This document shows positions 1 through 64,000 of a DNA stretch of 64,000 bases, piece after piece; positions within the stretch are counted from its first letter, which is position 1; each line of letters opens with the position of its first letter. Position numbers and translations under genes: made by a program. The notes beneath the pieces are model-generated. The model saw only the letters and a list, made by a program, of their open reading frames with translations. It had not been told where the DNA came from and searched no databases. This DNA comes from Aquibaculum arenosum (GTDB lineage Bacteria > Pseudomonadota > Alphaproteobacteria > Kiloniellales > DSM-21159): NCBI RefSeq assembly GCF_029222965.1, contig NZ_JARHUD010000001.1, positions 124,001 to 188,000 on the forward strand. Reading direction: 5' to 3'.

Positions 1-243
1 GACGTGGTCTACGTGGAAGAGGAGGGCGTGGCCGTTGAAACACCGGTCGTGCTCGGCCGAAGAACCGCCTCCTGGGTGGAGTTGCGCGAGGGGGTGGAGC
101 CAGGCCAGCGCGTTATCATCGATGGCGCCGGGTTCCTGGCTGACGGCGTTGCGGTAGAGGCGCAGCCGGCGTCTGACGACCAGCTGCCTGATCCGAACGG
201 CAGCGGCGGCGAGCCTCCTGACGCAGCCGAGAGCGAAAGCTGA
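1..243 (+). CDS. RND efflux periplasmic adaptor, C-terminal fragment
   Basis: The reading frame is open from the first base of the window and stops at 241-243, so only the last 80 or so residues are present and the gene begins upstream. The fragment has the pattern of the membrane-proximal end of HlyD/MexA-type adaptors: a short beta-rich stretch, then GVEPGQRVIIDGAGFLADG, which resembles the usual L-x-x-G-x-x-V-(V/I)-x-x-G-x-x-x-L-x-(D/E)-G motif, then a low-complexity acidic tail. Adaptors bridge an inner-membrane pump to an outer-membrane channel. The RND pump gene begins four bases after the stop, which supports co-transcription and the assignment. Substrate unknown. Confidence 0.85.
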   Translation, partial: DVVYVEEEGVAVETPVVLGRRTASWVELREGVEPGQRVIIDGAGFLADGVAVEAQPASDDQLPDPNGSGGEPPDAAESES

Positions 244-247
244 TCCG

Positions 248-3200
248 GTGAATCTGCCCGAAGTCTCCGTCCGCCGTCACGTCCTGGCGGTGATGCTCAG
301 CGCCCTGATCGTGCTTTTCGGAGCGATTTCCATGCGGAGCATCGGCGTGGACCGCATGCCCGACGTGGACTTGCCGGTGATCAGCGTCAGCACGACCTAT
401 TCCGGTGCTGATGCGCAGATCGTCGACTCCTCGATCTCGGAGCCTATGGAGCGCGGCGTGAATGCTGTGCCGGGCATTCGCAATATCCGATCGATCTCGG
501 TGCCGGGCGCCTCCATCGTCACGATCACCTTCGAGTTGGGCAAGGACATCGACGTTGCCTTCAACGAGGTGCAGGCGCGCGTAAGCCGCCTGAGCACGCT
601 GCCGGAGGATGCAAACAATCCGGTCATCGAGAAGGTGAACTCGGCTTCGCAGCCGGTGGTCTGGCTGTCTCTGACCGGCGATTGGACGCTGCAGGATCTC
701 GATACCTATGCGCGCCAAGTCATCCGATCGCAGATCCGCAGCGTTTCCGGCGTGGGTGAGATCCAGTATGGCGGCGGTGAGATCCGCAACATCCGCGTCG
801 AGGTCGATCCGGAGAAGCTGGCCGCGCACGACGTCACGGTGACGGAGCTGATCTCCGCGCTGCGCGAAGAGCACGTCATGATGGCGGGTGGGTTTCTCAT
901 CGCCGGCCAGCGCGAGGAGCAGATCCAACTCGATCTGGAGTTCCACAACCCCGTCGCCCTGCTCGATCTGCTGATCGCCGAGCAGGAAGGGGCCTTGATC
1001 ACCCTTGGGGATGTCGCACGCGTCGTCGACGGGACGGCAGACCGACGTCGCCTGTCGCGCTTCAACGGCGAGCCGACCGTTGGCTTGGGCGTGGTCAAGA
1101 TTCCCGGGGCCAACACTGCTGCCATCGCAGCGGAGATCCGCGAGCGGGTCGAGACTCGTATCGCCCCGGCGCTGCCCCCCGGTCTCGAGCTTTCGATCGC
1201 CTATGATGAGTCCGTGTTCATCCAGGAGCAGGTGGAAGGTCTGTTCTTGACGATCTTCCTCGGGGTCGTGCTGACCGCGCTGATGATCTGGTTCTTCCTC
1301 AAGAACCTGCGCTCCACCCTCATCGTCTCGCTCTCCATCCCCATATCGCTGATGGCCTCGGTCGCGGTCATCTACTTCTTCGGCTACACGCTCAACTCCG
1401 TCACCATGCTGGCGATGCTGCTGCTCATCGGCATCGTGGTGGACGATGCGATCGTGGTGCTGGAAAACATCTACCGGCACCGCGAAAGCGAGGGACGGGG
1501 CGCCTGGGATGGCGCTATCGCCGGCAGTGACGAGGTCTTCATGGCCGTCATCGCCACCTCTCTGGCGCTGGTGTCGATCTTTGTCTCTGTGCTGTTTCTC
1601 GACGCCATCATCGGGCGCTTCTTCGAATCCTTCGCCGTGGTGGTCACCTTCGGCATTTTGGCCTCCTCCCTGGTCGCGCTAACCCTGGTGCCCATGCTCT
1701 GCTCCCGCTTCCTGCAGGTGCGCAAGGACCATGGCCGGGTCTACCGCGCTCTGGAGCGCATTCAGGCGGGGATGGAGAACAGCTACCGGCGTCTGCTCGC
1801 ACTCACCTTGAAGGCGCGTCTGCCCGTCCTGTTTTTGGTGGCGCTCGCTCTGGCGCTGGCTTTCTGGCCACTGCGCAACATCGATGCGGAGTTTACCCCG
1901 CGGGAAGACACCGGACAGTTTACGGTGAGCGTGCAGGCCCCCCTGGGCTCCAGCCTGGACTACACGGCCACGCGCTTGGAACGAGTGGAGGAATTGCTGC
2001 AGGCCGACGAGACGGTCGCCACCACCTTTTCGGCCCTGGGGCTGGGCCGGGACGGACAGGTCAGTTCAGGCGTTGTCTTCGTGACACTGGCGGATCGCGA
2101 TGAGCGGGATGCATCGCAGCAGGAGATCATGGAGCGTCTGCAGCCAAAGCTGGATCAGTTGGCCGGCGTGCGTGCCTTCGCGTCCGACATTCCCTTCCTG
2201 GGAGGCGAACGCGGCGAGCCGCTGCAGTTTGTGCTCACCGGCGATGATTTGGGCCGGGTCAACGAACTCTCGTCCGAGCTGCTTGCGCGGCTTGAGAACG
2301 ATGATGCCTTGAGTTCGGTCGATCTCGAGCTGGAACTCGACCTGCCTCAAGTCCGTCTGGTGATCGATCGCCACCGGGCGCGTAGTCTGGGTCTTTCGGC
2401 AGAGCAGATTGCCGAGACAACCAATGCGCTGATGGGCGGTGTCAACGTGGCACGCTACAACGACTGGCCGGGCGACGGCCAGCGCTACAATCTGCGCGTC
2501 AAGGCGATCGACGGCACCTTCGAGAGCCCGGAGGACATCAACAAGATTTATCTGCGCACCGGCAGTGGTGAACTGGTGCGTCTGGATACCGTTGCGCACT
2601 TCGAGCGGCGAACCGGTCCGGCCGTGATCGCGCGCTATGGCATGACCTATGCCGCGGAGTTCTTCGCAACACCGGCCATCGGACTTGGCGAAGCCATCGA
2701 GAGGGTCGAGGCCCACGCCGCCGACCTGCTGCCGCTGGGATACAATCTGGAACTGGTGGGCGAGGCGGAGGAACTGCGCCAGACCGCCGATGCCATGCTC
2801 TTCGTGCTGCTGCTGGCGGTGGCGCTGGTCTACATGGTCCTGGCCAGCCAGTTCAATTCCCTGATCCAGCCCTTCTTCATCATGGCGGCCCAGCCCGTGG
2901 CGCTGGTCGGCGGGATAGTGGGCATCTGGATCGGCGGTTACAGCCTCAACATTTACTCCATGATCGGCCTGCTGCTTCTGATGGGGCTGGTGACGAAGAA
3001 CGGCATTCTGTTGGTCGACCTGACCAATCAGTATCGCGAAAAGCGCGATATGGGAGTCGACGAGGCGTTGCTGGCCGCCTGTCCGCTGCGCTTCCGGCCG
3101 GTGATCATGACCTCCATGACGCTGGTGCTGGCCATGGTGCCGGCCGTGTTGGGGCTGGGTGCCGGTGCCGATACCACGGCGCCCATGGCAGCGGCGATCA

Positions 3201-3316
3201 TCGGCGGCATGATCACCTCCATGATCCTGACCCTGGTGGTGATACCGGCGCTCTATTCGCTGGTTGAGCGGCCCCGGGCCCGCCGCAGGGCGCGTGCCCG
3301 TGAGGCCGAGGCCTGA
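248..3316 (+). CDS. RND family efflux pump, inner-membrane permease
   Basis: Proton-driven multidrug or solvent exporter of the AcrB/MexB superfamily, 1022 residues, the normal length for the family. A GTG start at 248 gives an N-terminus (MNLPEVSVRR) with the first membrane helix at about residues 12-32. The proton-relay aspartates lie in GIVVDDAIVVLENI (D399, D400) and the matching lysine in GLVTKNGILLVDL (K917). Two large periplasmic loops and two six-helix blocks are evident. It follows the adaptor fragment by four bases. It is only distantly similar to the second RND pump at 54191-57379, so this is not a recent duplication. Substrate cannot be read from the sequence. Confidence 0.93.
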   Translation: MNLPEVSVRRHVLAVMLSALIVLFGAISMRSIGVDRMPDVDLPVISVSTTYSGADAQIVDSSISEPMERGVNAVPGIRNIRSISVPGASIVTITFELGKDIDVAFNEVQARVSRLSTLPEDANNPVIEKVNSASQPVVWLSLTGDWTLQDLDTYARQVIRSQIRSVSGVGEIQYGGGEIRNIRVEVDPEKLAAHDVTVTELISALREEHVMMAGGFLIAGQREEQIQLDLEFHNPVALLDLLIAEQEGALITLGDVARVVDGTADRRRLSRFNGEPTVGLGVVKIPGANTAAIAAEIRERVETRIAPALPPGLELSIAYDESVFIQEQVEGLFLTIFLGVVLTALMIWFFLKNLRSTLIVSLSIPISLMASVAVIYFFGYTLNSVTMLAMLLLIGIVVDDAIVVLENIYRHRESEGRGAWDGAIAGSDEVFMAVIATSLALVSIFVSVLFLDAIIGRFFESFAVVVTFGILASSLVALTLVPMLCSRFLQVRKDHGRVYRALERIQAGMENSYRRLLALTLKARLPVLFLVALALALAFWPLRNIDAEFTPREDTGQFTVSVQAPLGSSLDYTATRLERVEELLQADETVATTFSALGLGRDGQVSSGVVFVTLADRDERDASQQEIMERLQPKLDQLAGVRAFASDIPFLGGERGEPLQFVLTGDDLGRVNELSSELLARLENDDALSSVDLELELDLPQVRLVIDRHRARSLGLSAEQIAETTNALMGGVNVARYNDWPGDGQRYNLRVKAIDGTFESPEDINKIYLRTGSGELVRLDTVAHFERRTGPAVIARYGMTYAAEFFATPAIGLGEAIERVEAHAADLLPLGYNLELVGEAEELRQTADAMLFVLLLAVALVYMVLASQFNSLIQPFFIMAAQPVALVGGIVGIWIGGYSLNIYSMIGLLLLMGLVTKNGILLVDLTNQYREKRDMGVDEALLAACPLRFRPVIMTSMTLVLAMVPAVLGLGAGADTTAPMAAAIIGGMITSMILTLVVIPALYSLVERPRARRRARAREAEA

Positions 3317-3323
3317 TGCCAGC

Positions 3324-4040
3324 CTAAAGTGCTCTCTTCCAATCGAAGGCCGTGGGCAGCCAGCGGCGCAGGTCTACGCTTTCGAGGGTGACACTGCAGT
3401 CGTAGCAAAGCACCTCGACACCGGCGCGCGCGGCAAGTTCAAGCGCTTCCGCGTAGGCCGGGTCGAGGTCGCCCGCCACGGTGAAGGCCTCGCAGTCCTC
3501 GCGCTGCACGATAAAGAGCAGCACCGCGCGGGCGCCTGCGCCAACCATGTCGACGAGTTCTTTCAGATGCCGGGTGCCGCGGGCGGTCACGCTGTCCGGA
3601 AAGGCGGCCATGCCGTCGCGCCGCAGGTGGACGTTCTTGATTTCCACATAGCAGGCGGGCCGCTCGGGCCCCTGCAGCAAGAGGTCGATACGGCTGCCCT
3701 GGCCGTAACGCACCTCGCGGCGAATCAGGTCATAGCCGGACAGTTCCGGCAGGGCGCCGGCGGCAAGAGCTTCCGGCACGATGCGGTTGGGATTGCTGGT
3801 GTTGACCGGGACGAGCACTCCGTCGGCGCGCACCATCTCCCAGGACCAGGCGAGCTTGCGCTTGGGGTCACTGTTCCCGGCCAGCCAGACCTCGGCCCCC
3901 TCGGCTAGCAGGCCCAGCATGGAGCCGGGGTTGGCGCAGTGGGCGGTGACCTCCCGGCCGTCATCCAGGCGCACATCGGCCAGAAAGCGCTTGTAGCGGC
4001 GCAGCAGTCGGCCGCGGTGGAGGGGGCTGGGCAAATCCAT
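3324..4040 (-). CDS. sfsA: SfsA family nucleic-acid-binding nuclease
   Basis: 238 residues, typical SfsA length. The family was named for sugar fermentation stimulation and later described as a DNA/RNA nuclease with a PD-(D/E)XK-like fold. Visible hallmarks are AHCANPGSMLGL near residue 35, SRIDLLLQG, YVEIKNVHL (the E-x-K catalytic strand) and FPDSVTARGTRHLKEL. The frame is open to 4184, but the ATG at 4038-4040 gives the standard N-terminus and avoids overlap with the divergent gene that starts at 4154. The 3' end faces the RND pump gene, eight bases away. No regulatory site was recognised in the short divergent spacer. Confidence 0.93.
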   Translation of the reverse strand: MDLPSPLHRGRLLRRYKRFLADVRLDDGREVTAHCANPGSMLGLLAEGAEVWLAGNSDPKRKLAWSWEMVRADGVLVPVNTSNPNRIVPEALAAGALPELSGYDLIRREVRYGQGSRIDLLLQGPERPACYVEIKNVHLRRDGMAAFPDSVTARGTRHLKELVDMVGAGARAVLLFIVQREDCEAFTVAGDLDPAYAEALELAARAGVEVLCYDCSVTLESVDLRRWLPTAFDWKRAL

Positions 4041-4153
4041 TGTCTCGCCTGATCTGGAAGGAGGGGCGCAAGGGGCAGGGTGATTGCGATGAGTGACACG
4101 CACACCCCTTTCACGTAAACCTGGAAGAGAAGCATTCGCAACTTTGGACAGCC

Positions 4154-5050
4154 ATGGACGCGTCCGTCGCCGTCTCCGACACACAGCCCTTCATTGCGGG
4201 ACACGAGGTTCTGCAGCCGGCCCGGCAGACCCTGCCGCTGGTGCTGTCTTCGCCGCACAGCGGGTCCCGCTACCCGTCGGAGTTCCTCGCAGCCTCCAGG
4301 CTCGACCCGCTTATGCTGCGCCGGTCGGAAGACAGCTTCGTGGATGAGATCTTCGCTTGCGCGCCGCAGCTGGGCGCGCCGCTCCTACGTGCGCACTTCC
4401 CGCGGGCCTTCGTCGATCCCAACCGCGAACCCTATGAACTCGATCCGGCGATGTTCGATGCGCCCTTGCCGGACTTCGCCAACACCCGCTCGCCCAGGGT
4501 GGCGGCGGGGCTGGGCACCATCGCGCGCGTTGTCGCCAATGGGGCGGAGATCTATCGCGGTAAGCTGGCGCTCTCCGAAGCGCTGGAGCGTATCCGGCTC
4601 TACTACTACCCCTATCATCGAAACCTGACCGAGCTGATCGACGCAACGCGCCGTCGCTTCGGCTACTGCATTTTGCTGGATTGCCACTCCATGCCCTCGA
4701 CCACAGGCAGCCGTGACTCGGGTGGTATGCAGCAAGCGGCGGATTTTGTGCTGGGCGACTGCTATGGCACGGCCTGTGCGCCGACGCTGACCGAGGCGGC
4801 GCTGGAGAACCTGCGCGGCGCTGGCTATCGGGTACGCCGCAATAAGCCCTATTCCGGCGGTTTCGTGACCCGCCACTACGGCCGGCCCAACGAAGGCGTG
4901 CATGCGCTGCAGATTGAGATTAATCGCGCCCTCTACATGGACGAGGCTGCCATTCGCCGCCGCCCAGGGCTCCGCCGTCTCGCCGGTCTGATGCCGGGAC
5001 TGCTGGAGGCCCTGGCGACCGTGGATTCCAAGGATCTGATTGCACAATGA
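4154..5050 (+). CDS. N-formylglutamate amidohydrolase family protein
   Basis: 298 residues. Family members hydrolyse N-formyl-L-glutamate to glutamate and formate, as in the last step of one histidine degradation route, or act on related N-acyl amino acids. Recognisable motifs are LVLSSPHSGSRYP near the N-terminus, FVDPNREPYELD, YYYPYHRNL, the metal-site stretch ILLDCHSMPS, and GGFVTRHYGRP followed by LQIEINRALYMDE. The stop overlaps the start of the acetyltransferase by four bases (ATGA at 5047-5050), so the two are translationally coupled. No hut genes are visible nearby, so a strict role in histidine breakdown is not established. Confidence 0.88.
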   Translation: MDASVAVSDTQPFIAGHEVLQPARQTLPLVLSSPHSGSRYPSEFLAASRLDPLMLRRSEDSFVDEIFACAPQLGAPLLRAHFPRAFVDPNREPYELDPAMFDAPLPDFANTRSPRVAAGLGTIARVVANGAEIYRGKLALSEALERIRLYYYPYHRNLTELIDATRRRFGYCILLDCHSMPSTTGSRDSGGMQQAADFVLGDCYGTACAPTLTEAALENLRGAGYRVRRNKPYSGGFVTRHYGRPNEGVHALQIEINRALYMDEAAIRRRPGLRRLAGLMPGLLEALATVDSKDLIAQ

Positions 5051-5598
5051 CCAGTGAATCTCCGGCACTGCCCGGTGTAGAGATTGGCAGTCCGCTGGAG
5101 GCCGACCTCGAACCCATGCGCCTTATCTACGCGCGTGAGGTCGAGCAGGGGACGGCCTCCTTCGAACTGGCGCCGCCGGATGGAGCGGATTTTGCCCGGC
5201 GCTGTCGCACGGTGCTCGACGCGGGCTTGCCCTGGCTTGTCGCCAAGCGGGACGAACAGGTGCTGGGCTATGCCTATGCCGGCGTCTATCGGCCGCGCCC
5301 GGCCTATCGTTTCACGGTCGAGGATTCGGTCTATGTGCATCCGGCGGCCCGCGGCCAGGGTCTTGGCCGGGCGCTGCTGGCCGCCGTGGTCGACGAAGCC
5401 ACCCGGGCCGGGCGGCGCCAGATGGTGGCGGTGGTGGGCGACAGTGCCAACACCGGCTCCATTGCCCTGCACGAGGCCCTGGGGTTTCGCCGGGTCGGTA
5501 CCTTCGAGAACGTCGGTTTCAAGTTCGGACGTTGGCTCGATACAGTGCTGTTGCAACGGCCGCTGGGCGAGGGGGCCAGCCGACCGCCCCAAGATTGA
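5047..5598 (+). CDS. GNAT N-acetyltransferase, phosphinothricin acetyltransferase-like
   Basis: 183 residues with one GNAT fold. The acetyl-CoA loop is visible as VYVHPAARGQGLGRALL (Q/R-x-x-G-x-G/A pattern), followed by NTGSIALHEALGFRRVGTF, which is diagnostic of the Pat/Bar/YncA branch that acetylates amino-group antimetabolites such as phosphinothricin or methionine sulfoximine. ATGA overlap with the N-formylglutamate amidohydrolase gene suggests coordinated production, and both proteins act on N-substituted glutamate-like compounds, which may explain the pairing (inference). The MgtC-like gene begins 38 bases downstream. Confidence 0.88.
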   Translation: MTSESPALPGVEIGSPLEADLEPMRLIYAREVEQGTASFELAPPDGADFARRCRTVLDAGLPWLVAKRDEQVLGYAYAGVYRPRPAYRFTVEDSVYVHPAARGQGLGRALLAAVVDEATRAGRRQMVAVVGDSANTGSIALHEALGFRRVGTFENVGFKFGRWLDTVLLQRPLGEGASRPPQD

Positions 5599-5636
5599 AT
5601 CCGGGCTGCCTCCGGCCCGACATCGGGAGAGTTGGC

Positions 5637-6134
5637 ATGGAATCCTCGCTGCTCGACGTGACCTCTTGGCCCTATCTGCCGCTGGACACCATCGCAATCC
5701 GCCTGTTGCTTGCCGCGATGATGGGCGCCGTGATTGGCTTCGAGCGGGAGTGGCGCCGTCGTCCGGCCGGTTTGCGCACGCATATCCTCGTGTCCTTGGC
5801 CAGCGCGCTCTTCTCGATCCTCACGCTGGAGATCACCCACGCGGACATCATTCAGGGCGACAACATTCGCGTCGACCCCATCCGCATGATCGAGGCCGTG
5901 ACCGCCGGGGTGGCCTTCCTCGCGGCCGGCGCGATCATCCAGTCTCGCGGCAGCGTGAAGGGTCTGACCACGGGGGCGGGGCTCTGGCTGGCTGGCGCCG
6001 TCGGGGTTGCCTGTGGCCTCGGCCTTTGGTCCGTCGGGGCGATTGCCATGGCGACCGGCCTGATCGTCATGGTGCTGTTGGGGCGCCTCGAACAGCGCTT
6101 TACCAAGGGGCGGGAAGACCCGGAGGACCAGTAG
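5637..6134 (+). CDS. MgtC/SapB family inner-membrane protein
   Basis: 165 residues with four to five hydrophobic helices. The N-terminal half carries the MgtC/SapB signature: LLLAAMMGAVIGFEREWRRRP, GLRTHILVSLASALFSI, then AGVAFLAAGAIIQ and VKGLTTGAGLWLAGAVGVA. The acidic and arginine residues of the GxERE pattern are present. The family is tied to growth in low magnesium and to virulence in some pathogens; here the longer cytosolic ACT-like tail of true MgtC is missing, so it is the short SapB-like form. The frame is open to 5532, but the ATG at 5637 after GGGAGAG gives the conserved N-terminus. Confidence 0.88.
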   Translation: MESSLLDVTSWPYLPLDTIAIRLLLAAMMGAVIGFEREWRRRPAGLRTHILVSLASALFSILTLEITHADIIQGDNIRVDPIRMIEAVTAGVAFLAAGAIIQSRGSVKGLTTGAGLWLAGAVGVACGLGLWSVGAIAMATGLIVMVLLGRLEQRFTKGREDPEDQ

Positions 6135-6214
6135 CGGGGACCTGGGGCTGCATTAACCTGAACCCGTCTGATGCTGATGCTGCCTCGCTCCCCTGGCGCG
6201 ATGGAGGGACATAC

Positions 6215-6541
6215 ATGGCTGAGTTGAGCGATGCCGCAATCGATGCTGCGCTGGAGCGAGGCCGAATTGCGCGAGCCAATGAGCCGCGCGCTGCCGCTGC
6301 ACGCTATGGCAGTGCAGCGGATCGAGTGATCGTCGATTTGGAGAATGGCTGCACCTTTGCCTTCCCGCCGCATCTGGCGCAGGGCCTTGAAGCGGCTTCC
6401 CAGGACCAGCTCGCTGCTGTGGAAATTTTTGGGCAGGGCTACGGTTTGCACTGGGAAGCGCTGGACGTCGACCTTTCCTTGCCGGACCTGATGGCGGGTC
6501 TCTTCGGAACGAAAGCATGGATGGCGCGTCGTGCCGGGTAA
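6215..6541 (+). CDS. DUF2442 domain protein
   Basis: 108 residues with the DUF2442 pattern: a strand ending in DRVIVDLENGCTFAFPPHL, then LAAVEIFGQGYGLHWEALDVDLSLPDLMAGLFG. DUF2442 proteins are small and often sit beside DUF4160 proteins in what look like toxin-antitoxin-like pairs. No DUF4160 partner is visible here. The ATG at 6215 follows a GGAGGGA ribosome-binding site. The frame stays open far upstream only because it runs through other genes in a wrong frame. Function unknown. Confidence 0.75.
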   Translation: MAELSDAAIDAALERGRIARANEPRAAAARYGSAADRVIVDLENGCTFAFPPHLAQGLEAASQDQLAAVEIFGQGYGLHWEALDVDLSLPDLMAGLFGTKAWMARRAG

Positions 6542-6656
6542 GCCACGTCTGCTGCCAAAGCAGCCGCATCGCGTGCCAATGGATCCAAAGGGGGGCGGCC
6601 TCGCAAGGCGGCACATCAGTAGGGCGCCAGTCGCCGGTGTGGCCTCTGGGATGGCC

Positions 6657-6748
6657 AAAAAAAAGGCCGTGCGCGAGGCACGGCCCAAGTCTAGGGAGGA
6701 AACGCCCTTAGAGACGTGCGGCAGAAGCAACCTGAGTCGTTCATGCCG
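6657..6748 (-). ncRNA. Candidate alpha-r8 (mmgR/suhB-type) small RNA
   Basis: On the minus strand the sequence has the ten-base core UUUCCUCCCU (6693-6702), the invariant unpaired core I recall for the alphaproteobacterial alpha-r8 family (S. meliloti mmgR, Rfam suhB). It is preceded by GGGCG and followed by AGAC. A perfect 8-bp terminator stem (6665-6672 paired with 6678-6685, five-base loop) and a run of eight U (6657-6664) come next. An upstream TATACT (6755-6760) would place the 5' end near 6748, giving about 90 nt. The C-rich core can pair with Shine-Dalgarno sequences. In S. meliloti mmgR limits polyhydroxybutyrate accumulation; the role here is not known. The family match is from memory and needs a covariance search. 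Confidence 0.75.
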
Positions 6749-6790
6749 CAATGCAGTATATGTCTCATGAGACGCTGCAATGCAACAAAA
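6735..6790 (-). promoter_or_regulatory. Promoter region of the small RNA with a palindrome
   Basis: Reading the minus strand, TTGCAT (near 6780-6785) and TATACT (6755-6760) resemble -35 and -10 boxes, spaced about 19 bases, slightly long. Between them lies a perfect 12-bp palindrome, GTCTCATGAGAC (6762-6773), flanked by direct copies of GCAATGCA. The position between the promoter boxes fits a repressor operator, but no regulator can be named from it. Confidence 0.4.
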
Positions 6791-6979
6791 AAATTTACCG
6801 TTTGTATGCGATCCTATGAAAATCGTGGCAAACGCAGGCGGTTAGCCATAACTGCCGCCCATGTTGCAAAGCAGCATAAGCTGTGCTGCGTCGCTGAACC
6901 TCTTCTTGCGCAAGAACGTGGCAAGAGTTAGGCCGATCAAACTTGCGCCCGGTCGGTCGCCGAAAGCCGCCGGCCGGGG
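6786..6979. other. Non-coding stretch downstream of the ankyrin gene
   Basis: About 190 bases between the ankyrin stop and the small RNA promoter. An A-run at 6785-6791 borders the RNA promoter. Small open frames are present on both strands, but none has a good ribosome-binding site or a recognisable product, and I do not call a gene here. Confidence 0.4.
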
Positions 6980-7366
6980 TCACCCCTGGGCGGCCTGAAT
7001 GACGGCCTTGATGTCGGCAGCGCTGGCGGACCAGTCGGCCCAGGCCGCGGCGCGGTAGCCCCAACGATTCTCCCGTTCCGGATCCACACCTTCGGCCAGA
7101 AGCAGTTCCACCACCGGCAGATGGCCATTGGCGGCAGCCAGCATGAGGGGGGTGTTGCCAACGTCGCTGGTGCAATCCGCCGTGGCGCCGCGCGCAAGCA
7201 GCAGGCGCAGCAACTCGGCGTGCCCGCCCGCAGCGGCGCGGTGGGTGAGGCTCACGCCGAAGCGGTCCTCCGCCTGCGCACTGGCTCCCGCTTCCAGGGC
7301 CTTTGTCACGCCAGCCAGATCGCCCCGGTCCACCAGGGCGAAAAGAGTCTTGTTGTCGACGGTCAT
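6980..7366 (-). CDS. Small ankyrin-repeat protein
   Basis: 128 residues with about three ankyrin repeats. The consensus is visible as GVSLTHRAAAGGHAELLRLLLARGA and GNTPLMLAAANGHLPVVELLLAEG, preceded by a weaker repeat (LFALVDRGDLAGVTKALEAGA). Ankyrin repeats bind other proteins; no catalytic domain, signal peptide or membrane helix is present, so it is probably cytosolic. The frame extends to 7444, but the ATG at 7364-7366 follows a strong GGGAGGGG site and is preferred. It is divergent from leuC, and the small RNA candidate lies downstream on the same strand. Partner unknown. Confidence 0.8.
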   Translation of the reverse strand: MTVDNKTLFALVDRGDLAGVTKALEAGASAQAEDRFGVSLTHRAAAGGHAELLRLLLARGATADCTSDVGNTPLMLAAANGHLPVVELLLAEGVDPERENRWGYRAAAWADWSASAADIKAVIQAAQG

Positions 7367-7617
7367 ATCGATCCCCTCCCACATTTCGCCGATCTTCTTC
7401 AAGCATCTGTCGGCGTCAAGAACGCATCCCTTACGCAAATGCATAGCGCCCTTGCGTCATGCGACGCAATGAAGTTTCCGAGAATTGCGATGCCGGGGGG
7501 CAGGCGCTATTCTCCGGTTCCGTAGAACAGGCGCTGCGACGAGGGCGAATGCGTGCGCCGGCGCAGCTTTGCTGTGCTCAGTCCAATTCCTTGAGCCCCT
7601 TCGGGAGAGAGAGAGTC

Positions 7618-9027
7618 ATGGCCGCACCGCGGACACTGTTCGATAAGATCTGGGATGCCCACGTGGTTGATCGACAGGAGGACGGCACCTGCCTTCTCTA
7701 CATCGATCGTCACCTCGTGCATGAGGTGACCTCGCCCCAGGCATTCGAAGGTCTCCGCTTGGCTGGCCGCAAGGTCCGCCGCCCGGACGCCACGCTGGCG
7801 GTGCCCGACCACAACGTGCCCACCAGCAATCGGGCCCAGGGCATCGCGGACGAGGAAAGCCGGATTCAGGTCGACACCTTGACCAAGAACTGCGCCGATT
7901 TCGACGTGCCCTTCATCCCCATGAATGACGTGCGCCAGGGCATCGTGCATATCATTGGGCCGGAGCAGGGCCTGACCCAGCCGGGGATGACCATCGTCTG
8001 TGGCGACAGCCATACCTCGACCCACGGTGCATTCGGGGCCTTGGCCTTCGGTATCGGCACCAGCGAGGTGGAGCACGTTCTGGCCACCCAGACGCTGTAC
8101 CAGCGCCCGGCCAAGAACATGCGCGTCAGCGTGGACGGGCCACTGCCGGTCGGCATCACTTCCAAGGACCTGATCCTGGCGATCATCGGCCGTCTGGGAA
8201 CCGCAGGGGGCACGGGGCACGTCATCGAGTACGCCGGTGAGGCGATTCGCAGCCTTTCCATGGAAGGGCGCATGACGGTGTGCAACATGTCCATCGAGGC
8301 GGGCGCGCGTGCCGGCCTGATTGCGCCGGATGACACCACCTTCGAGTATCTCAAGGGGCGGGTGTTTTCACCCAAGGGCGCGGCCTGGGAACAGGCCGTG
8401 GAGCTGTGGCGCAGCCTGCCGTCCGACGAGGGCGCGCACTACGACAAGGAAGTGCACCTTTCCGCCTCGGAGATCGAGCCCCTGGTCACCTGGGGCACCT
8501 CCCCGGAAGACGTGCTGCCGATCACCGGCAGCATTCCCGGGCCCGAAGCGGGTCGCGACGCCAACAAGGCCAAGGCGATCGAACGTTCCCTGGAGTACAT
8601 GGGGCTGAAGGCCGGGCAGAAGCTGACCGACGTGGCCATCGACAAGGTCTTCATCGGCTCCTGCACCAACGGCCGCATCGAGGACCTGCGTGAAGTGGCG
8701 CAGGTGGTCGAGGGCCGTAGGGTCGCCGAAAGCGTCTATGCCATGATCGTTCCGGGCTCCGGCCTGGTGAAGGAACAGGCGGAAGCCGAGGGGCTGGATC
8801 GCATTTTTACGGAAGCCGGCTTCGATTGGCGTGAGCCGGGCTGTTCCATGTGCCTGGCGATGAACGCGGACAAGCTGGAGCCGGGCGAGCGCTGCGCCTC
8901 CACCTCCAACCGCAACTTCGAGGGCCGCCAGGGCCCCGGTGGCCGGACCCACCTGATGAGCCCCGCCATGGCCGCCGCCGCGGCCATCTACGGTCACCTG
9001 GCCGACGTGCGCGAACTGGCCTGCTGA
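7618..9027 (+). CDS. leuC: 3-isopropylmalate dehydratase, large subunit
   Basis: 469 residues, the standard bacterial LeuC length. It forms a heterodimer with LeuD and isomerises 2-isopropylmalate to 3-isopropylmalate in leucine synthesis, using a [4Fe-4S] cluster. Visible features are the opening [27 protein letters not shown], the first cluster cysteine in [14 protein letters not shown] and the paired cysteines in [11 protein letters not shown], followed by [19 protein letters not shown]. The ATG at 7618 follows GGGAGAGAGAG and is chosen over the in-frame upstream ATG at 7459. leuD follows 23 bases later. No T-box, attenuator or leader peptide was recognised upstream. Confidence 0.97.
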
Positions 9028-9050
9028 GACGGCGATAAAGGACGAGAAAA

Positions 9051-9659
9051 ATGGAAAAGTTTGACAAGCTCACCGCCGTCGCCGCACCGCTGCCGATGGT
9101 GAACGTCGACACCGACATGATCATCCCGGCGCGCTTCCTGAAGACGATCAAGCGCACCGGTCTGTCGGAAGGGCTGTTCTACGCCCTGCGCCACAATCAG
9201 GATGGCAGCCGCAAGGACTTCGTGCTCGACCGCCCGGCCTACAAGGACGCCAAGATTCTCATTGCCGGCGACAACTTCGGCTGCGGCTCCTCGCGCGAGC
9301 ATGCCCCCTGGGCGCTCCTCGATGCCGGCATCCGCTGCGTCATCGCGCCCTCTTTTGCCGACATCTTCCACAACAACTGCTTCAAGAACGGCATCCTGCC
9401 CGTCGTGCTGCCAGAAGAGCAGGTCAACAAGCTGATGGAAGCGGCAGAGCGTGGCGCCAACGCCACCATGACCGTGGACCTGGAAAGCCAGACCATCGAG
9501 GGTCCGGACGGCGAAGTCATCCCCTTCGAGGTGGATGCCTGGAAGAAGCACTGCCTGCTGAACGGCCTCGACGACGTGGGCCAGACCCTGCAGAAGGCCC
9601 CGGCCATCGACTCCTTCGAGGCCAAGCAGCAGGCCAGCCAGCCCTGGCTCTACGCGTAA
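9051..9659 (+). CDS. leuD: 3-isopropylmalate dehydratase, small subunit
   Basis: 202 residues, the usual length of the proteobacterial LeuD. It supplies the swivelling domain of the LeuCD isomerase. Motifs seen are [19 protein letters not shown], the substrate loop [16 protein letters not shown] and [20 protein letters not shown]. Its place 23 bases after leuC, with an ordinary start (AGGACGAGAAAAATG), indicates one operon. leuB is not in the window downstream; instead the next gene converges from the other strand at 9704. Confidence 0.97.
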
Positions 9660-9703
9660 GGGGCATTTAGTTCAGCCGCTCTCCGCGCAGGCAAAGGGCA
9701 GGA

Positions 9704-11029
9704 TCAATAGATCTCCAGCCGTGGCTTGCTGCCATCGGAATAGCGGTTGAATCGGAACGGCGTCGGGTCGACGCAGGGCGGGGCGCCGGTGACGAGCTCG
9801 GCCATGAGTTTGCCGGCACCGGGCCCGATGCCGAAGCCGTGGCCGGAGAAGCCGGTGGCGACGAAAAAGCCCGGCTGCTGCTCCACCTCGGAGATGACCG
9901 GAACCGCATCCGGGGTGACGTCGATCATGCCGGCCCAGGCTTGGGCGATCTGGGCCTGCTGGAACACGGGGAAGAGCTGGCGCAGGTCGTCCCAGGCCTC
10001 CTGATTGATCGAGTCCACCGGATCGGGATCGAGGCAGCGATTTGCCTCGAAGGGGGAGGGGGCGTCGAGTGCCCAGCGTTTGGGCCGGCGCAGTTCCTCG
10101 ATAAAGCGGCTGCTGAGCTTGAGCTTCAGACTGCCGCGTTCGGCGCGCAGGGCCGGCAGGAACTGGAAGAAGAAGGCGAAGTGGTCCGGCACGATCTCCG
10201 CCAGGTTGGCGTGGCCGTTGGCGATGCTGTAACCGCCGTCCAGGCGCTTGCGCAATGCCACCTTCGGGGTCCAGAGATTGCTGTCCGGCCCGCCCTCCAC
10301 AGGTGTCGTGCGGAAGACCGAAGCCCGCACGGTGAGCTGCGGCAGCGTCAGGCTATGGCGCGCGCAGAAGAGCCGCGACCAGGCTCCGCCCGCCAGTACC
10401 ACCGAGGAGCAGGCAATACGCCCGCGCTCGGTGATCACCGCCGACACGCGTCCGGCCTCGCTTTCCAGGCCGCGCACGGCGCAACGGGTGAAGAGTTTTG
10501 CGCCCAAACGTTGGGCCGCGCTGGCGATGGCCGGGGCGGCTTTCTGCGGCTCGGCGCGCCCGTCGCTCGGCGTTAGCAGTCCCGCCTTGTAGGTTCGAGT
10601 CGCGCCGGGCATGAGCGCTTCCAGCTCCGCGCCGGTGACGAGGCGCGAATCCACCTGATGCGCCTTGGCCATGGCCAGCCAGCGCTCGAAGCCCTCTGCC
10701 TTCGCGTCACTGTCCGCCAAATAGGCGATGCCCGGTCGCCGCAAGCCGGTATCCGCTCCGGTCTTGGCGTTCATCTCGTCCCAGAGGCGCTGGGCTTCCT
10801 GGATCAGGGGCATTTCCCGGCTGTCGCGGCCGGTGGTGCGCACCCAGCCCCAGTTGCGGCTCGACTGCTCGCAGGCGACCTCGCCCTTTTCGCACAGCGC
10901 CACGGAGACACCCCGCTCGGCCAGGAAGAGCGCGGTGCAGGTGCCGATAATGCCGGCGCCAATGACAACGACATCGACCTTGTCCGGTAGCTGCTCATGC
11001 GGGGTAACGGGATCGATAACAGGACCCAT
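9704..11029 (-). CDS. FAD-dependent oxidoreductase, DAO/DadA family
   Basis: 441 residues. The dinucleotide-binding motif is at residues 19-35 (VDVVVIGAGIIGTCTALFL) and the acidic ribose ligand follows in VALCEKG. The C-terminal part has MIDVTPDAVPVI and GFFVATGFSGHGFGIGPGAG, typical of the glycine/sarcosine/D-amino-acid oxidase family, which oxidise amines using FAD. The frame is open to 11491, but the ATG at 11027-11029 has AGGAGAG nine bases upstream and gives a normal N-terminus. It lies 116 bases downstream of the M20 hydrolase on the same strand. The released amino acid from that enzyme may be its substrate (inference). Confidence 0.85.
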   Translation of the reverse strand: MGPVIDPVTPHEQLPDKVDVVVIGAGIIGTCTALFLAERGVSVALCEKGEVACEQSSRNWGWVRTTGRDSREMPLIQEAQRLWDEMNAKTGADTGLRRPGIAYLADSDAKAEGFERWLAMAKAHQVDSRLVTGAELEALMPGATRTYKAGLLTPSDGRAEPQKAAPAIASAAQRLGAKLFTRCAVRGLESEAGRVSAVITERGRIACSSVVLAGGAWSRLFCARHSLTLPQLTVRASVFRTTPVEGGPDSNLWTPKVALRKRLDGGYSIANGHANLAEIVPDHFAFFFQFLPALRAERGSLKLKLSSRFIEELRRPKRWALDAPSPFEANRCLDPDPVDSINQEAWDDLRQLFPVFQQAQIAQAWAGMIDVTPDAVPVISEVEQQPGFFVATGFSGHGFGIGPGAGKLMAELVTGAPPCVDPTPFRFNRYSDGSKPRLEIY

Positions 11030-11145
11030 CTGCTCGTTCTCTCCTGGCTGCTGCGACACGCGTGCGGCGGGAACCGGAGCTAAGCAAGCGGCGGGCGGAA
11101 CATCAACGCAAGAAGGCTGCGCGGCTGCAGACCATCCGACTGTGA

Positions 11146-12399
11146 TCAGGTCTCGGCCCGAGAGAGGCGGAGCAGGGCGTTCAGCATCAACTGCGCACCG
11201 TCCAGGATGGCCGGCCAGTCGGTCCACTCTTCCGGCGCGTGGCTCACGCCGCCCCGGCTGGGCACGAAGATCAGTCCCGAGGGGCAGAGTGCCTGCATGG
11301 TCTGGGCATCGTGGCCCGCGCCCGACGGCATGATCATGTGGCTGAGGCCGAGCGCTGCGGCCTCCTCGGTCAGGAGCCGCGCAATGCCCTGGTCGAGGCG
11401 CACGGGCTCGAGCCAGCTGCGTTCGATGATCTCGTGGGTCAGGTTGTGGTTGCGGCAGGCCTGCTCGACCGTCTCCCGGAAGGCTGCACACAGCGCTCGC
11501 ATGATCGACTCGTCAGTGTCGCGCAGCACCACGGAGAAGTCGGCCTGCCCTGGCACGGTATGGGGAAAGTTCGGCTGCAGATCGACCTTGCCGATGGTGA
11601 TGCGCGACTGCTCGCTGCCCAGCTTGACGATGATGTCGGGAATCCGACCCGCTGCCTCGGCCAGACCGGCAAAGGCGTCGGCCCGCATCGACATGGGCGT
11701 GGTGCCGGAATGGTTGGCTTCGCCGAACAGGGACACAGACCAGTTGGTCACACCGGATACGCTGTCGACAATGCCGATGCTCGTACCGCGACGCTCCAGC
11801 ACCGGCCCCTGTTCGATGTGCAGTTCCAGGAAGGCGCGTACGCTACCGGGTTCACGGCGCGCACCTGGAATGAGTGATGGGTCCAGGCCCTGCGCCAGCA
11901 TGACGTCCCAGAGGCGGACGTCGTTGGCATCAGCCGCCTGTTCGAGCCATTCCGGTGTGATCGCGCCGACCATGGCTTGGGAGCCCAGCATGCCGCCGAA
12001 GCGCCCCTCCTCCTCGCTGGTCGCAACCACCTCGATGGGATAGTCGGGCAGGGTGCCGGCATCGCGCAGCGCCAGGACGCACTCCAGGGCTACGGCCACG
12101 CCAAGAGTGCCGTCAAAGGCACCGCCTTCCGGAACCGTGTCGGCGTGGGAGCCGACCATGATCGAGGGGCGATCTTCCGGGCCCAGACGACCGAAGACGT
12201 TGCCGGCGGCATCCCACTGCACGCTCAGGCCTTCCGACTCCATCCGCGCCGAGAGCCAGCGCCGCGCGGCCAGGTCGGCATCGGAGAAGCCCGGGCGGTT
12301 GAAGCCGCCGCTGTCGGGATTGCGTCCGAACTGGTTCAGGCCGTCGAGCAGGCTGCTCAGGCGCGCCGCATCGATCTTCGCGGCCGAAGTGTCCGTCAT
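11146..12399 (-). CDS. M20 family N-carbamoyl-amino-acid / allantoate hydrolase
   Basis: 417 residues, the size of the hydantoinase/carbamoylase branch of peptidase family M20. These enzymes remove the carbamoyl group from N-carbamoyl amino acids, allantoate or ureidoglycine. Metal ligands are visible in GSHADTVPEGGAFDGTLG, the catalytic glutamate pair in SEEEGRFGG, and further ligands in ELHIEQGPVLE and SGAGHDAQTM. It is divergent from the ABC substrate-binding gene at 12532, sharing a 132-base control region. A second, related hydrolase at 32761 belongs to the pyrimidine operon. The true substrate of this one is not determined; the peptide-type importer suggests a modified amino acid or small peptide. 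Confidence 0.87.
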   Translation of the reverse strand: MTDTSAAKIDAARLSSLLDGLNQFGRNPDSGGFNRPGFSDADLAARRWLSARMESEGLSVQWDAAGNVFGRLGPEDRPSIMVGSHADTVPEGGAFDGTLGVAVALECVLALRDAGTLPDYPIEVVATSEEEGRFGGMLGSQAMVGAITPEWLEQAADANDVRLWDVMLAQGLDPSLIPGARREPGSVRAFLELHIEQGPVLERRGTSIGIVDSVSGVTNWSVSLFGEANHSGTTPMSMRADAFAGLAEAAGRIPDIIVKLGSEQSRITIGKVDLQPNFPHTVPGQADFSVVLRDTDESIMRALCAAFRETVEQACRNHNLTHEIIERSWLEPVRLDQGIARLLTEEAAALGLSHMIMPSGAGHDAQTMQALCPSGLIFVPSRGGVSHAPEEWTDWPAILDGAQLMLNALLRLSRAET

Positions 12400-12439
12400 T
12401 CTGGGTCTCCCGAGGCAGGAAGGAGAGTGGAGGTATCTC

Positions 12440-12485
12440 CGAACCCAGAATTTATAATGATCAATGGTTGCTTGTCACAAAATTT
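12440..12485. promoter_or_regulatory. Divergent promoter region with a GntR-like half-site dyad
   Basis: The short AT-rich spacer between the divergent hydrolase and importer genes contains TATAAT at 12453-12458 on the plus strand. On the minus strand TTGTGA and TATAAA lie 18 bases apart. TTGTCACAA (12472-12480) is a small dyad that fits the T-N-G-T/A-C-N-A pattern bound by FadR-type GntR regulators, and such a regulator is encoded at the end of the operon (18051). The boxes are suggestive only. Confidence 0.4.
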
Positions 12486-12531
12486 TCAGGATTAATTAAC
12501 GGATCACGCTTTCGCAGGAGGGAGGTTTCCA

Positions 12532-14100
12532 ATGCTTCGTATGGCGCAGCGATCGCTCCAGATCGCGCTCGCCGGCACCGCGCTCGCCCTGGCCATGCCG
12601 GCAGCGGCGCAGACCCCGCCCAACGTGCTGGTGGTGGGACAGATTGCCGAGCCGCAGTCGCTCGATCCCCAGGCCGTCACCGCGGTCAACGACTTCCGCA
12701 TCCTCGTCAACATCTACGACGGACTGGTGCGCTATGCCGACGGTACGCTGGAGGTCGAGCCCTCTCTGGCGGACTCCTGGGAAGTCTCCGAGGATGGCAC
12801 GGTCTACACCTTCAGTCTGCGCGAGGGCGTGACCTTCCACGATGGCACGCCGCTGACGGCCGAAGCGGTGAAGTTCAACTTCGAGCGTATGCTGGACGAG
12901 GAACACCCCTATCACGACACTGGGCCCTTCCCGCTGGCCTTCTTCTTCTCGGCCGTGGACTCGGTCGAGGCGGTGGACGAGCTCACGGTGCGCTTCACGC
13001 TGAGCGAGCCCTTCGCGCCCTTCCTGTCCAACCTGGCCTATCCCACCGGCTTGATCGTCTCGCCGACTGCCGTCGAGGAGCAGGGCGAGGATTACGGCCG
13101 CAACCCGGTGGGAACCGGCGCCTACAAGTTTGAGGAGTGGGCCTCGAATCAGCGCGTGGTGGTCACCCGCAACGAAGACTATTGGGACGGCGCGCCGCAG
13201 CCGGAGGCCGTGGTTTTCCGCCCGATCACCGATTCCAACACCCGGGTGGCGGAAATGCTCTCAGGCGGGCTCGACATCATGGTCGAGGTGCCGCCGGACT
13301 CCATGAGCGACTTCCGCGATGCCTCGGACTTCGCCGTCCATGAGCAGGCCGGCCCGCATGTCTGGTTCCTGATCCTCAACATGCGCGAGGGGCCCTTCAC
13401 CGAGAAGGCGGCGCGCCAGGCGGTGAACTACGCCATCGACAAGCGGGCGCTGGTGGAGGACGTGCTGCAGGGCACGGCCGAGATCGCCGCCGGTCCGATC
13501 GCGCCGGCCTTCGCCTGGGCCTACAACGAGGAGCTCGAGCCCTATCCGCATGACCCGGACAAGGCGCGCGAGCTGCTGGAAGAGGCCGGCTATGACGGCG
13601 AGACCGTGACCTTCTATGTCACCGAAGGCGGCTCGGGCATGCTCGACCCCGTCGCCATGGGCACGGCGATCCAGGCCGACCTGGCCGAGGTGGGCATGGA
13701 GGTCGAGATCGAGACCTATGAGTGGAACACCTTCCTCGATCAGGTGAACCCGGGGCTCGAGGGCAAGGCCGACATGGCCGAGATGGCCTGGATGACCAAC
13801 GATCCGGACACCCTGCCGTTCCTCACCCTGCGCAGCGAGGCCTTCCCGGAAGAGGGCGGTTTCAACTCGGGCTACTACGCCAACGAGGAGGTCGATGCCC
13901 TGTTGAACCAGGCGCGTATCTCCACCGATCCGGAGGAGCGGGCGGAGCTTTATCGCGAGATGCAGGCGATCGTGCAGGAGGATGCCCCCTGGGCCTTCGT
14001 CGCCAACTGGAAGCAGGGCGCGGTGACCACTGCGGCCGTGCAGGACTTCCGGCTGCAGCCCTCCTTCTTCCTGATGCTGCACGACGTCACCAAGCAGTAG
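12532..14100 (+). CDS. ABC transporter substrate-binding protein, peptide/nickel family (SBP_bac_5)
   Basis: 522 residues. A signal peptide is clear (MLRMAQRSLQIALAGTALAL then AMPAAAQ, cleavage near residue 24). The body shows family 5 motifs: AEPQSLDPQAVTAVNDFRI, VNIYDGLVRYADGTLEVEPS, GVTFHDGTPLTAEAVKFNFE and NPVGTGAYKFEEW. It would capture a di/oligopeptide or similar solute in the periplasm and deliver it to the permeases encoded next. The ATG follows a strong GGAGGGAGG site. A hairpin sits just after the stop, as is common behind abundant binding proteins. Confidence 0.92.
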   Translation: MLRMAQRSLQIALAGTALALAMPAAAQTPPNVLVVGQIAEPQSLDPQAVTAVNDFRILVNIYDGLVRYADGTLEVEPSLADSWEVSEDGTVYTFSLREGVTFHDGTPLTAEAVKFNFERMLDEEHPYHDTGPFPLAFFFSAVDSVEAVDELTVRFTLSEPFAPFLSNLAYPTGLIVSPTAVEEQGEDYGRNPVGTGAYKFEEWASNQRVVVTRNEDYWDGAPQPEAVVFRPITDSNTRVAEMLSGGLDIMVEVPPDSMSDFRDASDFAVHEQAGPHVWFLILNMREGPFTEKAARQAVNYAIDKRALVEDVLQGTAEIAAGPIAPAFAWAYNEELEPYPHDPDKARELLEEAGYDGETVTFYVTEGGSGMLDPVAMGTAIQADLAEVGMEVEIETYEWNTFLDQVNPGLEGKADMAEMAWMTNDPDTLPFLTLRSEAFPEEGGFNSGYYANEEVDALLNQARISTDPEERAELYREMQAIVQEDAPWAFVANWKQGAVTTAAVQDFRLQPSFFLMLHDVTKQ

Positions 14101-14108
14101 GTCCGGCC

Positions 14109-14138
14109 GGGTCCGTCCGTCAACGGGCGGGCGGACCC
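14109..14138 (+). terminator. Hairpin behind the binding-protein gene
   Basis: GGGTCCGTCC (14109-14118) pairs with GGGCGGACCC (14129-14138) with one G-U pair, leaving a ten-base loop. There is no U-run, so it more likely protects the upstream mRNA or reduces read-through into the permease genes than terminates fully. Confidence 0.45.
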
Positions 14139-14161
14139 GTGCCCATTCGGGGGACGCAGTC

Positions 14162-15109
14162 GTGGGCGGCTATATCCTCAAACGCCTGATCGCGCTGGTG
14201 CCGGTGCTGCTGGGGCTGACGCTCATCGTCTTCCTGATTATGGCGATGATACCCGGCGATCCGGCCACCGCGATTCTCGGCTCCTACGCCACGCCCGAGA
14301 ACGTAGAGCGGCTCAACCGCCAGCTCGGGCTCGACCGTTCCCTGCCGGAGCAGTACCTGGTCTGGCTCGGCAACCTGCTGCAGGGGGAGTTCGGCCGCTC
14401 CTACTCGCTCAACCGTCCGGTGATCGATGAGGTGCTGGAGCGCTTCTCCGCCACCCTGATTCTCGCCGGCACGGCGCTGCTGCTCTGTTCGGTCTTCGGC
14501 CTGCTGGCCGGCATCGTCTCGGCGGTGCGTCAGTTCGGCTGGACCGACCGCATCGTGACCTTCTTCGTGCTGATCGGCATTTCCACCCCCTCCTTCTTCC
14601 TCGGACTGCTGCTGATCCTGGTCTTTGCGGTCAATCTCAAGCTGCTGCCCGCCAGCGGGATGTACGCGATCTACGGCGGCGGCGATCTGCCCGACCTGCT
14701 GCGCCACCTCCTCCTTCCGGCGGTGACCCTCGCCGCCGTGGCCACGGGCGTGATCTCGCGCCTGACCCGCACGGCCATGCTCGAGGTGCTGCGCCAGGAC
14801 TTCATCCGCACCGCCCGCGCCAAGGGCCTGAGCGAGCGGCGGGTGGTCTACCGCCATGCGGCGAAATCGGCCCTGGTGGCGGTGATCCCGGTGATCGGCA
14901 TCCAGGCCGGCTTCGTGCTGGGCGGGGCCGTCTACATCGAGACGGTGTTCCAGTGGCCGGGCATCGGCGCCATGCTGGTCAAGGCCATTTCCACCCGAGA
15001 CCTCCTGCTGGTGCAGGGCGGGGTTCTGGTGGTCGCCGCCAGTTACGTCCTCTTCAATCTGGCTGCCGACGTGGTGCAGTCGACCCTGGATCCGAGGTTG
15101 CGGCGATGA
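14162..15109 (+). CDS. ABC transporter permease, DppB/OppB type
   Basis: 315 residues with six predicted membrane helices, the usual DppB length. The N-terminus GGYILKRLIALVPVLLGLTL is typical, as are IPGDPATAILG and GLDRSLPEQYLVWLGNLLQGEFGRS. The EAA loop that contacts the ATPase is seen as LRQDFIRTARAKGLSERRV. A GTG start at 14162 is used. The stop overlaps the start of the next gene (ATGA at 15106-15109), coupling translation to the fused permease-ATPase. Confidence 0.92.
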   Translation: MGGYILKRLIALVPVLLGLTLIVFLIMAMIPGDPATAILGSYATPENVERLNRQLGLDRSLPEQYLVWLGNLLQGEFGRSYSLNRPVIDEVLERFSATLILAGTALLLCSVFGLLAGIVSAVRQFGWTDRIVTFFVLIGISTPSFFLGLLLILVFAVNLKLLPASGMYAIYGGGDLPDLLRHLLLPAVTLAAVATGVISRLTRTAMLEVLRQDFIRTARAKGLSERRVVYRHAAKSALVAVIPVIGIQAGFVLGGAVYIETVFQWPGIGAMLVKAISTRDLLLVQGGVLVVAASYVLFNLAADVVQSTLDPRLRR

Positions 15110-17037
15110 CGGGCCAGCGAAAGGACAACCGGCGGCCCAGCGCCTTCGCCCTGTTGCTGAACAATCGCATGGCAGCCGGTGGCTTCTTCATCCTGGTTGC
15201 GCTGCTGCTGCTGGCGCTGATCGCCCCGCTGCTGCCGCTGCACGACCCCAACGCCACGGACCCCTCCAACCGCCTGCTGCGGCCGCTGACGGAGGGGCAC
15301 CTCCTGGGCACCGACGCCCTGGGCCGGGACATCCTCTCGCGCATCCTTTCGGGCCTGCGGGTCAGCATCGCGGTGGGACTCTCCGCGACGATCATCGCTG
15401 CCTTCTTCGGCTCGCTGATCGGCCTGCTGGCGGGCTTCGCCGGCGGGCGGGTCGACAACCTGATGATGCGCGGCATCGACATGCTGATGGCCTTTCCCTA
15501 CATCCTGCTGGCGCTGGCCATCGTGGCGGTGCTGGGGCCGGGGCTGATCAACGCGCTCTATGCCATTGCGCTCGTCAACATCCCCTTCTTCGCCCGCAAC
15601 ATCCGCGGCGTCACCCTGGGCCTGGCCAGGCGGGAGTTCGTCGATGCGGCGCGGCTGGCCGGCAAGTCGCCGGCGCGCGTGCTCTTCACCGAGATCCTGC
15701 CCAACGTCCTGCCGGTCATCGTCATTACCATGTCCACCACCGTGGGCTGGATGATCCTGGAGACGGCGGGGCTCAGCTTCCTGGGCCTGGGCGCGCAGCC
15801 GCCGCAGGCCGACCTCGGCTCCATGCTGGGCGACGGCCGCGGGGTGCTGTTCAACGCGCCGCATGTTGCGATCATCCCGGGCCTGGCGATCTTCCTGCTG
15901 GTGATGAGCATCAACCTCTTCGGCGACGGCGTGCGCGACGTCCTCGACCCGCGCCTGAAGTCCGGCGCCCTGACCCGCCCGGTGGCGCGCACGGCGATCG
16001 AGCGCGATCCGGCGTCTGTGCCGGCGGAAGATGCTGAGGACCGGAAGGCCGTTCTCTCGGTCCGCGGCCTGCGCACGGCCTTCCGCATGGGCCGGCGCCA
16101 GGTGGAGGCGGTGGGCGGTGTAGACCTGCGGCTCGGGCAGACCGAATGCCTCGGCCTGGTGGGCGAGTCCGGCTCCGGCAAGTCGGTGACCGCCATGTCG
16201 ATCATGGGCCTGGTGCCCACGCCGCCGGGGCGCATTGTGGGCGGGGCGATCCTGCTCAAGGGCGAGGACCTGCTGGCGGCTTCGGACGAGCGCATCCGCG
16301 GCTTACGCGGCGGGCCGGTGAGCCACGTCTTCCAGGACCCCCTGTCCAGCCTGCATCCGCTCTTCACCGTCGGCGATCAACTGATCGAGGCCATCCGGGC
16401 CCACCAGCCGCTCAGCCGCGCCAAGGCGCAGGCGAGGGCGCGTGAACTCCTGGAACTGGTGCGCATTCCCAATGCCGGGCGGCGGCTGTCCGCCTATCCG
16501 CACGAGCTTTCCGGCGGCATGCGCCAGCGGGTCTGCATCGCCATGGCGCTCGCCAACGACGCCGAGGTGATCATTGCGGATGAGCCCACCACCGCGCTCG
16601 ACGTCACCGTGCAGGCGCAGATTCTGACCCTGATGAACAAGCTGCGCCATGACAAGCAGACCTCGATCCTCTTCATTACGCATGATTTCGGCGTGGTCTC
16701 CGCGCTCTGCGACCGGGTGGCGGTGATGTACGCCGGGCGCATCGTGGAGACGGGACGCACGGAGGAGGTGCTGGACGCGCCGGCGCATCCCTACACCCGC
16801 AAGCTGATCGACTGCGTGCCGGTGCTGGGCCAGGGCGAGCGGCGGCTGGATGCCATCGAGGGGCTCCCGCCCTCGGTGGACAACCTGCCGCCGGGCTGCG
16901 CCTTCGCCCCGCGCTGTCCCCGGGCGCAGGAGAGCTGCCGCCGCGGCGAGATCACCCTGCAGGAGGTGGCACCGGGGCGCGCCGCGCGCTGTCTCTTCCC
17001 ACTGGAAGCCGGTGAGGAGGCCGCAGCACATGCCTGA
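15106..17037 (+). CDS. Fused ABC permease (DppC type) and ATPase (DppD type)
   Basis: 643 residues that join two proteins normally encoded separately. Residues 1 to about 295 are a DppC-like permease ([20 protein letters not shown], six helices, EAA loop [19 protein letters not shown]). After a charged linker, residues from about 312 onward form an ATPase with Walker A GESGSGKS, signature [15 protein letters not shown], Walker [13 protein letters not shown] and the C-terminal [11 protein letters not shown] cysteine motif of oligopeptide ATPases. There is no stop or frameshift between them. The ATPase half pairs with the separate ATPase at 17030, so the transporter would have two different ATPase domains, one tethered. 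An in-frame start for a separate ATPase is not evident. Confidence 0.92.
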
Positions 17038-18040
17038 TACGGCCATGCCTGATACGTCCCCGCTGGTCGAAATGCAGCAGGTGGAGCGGCGCTTTGGCGG
17101 CGGCAAGAGCCTCTTCGGCAAGCCGCGCCCGGCCGTCCACGCAGTCCAGAGCGTCAGCCTCGAGGTGCAGCCGGGCGAGACCCTGGGCATCGTCGGCGAG
17201 TCCGGCTGCGGCAAGTCCACGCTGGCGCGCATGCTGGCCGGGCTCGACAGCCCCACCGACGGCGCCATCCACTTTCAGGGCGAGGATCTGGCCGAGGCGG
17301 TGCGCCGGGACTTCAAGGCGATGGCGCGGCAGATCCAGTATGTCTTTCAGGACCCCATTTCCTCGCTAAACCCGCGCAAGACCATCCGCACCATCCTGGA
17401 AACCCCGCTGATCCATCTGCTGGGTCTGAAGCGGGCTGAGCGCGAGGCGCGGCTGGCCGAGCTGATGGACGCGGTCAACCTGCGCCCGGAGTTCCTGCAG
17501 CGCTATCCGCACGAGTTCTCTGGCGGCCAGGCACAGCGCATCGGCATCGCCCGGGCGCTGGCCGCCAGCCCGAAGCTGATCGTGCTGGACGAGCCGGTCT
17601 CGGCACTGGACGTCTCGGTGCAGGCGCAGGTGCTCAACCTGCTCGACGACCTGAAGCAGCGTTTTGGCCTCACCTACGTCTTCATCAGCCACGATCTGGC
17701 GGTGGTGGAGAGCGTGAGCGACCGGGTGGCGGTGATGTACTTCGGCCGCCTGGCCGAGGTCGGGCCGGCCAAGCGCATCTTCGCGCAGCCTGCGCACCAC
17801 TACACCCGCCTGCTGCTGGACTCGGCGCCGGTGCCGGGCAAGCCGGTGCTGGTGCCGGAGTCCGAGAGCGGGGAGCTGCCCGACCCCTTCAACCCGCCGC
17901 CCGGCTGCGCCTTCGCCGCGCGCTGCCCCGCCGCCGATGAACGCTGCCGCAGCGAGCGTCCGCCGCTCGAGGCCAAGGGAGCGGAGCCGGAGCATCTGGC
18001 CGCCTGCTTCCACCCGCCGCGGGTCGGGGAGCGGGCATGA
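17030..18040 (+). CDS. ABC transporter ATPase, DppF/OppF type
   Basis: 336 residues. Walker A is [16 protein letters not shown], the signature [15 protein letters not shown] and Walker [13 protein letters not shown], followed by the switch histidine in [10 protein letters not shown]. The C-terminus holds [13 protein letters not shown], the oligopeptide-transporter cysteine motif linked with an iron-sulfur cluster in related proteins. The ATG at 17030 overlaps the preceding gene by eight bases; a second ATG at 17045 is an equally possible start that would remove five residues. It completes the importer that begins at 12532. Confidence 0.92.
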
Positions 18041-18050
18041 GGCGACGACA

Positions 18051-18845
18051 ATGAGGCCTGACGCGCCTGGGGCCGATGAGCCGGCCTGGGTGGGCGAGCG
18101 CCTGGAGCTGCCGCCGCGCCGGCCCACTCGCCGGGCCGATGCCATCGCGCAGCAGATCCGCGATCTGATCGCCGCCCACGGCCTGCGCCCCGGCGACCGC
18201 ATTCCCCAGGAGTGGCTGTCGGAGGCGCATCTGCAGGCGGCCAAGGGCACGGTGCGCGAGGCGCTGAAGGCGCTGAAGACCCAGGGGCTGATCAAGACCC
18301 GCACTGGCCCCGGCGGCGGCGTCTTCGTCTCGGCGCTCTCGGCCGGGCAGGCCATGGACCTGCTGAGCAACCTCTTCCTCTTCAGCCGGCCCAGCCTTTC
18401 CGAGATCTATGCCCTGCGCAAGCTGCTGGAGCCGGAGCTGGTGGCGGGGCTGGCCGGGCGGCTGGACGAGGCGGACTACGCCCATCTGCAGGAGACCATC
18501 CGCCTCTACGACCACGCCCCCGCCGATGCGGAGGAGGAGTTCCAGCAGCGCCTCTCGGAGCTGGATTTCCACTCGGTGCTGGCCGGTTTCTCGGACAACC
18601 GCCTGCTGACCTTCGCCTGCGTCTTCCTGCACCGCCTGTTGCGCGAGATGGCGGTCTGCCGCGCCATCTACGCCACCCCGAACCCGCAGCTGCGCGAGAC
18701 GGCGCTGAACTACCAGGTGCGCCTCATGCGCCTGCTCAAGGTGGGCGACGCCGAGGGCGCCCGCAGCCTCATGGCCGAGCACATGGCCGAGGCCGAACGC
18801 TACATGCTCGCCCGCGCCGCCATCCGCCAGCCGGAGGGCGGGTGA
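18051..18845 (+). CDS. GntR family transcriptional regulator (FCD type)
   Basis: 264 residues. An N-terminal winged helix (AIAQQIRDLIAAHGLRPGDRI, then AKGTVREALKALKTQGLIKT and GGGVFV) is followed by an all-helical FCD ligand domain (ALRKLLEPELVAGLAGRLD, LDFHSVLAGFSDN). These regulators usually repress catabolic operons until a carboxylic or amino acid inducer binds. It starts ten bases after the ATPase and closes the operon, so it likely controls the importer and the divergent hydrolase. The last twelve codons, beginning LARAAIRQPEGG, lie inside a duplicated segment that recurs at the end of the hicB-like gene 630 bases later. Confidence 0.9.
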   Translation: MRPDAPGADEPAWVGERLELPPRRPTRRADAIAQQIRDLIAAHGLRPGDRIPQEWLSEAHLQAAKGTVREALKALKTQGLIKTRTGPGGGVFVSALSAGQAMDLLSNLFLFSRPSLSEIYALRKLLEPELVAGLAGRLDEADYAHLQETIRLYDHAPADAEEEFQQRLSELDFHSVLAGFSDNRLLTFACVFLHRLLREMAVCRAIYATPNPQLRETALNYQVRLMRLLKVGDAEGARSLMAEHMAEAERYMLARAAIRQPEGG

Positions 18846-19020
18846 GGGGGGATACCGTCTCTCGATGTGCCGCGAGCGACCGCTCTTTTCACCCCCTCGT
18901 CATTGCAAGCGACCCCCCTTACTTCCCCCGTCATTGCGAGCGACCAACGGGAGCGCGGCAATCAAGGGCCACGGGCGGCCGCCCTGGATTGCCGCGTCGG
19001 CTTCGCCTCCTCGCAATAAC
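18805..19020 (+). repeat. Direct repeat, copy A (gntR tail plus ATTGC repeat cluster)
   Basis: About 215 bases that recur almost unchanged at 19435-19652, exactly 630 bases downstream. By eye there are about six mismatches over the first 195 bases. The copy begins inside gntR, twelve codons before its stop, and continues through intergenic DNA made of short inverted repeats with ATTGCGAGCG at one end and GCGCGGCAAT at the other, then a second pair in the opposite sense. Confidence 0.9.
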
Positions 19021-19127
19021 GAGGGGCGTGGTGTTGCGCTTGCACTTCTGCTGGCCACTGGCTTACTGCTGGGAATCCACGAAAGGTATGAATCAGGCGC
19101 CTATCTGATCCGCCTGGGAGTTGAGCC

Positions 19128-19475
19128 ATGAACACGATGGCATACAAGGGCTATAGCGCCCGCATCGAGTATGACGACGAGGACGGTATTTTCTTCGGCA
19201 AGATTGCTGGAATCGCCGACGGCGTGGGCTTTCACGCCGATAATGTCGCCGATCTCAGGGCGGCCTTTCACGAGGCCGTGGAGGATTACCTGGAAACCTG
19301 CGCCAAGGTCGGCAAGCCGCCGCAGAAGCCCTATTCCGGCAGGGTCATGTTCCGCGTCGATCCCGAGGTGCATCGCAAGGCGGCGCTGGCGGCGGAGCTG
19401 TCGGGTAAGAGCTTGAACCAGTGGGCCGAAGAGGTGCTCGCCCGAGCCGCCATCCGCCAGCCGGAGGGCGGGTGA
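19128..19475 (+). CDS. HicB-like antitoxin, apparently orphan
   Basis: 115 residues. The N-terminal part is the HicB partial RNase H-like fold (MAYKGYSARIEYDDEDGIFFG, then GFHADNVADLRAAFHEAVEDYLE). The C-terminal part is a ribbon-helix-helix-like DNA-binding segment (GRVMFRVDPEVHRKAALAAELSGKSLNQW). HicB normally neutralises the HicA mRNA interferase and represses the pair. No HicA-like frame of about 60 residues is visible on either side. The final residues LARAAIRQPEGG are identical to the end of the upstream GntR protein because the 3' end lies in direct repeat copy B. It may be a solitary regulator or a relic. Confidence 0.82.
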   Translation: MNTMAYKGYSARIEYDDEDGIFFGKIAGIADGVGFHADNVADLRAAFHEAVEDYLETCAKVGKPPQKPYSGRVMFRVDPEVHRKAALAAELSGKSLNQWAEEVLARAAIRQPEGG

Positions 19476-19652
19476 CGGGGGATACCGTCTCTCGATGTGC
19501 CGCGAGCGACCGCTCTTTTCTCCCCCTCGTCATTGCAAGCGACCCCCCTTACTTCCCCCGTCATTGCGAGCGACCAGCGGGAGCGCGGCAATCTAGGGCC
19601 ACGGGCGACCGCCCTGGATTGCCGCGTCGGCCTGTCGGCCTCCTCGCAATGA
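19435..19652 (+). repeat. Direct repeat, copy B (hicB tail plus ATTGC repeat cluster)
   Basis: Second copy of the segment at 18805. It starts at the same codon phase within hicB as copy A does within gntR, so both proteins receive the same last residues. The two copies diverge near the end, where copy A reads CGGCTTCGCCTCC and copy B reads CGGCCTGTCGGCCTCC. The duplicated block brackets hicB. Confidence 0.9.
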
Positions 19653-19677
19653 CGGTGCGTAGGCGTGTGCGTGTGCC

Positions 19678-20856
19678 TTACCCCTGCCGTAGGGCCAGCA
19701 AGGCGGCGAGGCTGGCCAGCGCGAGGAGGCTGGTGAGGCCGAGTGCGCCCAGGCCCCAGTGGTCGATGGCCAGTGCGAAGAGGAAGGGCGCCGCGGCCTG
19801 GCCGAAGCGCGCGGGGGCCATGAGCAGCCCCTGGCGCAGCCCGTAGCCGCCCGGCCCGAAGAGCGACAGCGGCAGGGTGCCCTTGGCGATGGTGAGGATG
19901 CCGTTGCCCGCCCCGTGCAGCAGGGTGAAGACCGCCGCCCCCGCCGGGCCCAGCAGCACCAGCAGCAGCGCGCCCAGCGGATGCGCCGCCGCCGCCAGGC
20001 GGGCCGAGAGCAGGGGGTGGAAGCGGCGCAGCAGCGTGTACTCGAACAGCCGCGCGCCCACCTGTGCCGGGCCGATCAGCGCGGCCGCGGCCACGGCGGC
20101 GGCGGGCGTGGCGCCGGCCTCCTGCAGCAGGCGGGGCAGGTGGGCGGCCATGGCGGTGCTGATGAACCAGGTGGCGGTGAAGACGAAGGCGAGCAGCAGC
20201 AGGGCACGCCGCTGCTTGGCGGTTTTCTTAACCTCTTGCGGCGTCGCTTTTGCCTGTGGCGGTGCGGGCGGCTCTTTCGCGGGCGCCCCCTTGCGCCGCG
20301 GCAGCAGGGCGTTGAGCGGCAGGCCGAGCAGCAGGTGGGCCCCGGCCCAGAAGAAGTAGGCGGCGCGCCAGCCGGCCTCGGCCTCGATCCAGGCGGTGAC
20401 CGGCCAGCAGATGGTGCTGGCGAAGCCGGCGATGAGCGTGATGCCGGTGATGGCGCCGCGCGCCTCGCGCCCGTAGAGCCCGGCAAGGGTGGCGAAGCCC
20501 GCCTCGTAGAGCCCCATGGCCATGCCCACGCCCAGCAGCAGCCAGCCGGCGAACATCGAAACCGGCCCCTGCGCCAGGCCCAGGAGCCCCAGGCCGGCGG
20601 CGAAGACCAGGCTGGAGCCGATCAGCACCCCGCGCCCGCCGAAGCGGTCGATCCGCGCCCCGGCCAGCGGCCCGAGCAGCGCGGAGAGCACCAGCGCCGC
20701 GGAAAAGGCGCCAAAGACCCACCCCGCCGTCAGCCCCAGCCCCTCGGCCATGGGCACCGCCAGGATCGCCGGCAGGTAATAGCTCGACCCCCAGGCCAGC
20801 GTCTGCGCCGAGCCCAGCATGACGACGACGGAAGAACGGGGGCGGGAGGAGGACAT
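19678..20856 (-). CDS. MFS transporter
   Basis: 392 residues with twelve likely membrane helices, split by a cytosolic loop rich in lysine and proline (about residues 198-225, KGAPAKEPPAPP and so on). Opening MLGSAQTLAWGSSYYLPAIL and the loop GARIDRFGGRGVLIGSSLV (variant of the MFS A-motif between helices 2 and 3) resemble the YbfB or oxalate/formate antiporter-like branch of the major facilitator superfamily. Substrate unknown. It is flanked on both sides by the ATTGC-type repeats and converges on hicB. Confidence 0.85.
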   Translation of the reverse strand: MSSSRPRSSVVVMLGSAQTLAWGSSYYLPAILAVPMAEGLGLTAGWVFGAFSAALVLSALLGPLAGARIDRFGGRGVLIGSSLVFAAGLGLLGLAQGPVSMFAGWLLLGVGMAMGLYEAGFATLAGLYGREARGAITGITLIAGFASTICWPVTAWIEAEAGWRAAYFFWAGAHLLLGLPLNALLPRRKGAPAKEPPAPPQAKATPQEVKKTAKQRRALLLLAFVFTATWFISTAMAAHLPRLLQEAGATPAAAVAAAALIGPAQVGARLFEYTLLRRFHPLLSARLAAAAHPLGALLLVLLGPAGAAVFTLLHGAGNGILTIAKGTLPLSLFGPGGYGLRQGLLMAPARFGQAAAPFLFALAIDHWGLGALGLTSLLALASLAALLALRQG

Positions 20857-20978
20857 GCAGCCGGGAGGCAGGATGGAGGAGGGACAGTGGCAGGATGCCG
20901 CAGTCTATGCCCCTTCCCGAACCATTGCGAGCCCTGTCCCCGCGAGCCTTGCCCGTGGAGGCCGATAGGCCCCCCACC

Positions 20979-21110
20979 TCGTCATTGCGAGGAAGCGAAG
21001 CCGACGCGGCAATCCAGGGCCACGAGTGGCCGCCCTGGCTGCCACGCGCCCTGCCGGGCGCTCGCAGTGATGTGCCGCGCTCCCGTTGGTCGCTCGCAAT
21101 GACGGTGGGG
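20979..21110. repeat. ATTGC-type interspersed repeat cluster, third locus
   Basis: The intergenic stretch 20857-21160 has no gene but contains GTCATTGCGAGGAAGCGAAG through GACGCGGCAATCCAGGGCC and, facing it, CGCGCTCCCGTTGGTCGCTC followed by GCAATGACGG. These are the same building blocks as in copies A and B, arranged head to head with CGCCCTGG in the middle. Repeats of this ATTGCGAG...GCAATCC type are scattered through many proteobacterial genomes. Confidence 0.8.
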
Positions 21111-21160
21111 AAAGGGCGGGGCGCTTGCACTGCCGACGAAAAAGAGGACAGCGCGCCGGC

Positions 21161-22636
21161 TCAGGTCAGATGTGCGGCCAGGTCGGGCGCTTTAGGCACC
21201 GCCTGTTCGGCGGAGATGGGGAAGGGCCGCTCGCCCGGGTCCTGTGGCATGAAGGGGCGTCGACCCGCCGCCAGGCACTGGCCGTGCCAGGCCCGCCAGG
21301 CCTCCCAGTATTCCAGGCGGAAGGGCGTGGTGCCGCTGCCCTGAATGCCGGTGCTATGGTCTGTCATCAGCGACCCCGGGCGTTCCGCACCCAGCGCGAG
21401 CGGCTTGCGCAGCGGCGCGCCCGCCTCTCGGCCGAAGACCAGAGCGAGGCGGGCGAGGAACTCGCTGTCGGCGCCGGTGCGCACCTCGTCGAAAGCGCCG
21501 GCGCGGTTGAGCACAGCCTCTCGGCGGAAGAGGATCGAGGAGAGGTTGGCGCGGAGCAGCGGGTGGCACTGCCGCGCCACCACCGCGCCGTCATCGCGGA
21601 TGCGCAGCCAGTAGGACCAGCTGAAGACCCGGCCCGGGTCCTCTTGCAGCCAGTCCAGTTGCTGTTCGATCTTGCGCGGATGCGACCAGTCGTCCGAGTC
21701 ATGACAGGTGACGAAGGCGCCGCGCGCCAGGTGCCGCAAAGCGAGGTTCTTGGCCACATAGGTGCCCACGTTGCGCGGCAGGCGATGATAGTGCACCCGG
21801 GCGTCACGCTCGCGCAGCGCCGCGACCACCGCGCCCAGACCGTCGTCGCTGGCATCGTCCATGACGATGATTTCCAGGTTGCGATGGCTCTGTGCCAAGA
21901 GGGATTCGATGGCCGGGCCGATGCGCTCCTTGGTGCGGAAGGCCGTCATGATGACCGAGACCAGCGGGCGCTCCCCCGGCAGCACGGGCACCTGCGCCCT
22001 GGCGTTGCGGGCGTTGAGTGCTTCCGCTTCATCCCTGCGTTCGAGCGATTCCAGTTGGTGGTGCGCGAAGTAGCGGTTGATCTGCGCCAGCGCCGCGGCC
22101 TCGGGGGTTGCGCTGGCCGGTAGTTGGCCTGCGAGCAGTAGGGTAGCACGATGCAGCGGCAGCTCGGGCCACCGAGCCTCCTCTTCGTCCGATAGCCTGC
22201 CGAGCACCGCGGCGGCCTCCGGCAGGTGCCCGAGCCCGGTCAGCAGTGCGATCTGCAGGTCACGGCACTCGGCAACGGCCGCGGCATCCGCCTCTTGCAG
22301 GCGCCGCAGAGCCAACTCGGGCGCGTGCGGCGCCAGTGCGGTGACGATCTGGCGCAGCTTGCCGGCCGGCAGGCCCTGCAGCCAGGCCTGCGCCGCCTCG
22401 CCCTTGCCGAGTGCCGCCGCGCAGACCGCAGCGGCCAGACGCGCCCGCCAACGCGCCGGCACGCCCTCCCGCTCCGCGCGCTCATGAACGCTGCGATAGA
22501 GCCCGAGCTTGTACTGCGCCCAGTAGGAGGGCCCCCGGGAGAACAGCGCCTGGTCGCGGTGCACCGCCAGGGCCTCGCTGTAACGGTGCTTGCGCATCGC
22601 GCGGTGGAAGCCGAGCGTTGCTGTCAGAGCCTTCAT
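21161..22636 (-). CDS. Glycosyltransferase family 2 with helical N-terminal region
   Basis: 491 residues. Residues 1-220 are helical, alanine- and leucine-rich and TPR-like. A GT2 (GT-A fold) domain starts near 226 with PLVSVIMTAFRT, continues with LEIIVMDDASDDG, and has the metal-binding HDSDDWSHPRKIEQ. It ends in a family-specific motif, TGIQ then FRLEYWEAWRAWHG. This last motif and the DxDDWSH motif also occur in the AT-rich gene at 24419, so the two are relatives. No membrane helix is present, so it would work on the cytosolic face. The divergent ugd gene suggests a role in surface polysaccharide synthesis. Confidence 0.88.
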   Translation of the reverse strand: MKALTATLGFHRAMRKHRYSEALAVHRDQALFSRGPSYWAQYKLGLYRSVHERAEREGVPARWRARLAAAVCAAALGKGEAAQAWLQGLPAGKLRQIVTALAPHAPELALRRLQEADAAAVAECRDLQIALLTGLGHLPEAAAVLGRLSDEEEARWPELPLHRATLLLAGQLPASATPEAAALAQINRYFAHHQLESLERRDEAEALNARNARAQVPVLPGERPLVSVIMTAFRTKERIGPAIESLLAQSHRNLEIIVMDDASDDGLGAVVAALRERDARVHYHRLPRNVGTYVAKNLALRHLARGAFVTCHDSDDWSHPRKIEQQLDWLQEDPGRVFSWSYWLRIRDDGAVVARQCHPLLRANLSSILFRREAVLNRAGAFDEVRTGADSEFLARLALVFGREAGAPLRKPLALGAERPGSLMTDHSTGIQGSGTTPFRLEYWEAWRAWHGQCLAAGRRPFMPQDPGERPFPISAEQAVPKAPDLAAHLT

Positions 22637-23000
22637 GGGGCTTTCCTGTGACTGGGTGCGGGCGGAGTTTCTAGCAATACCAGAGGATACTCATGGGGTT
22701 GGTCACCGGCGATGCCAGTGTCGAGCTATCGGCGGCGGCATCTTAGAGACTCCGAGGCGAGGCGAAAGAGTGGCAGACGGCCGAAACTTGATCCCCGATG
22801 CGCGAAGTGGCGCATGGGCCCGCATTGCAATGGCTGGATAGTTAGGCAATAACGACGCCTTAAGGTCGACGGAGTGGTGTCGGCGTGCGGGGAGTTCGCT
22901 GTCGAATTCCAAGGGGCTGCGTGCGCATCTTCCGTAGGCCCTTCGGGACCATGTCGTCACCATGATACCATCACTTCATTGGCTTTCTAAGCGGGGCAGC
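22637..23000. other. Divergent intergenic region between the glycosyltransferase and ugd
   Basis: 364 bases without a gene. It must hold the promoters of both flanking genes. I see a small hairpin (ATGCGC at 22798-22803 with GCGCAT at 22810-22815) but no convincing operator, riboswitch or sigma factor boxes. Base composition falls from the left side to the right, towards the AT-rich island. Confidence 0.5.
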
Positions 23001-24368
23001 ATGCAGCTTAAGGTAACGATTGTCGGAGCTGGTTACGTAGGACTGGTTTCGGCGGCATGTTTCGCACACCTGGGCACCAGTGTTACCTGCGTTGACCGCG
23101 ATCGATCGCGGATTGATCGGCTGGAGCAGGGCGAATCCCCGATCTTCGAGGAAGGGCTCGATGAACTGATCCTCGAGGGGCAGCAGCGCGGCCTCCTCCA
23201 CTTTTCGACCGACTTGGCAGCCAAGGTAGCCGACGCAGATCTCATTTTCATTGCAGTTGGCACGCCCAGCAGCAAGGGCGATGGCTACCCCGACATGGCT
23301 CAGGTTGAAGCGGTTGCCAGAGCGATCGCGCCAGTCTTGTCCGGCTATACGGTTCTGGTGACCAAGTCCACGGTTCCCGCTGGAACTGGCCGATGGCTAG
23401 AGACGCTCTTGCGCGAACTTCGGCCTGATGCCGATGTCGATGTTGCCTCCAATCCCGAATTTCTGCGCGAAGGCTGTGCCATTCGCGATTTTCTTGAACC
23501 CGACCGTGTGGTTCTGGGCGCCGACAACGAGAGGGCGCGCGACCACCTGCAGGCTCTCTATCGGCCCTTGGCGGATCGGGCGGTGCCGGTGGTTATGACG
23601 ACGCGTGAAACCGCTGAACTGATCAAGTATGCGGGCAATGCCTTTTTGGCCACCAAGATCACCTTCATCAATGAGATGGCGGACCTCTGCGAGAAGTTCG
23701 ATGCCGATGTCGAAGTGCTCGCCCGGGGCATCGGGCTCGATCGCCGGATCGGCCCACTGTTTCTCAAGGCCGGCCCGGGCTATGGCGGGTCATGCTTTCC
23801 GAAGGACACGCGCGGACTGATCACCATCGCCGAGCGCGCCGGCGCGCCCACGCGGCTTGTCGAAGCGGTGAACTCGATTAATGAGGACCGGAAGGCCTCG
23901 ATGGCCGAGCGTATTCGCGGCCTGCTCGGTGGGTCGCTTGAGGGCATCACCCTCGCTGTCCTAGGAGTGACCTTCAAGGCCGGGACGGACGATATGCGCG
24001 AAGCGCCCAGTCTGGATATTCTCCCGCGCTTGCAGGCAGCCGGTGCGGCCATACAAGCCTACGATCCCGCAGGGATGGAGCATGCAGAGAACTTGCTTCC
24101 GGGTGTTTCGTGGCACGAAGACGCTTATGACGCGGCGACCGGTGCCGATGCGCTCGTGATCCTGACCGAATGGTCACAGTTCAAGGCGCTGGACCTACTC
24201 CGGATGCGGGAGACACTGGGCCAGCCCATGGTGATCGATTTGAGGAACCTCTATGAGCCCCAAGTGATGCGCGATGCGGGATTTGTTTACCATTCTGTTG
24301 GCAGAGGGTCGCGTACTAAGTTTATTGAGCGATCGCTTGGGGTAGTCTCGTCGGATGCTGCGGAATAA
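23001..24368 (+). CDS. ugd: UDP-glucose 6-dehydrogenase
   Basis: 455 residues. It oxidises UDP-glucose twice to UDP-glucuronate with NAD, providing the uronic acid donor for polysaccharides. The Rossmann motif is VTIVGAGYVGLVSAACFAHL, the active-site cysteine is in GPGYGGSCFPKDTRG (about residue 265), and the central AGNAFLATKITFINEMADLC and NPEFLREG motifs are present. ATG at 23001 is preferred over one 39 bases upstream because it gives the conserved start MQLKVTIVGAG. Codon use is intermediate between the GC-rich surroundings and the AT-rich genes that follow 50 bases later. Confidence 0.96.
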   Translation: MQLKVTIVGAGYVGLVSAACFAHLGTSVTCVDRDRSRIDRLEQGESPIFEEGLDELILEGQQRGLLHFSTDLAAKVADADLIFIAVGTPSSKGDGYPDMAQVEAVARAIAPVLSGYTVLVTKSTVPAGTGRWLETLLRELRPDADVDVASNPEFLREGCAIRDFLEPDRVVLGADNERARDHLQALYRPLADRAVPVVMTTRETAELIKYAGNAFLATKITFINEMADLCEKFDADVEVLARGIGLDRRIGPLFLKAGPGYGGSCFPKDTRGLITIAERAGAPTRLVEAVNSINEDRKASMAERIRGLLGGSLEGITLAVLGVTFKAGTDDMREAPSLDILPRLQAAGAAIQAYDPAGMEHAENLLPGVSWHEDAYDAATGADALVILTEWSQFKALDLLRMRETLGQPMVIDLRNLYEPQVMRDAGFVYHSVGRGSRTKFIERSLGVVSSDAAE

Positions 24369-24418
24369 ACTATATATACCCACAAGAATATCTCTTCTCT
24401 AAATAGCAAGGTAAACTC

Positions 24419-26926
24419 ATGCTTAGGGCCAATAAACAATTAACCAATTTTATTGAAAAAACATTAAATGCGTTACTAAACAAAAAAACGCAACGGAAAG
24501 AAAGTAATAAAAAAAAGCAAAGAAGATTAAGGTCGACGTATTTCGTTAAGAGGTTATGGGGTGGGTACTCTAGTATTGCGATACCAGAGTTAGAGAGCAT
24601 AATTAGGAGCCAAGATGTTATCGAAGAAGATAAAGTTAACGCCTTGTGGGAGCTTTTCAGATGGCATTACAGTAGAGAGAACTATCATAAATGCTTAAGC
24701 ATACTTGATCAATTGGATTTCTTAGACGGCTGTCTATGTGAAAAGTATAAAAAATGGCACTTGCTGACCTTAATAAAGACCGGTCACGATGAAAAATCAG
24801 TAAATGTATTAAACAATTTACTTGCAAGAAACACTGTTTCCCCAGAGATTTTGCTGCTTGCATCAACGGTTTCCGGAGGGCCCGAGTTATCACATAATGG
24901 GTCTACTAGTAGACTTGATTTGATAAACAACGCTTTACTTCGATACAACATAGGACGAATAAAACTTATCGACAGCAATAAAAATTTAGATTTTCATAAT
25001 ATAACGTCGGAATCAAAATATGAAACCGTTTATGGTGGGGATAAGGTTTCAGTCATTGTCCCAGCTTATAATGCAGAAAATACAATCGCTACTGCCATAC
25101 ACAGTATTTTAAATCAATCTTGGCACAATATTGAAATTATTGTTGTCGATGACAGTAGCTCCGATGCAACATCAAGTGTTGTGCGATCGATTGCCGCCGT
25201 CGATTCTAGGATAAAGCTTGTCCGAAACACTTCAAATGGAGGCGCCTATTCGGCTCGAAATCGCGGATTGAGATCGGCGACTGGAGAATTCGTCATGGTG
25301 CATGATGCCGATGATTGGTCCCATGCTGACAAAATTCTTGAACAAGTACAATTTATTAACAGTCATGCGGGTGTTGTTGCAGTTCTGTCTCAATGGGTCC
25401 GTGTGACGAAGGATCTGAGGATCGTGGGCCCTTGGCGGCCAAAGGGATCAATTTATGATGTAAATCTCTCATCCTTAATGGTTCGGCGAAGTGTATTCGA
25501 TCAGGTAGGTGAGTGGGATGAGGTACGGGTTAACGCCGACGCCGAGTTTGTATGGCGACTGAGGGCGTATTATGGTAAGGCGGCTGTGGGGAAAATAACA
25601 GATCCGCCACTATTATCGTTGTCATTAACACAAGATACTTCACTTACCAGAATGGGTACCACCGGAATTCAAACCCTTTCCTTCGGGCCTCGAGCACAAT
25701 ATCGAGATGCCTACCGGTTCTGGCACCGCAAAATCGCGGAAGGTGATGGCGCCAAACACTCGAACAAGCTTCGTCCTTTTCCGATTCCTCCATGTATAGC
25801 AAGCAAAGAGAAGCCAACACGTTTTGATATCGTATTCGTCTGTGATTTTGCCCTGAAAGGGGGGGCTTTTGCTTCCACTTTGCAATACATAAGGGCGGCC
25901 GAAGCAGCTGGACTGAAGGTTGCAGTATGGCATTGGCGAAAGTTTGACTTAGATCCTGTCAGTCCAATAAATCCAAAGCTTTATGAGCTGGCGACAGAAA
26001 AGCGGATACCGACATTGACTTCGGGTGATCTAGCTGAGACTGATTGTGTAATTATTGGGTATCCAGCAATCCTGAGAACCCTTCCGGATGCTATTCCAGA
26101 TATCAGAACCAATATGGTCTGCGTAATAGTAAATCAATTTGCCTCAAGATTATTAAGCGGCGAGGACGAGCAATATAATCCCATAGTGGCAAGAGAAAAC
26201 GTCCAACGCCTGTTTGGCAAGGATGGGGTTTGGATACCAATCTCTCATTGGGTCCATAGGCTAATGGAGCAGGATGAACGTTACCCAGTTCCGTATTCGT
26301 CCCCGTGGCATCCTCTTATAGACTCCTCGACTATAAAGGTCAGAAAGAATTTGTGGCGTAGAGAGCAGCGCATCAGACCAACTATAGGACGCCATGGTCG
26401 TGATGCATACACAAAGTGGCCAACATCTCCCGACGCTATTATGATGGCATACGGGGTTGAGAAAGATTGGAACGTGCAGTTTCTAGGAGGAGCTAGATTC
26501 GCTATAAACAAGCTCGGTTATCAGCCCGACAACTGGAGGGTTTATGGCTTTGACGAGATTGATATTTCTGATTTTCTTTTGGATCTTGATTTCTTCGTTC
26601 ACTATCCTCACGAGGAGTACATTGAGGAATTTGGCCGTGCTGTTCTAGAGGCAATGGCGCATGGAATTCCTGTCATTTTGCCACCACAGTTTGAAGAAAC
26701 TTTTGGAGGCGGGGCCCTTTATGCTGAACCAGAAGCGCTTGGGAAAGTTATTGAGACACTATGGGAGGATCAAAGTAAGTATACTAATAGAGTGGAGGCC
26801 GGATGGAAATTTATAAGTGAAAATTGTGAATCCGCAAGTTTCATGAGAAGGTTTATAGCATTAAAAAAGGACGGATCGGATAAGGGCACAGTGCGTGATA
26901 GATGGCCACACGTATCATCAATGTGA
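24419..26926 (+). CDS. Two-domain glycosyltransferase (GT2 plus GT4-like)
   Basis: 835 residues. Residues 1-205 are lysine-rich and helical. A GT2 domain begins near 208 (KVSVIVPAYNAE, then IEIIVVDDSSSDATS, and HDADDWSHADKILEQ near 295). It closes with TGIQTLSFGPRAQYRDAYRF, the same family motif as the gene at 21161. From about residue 470 a second domain with a GT-B layout follows, ending in EEFGRAVLEAMAHGIPVIL, the E-x7-E motif of GT4 enzymes. Two linked transferases suggest synthesis of a repeating disaccharide. The gene is markedly AT-rich, unlike its left-hand neighbours, consistent with lateral transfer. Donor and acceptor sugars are unknown; UDP-glucuronate from ugd is a plausible donor. 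Confidence 0.85.
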   Translation: MLRANKQLTNFIEKTLNALLNKKTQRKESNKKKQRRLRSTYFVKRLWGGYSSIAIPELESIIRSQDVIEEDKVNALWELFRWHYSRENYHKCLSILDQLDFLDGCLCEKYKKWHLLTLIKTGHDEKSVNVLNNLLARNTVSPEILLLASTVSGGPELSHNGSTSRLDLINNALLRYNIGRIKLIDSNKNLDFHNITSESKYETVYGGDKVSVIVPAYNAENTIATAIHSILNQSWHNIEIIVVDDSSSDATSSVVRSIAAVDSRIKLVRNTSNGGAYSARNRGLRSATGEFVMVHDADDWSHADKILEQVQFINSHAGVVAVLSQWVRVTKDLRIVGPWRPKGSIYDVNLSSLMVRRSVFDQVGEWDEVRVNADAEFVWRLRAYYGKAAVGKITDPPLLSLSLTQDTSLTRMGTTGIQTLSFGPRAQYRDAYRFWHRKIAEGDGAKHSNKLRPFPIPPCIASKEKPTRFDIVFVCDFALKGGAFASTLQYIRAAEAAGLKVAVWHWRKFDLDPVSPINPKLYELATEKRIPTLTSGDLAETDCVIIGYPAILRTLPDAIPDIRTNMVCVIVNQFASRLLSGEDEQYNPIVARENVQRLFGKDGVWIPISHWVHRLMEQDERYPVPYSSPWHPLIDSSTIKVRKNLWRREQRIRPTIGRHGRDAYTKWPTSPDAIMMAYGVEKDWNVQFLGGARFAINKLGYQPDNWRVYGFDEIDISDFLLDLDFFVHYPHEEYIEEFGRAVLEAMAHGIPVILPPQFEETFGGGALYAEPEALGKVIETLWEDQSKYTNRVEAGWKFISENCESASFMRRFIALKKDGSDKGTVRDRWPHVSSM

Positions 26927-26956
26927 GTAGCATATTTGCATTTTGGGGATGGGTAA

Positions 26957-27883
26957 ATGAGCAACGTAAAACCGAAGAAACGTGTGTTTAAGTTTCACGA
27001 TTTATATTTTAAGGAAAACGGCGCGCATTATAGAAAATACTTGCCAAGTTACGTAAGGACGGCTCTTCCTAAAATCGGAAAGAAAAAATATGGCAAAGAG
27101 TTTCTTTCTATATTGAACTGTGATCTTCCAAAAACCTACTGTCTTGGCTTGCCCCCGAGAAGGGTCATGGAAGTTTGTGCTGATATGGAAGAGGTTGTAA
27201 TTAAACCGGATGAAGGAAAGAACAGCTGGGGTGTATTTGGCCTAAAAAAGATCGGAAACCATAGATGGTATAACATACAAGAGGATAAGGAGTACTCTAC
27301 AGATTCAATAGTGGATCTGATGTCTGCTGTATCAGATCAGGGTAACGTCTCCCCCACTTGGATGGCCGAAGAACTATTGATTCCACCAAACGGCGCATAT
27401 CGGCCAGTGGAAGACATTAAAATATACGCGTTTTATGGGCAAATAGCGCTCGTTCTACACAAGGAGAATATTGTCAGAGGGGGTAGTAATGACGCGAAAT
27501 ACCGCTGGTATAACAGTCATTGGACAGAAGTAAAAACAGGAAAGTACGAAAGAAAAAGGAGTGACATACTTGCGCCCCCCCCAGATTACTGTGCGTACAA
27601 CAGCATTGCTAAGAGAGTGTCATCATACATATTAAAGCCGTTTTATAGAATAGACATTCTTAATACAAACAGAGGGCCAATGGTAGGGGAGTTAACGCCG
27701 TGGCCAGGCCACCCAAAGGGATTTAGCCCCGAAGTATCTATTGACTTGGCGTCTATGTGGTTTAGGGCACAGCACCGACTGATCCATGATGTTTCATTCG
27801 AATTAGTAGATGAACAATTAAATGCGTATAAAAAATTAAACCAATTGCTGCTAAATAATGACGAAAGCGTAGGAAAATGCTAG
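26957..27883 (+). CDS. TupA-like ATP-grasp ligase
   Basis: 308 residues. The layout fits ATP-grasp enzymes of the TupA/sugar-transfer-associated group: EVVIKPDEGKNSWGVFGLKK for nucleotide binding, TWMAEELLIPP, then EDIKIYAFYGQIALVLHK, and near the C-terminus FYRIDILNTNRGPMVGELTP, where the acidic and asparagine-like metal ligands normally lie. TupA of an alkaliphilic Bacillus takes part in making teichuronopeptide, a polymer of glucuronate and glutamate. Placement 30 bases after the double glycosyltransferase and near ugd fits ligation of an amino compound to a uronic acid polymer (inference). AT-rich, no signal peptide. Confidence 0.75.
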   Translation: MSNVKPKKRVFKFHDLYFKENGAHYRKYLPSYVRTALPKIGKKKYGKEFLSILNCDLPKTYCLGLPPRRVMEVCADMEEVVIKPDEGKNSWGVFGLKKIGNHRWYNIQEDKEYSTDSIVDLMSAVSDQGNVSPTWMAEELLIPPNGAYRPVEDIKIYAFYGQIALVLHKENIVRGGSNDAKYRWYNSHWTEVKTGKYERKRSDILAPPPDYCAYNSIAKRVSSYILKPFYRIDILNTNRGPMVGELTPWPGHPKGFSPEVSIDLASMWFRAQHRLIHDVSFELVDEQLNAYKKLNQLLLNNDESVGKC

Positions 27884-28098
27884 AATACGGCTAACAAAAA
27901 AAACGGTGAGAATGTCAGCGTTCCTGAATGAGTGCTGCGCGCATCCTGGATAGGGATTCGATACCTGCAGTACTTTATGAGGCGCGGAAAATAACACATT
28001 ATAATAAGCGATAACGAAATGGAAATAAAATACATAGCGAAAGTATTATAAGCATGAAAATGGCTGTAAATTTGTAGTTTTGTGGAAGCGCGAGTGAT

Positions 28099-29376
28099 AT
28101 GAAGAGAGGCAATTCCAGTATGAACAGTATCAATATTAGCAGCTCTTCATTGTGCGTTTTTTCTCTAGCAAACGAGGCGTATCGAAGGGGACTCGAGGTA
28201 ACGTTTCTTTGTGAAAAGAAAGTGCAAGAATTATGTGAAAAAAAGCAAATGAAATATAACCCAAAATACAATAGAGTGGGATTTGTTTTTGTAATCAGCG
28301 ACGGCATTATAAATATCACTTTCTCAAAAACGAAAGTGCTGTGCAGTAATATTATAAAATCCGACGAGACGTGGTTTGGTTCATTGTTCGGGAGAAAGAG
28401 ATATCACAGTGCGGGGTTTTACCAAGGAAAGAAAGAACAAAAACGTGCTTTGAGTAACCTTAAAATCGATACAGCAAGATACCGCGTTGTGGATAAAGCC
28501 CGAAAGAGCTTTCCCAATGACCTCAATTCTATAGTAGATGTACTAGGGTTTCCCTTAGTGGCTAAACCTGTAGCGGGGAGCATGGGGAAGGGTGTTCATG
28601 TCAATATAAACACCAGGGAAACGCTGTTGCTGTCCATCAATGAGATCAAAGCAACCCAATGCATTGTAGAGGAATATGTGCAAGGCGTAGAGTATCGTGT
28701 TTATACAGTGAATGGTGTTCCTGTTGGAGCGGTAAGGAGAACCCCACCTTACGTTATCGGGGATGGGGAAAAAACGATAAATGAACTATTGATTCAAGCT
28801 AATAATAAGAAGAGAAGGATGAAGCGCCCAATTATAAATATAGAACAGGCAATAATAAACTTAACAAAAAGAGGATTAACGTTATATTCGATACCGGACA
28901 AAGATATTTATATTAATTTGGGCGATGTGTTAGGGAGGTCATCTGGCGGGTATGTTATTCGTGATGATAGCATACTGAGTAGCACTCACTTAAAACAAAT
29001 ATGCAGAAAAATAGATAAGCTATATGACGGAATAATTTTAGGAATTGACCTTATCAATGACAAAGACAGGTATGTTGTAATAGAGATTAATGACAGACCG
29101 CAATTAAGCACTATTTTGGATCCAGATTATGGTGAGGCGTGCGATATTTCACGGTTAGTTATAAAAAAATTATTTCCTTCATCCAGGAGGGTGCGGAAAA
29201 GAAAAAACAGCGGTGATTTTATTCGTTTTTGGAACTTAATAAAGGCATCTAAAAATGATTTACTGTGGTCACCATTGAACTACCAAGATCGAATCTTGCA
29301 TGCGGCCAATACTCGGAGAAAATTATTCAATTATAAGAAATCCATTCTGGGCGCGATTGGCATCAAAGTCATTTGA
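28099..29376 (+). CDS. ATP-grasp ligase, cyanophycin-synthetase-like
   Basis: 425 residues. The ATP-grasp core runs from about residue 115 to 360. FPLVAKPVAGSMGKGVHVNI is the nucleotide-binding strand and loop, IVEEYVQGVEYRVYTVNG and PPYVIGDGEKTINELL match the cyanophycin synthetase/GshF branch, and VVIEINDRPQLSTI holds metal ligands. Such enzymes join a carboxylate to an amine through an acyl phosphate. A second ATG at 28120 follows a better AGAGAGG site and may be the true start, giving 418 residues. The 3' end overlaps that of the convergent ligase by 54 bases. AT-rich. The two proteins share the same overall layout and are probably paralogues. Substrates unknown. Confidence 0.8.
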   Translation: MKRGNSSMNSINISSSSLCVFSLANEAYRRGLEVTFLCEKKVQELCEKKQMKYNPKYNRVGFVFVISDGIINITFSKTKVLCSNIIKSDETWFGSLFGRKRYHSAGFYQGKKEQKRALSNLKIDTARYRVVDKARKSFPNDLNSIVDVLGFPLVAKPVAGSMGKGVHVNINTRETLLLSINEIKATQCIVEEYVQGVEYRVYTVNGVPVGAVRRTPPYVIGDGEKTINELLIQANNKKRRMKRPIINIEQAIINLTKRGLTLYSIPDKDIYINLGDVLGRSSGGYVIRDDSILSSTHLKQICRKIDKLYDGIILGIDLINDKDRYVVIEINDRPQLSTILDPDYGEACDISRLVIKKLFPSSRRVRKRKNSGDFIRFWNLIKASKNDLLWSPLNYQDRILHAANTRRKLFNYKKSILGAIGIKVI

Positions 29377-30663
29377 ATGGACCTCGATATTATAAACTTT
29401 TGCGGACTTCGGACCCGTTTTGCAGAGTGTTAAAACGCTCTCAACGGCGCTTCTCGAGCCAGAAAGTACCGCCTGAATGCTCCCATCTTCGGCGTTTCTA
29501 ACCCATCCGTCTACCGCGTGAACGTGCGCTTGTCGACGGAGCCAATGTCGGAACCCTACGCCTTGAACTCTGCCGGTTACGCGAATCTTGTGGTCGTGAC
29601 GAGGACTGGGGGATTTAACCGCGGTCTCGGGTAGAAGAGACTCGATCAGCGCGCCTGCGACGTCCCGTGCTTGGCCGTATGATGGGAAATGGTGGAGTGA
29701 AATATCAGGATTCGAATTAACTTCGATGACAGCCCACGCTTGTTCGTTTGCGGGTGTAGTGATATCTTTAGCTATGATATCTATTCCTGCATGGAATAGG
29801 TCAGGGATGGATTGGCGGGCTTTTATCGCTATTTCACAAAAACTTGGGTGAATGATGTTCGTTATGTCTTCACTTTCTCCACCAGCGCTAATATTGGCTA
29901 TAGGATGAAGCTCCACACGCTGCCCCGCATGTGGAATGGTTTCCGGTGTTAATCCAGTTTTCTGCATATGAGAGAGCATAACGTCAGTCAGTTTGAGCGG
30001 GTTTTTGCCAATGTACGGGATTGATTCCCTTTCGCGAGCTTTCAGAGTCACCAATTGTCGAATGGTATGCACGCCATCGCCCGTTACCGAGGCAGGGTAG
30101 CGTCGCGCGGCAGCTACAACTTTGTCTTGAATGACAAAAACACGATGGTCGCCGCCTTCTATCATCGGTTCTACAATAATTGTTTTTCCGTTCTTTGCTG
30201 CAACTTGCCAGCTCAAATCGAAATCTTCGATTTTTGTAATGCCTACGGAAACACCCCGACCGCTATGTGCCGATAGCGGTTTTATGACGACAGGCACATC
30301 CAAACTGCACGCATACTTCCATGCTTGTTTTTTCTCGCTCACAGGAAATTTTCTTCCCAGCGGAACCGTAACGCCAGAACGATTCAAAAGTTGCTTCGTT
30401 GCGTGCTTGTTATCGGTAACGAATCTCGCAAAAACAGATGTTCTATTGCTCATTCGTTGTGTAAAATGAATGCAATTGTTGTTGAAACGCACCGTGTTAA
30501 GTTGGCCGCTCATTGATACCACGCTACAGCCGCGTTTCCAGGCAGCATGTGTAAGAACTTCTGTTTGATTCTTGCGTGAAAATAGCTGCCATCCTGGCAC
30601 TTCCCAAAAGCTTGCGGGATGGAGAATGCGCTCTAACGAAGAACGTAACGCTGATTCTGACAT
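29323..30663 (-). CDS. ATP-grasp ligase fused to an acylphosphatase domain
   Basis: 446 residues. Residues about 85-350 form an ATP-grasp ligase of the cyanophycin synthetase type (VPVVIKPLSAHSGRGVSVGI, EPMIEGGDHRVFVIQDK, TGDGVHTIRQL, AVIEVNSNPDISLHHFPSYG). Residues about 358-446 are a complete acylphosphatase: VTGRVQGVGFRHWLRR then GWVRNAEDGSI. Its catalytic arginine (about R372) and asparagine (about N390) are 18 residues apart, as R23 and N41 are in muscle acylphosphatase. The ATG at 30661-30663 with AGGGAGGTG upstream is preferred over a GTG twelve bases earlier. Composition is intermediate. It faces the preceding ligase gene. The fusion suggests hydrolysis of stray acyl-phosphate intermediates, which is an inference. 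Confidence 0.85.
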   Translation of the reverse strand: MSESALRSSLERILHPASFWEVPGWQLFSRKNQTEVLTHAAWKRGCSVVSMSGQLNTVRFNNNCIHFTQRMSNRTSVFARFVTDNKHATKQLLNRSGVTVPLGRKFPVSEKKQAWKYACSLDVPVVIKPLSAHSGRGVSVGITKIEDFDLSWQVAAKNGKTIIVEPMIEGGDHRVFVIQDKVVAAARRYPASVTGDGVHTIRQLVTLKARERESIPYIGKNPLKLTDVMLSHMQKTGLTPETIPHAGQRVELHPIANISAGGESEDITNIIHPSFCEIAIKARQSIPDLFHAGIDIIAKDITTPANEQAWAVIEVNSNPDISLHHFPSYGQARDVAGALIESLLPETAVKSPSPRHDHKIRVTGRVQGVGFRHWLRRQAHVHAVDGWVRNAEDGSIQAVLSGSRSAVESVLTLCKTGPKSAKVYNIEVHSNDFDANRAQNGFLIIE

Positions 30664-30767
30664 TTCTCTCTTCACCTCCCTACTTACTTTCTAGCAAGAA
30701 ATATATGCCGCTATTCAAGTGGTATACATAGGGCCATATACGCTCATCAGCACCTTACCTCAGCCGC

Positions 30768-31448
30768 TCACCCCTCCACGCCCAGCCCCTCGAAAAACAG
30801 CTTCAAGATCGTCGCTTCCGCCGTTTCGAACATCGTCTCCGTCATGGCGTCGCGGCCGAGGACGGCGCGGATTTGGCTGTCGAAGTCGGCGTAGTGCTGG
30901 GTGGTGGCCCAGATGGTGAAGAGGAGGTGGACCGGGTCCAGGGGCGTGAGGCGGCCCTGATCCATCCAGCCCTGCAGCACCGCCGCCTTGCGCCGCACCT
31001 GGGCGCGCAGCTCCTGCTCCAGCTTGGGGCGGAGCAGCGGCGCGCCCTGCAGGATCTCCGAGAGGAAGAGCCGGCTGGCCTCGGGGTGGCTGCGCGAGAG
31101 CGCCAGCTTGCGCCGGACATAGCGGCGCACCTCCTCCTGGGGGTCGCCGGCGGCGTCCAGGGACTCCAGCGGCGCCAGCCACATGGTCAGCGTGCGCTCC
31201 AGCACCGCCACGTAGATGTCCTTCTTGCGCCGGTAGTAGTAGAGCAGGTTGGGCTTGGACATGCCGGCGCGCGCGGCGATCTGGTCGATGGTGCCGCCGC
31301 GGTAGCCGTAGCGCGAGAAGACCGCGAGGGCGGCGTCCAGAATGCGCTCCTCGTTGCCGACCTGGATGCGGGTGCGCTTCTTGGTGCGCGCCGCCCGCCC
31401 GGTGATGCGCGCTGCCGCGGGCAGCGCCGCCTGTTTCGTTACGCTCAC
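30768..31448 (-). CDS. rutR: TetR family regulator, RutR-like
   Basis: About 226 residues from a GTG at 31446-31448; the frame is open to 31574, so the exact start is uncertain. The TetR helix-turn-helix is plain: RILDAALAVFSRYGYRGGTI then IAARAGMSKPNLLYYYRRKKD. The C-terminal part (LEQELRAQVRRKAAVLQGWM, DPVHLLFTIWATTQHYADFD) is that of RutR/YcdC, the uracil- and thymine-responsive repressor of pyrimidine breakdown. It is divergent from a pyrimidine operon, and the spacer contains a 16-base site matching the RutR consensus in 14 positions or more. This combination makes the assignment firm despite the unsure start. Confidence 0.87.
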   Translation of the reverse strand: MSVTKQAALPAAARITGRAARTKKRTRIQVGNEERILDAALAVFSRYGYRGGTIDQIAARAGMSKPNLLYYYRRKKDIYVAVLERTLTMWLAPLESLDAAGDPQEEVRRYVRRKLALSRSHPEASRLFLSEILQGAPLLRPKLEQELRAQVRRKAAVLQGWMDQGRLTPLDPVHLLFTIWATTQHYADFDSQIRAVLGRDAMTETMFETAEATILKLFFEGLGVEG

Positions 31449-31838
31449 GCGCCCCCGGGCCCCTCTGGGTTCCTCGCCGTCATTCGCACAGCCCCTCACT
31501 TCCCCTTGCGCGCAAGCCCCCCGGAGGAGACCCCTGTAGCAGGCCCCTGTAGCAGGCCTTGTCGATTTCGCCACTGGCTCCTTGACCGCCCGCGCGCTGT
31601 CGTCCTAGGCTAATTTTGACCGATTGGTCAGGATCATGAGCCTACACGCAAGTGGGCCCCTGGCCAAAGGTGAATTGCCCCACCCCAACCGGAAGCGGTG
31701 GCGGGCGGGGCAGCGCCGTGATGCAAGAGCCGCCGGCGAAAAACAAGGCGGCGCCCGGGAATCGGGAGCGGCGCGGGGACGACAGGGTGGTAGAATGGCC
31801 GGCCGGTGCGGGCGGCCGCGGGCGACGAGGGAGGGCTT
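31449..31838. other. Control region between rutR and the pyrimidine operon
   Basis: 390 bases without a supported gene. The rutR frame remains open to 31574 in the left part, and the RutR-type operator lies at 31616-31631. The remainder up to 31838 is GC-rich, and its open frames lack ribosome-binding sites. It probably contains a leader of about 200 bases for the operon. Confidence 0.6.
31616..31631. promoter_or_regulatory. RutR-type operator
   Basis: TTGACCGATTGGTCAG is a near-perfect inverted repeat and matches the E. coli RutR consensus TTGACCAnnTGGTCAA at all specified positions except two (positions 7 and 16). It lies between the divergent rutR-like gene and the operon starting at 31839. 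TTGACC may also serve as the -35 box of the operon promoter, which would let the repressor block polymerase directly. Confidence 0.8.
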
Positions 31839-32708
31839 ATGACCAAGCTCAAGGGTGGCCTGATTCAGATGGGCCTGAAGGCGAGCACCGACTCCACGCC
31901 GGAGGCGATTCGCCAAGCGATGCTGGACGCGCATCTGCCACTGATCGAGGAGGCGGGGCGCCAGGGCGTGCAGGTGCTCTGCTTCCAGGAGGTCTTCACC
32001 CAGCCCTACTTCTGCCCGAGCCAGTCGGAGAAGTGGTACGCCGCCGCCGAGCGCATTCCCGACGGCCCCACCGTCACCCTGATGCAGGAACTGGCGGCCA
32101 GGCACAGCATGGTGATCGTCGTCCCGATCTACGAGGAGGACATCACCGGCGTCTACTACAACACGGCCGCGGTGATCGACGCCGATGGGCGCTATCTCGG
32201 CAAGTACCGCAAGACCCACATTCCCCAGGTCGCCGGCTTCTGGGAGAAGTATTTCTTCAAGCCCGGCGCCTCGGGCTGGCCGGTCTTCGACACGGCCTAT
32301 TGCCGCCTGGGCGTCTATATCTGTTACGATCGGCACTTCCCCGAGGGCTGGCGCGCACTGGCGCTGAACGGCGCGGAGTACATCGTCAATCCCTCGGCCA
32401 CGGTCGCGGGCGTTTCGGAGTACCTCTGGAAGCTGGAGCAGCCGGCCGCGGCCGCCGCCAACGGGGTCTTTATCGGGGCGATCAACCGCGTGGGCCGCGA
32501 GGCGCCCTGGGACATCGGCGAGTTCTACGGCCAGTCCTACTTCGTCAATCCGCGCGGCGAGATCGAGGCCGAGGCCAGCCGCGACCAGGACGAGCTGCTG
32601 GTCCACGAAATGGACCTCGCGCTGCTCAAGGAAATCCGCAACAAATGGCAATTCTTCCGCGACCGCCGGCCGGAGACCTATGGTCCGCTGGCGGACGTGG
32701 GACGCTGA
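31839..32708 (+). CDS. Nitrilase-superfamily amidohydrolase (beta-ureidopropionase / N-carbamoyl hydrolase type)
   Basis: 289 residues. The catalytic triad of the carbon-nitrogen hydrolase superfamily is complete: E51 (CFQEVF), K125 (KYRKTHIP) and C162 (GVYICYDRHFPEG). The sequence is close to the beta-ureidopropionase and N-carbamoylputrescine amidase branches. In the reductive pyrimidine pathway it would release beta-alanine or beta-aminoisobutyrate, carbon dioxide and ammonia from the N-carbamoyl compound. The ATG at 31839 follows GAGGGAGGG. It is the first gene of the RutR-controlled operon. A second candidate for the same step, an unrelated M20 enzyme, follows. Confidence 0.9.
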   Translation: MTKLKGGLIQMGLKASTDSTPEAIRQAMLDAHLPLIEEAGRQGVQVLCFQEVFTQPYFCPSQSEKWYAAAERIPDGPTVTLMQELAARHSMVIVVPIYEEDITGVYYNTAAVIDADGRYLGKYRKTHIPQVAGFWEKYFFKPGASGWPVFDTAYCRLGVYICYDRHFPEGWRALALNGAEYIVNPSATVAGVSEYLWKLEQPAAAAANGVFIGAINRVGREAPWDIGEFYGQSYFVNPRGEIEAEASRDQDELLVHEMDLALLKEIRNKWQFFRDRRPETYGPLADVGR

Positions 32709-32760
32709 CAGAAACGGCGCCGGGTTCGGCACCAATAAGGGCGACAGGCAGAAGGAAGGG

Positions 32761-34020
32761 ATGACGATGGACGGCAACCTCGCGGGCAGCAATCTGCGGA
32801 TCAACGGCGACCGGCTCTGGGAGAGCCTGATGGAGATGGCCAAGATCGGCGCGACGGAGAAGGGCGGCAATTGCCGCCTGGCGCTGACCGACCTCGACAA
32901 GGACGGCCGCGATCTCTTCGTGCGCTGGTGCAAGGAGGCCGGCTGTACCATCCGCGTCGACAAGATGGGCAACATCTATGCCCGCCGTGCCGGGAAGAAT
33001 GACTCCCTAGCCCCGGTGATGACCGGCAGTCACCTGGACACCCAGCCGACCGGCGGCCGCTTCGACGGCGTTCTGGGCGTTCTGGCGGGGCTCGAGGTGG
33101 TCCGCACCCTGAACGACCTCAACTACGAGACCGAGCGCCCGGTCGAGGTGCTGGTCTGGACCAACGAGGAGGGCTCGCGCTTCGCACCGGCCATGATCTC
33201 GTCGGGCGTCTTCGCCGGCGCCTACGATCTGGAGTTCGGCCTGAGCCGCAAGGATCAGGAGGGCAAGACCATCGGCGAGGAGCTGCAGCGCATCGGCTAC
33301 GCCGGCGAGGACCCGGTGGGCAAGGAGGTGCATGCCTTCTTCGAGCTGCACATCGAGCAGGGGCCAATCCTGGAGGCCGAGGAGAAGACAATCGGCGTGG
33401 TCACCGACGCCCAGGGCCAGCGCTGGTATGAAGTCACCATCACCGGTCAGGAATCCCACGCCGGTCCGACCCCGATGAACCGCCGCCGCGACGCGCTGCT
33501 CGGTGCCTCGCGCATCGTCGACCTGGTCAACCGCATCGGCCTGGAGCATGCGCCCTATGCCTGCGCCACGGTGGGCATGCTGAACGTCTATCCCAACTCC
33601 CGGAACGTCATTCCAGGGCAGGTTTTCCTCACCATCGACTTCCGTCATCCCGAGGATGATGTGCTCACCGAGATGGACCGCAAGCTGCGCGCGGGCATTG
33701 ACGAGATCACCGGCAAGATCGGCCTGGAGCAAGCGGTCGAGGATATCTTCTACTACAAGCCGATCCACTTCGACGAAGACTGCATCGCCGCCGTGCGCGC
33801 CGCCACCGAGGAACTGGGCTACAGCCACCGCGACATGGTCTCCGGCGCCGGCCACGACGCCTGCTACATGTCGAAGGTGGCGCCGACCTCCATGGTCTTC
33901 GTGCCCTGCATCGACGGCATCAGCCACAACGAGGTGGAGGACGCCAAGCCCGAGTGGGTGAGTGCCGGGACCGACGTCCTGCTGCGCGCGATGATCCAGC
34001 GCGCCGGCAAGGCAGACTAG
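32761..34020 (+). CDS. M20 family hydrolase (N-carbamoyl-beta-alanine / allantoate type)
   Basis: 419 residues. Metal ligands are seen in GSHLDTQPTGGRFDGVLG, the catalytic glutamates in WTNEEGSRFAPAM, and others in ELHIEQGPILE and SGAGHDACYM. Many members cut N-carbamoyl-beta-alanine, the last step of the reductive pyrimidine pathway. The related enzyme at 11146 in this window has the same motifs but a different regulatory setting. The ATG at 32761 is preceded by GAAGGAAGGG; the frame also stays open upstream. Having both this enzyme and the nitrilase-type hydrolase implies redundancy, or a second N-carbamoyl substrate such as a hydantoin product. Confidence 0.9.
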   Translation: MTMDGNLAGSNLRINGDRLWESLMEMAKIGATEKGGNCRLALTDLDKDGRDLFVRWCKEAGCTIRVDKMGNIYARRAGKNDSLAPVMTGSHLDTQPTGGRFDGVLGVLAGLEVVRTLNDLNYETERPVEVLVWTNEEGSRFAPAMISSGVFAGAYDLEFGLSRKDQEGKTIGEELQRIGYAGEDPVGKEVHAFFELHIEQGPILEAEEKTIGVVTDAQGQRWYEVTITGQESHAGPTPMNRRRDALLGASRIVDLVNRIGLEHAPYACATVGMLNVYPNSRNVIPGQVFLTIDFRHPEDDVLTEMDRKLRAGIDEITGKIGLEQAVEDIFYYKPIHFDEDCIAAVRAATEELGYSHRDMVSGAGHDACYMSKVAPTSMVFVPCIDGISHNEVEDAKPEWVSAGTDVLLRAMIQRAGKAD

Positions 34021-34045
34021 GTCTGGGGAGACCAAGATCCGGAGT

Positions 34046-34078
34046 GCCGGCGGGCGGCCGCGAGCGCGGTCCGCCGGC
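34046..34078 (+). terminator. GC-rich hairpin before the importer genes
   Basis: GCCGGCGG (34046-34053) pairs with CCGCCGGC (34071-34078) around a GC-rich loop. No U-run follows. It lies in the 100-base gap between the hydrolase and the ABC genes and may dampen read-through or shield mRNA ends. Confidence 0.35.
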
Positions 34079-34120
34079 CAAGCAACAAGCAAGAATGCAA
34101 AGTGACGAAGCAGGGTGGTA

Positions 34121-34915
34121 ATGGCGCGTAACGGCGTGGAGCGGGCAGTTGATGTCCGCGATCTTTCACTGACCTTTCAAACGGCGGATGGCCCGGTCTA
34201 CGCCTTGTCGCAAGTCAATCTGGAGGTGAAGGCGGGGGATTTCGTCTCCTTCATCGGCCCGTCGGGTTGCGGCAAGACCACCCTGATGCGGGTCATCGCC
34301 GACCTGGAGCAGCCCACGGGCGGCAACATCACGGTCAACGGCGTCTCGCCGCAGGAGGCCCGCCTGGCGCGGGCCTACGGCTACGTCTTTCAGGCGCCGG
34401 CGCTCTATCCCTGGCGCAGCATCGAGCGCAACGTGGCCCTGCCGCTGGAGATCATGGGGCTGGGGCGCGAAGAGCGCCGCGAGCGGGCGCGTAAGTACCT
34501 GGAGCTGGTCAACCTCACCGGCTTCGACAAGAAGTACCCCTGGCAGCTCTCCGGCGGCATGCAGCAGCGCGCCTCGATTGCGCGCGCGCTCTGCTTCGAT
34601 CCCGACCTGCTGCTGATGGACGAGCCCTTCGGGGCCTTGGATGAGATCGTCCGCGACCACCTCAACGAACAGCTGCTGCAGCTTTGGGACAAGACCGGCA
34701 AGACGGTCGTCTTCGTCACCCACTCCATTCCCGAGGCGGTGTTCCTCTCCACCCACATCGTGGTCATGTCGCCGCGCCCGGGCCGGATCATCGACATCAT
34801 AGAAAGCCCGCTGCCGCGCGAACGGCCGCTGGATATCCGGGAATCGCCGGAGTTCCTGGAGGTGGCCCAGCGCGTGCGCGAAGGCCTGCGGGCAGGGCAC
34901 AGCTATGACGAGTGA
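34121..34915 (+). CDS. ABC transporter ATPase, nitrate/sulfonate/pyrimidine type
   Basis: 264 residues. Walker A FIGPSGCGKTTLMRV, signature LSGGMQQRASIARAL, Walker B DLLLMDEPFGALD and the switch histidine in VFVTHSIPEAVFL are all present, with the DEPFGALDE variant of the SsuB/TauB/ThiZ family. It powers the two permeases encoded next. Chosen start is the ATG at 34121; a GTG six bases upstream is also in frame. The 3' end overlaps the first permease gene by eleven bases. Context (RutR site, dihydropyrimidinase) suggests uptake of a pyrimidine or its reduced or carbamoyl derivative. Confidence 0.92.
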   Translation: MARNGVERAVDVRDLSLTFQTADGPVYALSQVNLEVKAGDFVSFIGPSGCGKTTLMRVIADLEQPTGGNITVNGVSPQEARLARAYGYVFQAPALYPWRSIERNVALPLEIMGLGREERRERARKYLELVNLTGFDKKYPWQLSGGMQQRASIARALCFDPDLLLMDEPFGALDEIVRDHLNEQLLQLWDKTGKTVVFVTHSIPEAVFLSTHIVVMSPRPGRIIDIIESPLPRERPLDIRESPEFLEVAQRVREGLRAGHSYDE

Positions 34916-35840
34916 GGTCGCCCGCATCGAGCCGCTGCCCGCCGCCGCCCGGCCGGGCTTGCTGAGCGCCTTCTGGCAGGGGCGCACCGGCCCGGTGCTG
35001 GTGGTGGCGCTGGCCATGGTGGCGCTCTGGTACGCCGGCGCGGTGTGGCTCAATTCGCCCTGGCAGTACGACGTCTTCCAGCGCCAGGACGTGGAGTGGA
35101 CCACGACCGATCTGGTGCGCGAAACCCTCAATCAGGATCGACCTGTCCTGCCCGCACCTCATCAGGTGCTGGCGGAGATGCAAAAGACCATCCTCGAGGT
35201 GGCGCCGGATTCCCGCCGCAGCCTTATCTACCACTCCTGGGTCACGCTCTCCTCGACGCTGCTGGGTTTCGCCATTGGCTCGCTGCTCGGCATCCTGCTG
35301 GCGGTGGGCATCGTCTATGTGAAGGCGCTGGAAAAGTCGCTCATGCCCTGGGTGATCGCTTCCCAGACCATTCCCATCCTCGCGATTGCGCCCATGGTTG
35401 TGGTGGTGCTGGGCTCCATCGGGCTGCGCGGCCTGATCCCCAAGGCGGTCATCTCCACCTATCTCTCCTTCTTCCCGGTGACCATCGGCATGGTGAAGGG
35501 TCTGCGTTCGCCCGATCCGCTGCAGCTCGACCTGATGCGCACCTACAGCGCCAGCCGCTGGCAGACCTTCTGGAAGCTGCGCTGGCCCTCGTCCGTGCCC
35601 TTCCTTTTCACCAGCCTCAAGGTCGGCATCGCCATCTCGCTGGTGGGCGCCATCGTGGGGGAACTGCCCACCGGGGCGCAGGCTGGCCTGGGGGCGCGCC
35701 TGCTGGCCGGCTCCTACTACGGGCAGACGGTGCAGATTTGGTCGGCGCTCTTCACCGCCGCGTTCATCGCCGCGCTGTTGGTGGCGCTGGTGAGCCTGGT
35801 CGAGCGGCTGGTGCTCAAGCGCATGGGGGTGAAGCCATGA
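34905..35840 (+). CDS. ABC transporter permease, SsuC/TauC type
   Basis: 311 residues. After an N-terminal helix (PVLVVALAMVALWYAGAVWL) comes a periplasmic stretch and five more helices with the EAA-loop region MRTYSASRWQTFWKLRWPSS. It starts inside the end of the ATPase gene and ends in ATGA overlap with the second permease, so the three are tightly coupled. Two different permeases indicate a heterodimeric importer, unlike the usual homodimeric SsuC. Confidence 0.9.
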   Translation: MTSEVARIEPLPAAARPGLLSAFWQGRTGPVLVVALAMVALWYAGAVWLNSPWQYDVFQRQDVEWTTTDLVRETLNQDRPVLPAPHQVLAEMQKTILEVAPDSRRSLIYHSWVTLSSTLLGFAIGSLLGILLAVGIVYVKALEKSLMPWVIASQTIPILAIAPMVVVVLGSIGLRGLIPKAVISTYLSFFPVTIGMVKGLRSPDPLQLDLMRTYSASRWQTFWKLRWPSSVPFLFTSLKVGIAISLVGAIVGELPTGAQAGLGARLLAGSYYGQTVQIWSALFTAAFIAALLVALVSLVERLVLKRMGVKP

Positions 35841-36958
35841 CCGCCGGTCGCCTCCTGCCGCTGCTTGCCGGGCTTTTCACCCTGGTGGCGCTCGCCTTCT
35901 CGCCCGGGGGCGAGGCGCGCTGGTTCGACGGCGGCGCCGGCAGCCTGCTGCTCGCCTTGGTGCCGGTCTTCCTGCTGCTGGCCTTCTGGCAGCGTGGGAG
36001 CAAAGCTTGGCGCGGCCTCGTCTATGTCATCGTGGGCGGCATTGCGGTCTTCGGGCTGCTCAACCTGCTTCAGGCCGGTGCCGCTGGTGCAGCAGGGCTC
36101 GGCTTCTGGCTCTATGGCCTCGGGGTCTGGGCCGCGGTCTGGCACGGTGTCGACTGCCTTTCCAAGGCCGAGATTGCCTCGGCGGGCTGGCGGCGCGGGC
36201 GCGATCTCCTGGTGCCGACTTTGTTCGGCATCTGGTTGCTGGTGGTCTGGGAACTGCTCTGCCGTGGTTTCGGCATTCCACAGGTGCTGCTGCCCGCGCC
36301 CAGCGTGATCGGCGAGCGCATCGGCAACTCTTCGGCCATGCTCTGGGCCGACTTCCAGCAGACCTTCCTCAAGGCGGTGCTGGTCGGCTATGCCATCGGC
36401 TGCGGCAGCGCCTTCCTCACCGCGATCCTGGTGGACCGCGTGCCCTTCCTGCGCCGTGGCCTGCTGCCCATGGGCAACGTGATCTCGGCCCTGCCCATCG
36501 TCGGCACGGCGCCGATCATGGTCATGTGGTTCGGCTTCGACTGGCCCTCAAAGGCCGCCGTGGTGGTGATCATGACCTTCTTCCCCATGCTGGTGAACAC
36601 CGTCATGGGGCTGTCGGCCAGCGGCCATCTGGAGCGCGATCTCATGCGCTCCTACGCCGCCGGCTATTGGCAGACGCTCATCAAGCTGCGGTTGCCGATG
36701 GCCTTGCCCTTCATCTTCAATGCGCTGAAGATCAACTCCACCCTGGCTCTGATCGGCGCCATCGTGGCCGAGTTCTTCGGCACGCCGATCGTGGGCATGG
36801 GCTTTCGCATCTCGACCGAGGTCGGGCGCATGAACCTCGACACCGTCTGGGCGGAAATTGCAGTCGCTGCGGTGGCCGGTTCCGCCTTCTACGGGCTGGT
36901 CGCGCTGATCGAGCGCGGCCTCACGTCCTGGCATCCCTCCTATCGCCAAAGAAGTTGA
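35837..36958 (+). CDS. ABC transporter permease with extra N-terminal membrane region
   Basis: 373 residues, over 100 longer than the typical SsuC-type permease. The family domain begins near residue 120 (LVPTLFGIWLLVVWELLCR) and includes the EAA loop region MRSYAAGYWQTLIKLRLPMAL. The added first 110 residues contain about three to four hydrophobic segments (LLPLLAGLFTLVALAF, LLLALVPVFLLLAFW, LVYVIVGGIAVFGLLNLLQA). There is no alternative start that would remove them that also fits the ATGA overlap with the first permease at 35837-35840. The extension is unexplained. The protein is predicted in the inner membrane. Confidence 0.9.
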   Translation: MTAGRLLPLLAGLFTLVALAFSPGGEARWFDGGAGSLLLALVPVFLLLAFWQRGSKAWRGLVYVIVGGIAVFGLLNLLQAGAAGAAGLGFWLYGLGVWAAVWHGVDCLSKAEIASAGWRRGRDLLVPTLFGIWLLVVWELLCRGFGIPQVLLPAPSVIGERIGNSSAMLWADFQQTFLKAVLVGYAIGCGSAFLTAILVDRVPFLRRGLLPMGNVISALPIVGTAPIMVMWFGFDWPSKAAVVVIMTFFPMLVNTVMGLSASGHLERDLMRSYAAGYWQTLIKLRLPMALPFIFNALKINSTLALIGAIVAEFFGTPIVGMGFRISTEVGRMNLDTVWAEIAVAAVAGSAFYGLVALIERGLTSWHPSYRQRS

Positions 36959-37028
36959 GAAGGAAACGCAACAACAAGGCTCGGAAGTGACCAGGGATAA
37001 ACTAGGGCTTCAAACAGGGAGATTGGCA

Positions 37029-38027
37029 ATGAAGAAGAGCATCGGTTTGTTGAGCGGCATGGCCGTGGGCCTCACTGCCTTATCGGGGGTGGCGCTGGCC
37101 AATGATGAGGTGACCCTGCAGCTCAAGTGGGTGACCCAGGCGCAGTTCGGCGGCTACTACGCCGCACTGGAGAATGGCTTCTATGAGGAGGAGGGCCTCG
37201 ACGTCACCATTAATCCCGGCGGTCCGGACATCGGCCCGCCGCAGGTGATCGCTGGTGGCGGTGCCGATGTGATTGTCGACTGGATGCCCTCGGCACTGGC
37301 ATCGCGCGAGCGCGGCGTGCCCCTGGTGAACATCGCCCAGCCTTTCAAGCAGTCGGGCATGATGCTCACCTGCCTCAAGGACACTGGCATCGAAGAGCCG
37401 GAGGATTTCCGTGGACGCACGCTGGGCGTCTGGTTCTTCGGCAATGAGTATCCCTTCTTGGCCTGGATGTCTCATCTGGACATCCCCACCCAGGGCGGCG
37501 ACGAGGGCGTGAACGTCCTGAAGCAGGGCTTCAATGTCGATCCACTGCTGCAGCGCCAGGCCGACTGCATCTCCACCATGACCTACAATGAGTACGGCCA
37601 GGTACTCGACGCCGGCATCACCGAGGATGAGCTGCTGGTCTTCAAGTACGAGGATCAGGGCGTGGCCCTGCTGGAAGACGGCCTCTACGTCATGGAAGAG
37701 AACCTGGAGGATCCTGAGTTCGTAGATCGCATGGCCCGCTTCGTGCGCGCTTCCATGAAGGGCTGGGAATGGGCCAAGGAGAATCCCGAGGAAGCGGGGA
37801 TGATCGTGCTGGAGTATGATGAGACCGGCGCGCAGCAGGAGCATCATCAGATCCGGATGATGACCGAGGTCGCCAAGCTGACCGAGGGCTCCAACGGTAC
37901 GCTGGACCCGGCCGACTATGAGCGCACGGTCGACATTCTGCTGGCCGGCGGCTCCGACCCGGTGATCACTGAGCGGCCGGAAGGCGCCTGGACCCACGTG
38001 GTAACCGACGCGGCCTTCGGCGAATAA
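37029..38027 (+). CDS. ABC transporter substrate-binding protein, NMT1/THI5-like
   Basis: 332 residues. A signal peptide (MKKSIGLLSGMAVGLTALSG, cleavage after VALA near residue 24) is followed by the THI5/NMT1 pattern: LQLKWVTQAQFGGYYAALEN, then GFYEEEGLDVTINPGG and GGADVIVDWM. Proteins of this group bind pyrimidines such as formyl-aminomethyl-pyrimidine or related heterocycles, which fits the operon. The ATG at 37029 is chosen because it gives a standard signal peptide; the frame is open to 36987. A strong hairpin lies directly downstream. Confidence 0.9.
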   Translation: MKKSIGLLSGMAVGLTALSGVALANDEVTLQLKWVTQAQFGGYYAALENGFYEEEGLDVTINPGGPDIGPPQVIAGGGADVIVDWMPSALASRERGVPLVNIAQPFKQSGMMLTCLKDTGIEEPEDFRGRTLGVWFFGNEYPFLAWMSHLDIPTQGGDEGVNVLKQGFNVDPLLQRQADCISTMTYNEYGQVLDAGITEDELLVFKYEDQGVALLEDGLYVMEENLEDPEFVDRMARFVRASMKGWEWAKENPEEAGMIVLEYDETGAQQEHHQIRMMTEVAKLTEGSNGTLDPADYERTVDILLAGGSDPVITERPEGAWTHVVTDAAFGE

Positions 38028-39560
<1,533 letters not shown>

Positions 39561-39583
39561 AAACGCGCGGTAGCGAGATGCGC

Positions 39584-39619
39584 GGCCGGGGCTGCGGGGT
39601 GATGCCCGTTGCCCCGGCC
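39584..39619. terminator. Bidirectional terminator-like hairpin between hydA and cueR
   Basis: GGCCGGGGC (39584-39592) pairs with GCCCCGGCC (39611-39619); an inner CGGG/CCCG pairing can extend the stem. It lies between two converging genes. It lacks U-runs, so strength is uncertain. Confidence 0.5.
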
Positions 39620-39624
39620 GGCGC

Positions 39625-40026
39625 TTATTCTTTCGGCGCTGCGGCGGCCAGGGACTCGATGATCGGGCACTCCGGCCGCGCGTCGCCGTGGCAGGTCTGG
39701 GCCAGGTGCTTCAGGGTTGCGGCCATCTCCTGCAGGTCCCGGGCCTTGCGCTCCAACTCGTCCACATGCTCCAGGGCCAGCCGCTTGACGTCGGCGCTGG
39801 CGCGTGAACGGTCCTGCCACAGCGCCAGCAGCGTGGCGATCTGGTCCAGGGAAAAGCCCAGGTCGCGCGCCCTGCGGATGAAGCGCAGGCTGTGCACCTC
39901 GGTATTGCCATAAAGGCGGTAACCCGCAGTGCTGCGATCGGCCGGCGCGATCAGCCCGATGGACTCGTAATAGCGGATCATCTTTGCCGAGACCCCGGAG
40001 GCCCTGGCCGCAGTTCCGATGTTCAT
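39625..40026 (-). CDS. cueR: Copper-responsive MerR-family regulator CueR
   Basis: 133 residues. The MerR helix-turn-helix is at the N-terminus (MNIGTAARASGVSAKMIRYY, ESIGLI) and is followed by the dimerisation helix. Copper-binding cysteines are C112 and C120 in CHGDARPEC, the same positions as in E. coli CueR, with the Cu(I)-type spacing. It activates copper-efflux genes when Cu(I) binds. No copper ATPase or oxidase gene is visible nearby, and I could not find a CueR box in the 157-base divergent spacer with the SMR gene, so its targets lie elsewhere. Confidence 0.93.
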   Translation of the reverse strand: MNIGTAARASGVSAKMIRYYESIGLIAPADRSTAGYRLYGNTEVHSLRFIRRARDLGFSLDQIATLLALWQDRSRASADVKRLALEHVDELERKARDLQEMAATLKHLAQTCHGDARPECPIIESLAAAAPKE

Positions 40027-40183
40027 CGCCTGTGCCTTCCTCTCCTGCGCGGCGGCGCCGAGCGCACGGTGCCTTGGCCGCCCGGTGCAATGTTGCTACA
40101 GAGCGGAGACTTTGGCCGCATCGCGTCGCGTTCCTGATGGAGCGTCATCACGGCGAGCGTAGGGCGCGTGAGGAAGGGAATCC

Positions 40184-40513
40184 ATGGTCTACGTCTATCT
40201 CGCGTTCGCGATCCTGTTCGAGACCATCGGGACCACCTTCCTGCAGGCCTCGCAGCAGTTTTCCCGCCTGGTGCCGACGGTCTTCGTCGTCCTCTTCTAC
40301 GCCGCCTCCTTCTACCTGCTTTCGCTGGTGCTGAAGGTCATGCCGGTGGGTGTGGCCTATGCCGTGTGGAGCGGCCTTGGCATCGTCTTCATCACTGCCA
40401 TCGGCTGGCTCGTCTTCCGCCAAACCCTCGACCTTCCCGCCGTCATCGGCATCGCCCTCATCATCACCGGCGTCCTGGTGGTGAACCTCTTCTCGAAGAC
40501 CGTGGGGCATTGA
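40184..40513 (+). CDS. Small multidrug resistance (SMR) efflux protein, EmrE-like
   Basis: 109 residues with four membrane helices. The membrane-embedded glutamate that exchanges protons for cationic drugs is in AILFETIGTTFLQAS (E13). The later motifs VGVAYAVWSGLGIVFITAIG and DLPAVIGIALIITGV match EmrE rather than the paired or guanidine-exporting Gdx type, though this is a judgement by eye. Acts as an antiparallel dimer in the inner membrane. Divergent from cueR; no guanidine riboswitch was recognised upstream. A strong groEL terminator begins 11 bases after its stop. Confidence 0.92.
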   Translation: MVYVYLAFAILFETIGTTFLQASQQFSRLVPTVFVVLFYAASFYLLSLVLKVMPVGVAYAVWSGLGIVFITAIGWLVFRQTLDLPAVIGIALIITGVLVVNLFSKTVGH

Positions 40514-40524
40514 GCACGAGAAAA

Positions 40525-40549
40525 GGGCCGCGGGGGATGCCCGCGGCCC
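40525..40549 (-). terminator. Rho-independent terminator of groESL
   Basis: On the minus strand GGGCCGCGGG pairs with CCCGCGGCCC (10 bp, five-base loop) and is followed by TTTT. It lies about 30 bases after the groEL stop codon. Some function for the SMR gene on the other strand is possible, but no U-run follows in that direction. Confidence 0.85.
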
Positions 40550-40580
40550 TCTGCAAAGGCTAACAGGGAAGACCTGAGAC

Positions 40581-42218
<1,638 letters not shown>

Positions 42219-42232
42219 TCAAACCTCCGAAA

Positions 42233-42547
42233 TCAGGCGGCCTTGGCCGAAGCCGCACCGGCTTCGAGCACGCCCATGATGTCCGACTCCTTCATGATCA
42301 ACAGCTCTTCGCCGTCGATCTTCACTTCGGTGCCGGACCACTTGCCGAAGATCACGCGGTCGCCGACCTGAACGTCCAGCGCCACGATCTCACCCTTTTC
42401 GTTCCGGGCGCCCGGGCCCACGGCAACGATTTCGCCCTGCTGGGGTTTTTCCTTGGCAGTGTCCGGAATGATGATGCCGCCCGCGGTCTTCTGGTCCTCG
42501 TCGATGCGACGGACCACCACGCGGTCGTGCAACGGCCTGAAGGTCAT
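42233..42547 (-). CDS. groES: Co-chaperonin GroES (Hsp10)
   Basis: 104 residues. [20 protein letters not shown] opens the protein; the mobile loop [22 protein letters not shown] that contacts GroEL follows, and [21 protein letters not shown] is the conserved core. The ATG at 42545-42547 follows GGGAGGA. The frame continues upstream through the CIRCE element, which excludes the longer form. First gene of the heat-shock operon with groEL. Confidence 0.98.
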
Positions 42548-42600
42548 ATATCGTCCTCCCAATTGAGACTGACGGATGATTGCCAATGATGGCAGGTCTG

Positions 42601-42627
42601 TTAGCACTCCCGATTGGCGAGTGCCAA
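42601..42627 (-). promoter_or_regulatory. CIRCE operator (HrcA-binding site)
   Basis: TTAGCACTC, nine bases, then GAGTGCCAA: a classic CIRCE inverted repeat with one deviation from the perfect GAGTGCTAA arm. It lies about 55 bases upstream of groES and just downstream of the promoter, so HrcA would repress groESL at normal temperature. hrcA itself is not in the window. Confidence 0.95.
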
Positions 42628-42642
42628 ACGCTGCCGAAGCGC

Positions 42643-42671
42643 TATCTACGGCGGGTCGCGGCGCTTTTCAA
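42643..42671 (-). promoter_or_regulatory. groESL promoter
   Basis: On the minus strand TTGAAA (42666-42671) and TAGATA (42643-42648) are separated by 17 bases, a good vegetative promoter. CTCTTGAAA also fits the -35 element of alphaproteobacterial RpoH promoters, so the operon may have both HrcA and sigma-32 control. The start point would fall just upstream of CIRCE. Confidence 0.7.
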
Positions 42672-42705
42672 GAGGCAGAAATGCGGGAAAATGCGCTTGG
42701 GGCTT

Positions 42706-43608
42706 TCAGCGCTTTTCGCGCTTGCGGACCTGTTCGCGGTGGAAGACGTAAAGCCCTGAAACCACGAGGATTCCGGCGCCCAGCAGAGTCCAGGCATCGG
42801 GCAGGTCGCCCCAGACCACCAGGCCAAAGAGGACGGCCCAGACGATGTTGGAGTAGCCGAAGGGCGCGACCACCGCGGCGGGAGCCTCGCTGTAGGACTT
42901 GATCAGGCAGAAATGGCTGCTGCCACCGACCAGCCCCACGGCCACCATCATCAGCCAACCGATCAGGTCAGGCTGGACCCAGAAGAATGGCACGCCCAGC
43001 GTCATCACCACCGCGCCCACCAGGGAGCTGTAGGTCAGGGTGGTCATGGAGGAGTCGCTGTGGCTGAGCAGCCGCGTGGTGATGTGATAGAAGGCGTTCA
43101 CCAAGGCCGCGGCCAGGGGGAAGAGTGAGGCCAGCACGAAGACGTCGGTGCCCGGCCGAATGACGATGAGCGCGCCGACCAGCCCGGCGAAGACGCCGCC
43201 CCAGCGCCGCATGCCCACCTTCTCGCCCAGAAAGGGCACCGAGAGCGCGGTGATGAACAGCGGGCCCAGCAGCATGACCGCCGCGGCTTCGGCGAGTTGC
43301 AGCATGCTCAGGCCCATGAAGAACAGCCCCGTGGTGATGACCAGTAGGAGCGAGCGCAGCAACTGCAGCGGCAGGCGGCGGGTGCGCAGGGTGCGGGGCA
43401 GGGCGCCGCGCAGGAAGAGCGCGATGAGAACCAGGTGGAAGGTGTAGCGGGCCCAGACGATCTGCCAGACCGGATAGGTTTCGCTGAGCAGCTTGGCGAA
43501 GGTGTCGAGCACCACGAAGAGCATGACCGCGAGCAGCATCCAGAGGATGCCGCGGCGATTTGCAGCCATCTGAGCCAGGCCCGATTGGCTGCCGGCGGCT
43601 TCACTCAT
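42706..43608 (-). CDS. DMT family (EamA) transporter
   Basis: 300 residues with ten predicted helices from two EamA repeats. ILWMLLAVMLFVVLDTFAKL opens the first repeat, and PVWQIVWARYTFHLV and LGPLFITALSVPFLGEKVG follow the usual pattern, as does FGYSNIVWAVLFGLVVWGD in the second repeat. Such proteins export metabolites or amino acids; substrate is not predictable. The frame runs to 43707, but the ATG at 43606-43608 gives a normal N-terminus. Divergent from the alcohol dehydrogenase. Confidence 0.9.
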   Translation of the reverse strand: MSEAAGSQSGLAQMAANRRGILWMLLAVMLFVVLDTFAKLLSETYPVWQIVWARYTFHLVLIALFLRGALPRTLRTRRLPLQLLRSLLLVITTGLFFMGLSMLQLAEAAAVMLLGPLFITALSVPFLGEKVGMRRWGGVFAGLVGALIVIRPGTDVFVLASLFPLAAALVNAFYHITTRLLSHSDSSMTTLTYSSLVGAVVMTLGVPFFWVQPDLIGWLMMVAVGLVGGSSHFCLIKSYSEAPAAVVAPFGYSNIVWAVLFGLVVWGDLPDAWTLLGAGILVVSGLYVFHREQVRKREKR

Positions 43609-43718
43609 GCAATCGACTTCTCGCTTGTTGTACGCCCCTCGCGGCGCAAGACTCCCTTTGCTATGGATAGCGCCAGGAAGCGCGCGAGGCGAGCGCGCAG
43701 GACGCAAGGGAGAACTGC

Positions 43719-44846
43719 ATGAAGATCAAGGCCGCGGTTTTGAACGAGATCGGGCGGGCCGGGCCCTACGCCGAATCCCGTCCGCTCACCGTGGAGACGC
43801 TCGACCTGGAGGGACCTGGCCCTGGCGAGGTGCTGGTCGAGATCAAGGCGGCCGGTTTGTGCCATTCCGATCTTTCGGTGATCAGCGGCGATCGCCCGCG
43901 CCCCGTGCCCATGGCCCTGGGCCACGAGGCAGCCGGCGTGGTGGCCGAGGTCGGTGAGGGCGTGGACGATCTGCAGCCCGGCGATCACGTGGTCATGGTC
44001 TTCGTGCCCTCCTGCGGTCATTGCCTGCCCTGCTCGGAAGGGCGCCCGGCGCTCTGCGAACCGGCGGCCAAGGCCAACAACGCCGGCCATCTGCTGAGCG
44101 GCGCGCGACGCCTCTCGCTGGATGGTGAGCCGGTGCATCATCATCTGGGTGTGTCCGCCTTCGCCGAGGCGGCGGTCGTCTCACGCCGCTCTCTTGTGAA
44201 GGTCGACCCGAGCCTGCCGCTGGAGCAGGCCGCGCTGTTCGGCTGCGCGGTGATGACAGGCCTGGGTGCCGTGGTGAACACCGCCAAGGTCAGTGCCGGC
44301 TGCAGTGTCGCCGTCATCGGCCTGGGCGGTGTCGGTCTCAACTCCCTGCTGGGCGCGCTGCTGGTGGGGGCGGAGCGCGTGGTGGCCATCGACATCCTGC
44401 CCTCGAAGCTGGATATGGCGAAGCAGCTTGGCGCGACGGATGTCTTCGATGCGCGCGACGCTGATGTGGCGGAGCAGGTGCGCGAGGCCACCCAGGGCGG
44501 CGTCGACTTCGCCTTCGAGATGGCCGGCTCCGTTCCGGCCCTGGAACTGGCCTACAAGGTGACCCGCCGCGGCGGCACGACCGTCACCGCCGGCCTGGCC
44601 AATCCGGGCAAGGCCATGTCGCTCTTCCCCGTGACGCTGGTGGCCGAGGAGCGCACGCTCAAAGGCAGCTATATCGGTTCCTGCGTGCCACTGCGCGACA
44701 TTCCGCGCTACGTCGGGCTGTTCCAGCGCGGCAAGCTGCCGGTGGACCGCCTGCTGAGCGAGCGGGTGGCGCTTGATGACATCAATGCGGCCTTCGACCG
44801 GCTCGCCAGCGGCGAGACGGTGCGACAGGTTCTTATTCCCTCGTGA
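43719..44846 (+). CDS. Zinc-dependent alcohol dehydrogenase
   Basis: 375 residues of the medium-chain dehydrogenase family. The catalytic zinc site is in AAGLCHSDLSVISGD and LGHEAAGVV; the structural zinc lobe has four cysteines (CGHCLPCSEGRPALC). The NAD-binding loop is IGLGGVGLNSLLGALLVGA. Overall it resembles class III/ S-(hydroxymethyl)glutathione-type or aryl-alcohol enzymes, but the substrate is undetermined. The last bases overlap the next gene (GTGA), so the kinase-fusion protein is translationally coupled. Confidence 0.92.
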   Translation: MKIKAAVLNEIGRAGPYAESRPLTVETLDLEGPGPGEVLVEIKAAGLCHSDLSVISGDRPRPVPMALGHEAAGVVAEVGEGVDDLQPGDHVVMVFVPSCGHCLPCSEGRPALCEPAAKANNAGHLLSGARRLSLDGEPVHHHLGVSAFAEAAVVSRRSLVKVDPSLPLEQAALFGCAVMTGLGAVVNTAKVSAGCSVAVIGLGGVGLNSLLGALLVGAERVVAIDILPSKLDMAKQLGATDVFDARDADVAEQVREATQGGVDFAFEMAGSVPALELAYKVTRRGGTTVTAGLANPGKAMSLFPVTLVAEERTLKGSYIGSCVPLRDIPRYVGLFQRGKLPVDRLLSERVALDDINAAFDRLASGETVRQVLIPS

Positions 44847-46384
44847 CGGGGAACTCCGACCAAGAGCGGGTCTTCGCCTTCCTGGCCGATCCGGCCACTC
44901 ACGGGCTTGCGGCCGGGGAGGTGGGGCGCATCCACACGCATGTGGCCGAGGTCTTCCTGGCAGGCGACACGGTTTACAAAGTCAAGCGGGCCGTGCGCTT
45001 CGCCTTTCTGGACTTTTCCGGCCTGGAGGCGCGCCGGGCGGCCTGCGAGGCGGAACTGCGACTGAATGTCCGCACCGCGCCGGACATCTACCTCGACGCG
45101 GTGCCGATCTGCCGCGCGCCCGATGGCAGTCTCAACATCTCGGGCGAGGGGGAGCCGGTGGAGTGGGCGGTGAAGATGCGCCGTTTCGATGAAAACCAGA
45201 CGCTGGATCACCTCGCCGATCGTGGCACCTTGCGCCCGGAGTGGATCGACGAGCTGGTCGATGCCGTGGTGACCTTTCACGGCGAGGCGGAGCGGCGTGG
45301 ACCGCCCTATGGCGGGGCCGAAGGGCTGGACGCCATTATCGACGACAATGCCGAGGACATGGCGCGCCTGTCCGAGCTCTTTGCGCCGGCCCGGGTTGAG
45401 CGCCTGATCGCGGCCAAGCGCCAGGCGCTGGAGCGCAACGCCGCCCTGCTGGATGCGCGGCGCGACCAGGGCTGGGTGCGGCGCTGCCACGGCGACCTGC
45501 ATCTCGGCAACGTGGTGCTGTGGCAGGGGCGGCCGACGCCATTCGACTGCATCGAGTTCTCCGAGAGCATCGGGTCGATCGACGTGGCCTATGATCTGGC
45601 CTTCCTGCTGATGGATCTGGAAGTGCGCGGGCTACGCGAACACGCCAACCGCGCCATGAACCGGTACTTCGGGCGCCAGGGCGGCGTCGAGGTGTTGGCG
45701 GCGCTGCCGCTCATGCTGGCCCTGCGCGCCGGCGTGCGAGCCAAGGTCAGCGGCCTGGCCCTGTCCGGCATGGAGGAGGGGGCCAAGGCGCAGCATCTGC
45801 GGGAGATGGCCGAGCGCTTCTTTGCCGCCGCCGAAGCCTTCCTTGCGGACACCGCGCCGCCGCGTCTCCTGGCCGTGAGCGGCCTCTCCGGAAGCGGCAA
45901 GACCACGCTGGCCAAGGCTCTGGCACCGGACCTGGGGCGCGCACCGGGCGCGCTGCACCTGCGCAGTGACGTCATGCGCAAGCGCCTGGCTGGCGTCACG
46001 CCGGAAGAGCGCCTGCCGCCCGAGGCCTACACCAAGGAAAGCAACCGGGCGGTCTATGAAACGCTTTTCGCCGAGGCACGCAGCGCTCTGGCCGCGGGGC
46101 AGTGCGTGGTGCTGGATGCGGTCTTCGCCCGACCGGGGGAGCGTGATGAGGCGGAAGCGATCGCCCGGGAGGCTGGTGTGGCCTTTCAGGGCATCTGGCT
46201 CGACGCGCCGGGAGAGTCACTGAAGGACCGGGTGGCGCGCCGGGTCGGCGATGCGTCGGACGCCACGGGCGCCGTGGTGGAGCGCCAGCTCGGCTACGAA
46301 CTCGGCAGAATCGACTGGCCGCGTCTCGATGCTGCCCGTGGTCCGGAGGCAGTCTGCGTCGCGGCGAAGGCCTTGCTCCCATGA
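44843..46384 (+). CDS. Fusion of APH-like kinase and P-loop kinase domains
   Basis: 513 residues with two phosphotransferase domains. The first (about 1-330) is aminoglycoside-phosphotransferase-like: VKRAVRFAFLDFSGL, the catalytic loop CHGDLHLGNVVL (H-x-D-x4-N) and FDCIEFSESIGSIDVAYDLA for metal binding. The second (from about 342) is a P-loop kinase related to AAA/zeta-type or gluconate kinases, with AVSGLSGSGKTTLAKAL and VVLDAVFARPGER. Proteins of this layout occur widely in alphaproteobacteria and are annotated as bifunctional phosphotransferase/ATP-binding proteins; the substrate is unknown. GTG start, four-base overlap with the dehydrogenase. Confidence 0.88.
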   Translation: MTGNSDQERVFAFLADPATHGLAAGEVGRIHTHVAEVFLAGDTVYKVKRAVRFAFLDFSGLEARRAACEAELRLNVRTAPDIYLDAVPICRAPDGSLNISGEGEPVEWAVKMRRFDENQTLDHLADRGTLRPEWIDELVDAVVTFHGEAERRGPPYGGAEGLDAIIDDNAEDMARLSELFAPARVERLIAAKRQALERNAALLDARRDQGWVRRCHGDLHLGNVVLWQGRPTPFDCIEFSESIGSIDVAYDLAFLLMDLEVRGLREHANRAMNRYFGRQGGVEVLAALPLMLALRAGVRAKVSGLALSGMEEGAKAQHLREMAERFFAAAEAFLADTAPPRLLAVSGLSGSGKTTLAKALAPDLGRAPGALHLRSDVMRKRLAGVTPEERLPPEAYTKESNRAVYETLFAEARSALAAGQCVVLDAVFARPGERDEAEAIAREAGVAFQGIWLDAPGESLKDRVARRVGDASDATGAVVERQLGYELGRIDWPRLDAARGPEAVCVAAKALLP

Positions 46385-46441
46385 CCGGCACTGAGTGAGA
46401 CTGACATCGGCCGCCACCGGCCGCTGGAAAGAGTGACGCCC

Positions 46442-48520
46442 ATGCCCCTGGATGCGACAAAAGGCCCCCGCTGGGCCCGCAGCACCTGCCCGCACGATTG
46501 CCCCTCCACCTGTGCCCTAGAGGTGGAATTGCTGGCCGAAGACCGCATCGGCAAGGTGCGGGGCAATGCAGCGCACCCCTACACCGATGGCGTGGTCTGC
46601 GCCAAAGTCGCGCGCTATGCCGAGCGCCTGCACCACCCCGCACGCCTGACGCAGCCCCTCGTGCGGCGTGGCGAGAAGGGTGTGGGCATCAGCGCCTTCG
46701 AGCCCATCGGCTGGGACGCAGCGCTCGATCTGGCGGCCGAGCGCTTCCTGCGTGCGGAGGAGCGTTACGGCAGCGAGACCATCTGGCCCTACTTCTATGC
46801 CGGCACCATGGGCCACGTGCAGCGCGACGGGATCCACCGCCTGCGGCACGCCAAGCGTTATTCGGGCCAGCAGTCGACGATCTGCACCACCCTGGCGGAA
46901 TCCGGCTGGCTGGCGGGCACCGGCGTGAAGGCCGGCGTGGATGCGCGGGAAATCGCCGAGAGCGACCTGGTGGTGGTCTGGGGCGGCAATCCCGTCAACA
47001 CCCAGGTCAACGTCATGACCCACATCGCGAAGGCCCGGAAGGGGCGCGGAGCGAAGCTCGTGGTGGTCGATCCCTATCGTACAGGCACCGCAGCCCAGGC
47101 GGACATGCATCTGATGGTTCGGCCCGGCACCGACGCGGCGCTGGCGGCGGCTGTGGGGCACGTGCTGCTGCGCGACTGCCTGGCTGACCGCAGCTATCTC
47201 GCGCGCTTCACCGATTTCGATGCGGCGGCCGAGGCCTTCTATGCCGAGCGCTCGCCGGCCTGGGCGGAGGCGATCACCGGCGTGCCGGTGCAGCAGATCG
47301 AAACCTTCGCAGCGCTCTATGGCGCAACGCCGCGCAGCTACATTCGGGTGGGCTACGGTTTCGCCCGCACGCGCAACGGTGCGGTCTCTGTGCATGCCGT
47401 TTCCTGCCTGCCCGGCCTGTTGGGCGCCTGGCAGCACCGCGGCGGCGGTGCGCTCTGGGGCAACGGCGCGATCTACCAGCTCGACAAGAGCTTGATCGAA
47501 GGCCTGGACGCGCGGGATCCGTCCGTGCGGGTGCTGGATCAGTCGCGCTTCGGGCCGGTGATGACAGGCGACCCACAGGACCTGGGCGCGGGGCCGCCGG
47601 TGACGGGGCTCTTCATTCAGAACACCAATCCGGCGGTGGTCTGCCCGGAAACCCGCAAGTGTCTCGAGGGCCTGGCCAGAGACGATCTCTTCGTCTGCGT
47701 GCATGAGCAGTTCATGACCGAGACGGCAGCCATGGCCGATCTTGTGCTGCCGGCTACGATGTTCCTGGAGCATAACGATTTCTACACCGCCAGCGGCCAT
47801 ACCACCCTGCAGGTAACCCGCAAGCTTGTGGAGCCGCCCGGTGCTTGCCGCTCCAACCATGAGGTGCTCTGCGGCCTGGCCAAGCGGCTCGGCGCGCAGC
47901 ATCCCGGCTTCGAGATGACGGCCTGGGAGATGATCGATGCCACTTTCCGGGCTTCAGGCCATCCGGGGGCGCAGGAGGTCTATGACGCCGGTTGGCATGA
48001 CTGCGCCGAGAGCTTCGAGCGCCAGCACTTCCTGGAGGGCTTCGCCCACCCGGACAAGCGCTTCCATTTCCACGCCGACTGGGCGGCCATCGGGGCAGCC
48101 CATGCGGAGATGCCGCGGCTGCCGGATTACTGGCCGGCGCACGATCAAGTGACGGAGGACAAGCCCTTCCGTCTCGTGGCGGCGCCGGCGCGCAGCTACC
48201 TCAACACCACCTTCACCGAGACGCCTGGCTCGCAAAAGCGCGAAGGGCGGCCGACGGTGTTGATGCACCCGGCCACGGTGGAACGGCTGGGACTGGGGGC
48301 TGGGGAGCGCGTGCGGCTGGGCAACGAGCGTGGCTCGCTGCTCATCGCGGTCGAGCCCTTCGACGGGGTGCAGCCGGAGGTTCTGGTGGTGGAATCGATC
48401 TGGCCGAACGCCGCCTTCGAGGAGGGTGTGGGCATCAATCTGCTGACCAGCGCCGACGCCGGCGCACCGCGCGGCGGTGCGGTCTTCCACGACACGGCCG
48501 TTTGGGTCAGGCCGGCCTGA
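46442..48520 (+). CDS. Molybdopterin-dependent oxidoreductase
   Basis: 692 residues of the DMSO reductase superfamily (formate dehydrogenase/nitrate reductase-like). A [4Fe-4S] site is visible at the N-terminus (CPHDCPSTC with a fourth cysteine in GVVCAKVARYAERL). Cofactor-binding regions include VWGGNPVNTQVNVM, KLVVVDPYRTGTA and, near the C-terminus, GSQKREGRPTVLMHPATVER. No signal peptide is seen, so it is cytoplasmic. The gene is preceded by a GGAAAGAG site; a GTG nine bases earlier is also in frame. No electron-transfer partner gene adjoins, and substrate is unknown. Confidence 0.9.
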   Translation: MPLDATKGPRWARSTCPHDCPSTCALEVELLAEDRIGKVRGNAAHPYTDGVVCAKVARYAERLHHPARLTQPLVRRGEKGVGISAFEPIGWDAALDLAAERFLRAEERYGSETIWPYFYAGTMGHVQRDGIHRLRHAKRYSGQQSTICTTLAESGWLAGTGVKAGVDAREIAESDLVVVWGGNPVNTQVNVMTHIAKARKGRGAKLVVVDPYRTGTAAQADMHLMVRPGTDAALAAAVGHVLLRDCLADRSYLARFTDFDAAAEAFYAERSPAWAEAITGVPVQQIETFAALYGATPRSYIRVGYGFARTRNGAVSVHAVSCLPGLLGAWQHRGGGALWGNGAIYQLDKSLIEGLDARDPSVRVLDQSRFGPVMTGDPQDLGAGPPVTGLFIQNTNPAVVCPETRKCLEGLARDDLFVCVHEQFMTETAAMADLVLPATMFLEHNDFYTASGHTTLQVTRKLVEPPGACRSNHEVLCGLAKRLGAQHPGFEMTAWEMIDATFRASGHPGAQEVYDAGWHDCAESFERQHFLEGFAHPDKRFHFHADWAAIGAAHAEMPRLPDYWPAHDQVTEDKPFRLVAAPARSYLNTTFTETPGSQKREGRPTVLMHPATVERLGLGAGERVRLGNERGSLLIAVEPFDGVQPEVLVVESIWPNAAFEEGVGINLLTSADAGAPRGGAVFHDTAVWVRPA

Positions 48521-48544
48521 TCCCGCCCCGCCCGTCTCGTGAAG

Positions 48545-48850
48545 CTACTTCTGTGGCGGCAGCGCCAGTTTCACCAGGCCGCGGAAGGGGGCTTCGGGAT
48601 CGACTGGTTCGCCCTTGCGCAGGATGACGATCTCGCCCTGGCGGGCCAGATGGATCGCCTGCTGGCGCACGGCGTTCATGTAGCGCCGCCAGAGGTCCGG
48701 CGGGTCGCCGGTCTTGCGCTTGGTCTCGGCGAAGCTGCGAGCGACCTCGTCCGGGCTGATTGCCGCACCTGGACCGGCCACGGCCAGCATCTCCAGGATG
48801 GTGGCCCCCACGGGGTCGCGCTTTTTGGCGCCGATCTCACTTTCAGTCAT
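48545..48850 (-). CDS. DUF3253 protein downstream of dnaJ
   Basis: 101 residues, basic, with a winged-helix-like DUF3253 pattern: [25 protein letters not shown] and [24 protein letters not shown], then [10 protein letters not shown]. The family is small and uncharacterised. The gene starts 14 bases after the dnaJ stop on the same strand, so it is likely the third gene of the chaperone operon. It converges with the oxidoreductase gene. No membrane segment or signal. Confidence 0.8.
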
Positions 48851-48864
48851 GCTCGTGCAGCGCC

Positions 48865-50001
48865 TTAGTCTCGGAGGTCATCGAAGAACTCTTTTACGCG
48901 GGAGAAGAACCCGCGGCTTTCCGGATGGTGGCTGCCGCCGTCCTCGCCGCATTCGAGCTGGAACTCTTCCAGCAGCTCGCGCTGACGCTTGGTGATTTCC
49001 ACCGGTACCTCGACATTCACCTGGATGTAGAGATCGCCCATGGACTTGGAGCGCAGCACCGGCATGCCCTTACCACGCAGGCGGAACTGTGTGCCGGCCT
49101 GGGTGCCTTCGGGAATGGTGACCTTTGCGCGACCACCTTCAAGCGTGGGCACCTCAACGGCACCGCCAAGAGCTGCCGTGGTCATCGGCACCGGCACGCG
49201 GCAGAAGAGATTGGGCCCTTCGCGCTGAAAGAAGCGGTGCGGGGCGACGGAAAGAAAGATGTAGAGATCGCCCGGCGGGCCGCCGCGGCGCCCGGCTTCG
49301 CCCTCGCCGGAGAGCCGGATGCGCGTTCCATCCTCGACACCGGCAGGAATGTTCACCTGCAGCGTCTTCTCGCGATGGATCCGCCCGGCCCCCTCACAGG
49401 CCTTGCAGGGCGTCTCGATCACCTGGCCCTGGCCGCCGCAGGCGGGGCAGGCCCGCTCGATGGAGAAGATGCCCTGCTGCATGCGCACTCGGCCGCGGCC
49501 GTTGCAGGTGTTGCAGGTGATAGGCTTGGAACCGGGTTCTGCGCCGCTGCCATCGCAGGACTCGCAGCCCACCCAGGTGGGCACGCGGATCTGCGCTTCC
49601 TTGCCGTGGTAGGCTTCTTCCAGGGTGATCTCCATGTTGTAGCGGAGATCGGCGCCGGAGGGCGCACCGCCGCGCCGGGCACCACCCATGATGTCGCCGA
49701 ACATCTCGTCGAAGATGTCGGCAAAACCGGTGAAGTCGAAGCCGCCCGGCCCGGCTCCACCCCCGGCCGCGGCGCCATCGACGCCAGCGTGGCCGAAGCG
49801 GTCGTAGGCCGCCCGGGTCTTGGAATCCTTCAGGACTCCGTATGCTTCGTTGAGTTCCTTGAACTTCTTCTCGGCCTCGGCATCGCCCGGATTGCGGTCC
49901 GGGTGATACTGCATGGCCAGCTTGCGATAGGCCTTCTTGAGTTCGTCGTCGCTGGCTCCTCGCGCGACCCCCAGCGTTTCGTAGTAATCTCTTTTGGCCA
50001 T
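48865..50001 (-). CDS. dnaJ: Chaperone DnaJ (Hsp40)
   Basis: 378 residues, full-length type I DnaJ. The J domain carries [11 protein letters not shown] (HPD motif) that stimulates the DnaK ATPase. Then come a glycine-rich segment with [19 protein letters not shown], four zinc-finger C-x-x-C-x-G-x-G motifs ([32 protein letters not shown]) and two substrate-binding beta domains. Lies 194 bases downstream of dnaK, with a hairpin between them. Confidence 0.98.
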
Positions 50002-50142
50002 GACCTCGCCGTCGACTGTGCTTCCCCAGGAGGCCGCTCGCCCGGCCCCACCTTGTGGTATGAGAACGGCGCTGTTCTCACCCTCTCCATTTCGGGGGCC
50101 CTGCCCAGGACCGGCCCGAACGCGACTGCCCTAACGGGCAAC

Positions 50143-50171
50143 GGCCCACGCAGTTTTCCGCTGCGTGGGCC
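50143..50171 (-). terminator. Hairpin between dnaK and dnaJ
   Basis: GGCCCACGCAG (50143-50153) pairs perfectly with CTGCGTGGGCC (50161-50171) around a seven-base loop, 24 bases after the dnaK stop. On the minus strand no U-run follows, so it probably attenuates or stabilises rather than fully terminates, allowing less DnaJ than DnaK. Confidence 0.6.
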
Positions 50172-50195
50172 GGCTAATGCACCGATTGCTCGGCG

Positions 50196-52118
<1,923 letters not shown>

Positions 52119-52290
52119 GTGCTTCCTCTTCGTTCGGCAGAACCGTCTCTGACGGCCTCAACTGAGCACCGTACTGCGGTCCCCATCATCACACTTCGTC
52201 GTAAGGTGGCGCGGCACACCGCGCTCGCGATCTTTGCCAGCCTGAGCGCCAGCGGGACGCTTCGGTCCTGCCGGCGTCGGCGTCGAATGG

Positions 52291-52320
52291 GTATATAAGA
52301 AGCAAGCGATCACCTACAAG
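52291..52320 (-). promoter_or_regulatory. RpoH (sigma-32) type promoter of dnaK
   Basis: Read on the minus strand, CTTG (52317-52320), 17 bases, then CTTATATA (52292-52299). This fits the alphaproteobacterial RpoH consensus of CTTG with CYTATNT at 17-18 bases. It would give a leader of about 170 bases before dnaK, overlapping the start region of the divergent small gene. Confidence 0.7.
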
Positions 52321-52376
52321 CCGTGAGGTTTACACGCTGCTTGCACCGGAGAATTGCGTCGGCCACATTCCCGGTC

Positions 52377-52640
52377 ATGTTCTATCGTCGCGACCGAGAA
52401 CCGCTGCCACGCGATGGCATCCATCTGGCCATCATGATGCTGCTCGGCTTCAACGTGGTGCTCGGAGTCGCCTTGATGCTCCTGGGTGGCGAATTCTGGG
52501 ACGATCCCGGCGTGAGCCGCTTCGGCTCTTGGCTGGCGCTGCTCAGTGCCGGGTTCTACATTTTCTTCCGCTGGTTCCAGCGGCGCGAAGCGCAGCGCCG
52601 GCAGCAGGACGGGGAGGGAGGCGACAGCGCCGGGCAATGA
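52377..52640 (+). CDS. Small two-helix membrane protein
   Basis: 87 residues with two hydrophobic segments (LAIMMLLGFNVVLGVALMLL and LALLSAGFYIFFRWF) and a charged C-terminal tail. No domain recognised. The start could be the ATG at 52377 or a GTG at 52323 in the same frame. Its stop overlaps the DUF1848 start (ATGA at 52637-52640), so the two are co-translated. Placement next to the dnaK promoter is probably coincidental. Function unknown. Confidence 0.6.
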   Translation: MFYRRDREPLPRDGIHLAIMMLLGFNVVLGVALMLLGGEFWDDPGVSRFGSWLALLSAGFYIFFRWFQRREAQRRQQDGEGGDSAGQ

Positions 52641-53512
52641 TCGTCTCGGCCAGCTATCGCAGCGACATCCCCGCCTTCTACGGCCAGTGGTTCCTGGAGC
52701 GCCTGCGCGCCGGAGAGGTCGCCTGGCGCAATCCCTACAGCGGCGCGGTGCACCGCCTGCCGCTCACCTGCGAAGCGGTCGAGGGCTTCGTCTTCTGGAC
52801 GCGCAACCCGACGCCCTTCCTGCCGGTCCTGAAGGAGCTGGCCGAGGCCGGTTGGCCCTTCGTGCTGCAGGTCACCATCACCGGCTATCCACGGGCCCTG
52901 GAGGCCTCGGTGCCGGCGCCGGAGCGTGTGCTGCCGGCGCTGCAGGAGATCCGGCGGCGCTACGGTCCGCACTGCCTGGTCTGGCGCTACGATCCGGTTT
53001 TCCTCAGCGACCTGACGCCGCCGAACTTCCACCGCGCGCAGCTTGCTGAGTTGGCTGAACGGTTTGGCGGGTTGAGCGACGAGGTGGTCTTGTCCTTTGC
53101 CCAGATCTACGCCAAGACCCGGCGTAACAGCGATGCCGCTGCCCGGCGGCACGGCTTTGACTGGACCGATCCGCCGGCGGCGGAAAAGCAGGCGCTGCTG
53201 GGGGACCTGGGCGGCATCGCCCGCGCACAGGGTTTTCGTCCAACGCTCTGCAGCCAGCCGGACTTGTTGGGTGCCGGCCTGGAGCCGGCGCGCTGCATCG
53301 ATGCTGAGCGGCTGTCTGCTGTGGCCGGGCGTCCAATCGCCGCGCGCAAGAAGGGCAATAGGCCGGGCTGCCTCTGTGCCGAAAGCCGCGACATCGGTGC
53401 CTACGACACCTGCCCGCATGGCTGCGTCTATTGTTACGCGGTGCGCGCGCCGCAACTGGCCAAGACCAAGCATGCGGCACAGGACCCAAAGGTCGAGTTG
53501 CTCGGCGGTTGA
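52637..53512 (+). CDS. DUF1848 protein with C-terminal cysteine cluster
   Basis: 291 residues. It starts with MIVSASYRSDIPAFYGQWF and includes VEGFVFWTRNPTPFLPVLKEL and WRYDPVFLSDL, all typical of DUF1848. The C-terminus carries cysteines in GCLCAES and DTCPHGCVYCYA. The C-x3-C-x2-C arrangement with an aromatic before the last cysteine recalls the radical SAM cluster loop, though at the unusual C-terminal end. A fold related to spore photoproduct lyase or radical SAM enzymes is plausible but unproven. ATGA overlap with the upstream membrane protein. Confidence 0.8.
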   Translation: MIVSASYRSDIPAFYGQWFLERLRAGEVAWRNPYSGAVHRLPLTCEAVEGFVFWTRNPTPFLPVLKELAEAGWPFVLQVTITGYPRALEASVPAPERVLPALQEIRRRYGPHCLVWRYDPVFLSDLTPPNFHRAQLAELAERFGGLSDEVVLSFAQIYAKTRRNSDAAARRHGFDWTDPPAAEKQALLGDLGGIARAQGFRPTLCSQPDLLGAGLEPARCIDAERLSAVAGRPIAARKKGNRPGCLCAESRDIGAYDTCPHGCVYCYAVRAPQLAKTKHAAQDPKVELLGG

Positions 53513-53524
53513 TCGGCTTTTGCG

Positions 53525-54118
53525 TCAGATGATTGGAATATGCGGCGCCGAGTCGCGCGGGGCCTTGCCGATCAGGCGCGGGTCGTCCGCCACCTCCACC
53601 TGTCGGGCATAGGGACGAAAGCCGCTGCGGCAGTAGAAGGCGAGGGCTTGCGGGTGATCCAGGGTGCAGGTGTGCAGCCAGAGCCGCTGGATCGGTTGCT
53701 CCCAAGCCAATTCCAGCGCCCGATTCATCAGCCAGCGCCCGGCGCCCTGACCGTGCAGGCTGCCGGCCAGGCCGAAGAAGGCGAGCTCGCACTCGCCTTC
53801 CTGGCGAAAGTCCAGTTCCAGCAGCCCCATGTCCCTGCCATCGGCTTCCAGCGCATAGAAGGCAACGCCCGGATCGCGCAGCACAGCGTCCAGCTCCGAC
53901 TCGGGAATGACCAGGCGGGAAAACCAGAGCCAGTCCTCCCCCACGCGCCGGTAGAGAGCGCGGTACCAGTCACCGTCGGGCTGGGCTACACGTCGCAGGT
54001 GCCAGGGCGCCGGCGTCGGCTCGGGGCGCGGCTCAGGCCGGGCGCGCATCTCGAGATAGGTCACGACCGCCGCGATCTTGCCGGCGGGGATGTCATGGAA
54101 GCCGTCGGAGAGGCTCAT
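53525..54118 (-). CDS. GNAT family N-acetyltransferase
   Basis: 197 residues. GNAT motifs are ELAFFGLAGSLHGQGAGRWL (acetyl-CoA loop) and LHTCTLDHPQALAFYCRSGF (C-terminal motif B). The N-terminal 50 residues precede the GNAT fold proper. Target unknown. It follows the RND pump gene on the same strand by 72 bases and converges with the DUF1848 gene, so it may be the tail of the efflux operon, but no functional link is evident. Confidence 0.85.
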   Translation of the reverse strand: MSLSDGFHDIPAGKIAAVVTYLEMRARPEPRPEPTPAPWHLRRVAQPDGDWYRALYRRVGEDWLWFSRLVIPESELDAVLRDPGVAFYALEADGRDMGLLELDFRQEGECELAFFGLAGSLHGQGAGRWLMNRALELAWEQPIQRLWLHTCTLDHPQALAFYCRSGFRPYARQVEVADDPRLIGKAPRDSAPHIPII

Positions 54119-54190
54119 GCGGTTCGCAGGTCCGTGTTCGCTGTGGATGTTTTCTGTTCCCGGTCCGCATAGCGCGGCTGAGGGCCAGCG

Positions 54191-57100
54191 TCACCCCTCG
54201 CCGGGAGCGATTTCGCCCGCTTCCTCGCCCGCTGCCTGGGTCGCCTCCTGTTTCTGCGCCCGCTTTCTGCCGCCCGGGCGCCATTCAGCCAGATGCGCCG
54301 CCACGGCGTAGAGGTTGGGGATCACAAAGAGCCCGACCAGCGTCGCCGCCAGCATGCCACCCAGCACGGTGATGCCCACCGGCACCCGCGCGCCGGCCCC
54401 GGCACCGGTGGAGAGCACCAGCGGCAGCACGCCGAAGATGAAGGCCAATGCTGTCATCAGCACGGCGCGGAAGCGCTGTTCGGCACCATTACGGGCCGCT
54501 TCCAGGATCGAATGGCCCGCCTCGCGCTGACTCTTGGCGAACTCGACGATCAGGATGGCGTTTTTGGATGCCAGTCCGATGAGCAGCACCATGCCCACTT
54601 GGGCGTAGAGGCTGTTCTGCAGCCCAACCAGCGTCAGCGCCCCCACCGCGCCGAAAAGCGCTATGCCCAGCGAGAAGATGATCGAGAGCGGCAGCATCCA
54701 GCTTTCGTACTGCGCCACCAGGAAAAGGTAGGCGAAGATCAGGGCCAGGGCGAAGATGAAGACTTCGGTGCCCGCGGTCTGGGTCTCCTGCAGCGACATC
54801 CCCGACCACTCGAAGCCGTAGCCTTCCGGCAGGACCTCGGCGGCGGTGCGCTCGAAGGCGGCCATGGCATCGCCGGTGCTGGCGCCGGGCGCGGTCTGGC
54901 CGTTGATCGAGGGCGAGACCATCAGGTTGTAGCGCGGGATGATGTAGGGGCCGAGCACCGTCGTCACGGACACCACGCTGCGCAGCGGCACCATGTCGCC
55001 GTTGGTGCTGCGGGCATAGAGCCCCATGATGTCCTCGGCGTCGCTGCGGTAGTCGGCTTCCGCCTGCAGCTTCACCTGGTAGACGCGGCCGTCCATCGTG
55101 AAGTCGTTGACGTAGCGCGAACCGAAGTGCGCGCCGAGCGTGGAGTAGATTTGCCCGACGCTCAGGCCCAGCAACTGCGCGCGGTCACGGTCGACGTTGA
55201 CGAAGAGTTGGGGCACGTCGGCGTTGTAGGTGGTGGAGGCGCCGCCGATCTCCGGCGCCTGATTGACGGCGCCCAGGAAGGAGCGGGCGACCTGCGCCAC
55301 CTCCTCCGGCGGCTGACCGCGCAGGGCTTGCAGCCGGAAGTCCAGGCCGCCCACGGTGCCGACGCCCGGGATGGGCGGCGGCACGAAGGCCATGATGTTG
55401 GCGCCTGGCATGGTGAAGAACTGGCTTTGCAGGCCCATGATCATGTCGCGGAGATTGATGCCCGCCTCGCCCCGTTCCTCCCAGGAGTCGAGCGAGGCGA
55501 TGGCCATGCCGCTGTTGGGGGTGACGGTGCTTTGCAGCATGCTGTAGCCGGCCACCGAGATGACGTTCGCAACGCCTTCCGTCTCGCCCAAAAGCGCCTC
55601 GACGCGGTGCACCACCTCCTGCGTTCGGTTCAGCGAGGCGGCGTCGGGAAGCTGGATCTCGACGAAGATCGCCCCCTGGTCCTCGTTGGGCAGGAAGGTG
55701 GACGGCAGGCTGGTGAACATCAGGTAGGCGCCGACGAAGGCGGCCGCCAGCACGCCCAGCGCGATGTAGGGCGCGCGCAGCAGCCATCCCACCACCCGGC
55801 CATAACCGTTCCGGGTGGCGTCGATGCCGCGGGCGAACCAGCCCAGCGGTCCGCGGCGATAGCCCTGTTTGGCCGGCCGCAGCAGCGTGGCCGCGAGCGC
55901 TGGGCTGAGCGTCAGCGCCACCAGGGCCGAGACCACCAGGGAGGAGGAGAGGGTGACGGCAAACTGCCGATAGAGCTGTCCGGTGATGCCCGGCAGGAAG
56001 GCCGTGGGCAGCACCACCGCCAGCAGCACGAAGGTGGTGGCGATGATGGGTCCGGTGATCTGGCTCATGGCCCTGCCGGTGGCCTCGGCGACGCCCATAT
56101 CCGGATGCTCTTCCAGCACGTGCTGGACGTTCTCCACCACAAGAATCGCGTCGTCCACCACCAGGCCAATGGCCAGCACCAGGGCCAGCAGCGTCACGGT
56201 GTTCGCCGAATAGCCCAGGGTGAGCAGTATCGCCATCGCACCCAGGAGCGACACGGGTATCGCCAGCGCCGAGATCAGCGTGGCGCGCCAGTCCTGCAGG
56301 AAGAGGAAGGTGATAATGAGGACGATGACGAAGGCCTCGATCAGCACCTCGACGATCTGGTCGACGCTGGTACGTACGAACTGGGTGGCGTCGTAGACTA
56401 CCTGATACTCGAGGCCCTCCGGGAAGGTGGTCGCTAGGCTTTCGAGCTCGGCCAGCGTCGCATCCGCAGTCGCGATGGCGTTGGCGCCCGGCGATTGCGA
56501 GATCATCAGCATCGCCGTTTCCTGCCCATTCAGCAGGGCGGTGGAGGAGTAGTCCTGCGCTCCCAGCTCCAGGCGGGCGATGTCGCCCAGGCGCACCACG
56601 GAGCCCTGATCGCCGGTGCGGATGACGATGCGCTCGAATTCTTCGGCCGTGCGTAGGCGTCCCTCGGCCACCAAGCTGTACTCGACGGCGGTGTTGGCGG
56701 GGGCCGGCTGCGCCCCGACCCGGCCCAGAGAGGCCTGGATGTTCTGGGCGCGAATGGCATCGGTGACGTCATCCGCTGTGATGCCCAGCGCGTTCATGCG
56801 TGACGGATTGAACCAGACCCGCATGGAGTAGTCGGACGCCCCAACCAGGGTTACGTCGCCCACGCCGTCGATGCGCTTGAGGGCGTCGATCACCTGCGAG
56901 GAGGCGAAGTTGGTGATTTCCAGTGAGGAGAGGCTGCCCTCGGGGGAGTAGAAGCCGAGTGCAAAGAGGAAGTCCGGCGAACTGGCCTGAACGGTCACGC
57001 CCTGCTCGGTCACCTCCTGGGGCAGCTGCGACATGGCCAGTTGCGAACGGTTTTGCACGTTGACCTGGGCGATGTCCGGGTCTGTGCCCACCTCGAAGGT

Positions 57101-57379
57101 GACCGACAGCGAGTACTGGCCGGCGTTCGTGCTGGTGGAGGACATGTAGATCATGTCCTCCACGCCGTTGATTGCCGTCTCCAGTGGCCCGCCAACCACG
57201 TCGGCGATCACCTCGGCGCTGGCGCCCGGATAGCTCGCCGAGACCTGGATGGTCGGTGGCGTGATGTCCGGATACTGCTGCACCGGCAGCACCTGGATGG
57301 AGATCAGGCCGGCAATCGCAATGACCAGCGATATCACCATCGCCAGCCGGTTGCGGGAGATGAAGATGTTGCGGCTCAT
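54191..57379 (-). CDS. RND multidrug efflux pump, inner-membrane permease (HAE1/AcrB type)
   Basis: 1062 residues, the standard AcrB/MexB length. Proton-relay residues D409 and D410 are in [20 protein letters not shown] and the lysine in [15 protein letters not shown]. The N-terminus [20 protein letters not shown] is that of HAE1 drug exporters. Its first codon overlaps the adaptor stop by one base, an arrangement for coupled translation. Distinct from the pump at 248-3316. The outer-membrane channel gene is not adjacent, so it may use a shared TolC. Confidence 0.95.
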
Positions 57380-58542
57380 CAGCCATCATCCCCCACCGGG
57401 CGGCCCTGGCTGGGTTGCACGGCGGCGCCTTCGCTCAGGCGCTGGACGCCCTGGGTGACCACGAGTTCCCCGCCTTCCAGCCCCTCAACCACCGCCCAAC
57501 CGTCGGGCACCCGGGCGCCGGTCTCGATGCGCTGCTGGGTGACCGTGTCGTCGTCCTGCAGGATGTAGACATAGCGGCCGCTGCGGTCCTGCAGCACGGC
57601 GGACTGCGGCACCACCGGCAGCTCGCGCTGCTCGCCCTCCTGGATGTAGAGCGTGACGTTCTGGCCGGGCAGCAGCAGCCCGTCGGGATTCGGGAAGATC
57701 AGGCGGACCGGCACCGTGCCCGTGCGGGTGTCTACTTCGCTGGAGACATACTCGAGCCGCCCTTGATGGGCATAGTCTACGCCGTTGGGAAGACGCAGCC
57801 GCATCTGCAGCGCGTCCGACTCCAGCGTCCCGCCCGCGTCGACCACCTGCTGGCGCAGGGTGGCAAAGCGGTCGTCGGTGAGGGAGAAGCCCACGCGGAT
57901 CGGATCGAGCTGGACGATGCGCGCCAGCGACCCTAAATCGGGCCCGACGAGGTTACCGTGGCTGAACTGCGACTGGCCGATCTGGCCGCCGATCGGTGCG
58001 TGGATCTGGGTGTAGGAGAGGTCCAGTTGCGCCGCGCTGACCGCCGCCTTGGCTGCCTCCACGTCGGCCTCGGCCATGGCGGCCGCCGCGCGCGCTTCGT
58101 CAAGGGAGGCTTGGGGTGAGGTGCCGCGATTCGCCAGTTCCTGAGTACGCGCCAGCGTGCGCTGGGCCTCGTCCGCTCCCGCTTCGGCGCGGGAAAGCTG
58201 GGCCTGGGCGGAGGAGAGCTGCGCGTCGTATTGATCGGGTTCAATGATGAAAAGCAGATCCCCTTCTTCGACCCTTTGACCGGGTGCGAAGGAGACTTCC
58301 TGTAGGAAACCCTGCACCCGGGCGCGCAGGTCGACGGCCTCGATGGCCTCCACCTGGCCCAGGAACTCTTCCGGGTGGTCGATCACCTGCACCTCGATGG
58401 GTTGGACCACCACCGCAGGGTTCGGCATCTCCAGACCAGGCATCTGGGCCGCCGCAGGCTGCGCCAGGCCGCAGGCAGCCGCGAGTGCCAGGACGCAGGT
58501 TGCGGCTTTTCCCCATCGAGTCAGCTTTTTCTTGTGGTTCAT
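57379..58542 (-). CDS. RND efflux periplasmic adaptor (MexA/AcrA type)
   Basis: 387 residues. A signal peptide is evident (lysine-rich start, then [16 protein letters not shown]), followed by the lipoyl halves ([20 protein letters not shown]) around an alpha-helical hairpin ([36 protein letters not shown]) and beta-barrel parts. The reading frame remains open across the antisense of trpB to 60021, but the ATG at 58540-58542 gives a proper signal peptide and is the only sensible start. First gene of the pump operon; divergent from trpB. Confidence 0.93.
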
Positions 58543-58785
58543 GGCCGCTGCCGGTCGCCCCCCCTTTGTCGCTGCCTGCCCTGGATGGATTATCGTTCTC
58601 CAGTGCCACTTTAGCGTAGCACTTGCACTGCGGGCGCCAACAGATTTCTGAGGTGGGATCGGGCGCATTTTCGATAGCCTGGCGCGGCACGCCGGGGCGC
58701 CGGAAACACCCACACACAGGCTGCGTTGCGCGGCAGGCCCGCTTGCGGCAGAGTGCGCCGCAATGCACAGCAGGTTCCGGAACCC

Positions 58786-60000
58786 ATGACAGACGCCCTC
58801 AACACCTATCGGTCCGGCCCGGACGAACGCGGCCATTTCGGCACTTTCGGCGGACGTTTCGTGGCCGAAACTCTGATGCCGCTCATCCTCGAGGTCGAAC
58901 AGGCCTATGAGGAGGCCCGGCGCTCGGATGACTTCAAGCGGGAGCAGGACTACTTCCTGACCCACTACGTCGGACGGCCCAGCCCACTCTACTTTGCCGA
59001 ACGGCTCACCGAGGAACTCGGCGGCGCGAAGGTCTACTTCAAGCGCGACGAGCTGAACCATACCGGCGCGCACAAGATCAACAACACCATGGGCCAGATC
59101 CTGCTGGCCCGGCGAATGGGCAAGACCCGGATCATCGCCGAGACCGGCGCTGGACAGCACGGCGTGGCCACCGCCACGGTCTGCGCCCGCTTCGGCCTGC
59201 CCTGTGTGGTCTACATGGGCGCCACGGACATGGAGCGGCAGAAGCCAAACGTCTTTCGCATGAAGATGCTCGGCGCCGAAGTGATTCCGGTCACCAGTGG
59301 CACCGGCACCCTCAAGGATGCGATGAACGAGGCGCTGCGCGACTGGGTCGCCAATGTGGAAAGCACCTTCTACATCATCGGCACCGCTGCCGGCCCGCAC
59401 CCCTATCCCGCCATGGTACGCGACTTTCAGTGTGTGATCGGAGAGGAGACCCGGCGCCAGCTTCACGAAGCTGAGGGGCGGCTGCCGGACACGCTGGTGG
59501 CCTGTATCGGCGGAGGCTCCAACGCCATTGGCCTGTTCCATCCCTTCCTGGATGAGCCAGATGTGCGCATGGTGGGTGTGGAAGCGGCCGGACACGGCAT
59601 TGCCAGTGGCGAGCATGCAGCATCCCTGAATGGCGGGCGTCCGGGCGTGCTGCACGGGAACCGCACCTATCTGCTCCAGACTGATGATGGGCAGATCGTC
59701 GACGCCTACTCGATTTCTGCCGGCCTCGATTATCCCGGCATCGGCCCGGAGCACTCCTGGCTGCACGAATCGGGCCGCGTCGACTATGTCGCCGTCACCG
59801 ACGACGAGGCCATGGAGGCCTTCAAGCTCTGTACGCGTACGGAGGGGATCATTCCGGCGCTGGAACCGGCGCACGCTCTGGCGCAGGTGATGAAGATGGC
59901 GCCGGACCTGCCGCGCGATCATCTGCTGGTGATGAATCTCTGCGGGCGCGGTGACAAAGACGTCTTTGCTGTGGCCGAGCGTTTGGGAGTGTCTCTGTGA
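58786..60000 (+). CDS. trpB: Tryptophan synthase beta subunit
   Basis: 404 residues. It condenses indole with serine using pyridoxal phosphate. The PLP lysine is in [20 protein letters not shown], the glycine-rich phosphate site in [12 protein letters not shown], and [20 protein letters not shown] is conserved. The ATG at 58786 gives a short normal N-terminus; the frame is open further upstream. trpF, which precedes trpB in many alphaproteobacteria, is absent here and an RND pump operon lies on the other side. Confidence 0.98.
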
Positions 60001-60848
60001 TGGCTGCCACCCGTACCGCACCCAGCCGGGTGGAGAAGCGCTTTGCTGCCCTGAAGGAGGAAGGTCGCTCCGGACTGGTCACCTTCGTCACTGCCGGCGA
60101 CCCGGACATGGACACCAGCTGGGAGATCCTGAAGGGGCTTCCCGCGGCCGGCGCCGACATTATCGAGATCGGCATGCCCTTTTCGGATCCCATGGCCGAT
60201 GGCCCGGCAATCCAGGCCGCCTCGCAGCGCGCGCTAAAAGGCGGAGCAACGCTTGCCAAGACCCTCGACCTGGTGCGTCGCTTTCGGCAGGAGGACGCCG
60301 CAACGCCGATCATCCTGATGGGCTATTACAACCCGATCTACTCCATGGGGCCGCAGCGCTTCATCGAGGAAGCCGTGGCTGCGGGCGTGGATGGTCTGAT
60401 CATCGTCGATTTGCCGCCCGAAGAGGATGATGAGCTCTGCGATCCCGCCGTTGCCGCAGGGCTGCACTGGATCCGCCTGGCCACACCGACCACCGATGAC
60501 AAGCGCCTGCCCAAGGTGCTCGAGAACACCGGCGGGTTCCTCTATTACGTCTCTGTGCTCGGCATCACCGGTACGCGCTCGGCCCTGGCGGACCAGGTTG
60601 CCGCGGCGGTTGCGCGCTTCCGCCGCCATACCGACATTCCGGTTGCCGTCGGCTTCGGGATCAAGACGCCGGAGCAGGCGGCTGCCATCGGCAAGGTGGC
60701 AGACGCCGCCGTGGTCGGTTCGGCCATCGTGGGCCGCATCGAGGACTCGCTGGACCCGGACGGCAAGGCAACGGCCCAAACGGTGCCGGCAGCGCTGGAT
60801 CTCGTCAGCGCTCTGGCTGGAGGAATGCGAGGTAAGGTTCCCGCATGA
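60000..60848 (+). CDS. trpA: Tryptophan synthase alpha subunit
   Basis: 282 residues, a TIM-barrel enzyme that splits indole-glycerol phosphate and passes indole to Trp[21 protein letters not shown] and [21 protein letters not shown] contain the catalytic glutamate, and the second catalytic aspartate is in [12 protein letters not shown]. The ATG overlaps the trpB stop by one base (TGATG); a GTG three bases earlier is possible. Ends in ATGA overlap with accD. Confidence 0.97.
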
Positions 60849-61861
60849 ACTGGATAACCAACTATGTGCGCCCGAAAATCCGGGCGCTCGTGGCCCCGCG
60901 TGAGGACATCCCTGACAACCTCTGGGACAAGTGCACCTCCTGCGGCCACATGATTTTTCACCGTGAGCTCGAGGAACTGCTGCGCGTCTGCCCGAACTGC
61001 GGCCATCACATGCGCATCGGGCCGGAACGGCGCATGGAAGTGCTGTTCGATGACGGCGCCTACGAAAAGATCGAGTTGCCGCAAGCGCTGGCCGATCCCC
61101 TGAAATTCCGCGATCGCGAGCGCTACAGTGAGCGGCTGAAGAAGGCGCGCACTAAGACCGGGCAGCAGGATGCCATCCGCGTGGGCCACGGCCATATTGG
61201 CAGCCAGCCGGCGGTGGTTGCGGCTTTCGACTTCTCCTTTATGGGCGGCTCCATGGGGCTGGCCGTGGGCGAGGGGCTGGTCACCGCCGCGCGCGAGGCA
61301 GCGCGCCGCCGCGCTGCACTGATCGCTGTGCCGGCTTCGGGCGGCGCGCGCATGCAGGAAGGCATTCTCTCCCTCATGCAGATGCCGCGCAGCGTGATCG
61401 CGGTGCAGATGGTGCGTGATGAGGGGCTGCCTTACATTGTGCTGCTGACCGATCCGACCACCGGCGGCGTTTCGGCCTCCTTCGCCATGCTGGGCGATGT
61501 ACAGATTGCCGAACCGGGCGCTGTGATCGGCTTTGCCGGGGCGCGGGTCATTGAGGAAACCATCCGCGAGACCCTGCCGCCGGGCTTCCAACGTGCCGAA
61601 TACCTGCTGGAACACGGCATGATCGACATGGTGGTGCCGCGCAGCGAACTGCGTGAGACGATGGGGCGTCTCCTGGGGCATCTGATGAACAGCCCGGCAG
61701 TGCGTGGCACGGCGGCCCAGCCGGTCGCAGCCGCAACGCCGGCCGAGCCGTCCAAGGTCGATATTGCGGCTGAGGAGTCCGACCAGTCTGAAGCCGCAAC
61801 TGCGGGCAACAAAGAGGCGGGCAAGAAAGACAAAGAGGCGGAGCGTGCCTCAGACGGTTGA
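60845..61861 (+). CDS. accD: Acetyl-CoA carboxylase carboxyltransferase beta subunit
   Basis: 338 residues. A four-cysteine zinc ribbon near the N-terminus ([20 protein letters not shown] then CGHHM) is followed by the crotonase-like carboxyltransferase core ([47 protein letters not shown]). It transfers the carboxyl from biotin to acetyl-CoA in fatty acid synthesis. The 45-residue tail after the core is rich in alanine, glutamate and lysine. Coupled to trpA by a four-base overlap, and folC starts within its last codons. Confidence 0.97.
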
Positions 61862-63143
61862 GTCGTTGGGCAGCGACGCCGTTCTCGCCCGTCTCAACGC
61901 GCTGCATCCCAAGATCATCGACCTGTCGCTGGGACGCGTCGAGACGCTCCTGTCCACGCTCGGGCATCCGGAGCGGCGCCTGGCACCGGTGGTGCATATC
62001 GCAGGCACCAACGGCAAGGGCTCTGTTCTGGCCTATCTGCGGGCGATGCATGAGGCCGAGGGGCGGCGTGTGCAGGCCTATACCTCGCCGCACCTTGTGC
62101 GCTTCCACGAGCGCATTCGCCTGAGCGACGGCCTGATCGAGGAGCCAGCTCTGCTCGCGCTGCTCGAGGAGTGTGAGGCCGCCAACGGCGGTGCCCCGAT
62201 CACCTTTTTCGAGATCACCACGGTGGCTGCGTTTCTCGCCTTCGCGCGCGAGCCGGCGGACCTGCTGCTGTTGGAAGTGGGGCTGGGTGGGCGGCTTGAT
62301 GCCACCAATGTCATCGACACGCCGGCCTTGAGCGTGATCACCCCGGTCTCCATGGACCACACCCAATATCTGGGAGACAGCCTGGAGGCCATCGCGTTCG
62401 AGAAGGCGGGCATCTTGAAGCCCGGCGTGCCCGCGGTCGTGGGCCTGCAATCGCCCACGGCCCTGGCGGTGATCGAGGCGCGGGCGCGCGAGATTGAGGC
62501 ACCCCTTTGGATTCAGGGTCGCGATTTCGAGGGCGCGGCCGGCGCGGATGCACTCACCTATCGCGACGAGGCGGGTGAAGTGGAGCTTCCTTTCCCCGCG
62601 CTACCGGGCGACCATCAGCAGCAGAACGCCATTCTGGCCATGGCCGCCGCCCGGCGCCTGGGCGATCTGGGGCCAAGTCTGGAGGCTTGCCGGCACGGGC
62701 TGACGCAAGCACGCTGGCCGGCACGCCTGCAGCAGCTCACACACGGCCCTCTTGTGGCACTACTGCCTGCCAACTGGAGCCTCTGGCTCGACGGCGGGCA
62801 CAATGCGGCCGCTGCGGAGGCCTTGGCCGCCTGGCTCGGGCGTGACCGCAAGCCGCTGCGCCTGATCTACGGCATGCTCAACACTAAGGCGGCAGCCGAC
62901 TTCCTGCGTCCCCTGGCGCCGCTCACTGAGCGGCTCGAGGCCATTGCAATTCCCGGCGAGCCGAACAGCCTCAGCCCCGAGGCTGCGGCCGAGCACGCCA
63001 GGGCCTGCGGGTTCGCGGCCACAGCCAGGCCGAACCTCGATGCTGCCATGGCCGCGGCGCTCGCCGACAGCGGGCCGGACGGCCGGGTGCTGATCTGCGG
63101 CTCGCTCTATCTGGCCGGCAAGGTGCTGGCGGAGAATGGATGA
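61845..63143 (+). CDS. folC: Folylpolyglutamate synthase / dihydrofolate synthase
   Basis: 432 residues of the Mur ligase family. It adds glutamate to dihydropteroate and folates. The nucleotide-binding loop is HIAGTNGKGSVLAYL, and LLEVGLGGRLDATNVID and VSMDHTQYLGDSLEAIAFEK are conserved. The GTG at 61845 overlaps the accD end by 17 bases and is preferred, as upstream codons lie inside accD in another frame; an alternative start just downstream cannot be excluded. Operon position after accD is conserved in alphaproteobacteria. Confidence 0.93.
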   Translation: MPQTVESLGSDAVLARLNALHPKIIDLSLGRVETLLSTLGHPERRLAPVVHIAGTNGKGSVLAYLRAMHEAEGRRVQAYTSPHLVRFHERIRLSDGLIEEPALLALLEECEAANGGAPITFFEITTVAAFLAFAREPADLLLLEVGLGGRLDATNVIDTPALSVITPVSMDHTQYLGDSLEAIAFEKAGILKPGVPAVVGLQSPTALAVIEARAREIEAPLWIQGRDFEGAAGADALTYRDEAGEVELPFPALPGDHQQQNAILAMAAARRLGDLGPSLEACRHGLTQARWPARLQQLTHGPLVALLPANWSLWLDGGHNAAAAEALAAWLGRDRKPLRLIYGMLNTKAAADFLRPLAPLTERLEAIAIPGEPNSLSPEAAAEHARACGFAATARPNLDAAMAAALADSGPDGRVLICGSLYLAGKVLAENG

Positions 63144-63217
63144 CTGATCGAAGCGGCCCAACGTTACGCAAGGTGGTCGCTACGCAAGGGGGCCGATGAG
63201 TTGCTGGGAGGAGAATC

Positions 63218-63529
63218 GTGAGCGCAAGACGCAGCGCCTTGGACGGGCCGGCAGGGCGGGTCGGCGCGGCCGTTGTCCTGCTGCTGGTCATCGCCAGCCT
63301 GACGGCGATCCATTGGGAAGACCTGTTTGGCCCTGACCCTGCCGAGGTGGCGGCCGATGATCCGGTTGGCCGCTGCATCGCCGAGCGCAGCGCCGATATC
63401 GAGGCGATGATTGAGGAGAACCCCTCAATGGCTGGCCGGCGCGAGACGCTGCTCGCCCGGGTGCCTCCGATGTGCGAGGACATGCTGGGTTCGGGCGGCG
63501 GCAACGCTCCACCCTTGCCGGGACAGTAG
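63218..63529 (+). CDS. Small protein with N-terminal membrane anchor
   Basis: 103 residues. One hydrophobic segment near the start (VGAAVVLLLVIASLTAI) is followed by a mainly acidic region with two cysteines (GRCIAERSADIEAMIEE and PMCEDMLGSG), suggesting a membrane-anchored periplasmic domain that may form a disulfide. GTG start with a strong GGGAGGAG site. No family recognised. Sits 74 bases after folC. Confidence 0.65.
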   Translation: MSARRSALDGPAGRVGAAVVLLLVIASLTAIHWEDLFGPDPAEVAADDPVGRCIAERSADIEAMIEENPSMAGRRETLLARVPPMCEDMLGSGGGNAPPLPGQ

Positions 63530-63577
63530 CCGCCACCCATCTGTTAGGTGGATGGGGAACGTTCCAAGGAGATGGAT

Positions 63578-63739
63578 ATGACGACCAAAGATCCCGGCAA
63601 GAACGATCCCAAGAAGCCTCAGAACGAGAAAGACAAGCATCAAGAGGATGCGCTCGACGAAGCGCTGGATGAGAGCTTCCCCGCCAGCGACCCCCCTGCA
63701 GCCACCATCCCGCCCAAGCACCCACAAGGCGACAAGTAG
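63578..63739 (+). CDS. Small acidic/lysine-rich protein with DESFPASDPP motif
   Basis: 53 residues: TTKDPGKNDPKKPQNEKDKH followed by ALDEALDESFPASDPPA. The DESFPASDPPA motif occurs in many short, uncharacterised alphaproteobacterial proteins. Highly charged and probably disordered. The ATG at 63578 has AAGGAG six bases upstream; one at 63572 is in the same frame. Function unknown. Confidence 0.7.
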   Translation: MTTKDPGKNDPKKPQNEKDKHQEDALDEALDESFPASDPPAATIPPKHPQGDK

Positions 63740-63793
63740 GGCTGAGTCCTGCGACCGGGCTGCCCGCCTTTCCAAGTGGCCTAGTACCGATCA

Positions 63794-63829
63794 TCTCAGA
63801 GCGCGATCGTGAAGCGATCGGGACTGAGA
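63794..63829. repeat. Interrupted inverted repeat
   Basis: TCTCAG (63794-63799) pairs with CTGAGA (63824-63829) and an inner CGATCG with CGATCG across a TGAAG loop. It lies in the non-coding stretch 63740-63926. Function unknown; could be part of a terminator for the small gene, though no U-run is present. Confidence 0.5.
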
Positions 63830-63869
63830 CGTTGCTCCGGTCTCCCTCCTCAAAGTAGACCGAATTCAC

Positions 63870-63908
63870 GCATTCAATCTGAACTCCGCACTGGTTCAGA
63901 TTGGATGC
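63870..63908. terminator. Long hairpin behind the partial minus-strand gene
   Basis: GCATTCAATCTGAAC (63870-63884) pairs with GTTCAGATTGGATGC (63894-63908): 15 pairs, one a G-U, around a nine-base loop. It lies 18 bases after the stop codon of the minus-strand gene. It could be a terminator or mRNA stabiliser; the missing U-run argues against simple intrinsic termination. Confidence 0.5.
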
Positions 63909-63926
63909 GATCTGTCTTGCAGAGGC

Positions 63927-64000
63927 TTACCAGCCGTTCACCCTGTCCCACTGCTCGATGACGCGGCCGTCGCTGATCACCTCATAATGCGGGTAGGCGG
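63927..64000 (-). CDS. C-terminal fragment of an unknown protein
   Basis: The minus strand is open from the window edge to a TAA at 63927-63929 and encodes AYPHYEVISDGRVIEQWDRV then NGW. The 5' part lies beyond the window. Coding is supported by base use and by the hairpin just after the stop, but the piece is too short to assign to a family. Confidence 0.5.
   Translation of the reverse strand, partial: AYPHYEVISDGRVIEQWDRVNGW

Follow-up and report, generated by a model that had tools for sequence, protein, structure and literature searches.

We analyzed a window of 64,000 nucleotides from Aquibaculum arenosum, in which a cluster of six genes combines glycan enzymes with ATP-grasp ligases. 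An ORF list and a domain profile search placed all six open reading frames where the sequence-only reading had put them, and in each the proposed domain matched well above chance. The features are as follows.

21161-22636, reverse strand: P0004, GT2 glycosyltransferase (PF00535, 2.5e-25)
22962-24368, forward strand: P0006, ugd, UDP-glucose 6-dehydrogenase (PF03721, 1.2e-59; PF00984; PF03720)
24419-26926, forward strand: P0005, GT2-GT4 double glycosyltransferase (PF00535, 6.5e-34; PF00534, 4e-06)
26957-27883, forward strand: P0001, TupA-like ATP-grasp amidoligase (PF14305, 1.3e-13)
28099-29376, forward strand: P0002, cyanophycin-synthetase-like ATP-grasp ligase without a Mur domain (RimK PF08443; TIGR02068)
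29323-30675, reverse strand: P0003, cyanophycin-synthetase-like ATP-grasp ligase with a C-terminal acylphosphatase (PRK14016; PF00708)
29356-29589, reverse strand: acylphosphatase domain of P0003, residues 363-440 (PF00708, 1.4e-21)
24400-30700, no strand: low-GC island with P0005, P0001, P0002 and P0003 (GC and GC3 profile)

The composition of the locus is mixed. The GC content of the island is 36-50% against 64%; in 500-base windows from 24500 to 30499 it ranged from 0.36 to 0.50, compared with 0.51-0.64 over ugd and 0.62-0.74 outside. GC3 was 0.85 in the GT2 gene P0004, which is close to the host in composition, 0.67 in ugd, and 0.39-0.44 in the last four genes, which look foreign; three flanking genes had values of 0.90-0.94. 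P0001 starts 30 bases after P0005, a gap of 215 bases lies upstream of P0002, and P0003, whose start is either an ATG at 30663 or a GTG at 30675, is convergent to P0002, with the two 3' ends sharing 54 bases. The cluster was not found as a unit elsewhere among the relatives searched. In the one same-genus genome, the regulator beside the island has only a weak match, so the site there is not shown to be empty. The absence of the island from these relatives and its mixed composition would fit a decaying, functionless remnant, but every frame is open, the glycosyltransferase, ATP-grasp and acylphosphatase matches are present, and most conserved residues are kept, which makes decay highly improbable.

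The two glycosyltransferases were as first described: PF00535 matched both P0004 and P0005, and PF00534 matched P0005, where the GT4 assignment is narrow because the score was 26.9 bits against a cut-off of 26.4. The two proteins are 33% identical over 372 aa. The ugd assignment was likewise confirmed by its three domains and by TIGR03026 (436 bits, above the cut-off); its best equivalog was TuaD, at 488.7 bits below the cut-off of 700, and its best plasmid match, from Azospirillum, was 60% identical. This enzyme is the likely source of UDP-glucuronate.

To P0004, two plasmid matches covered more than 80% (coverage 96% and 94%, 39% identity), and both lie inside Kps-type loci. The relative in Escherichia coli pAL.H8 stands in the order Ugd-like, glycosyltransferase, KpsC-like, KpsS-like, and that in Sinorhizobium meliloti pA adjoins KpsC-, KpsM-, KpsT- and KpsE-like genes. 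Three plasmid relatives of P0005 covered at least 74% at 30-34% identity. A nucleotide-sugar dehydrogenase is adjacent in two of these three (Paenibacillus and Roseivivax) and lies 8 kb off in Jannaschia, where an ATP-grasp gene follows directly downstream and an ABC-2 permease and an ABC ATPase are near by. Because the adjacent enzymes in Paenibacillus and Roseivivax are UDP-GlcNAc/ManNAc-type dehydrogenases, what these loci have in common with ours is a uronic acid, not glucuronate itself.

We viewed 11 of the 12 listed P0005 relatives, leaving out H33, which has no annotation, with flanks of 12 kb for the first three and 7 kb for the others. A dehydrogenase lay within 7 kb in 3 of the 11, compared with none of seven weak glycosyltransferase hits used as a rough control, counts too small to exclude chance; Jannaschia was left out of this equal-window count because its dehydrogenase lies at 8 kb. 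The seven controls were hand-picked from 14 spread rows, and three of them reached the end of the record short of 7 kb. Seven of the 11 neighborhoods had no annotated dehydrogenase inside 7 kb, in gene tables that are incomplete for plasmids, and one of these seven consists almost entirely of hypothetical genes. The homologues nevertheless support the view that both glycosyltransferases resemble capsule enzymes and that, together with ugd, they appear to be part of a uronic-acid capsule locus.

P0001 is a TupA-like ligase, as the sequence-only reading had it, with 51.5 bits to PF14305 (cut-off 25), and a divergent member of the family, other members in the class scoring up to 225. It keeps 12 of the 17 family columns that at least 85% of 13 alphaproteobacterial proteins conserve, including E138, D153, K155, R231, D233, E245 and T247, and differs at five. 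A single-protein scan of genome contigs yielded no relative, and there was no plasmid match and no PDB match under E 0.9. To follow the suggested association of such ligases with ugd, we used 20 alphaproteobacterial TupA neighborhoods, stretches from 19 genomes that hold 24 of the 30 matches outside the organism's own genome. Only two of the 20 contained ugd, and none contained a cyanophycin-like ligase, in neighborhoods several of which end early at contig ends and with a Pfam scan that took 142 of the 147 called ORFs, the 5 longest being left out. In one stretch, L071, the TupA gene has Ugd, GT2s, WecG and Wzy_C for neighbors.

The description of P0002 and P0003 as cyanophycin-synthetase-like holds for their ATP-grasp part; a Pfam domain search found no Mur-ligase half in either protein, and the acylphosphatase of P0003 had been missed. 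P0002 scored 40.4 bits to RimK PF08443 and 122.5 bits to the ATP-grasp part of TIGR02068 (cut-off 850), whereas P0003 scored 255.4 bits to PRK14016 (cut-off 877) and 242.1 bits to TIGR02068 (cut-off 850). ATPgrasp_ST (PF14397), a sugar-transfer-associated ATP-grasp family, scored P0003 at 33.1 bits, above its cut-off of 31.4 and below the 44.5 of RimK, and reached 17.9 in P0002, under the cut-off. PDB matches were 7ta5 for P0002 (1.1e-21) and 7lgn for P0003 (9.6e-47). Long cyanophycin-synthetase-like proteins share 44 conserved columns, of which P0002 keeps 26 and P0003 38; the 37 reference proteins were picked solely for their frame length (788-1228 aa) and their similarity. The acylphosphatase domain of P0003 scored 77 bits to PF00708 and carries the motifs VQGVGFR and GWVRN. 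Predicted structures had mean pLDDT values of 45.7 and 38.3, which were too poor for a fold search.

No orthologue of P0002 was found in a 398-genome sample of the phylum that included its own genome, with up to 4 candidates scored per genome, and in the tree P0002 is a long branch of unsure placement. For P0003, a profile search of the same sample (E <= 1e-25, up to 4 candidates per genome) found the ATP-grasp-acylphosphatase fusion in three genomes, its own included. Beyond its own genome, the fusion was found in the data searched only in two genomes of Magnetococcales, the MAGs DH2_bin6 and nW5bin3, a number that is a lower bound because the pattern scan caught two of four known fused Magnetococcales copies. 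Within the class of G466, which we took to be the MAG of stretch L157 on the basis of identical coordinates, two of 48 genomes had it. The Magnetococcales fusions are 38-47% identical to P0003 across the aligned pieces and, unlike P0003, carry two or three ATP-grasp domains per chain. The tree joins P0003 with Magnetococcales domains that adjoin acylphosphatase, with a support of only 92/71 and with a P0003 domain that begins about 11 residues early and ends 12 short. Our literature search turned up no publication describing an ATP-grasp ligase that has an acylphosphatase of its own.

The gene neighborhoods of these relatives bear on whether the two ligases belong to the glycan genes at all. 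Relatives of P0003 lie apart from glycan genes in the two Magnetococcales genomes and on an Agrobacterium plasmid, and the four stretches around the Magnetococcales fusions held no match to the glycosyltransferases or ugd of the window. The closest relatives are multi-ATP-grasp proteins whose neighbors are a MurI-like racemase, ArgJ and a PLP decarboxylase, or a type I secretion system, rather than comparable glycosyltransferases. One member of the family, in stretch L173, points the other way: it lies about 50 bases downstream of a PGA_cap (CapA) and Mur-ligase gene on the same strand, an enzyme type associated with surface polypeptides. The glycan unit might accordingly comprise ugd, the glycosyltransferases and the TupA-like ligase, with P0002 and P0003 as separate island cargo making a cytoplasmic small peptide or storage compound. 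The convergent orientation of P0003, the gap ahead of P0002 and the lack of cyanophycin-like ligases in the 20 TupA neighborhoods also speak for such a division, but all of these genes share one low-GC island in which the 3' ends of P0002 and P0003 overlap, and we consider the division possible, if on the unlikely side. The position of P0003 relatives outside glycan loci and its opposite strand count against a capsule role for the whole island.

Flippase, polymerase and export genes had been noted as missing from the window. Export genes of the Kps type (KpsM, T, E, D, C and S-like) lie elsewhere in the genome, unlinked to the island; they comprise KpsC- and KpsS-like genes and a single run that holds an ABC-2 permease, an ABC ATPase and Poly_export. 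Wzx-, Wzc- and Wza-like genes are present too, with Wzx-type machinery on contig C24; both the unlinked Kps genes and this second set count against a capsule of the Kps type. The island might instead modify an O-antigen or exopolysaccharide exported through the Wzx-type machinery, a route that the pairing of TupA with Ugd and Wzy_C in L071 would also fit. We consider that route improbable, as relatives of P0004 and P0005 sit in Kps-type loci and the scanned genes, which cover part of the window, include no initiating transferase, Wzx or Wzy.

The reading we prefer, with a probability of about 0.5, takes the locus for a serotype-type island belonging to a Kps capsule, exported by an ABC transporter, with amidated glucuronate. 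Ugd would supply UDP-glucuronate, and the GT2 and GT2-GT4 proteins would polymerize, in the cytoplasm, a chain that contains glucuronate. Using ATP, the TupA-like ligase would activate the C6-carboxylate of the glucuronate in this chain and then join an amine to it, like Cj1438 of Campylobacter jejuni. By a presumed division of labor, P0002 and P0003 may work on the amino side, making or extending an amino-acid or peptide part and adding amino acids onto an activated carboxylate, while the acylphosphatase domain would dispose of unused acyl-phosphate. KpsC/KpsS would prime the product and KpsM/T/E/D would export it, both encoded elsewhere in the genome. The amino-acid- or peptide-decorated uronic acid polymer of the sequence-only reading is supported in part, by the capsule-like glycosyltransferases and ugd and by the TupA-like gene close behind P0005; it is weakened by the neighborhoods of P0003 relatives, the lack of a P0002 orthologue in the sample and a unit that is not conserved.

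Capsules of C. jejuni are exported by Kps genes, and a PLP enzyme is among the genes for the amine donor. As one study describes, those genes also include the phosphatase Cj1435, the amides are formed with small amino alcohols, and the TupA-like domain of HS:2 Cj1438, a GT2 plus TupA-like protein, amidates the C6-carboxylate of capsule glucuronate (PMC11800379). Our locus resembles this system in coupling a GT2 with a TupA-like ligase, in having ugd, and in the Kps-type genes of the genome; Ugd, a polymerizing-type GT2 and a TupA-like ligase occur together here. It differs in that the GT2-GT4 and TupA-like proteins are separate genes, likened to Cj1438 by description rather than by sequence, in its two extra cyanophycin-like ligases and in its unlinked export genes. 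No amine-donor gene of the Cj1435 phosphatase or PLP enzyme type is among the genes of the island, which counts against the capsule reading since C. jejuni needs such genes.

Teichuronopeptide of Bacillus halodurans C-125, made with tupA (PMC8153356), shares a TupA-family ligase, a glucuronate supply and a possible amino-acid polymer part with our locus, which differs in its Gram-negative host, its cyanophycin-synthetase-type extra ligases and the lack of polyglutamate synthase genes in the locus and the scanned flanking genes. Cyanophycin synthetase CphA1 is like P0002 and P0003 in its ATP-grasp domain, whereas neither protein has the Mur-ligase domain and P0003 carries acylphosphatase in its place.

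The combination had been thought new for an alphaproteobacterium. The sugar-amide idea is not new, because a TupA-like ligase amidating capsule glucuronate has been reported in C. jejuni (PMC11800379), and the pairing of TupA with Ugd recurs in L071. New here are the additional peptide-type ligases P0002 and P0003, the latter with an acylphosphatase built in, in an amidated-uronate and possibly glycan-peptide capsule locus. The preferred capsule reading, if true, would widen the amidated-glucuronate capsule, described with small amino alcohols in that report, to the alphaproteobacteria, with amino acids or peptides as the amide part. It would also draw attention to a type of enzyme, the ATP-grasp ligase that carries an acylphosphatase, whose editing role a single purified protein would suffice to test. 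A bolder form, which we hold to be doubtful, would make the capsule of this Gram-negative bacterium a true copolymer of glycan and peptide, in which the TupA-like ligase would anchor an amino acid on glucuronate, the cyanophycin-type ligases would grow a ribosome-independent peptide from it, and the acylphosphatase would act as an editor that hydrolyzes wrongly activated or stalled acyl-phosphates.

Single-protein scans of viral contigs gave no relative of P0002 or P0007. PADLOC returned no match for six proteins that would suggest a defence-type locus, and PHROGs, searched with five proteins for a phage-type one, gave only glycosyltransferase, acylphosphatase, S6-modification-type and unnamed hits.

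The six genes that a sequence-only reading had proposed as a locus for an amino-acid- or peptide-decorated uronic acid polymer were all recovered by open reading frame (ORF) and domain searches, at the positions and with the domains that it had assigned.

Genes of the locus (window coordinates, strand, product and basis)
21161-22636, minus: GT2 glycosyltransferase, P0004 (domain match)
22962-24368, plus: ugd, P0006 (domain match)
24419-26926, plus: GT2-GT4 protein, P0005 (domain matches)
26957-27883, plus: TupA-like ATP-grasp protein, P0001 (domain match)
28099-29376, plus: cyanophycin-synthetase-like ATP-grasp protein, P0002 (domain match)
29323-30675, minus: cyanophycin-like ATP-grasp protein with C-terminal acylphosphatase, P0003 (PF00708, 1.4e-21)

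P0003 is a cyanophycin-like ligase as proposed, but its acylphosphatase domain had been overlooked. Gaps of 50, 30 and 215 bases separate ugd, the GT2-GT4 gene, the TupA-like gene and the P0002 gene in turn, and the convergent P0002 and P0003 genes overlap by 54 bases. Those flanking genes that were scanned (MFS transporter, TetR-type regulator, C-N hydrolase and M20 peptidase) are unremarkable and have a high GC content.

GC content falls to 36-50% across approximately 24.4-30.7 kb, against 64% for the window overall. GC3 is 0.39-0.44 in the last four genes, 0.67 in ugd, 0.85 in the GT2 gene and 0.90-0.94 in three flanking genes. Beyond its own genome, P0001 had no match in the 385 genomes of the class searched, and P0003 had none covering both domains among the matches listed for 143 genomes; P0005 had no match in the sole same-genus genome searched. 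This low GC and GC3, together with the missing matches in relatives, make acquisition the most likely origin of the four low-GC genes. A GroEL encoded in the window shares 81-83% identity with Bosea, Mesorhizobium and Rhizobium-type proteins, as expected of an alphaproteobacterium. Immediately left of the locus, the copies of a direct repeat of 208 nt (95% identity) lie on either side of a HicB-like gene (18805-19012, 19435-19642 and 20977-21136), with more partial and inverted copies as far as 21136.

We interpret the locus as a putative capsule serotype island, in which uronate would be supplied for chain building by the glycosyltransferases, a TupA-type step would amidate the uronate, P0002 and P0003 would make or extend the amino part, and a Kps system would export the product. 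The glycan part of this interpretation is well supported (probability, by judgement, roughly 0.85). The glycosyltransferases P0004 and P0005 are homologues, with 33% identity over 372 aa, and two plasmid matches, on E. coli pAL.H8 and S. meliloti pA, cover more than 80% of P0004. On pAL.H8, the gene order is nucleotide-sugar dehydrogenase (best model, UDP-glucose 6-dehydrogenase), the P0004 relative, KpsC-like and KpsS-like. On pA, the relative adjoins KpsC-, KpsM-, KpsT- and KpsE-like genes, which were located by tblastn with the Kps-like proteins of the A. arenosum genome because the record is unannotated. Throughout, Kps names are labels based on PF05159, ABC-2, ABC and Poly_export matches and on mutual similarity.

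P0005 has three plasmid relatives that align over at least 74% of its length. Those in Paenibacillus polymyxa and Roseivivax marinus neighbor a nucleotide-sugar dehydrogenase, and in Jannaschia sp. M317 one lies 8 kb upstream, with KpsM-, KpsT- and KpsE-like genes close by. The closest dehydrogenase types are UDP-ManNAc and UDP-GlcNAc for Paenibacillus and Roseivivax, and UDP-glucose for E. coli and Jannaschia. Directly after the Jannaschia relative stands an ATP-grasp gene (PF13535), whose product had no BLAST match to P0001, P0002 or P0003. Across 11 neighborhoods of P0005 relatives, a dehydrogenase lay within 7 kb in three and at 8 kb in a fourth, while seven had no annotated dehydrogenase within 7 kb; in a rough control with similarly small counts, none lay within 7 kb of seven weak glycosyltransferase matches. 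The A. arenosum genome encodes a second UDP-glucose dehydrogenase of a different subfamily (PRK15057-like; stretch L120, 7047-8219), which shares 67-69% identity with its counterparts in the Jannaschia and E. coli loci.

Export genes had been reported as missing. KpsC- and KpsS-like proteins are encoded on contigs C12 and C6 of the same genome, a separate stretch of C12 carries an ABC-2 permease, an ABC ATPase, a KpsE-like protein (without a Pfam match, but resembling genes of the Sinorhizobium and Jannaschia loci) and a Poly_export protein, and Wza-, Wzc- and Wzx-like genes are located on C24. The missing pieces are therefore present, although unlinked to the locus. The Kps-like export run of this genome adjoins PAPS reductase and CysN/CysC-type sulfate-activation genes (stretch L125, 2611-11258).

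Within PF14305, P0001 is a divergent member (51.5 bits against a cut-off of 25); it keeps 12 of the 17 columns that are conserved across 13 alphaproteobacterial proteins of the family, and amidation of uronate is its likely predicted role. The family was matched in 25 of 385 genomes of the class, including its own, 23 of them above the cut-off. In the 20 TupA neighborhoods fetched, the proposed association was only partly borne out, with ugd in two and a cyanophycin-like ligase in none; the 142 ORFs scanned gave 20 TupA, 7 GT2 and 5 GT4-type matches. One neighborhood (L071) unites TupA, Ugd, GT2s, WecG and Wzy_C, and a TupA gene within an alphaproteobacterial glycan cluster is thus not unique to this locus. 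In C. jejuni Cj1438, the C-terminal TupA-like domain is reported to amidate the C6-carboxylate of capsule glucuronate with serinol phosphate or ethanolamine phosphate, and the N-terminal GT2 to act solely on the amidated acceptor (PMC11800379). Teichuronopeptide is described as poly-gamma-glutamate plus polyglucuronate (PMC8153356). Amidated glucuronate in a capsule is already known, and the key part of the idea proposed for this locus was therefore established elsewhere. Two features are new here: the pairing of a TupA-type locus with two ligases of the cyanophycin type, and the fusion of ATP-grasp and acylphosphatase domains.

Neither P0002 nor P0003 had a Mur-ligase match, and both scored well under the equivalog cut-off for cyanophycin synthetase. 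Of 44 columns conserved across 37 long cyanophycin-synthetase-like proteins, P0002 keeps 26 and P0003 keeps 38, including the KP-motif lysine and, in the ExN motif, the E and N. Our prediction that they contribute to the same product as the glycan genes is tentative, at slightly less than even odds. The acylphosphatase motifs VQGVGFR and GWVRN are intact in P0003, and we take their Arg and Asn to be catalytic. Our literature search, which covered few subscription papers, found no paper on acylphosphatase with cyanophycin and, judged by titles and abstract openings, none on an ATP-grasp-acylphosphatase fusion; a survey of amidoligases (Iyer et al. 2009) may already describe the fusion.

Among the matches listed for a sample of 398 phylum genomes, P0002 had no full-length relative, nearly all covering the ATP-grasp part only, mostly within longer frames. 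The best plasmid relative of P0003 (42% identity) forms the C-terminal portion of a 1660-aa Agrobacterium tumefaciens pAt protein with three ATP-grasp domains, one YheCD-type and two cyanophycin-like (stretch L231, 10074-15056), whose gene adjoins a type I secretion system and a BapA-like protein. A pattern scan of an 84,980-species collection matched two Magnetococcales MAGs; the Magnetococcales relatives combine two or three ATP-grasp domains with an acylphosphatase and share 38-47% identity with P0003 over aligned pieces.

The four Magnetococcales stretches examined (L171-L174) gave no tblastn match to the glycosyltransferases or ugd of the window, contrary to the suggested link between ligases and glycan genes, but in L173 a 1608-aa ORF on the same strand (485-5311), which combines PGA_cap (CapA) with MurF-like Mur-ligase domains, lies directly upstream of the ATP-grasp-acylphosphatase genes at a distance of approximately 50 bases. 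By eye, L171 has a GT2-looking ORF approximately 6 kb from the ligase, whose neighbor is an Asp/Glu racemase, probably MurI. A PLP decarboxylase neighbors the ligase gene in both L172 and L174, together with ArgJ in L172 (Pfam match) and, judged by eye, an ArgJ-like ORF in L174; the L174 ligase has no acylphosphatase match. Judged from sequence, the relatives of P0003 point to peptide ligation rather than a sugar substrate. L172 (7274-15494) and L174 (7501-15641), from two Magnetococcales genomes, carry similar runs of an ArgJ-type gene, a tandem ATP-grasp ligase, a PLP decarboxylase and a large ORF (739 or 840 aa, no Pfam or NCBIfam match), apparently a peptide or amine pathway not yet described.
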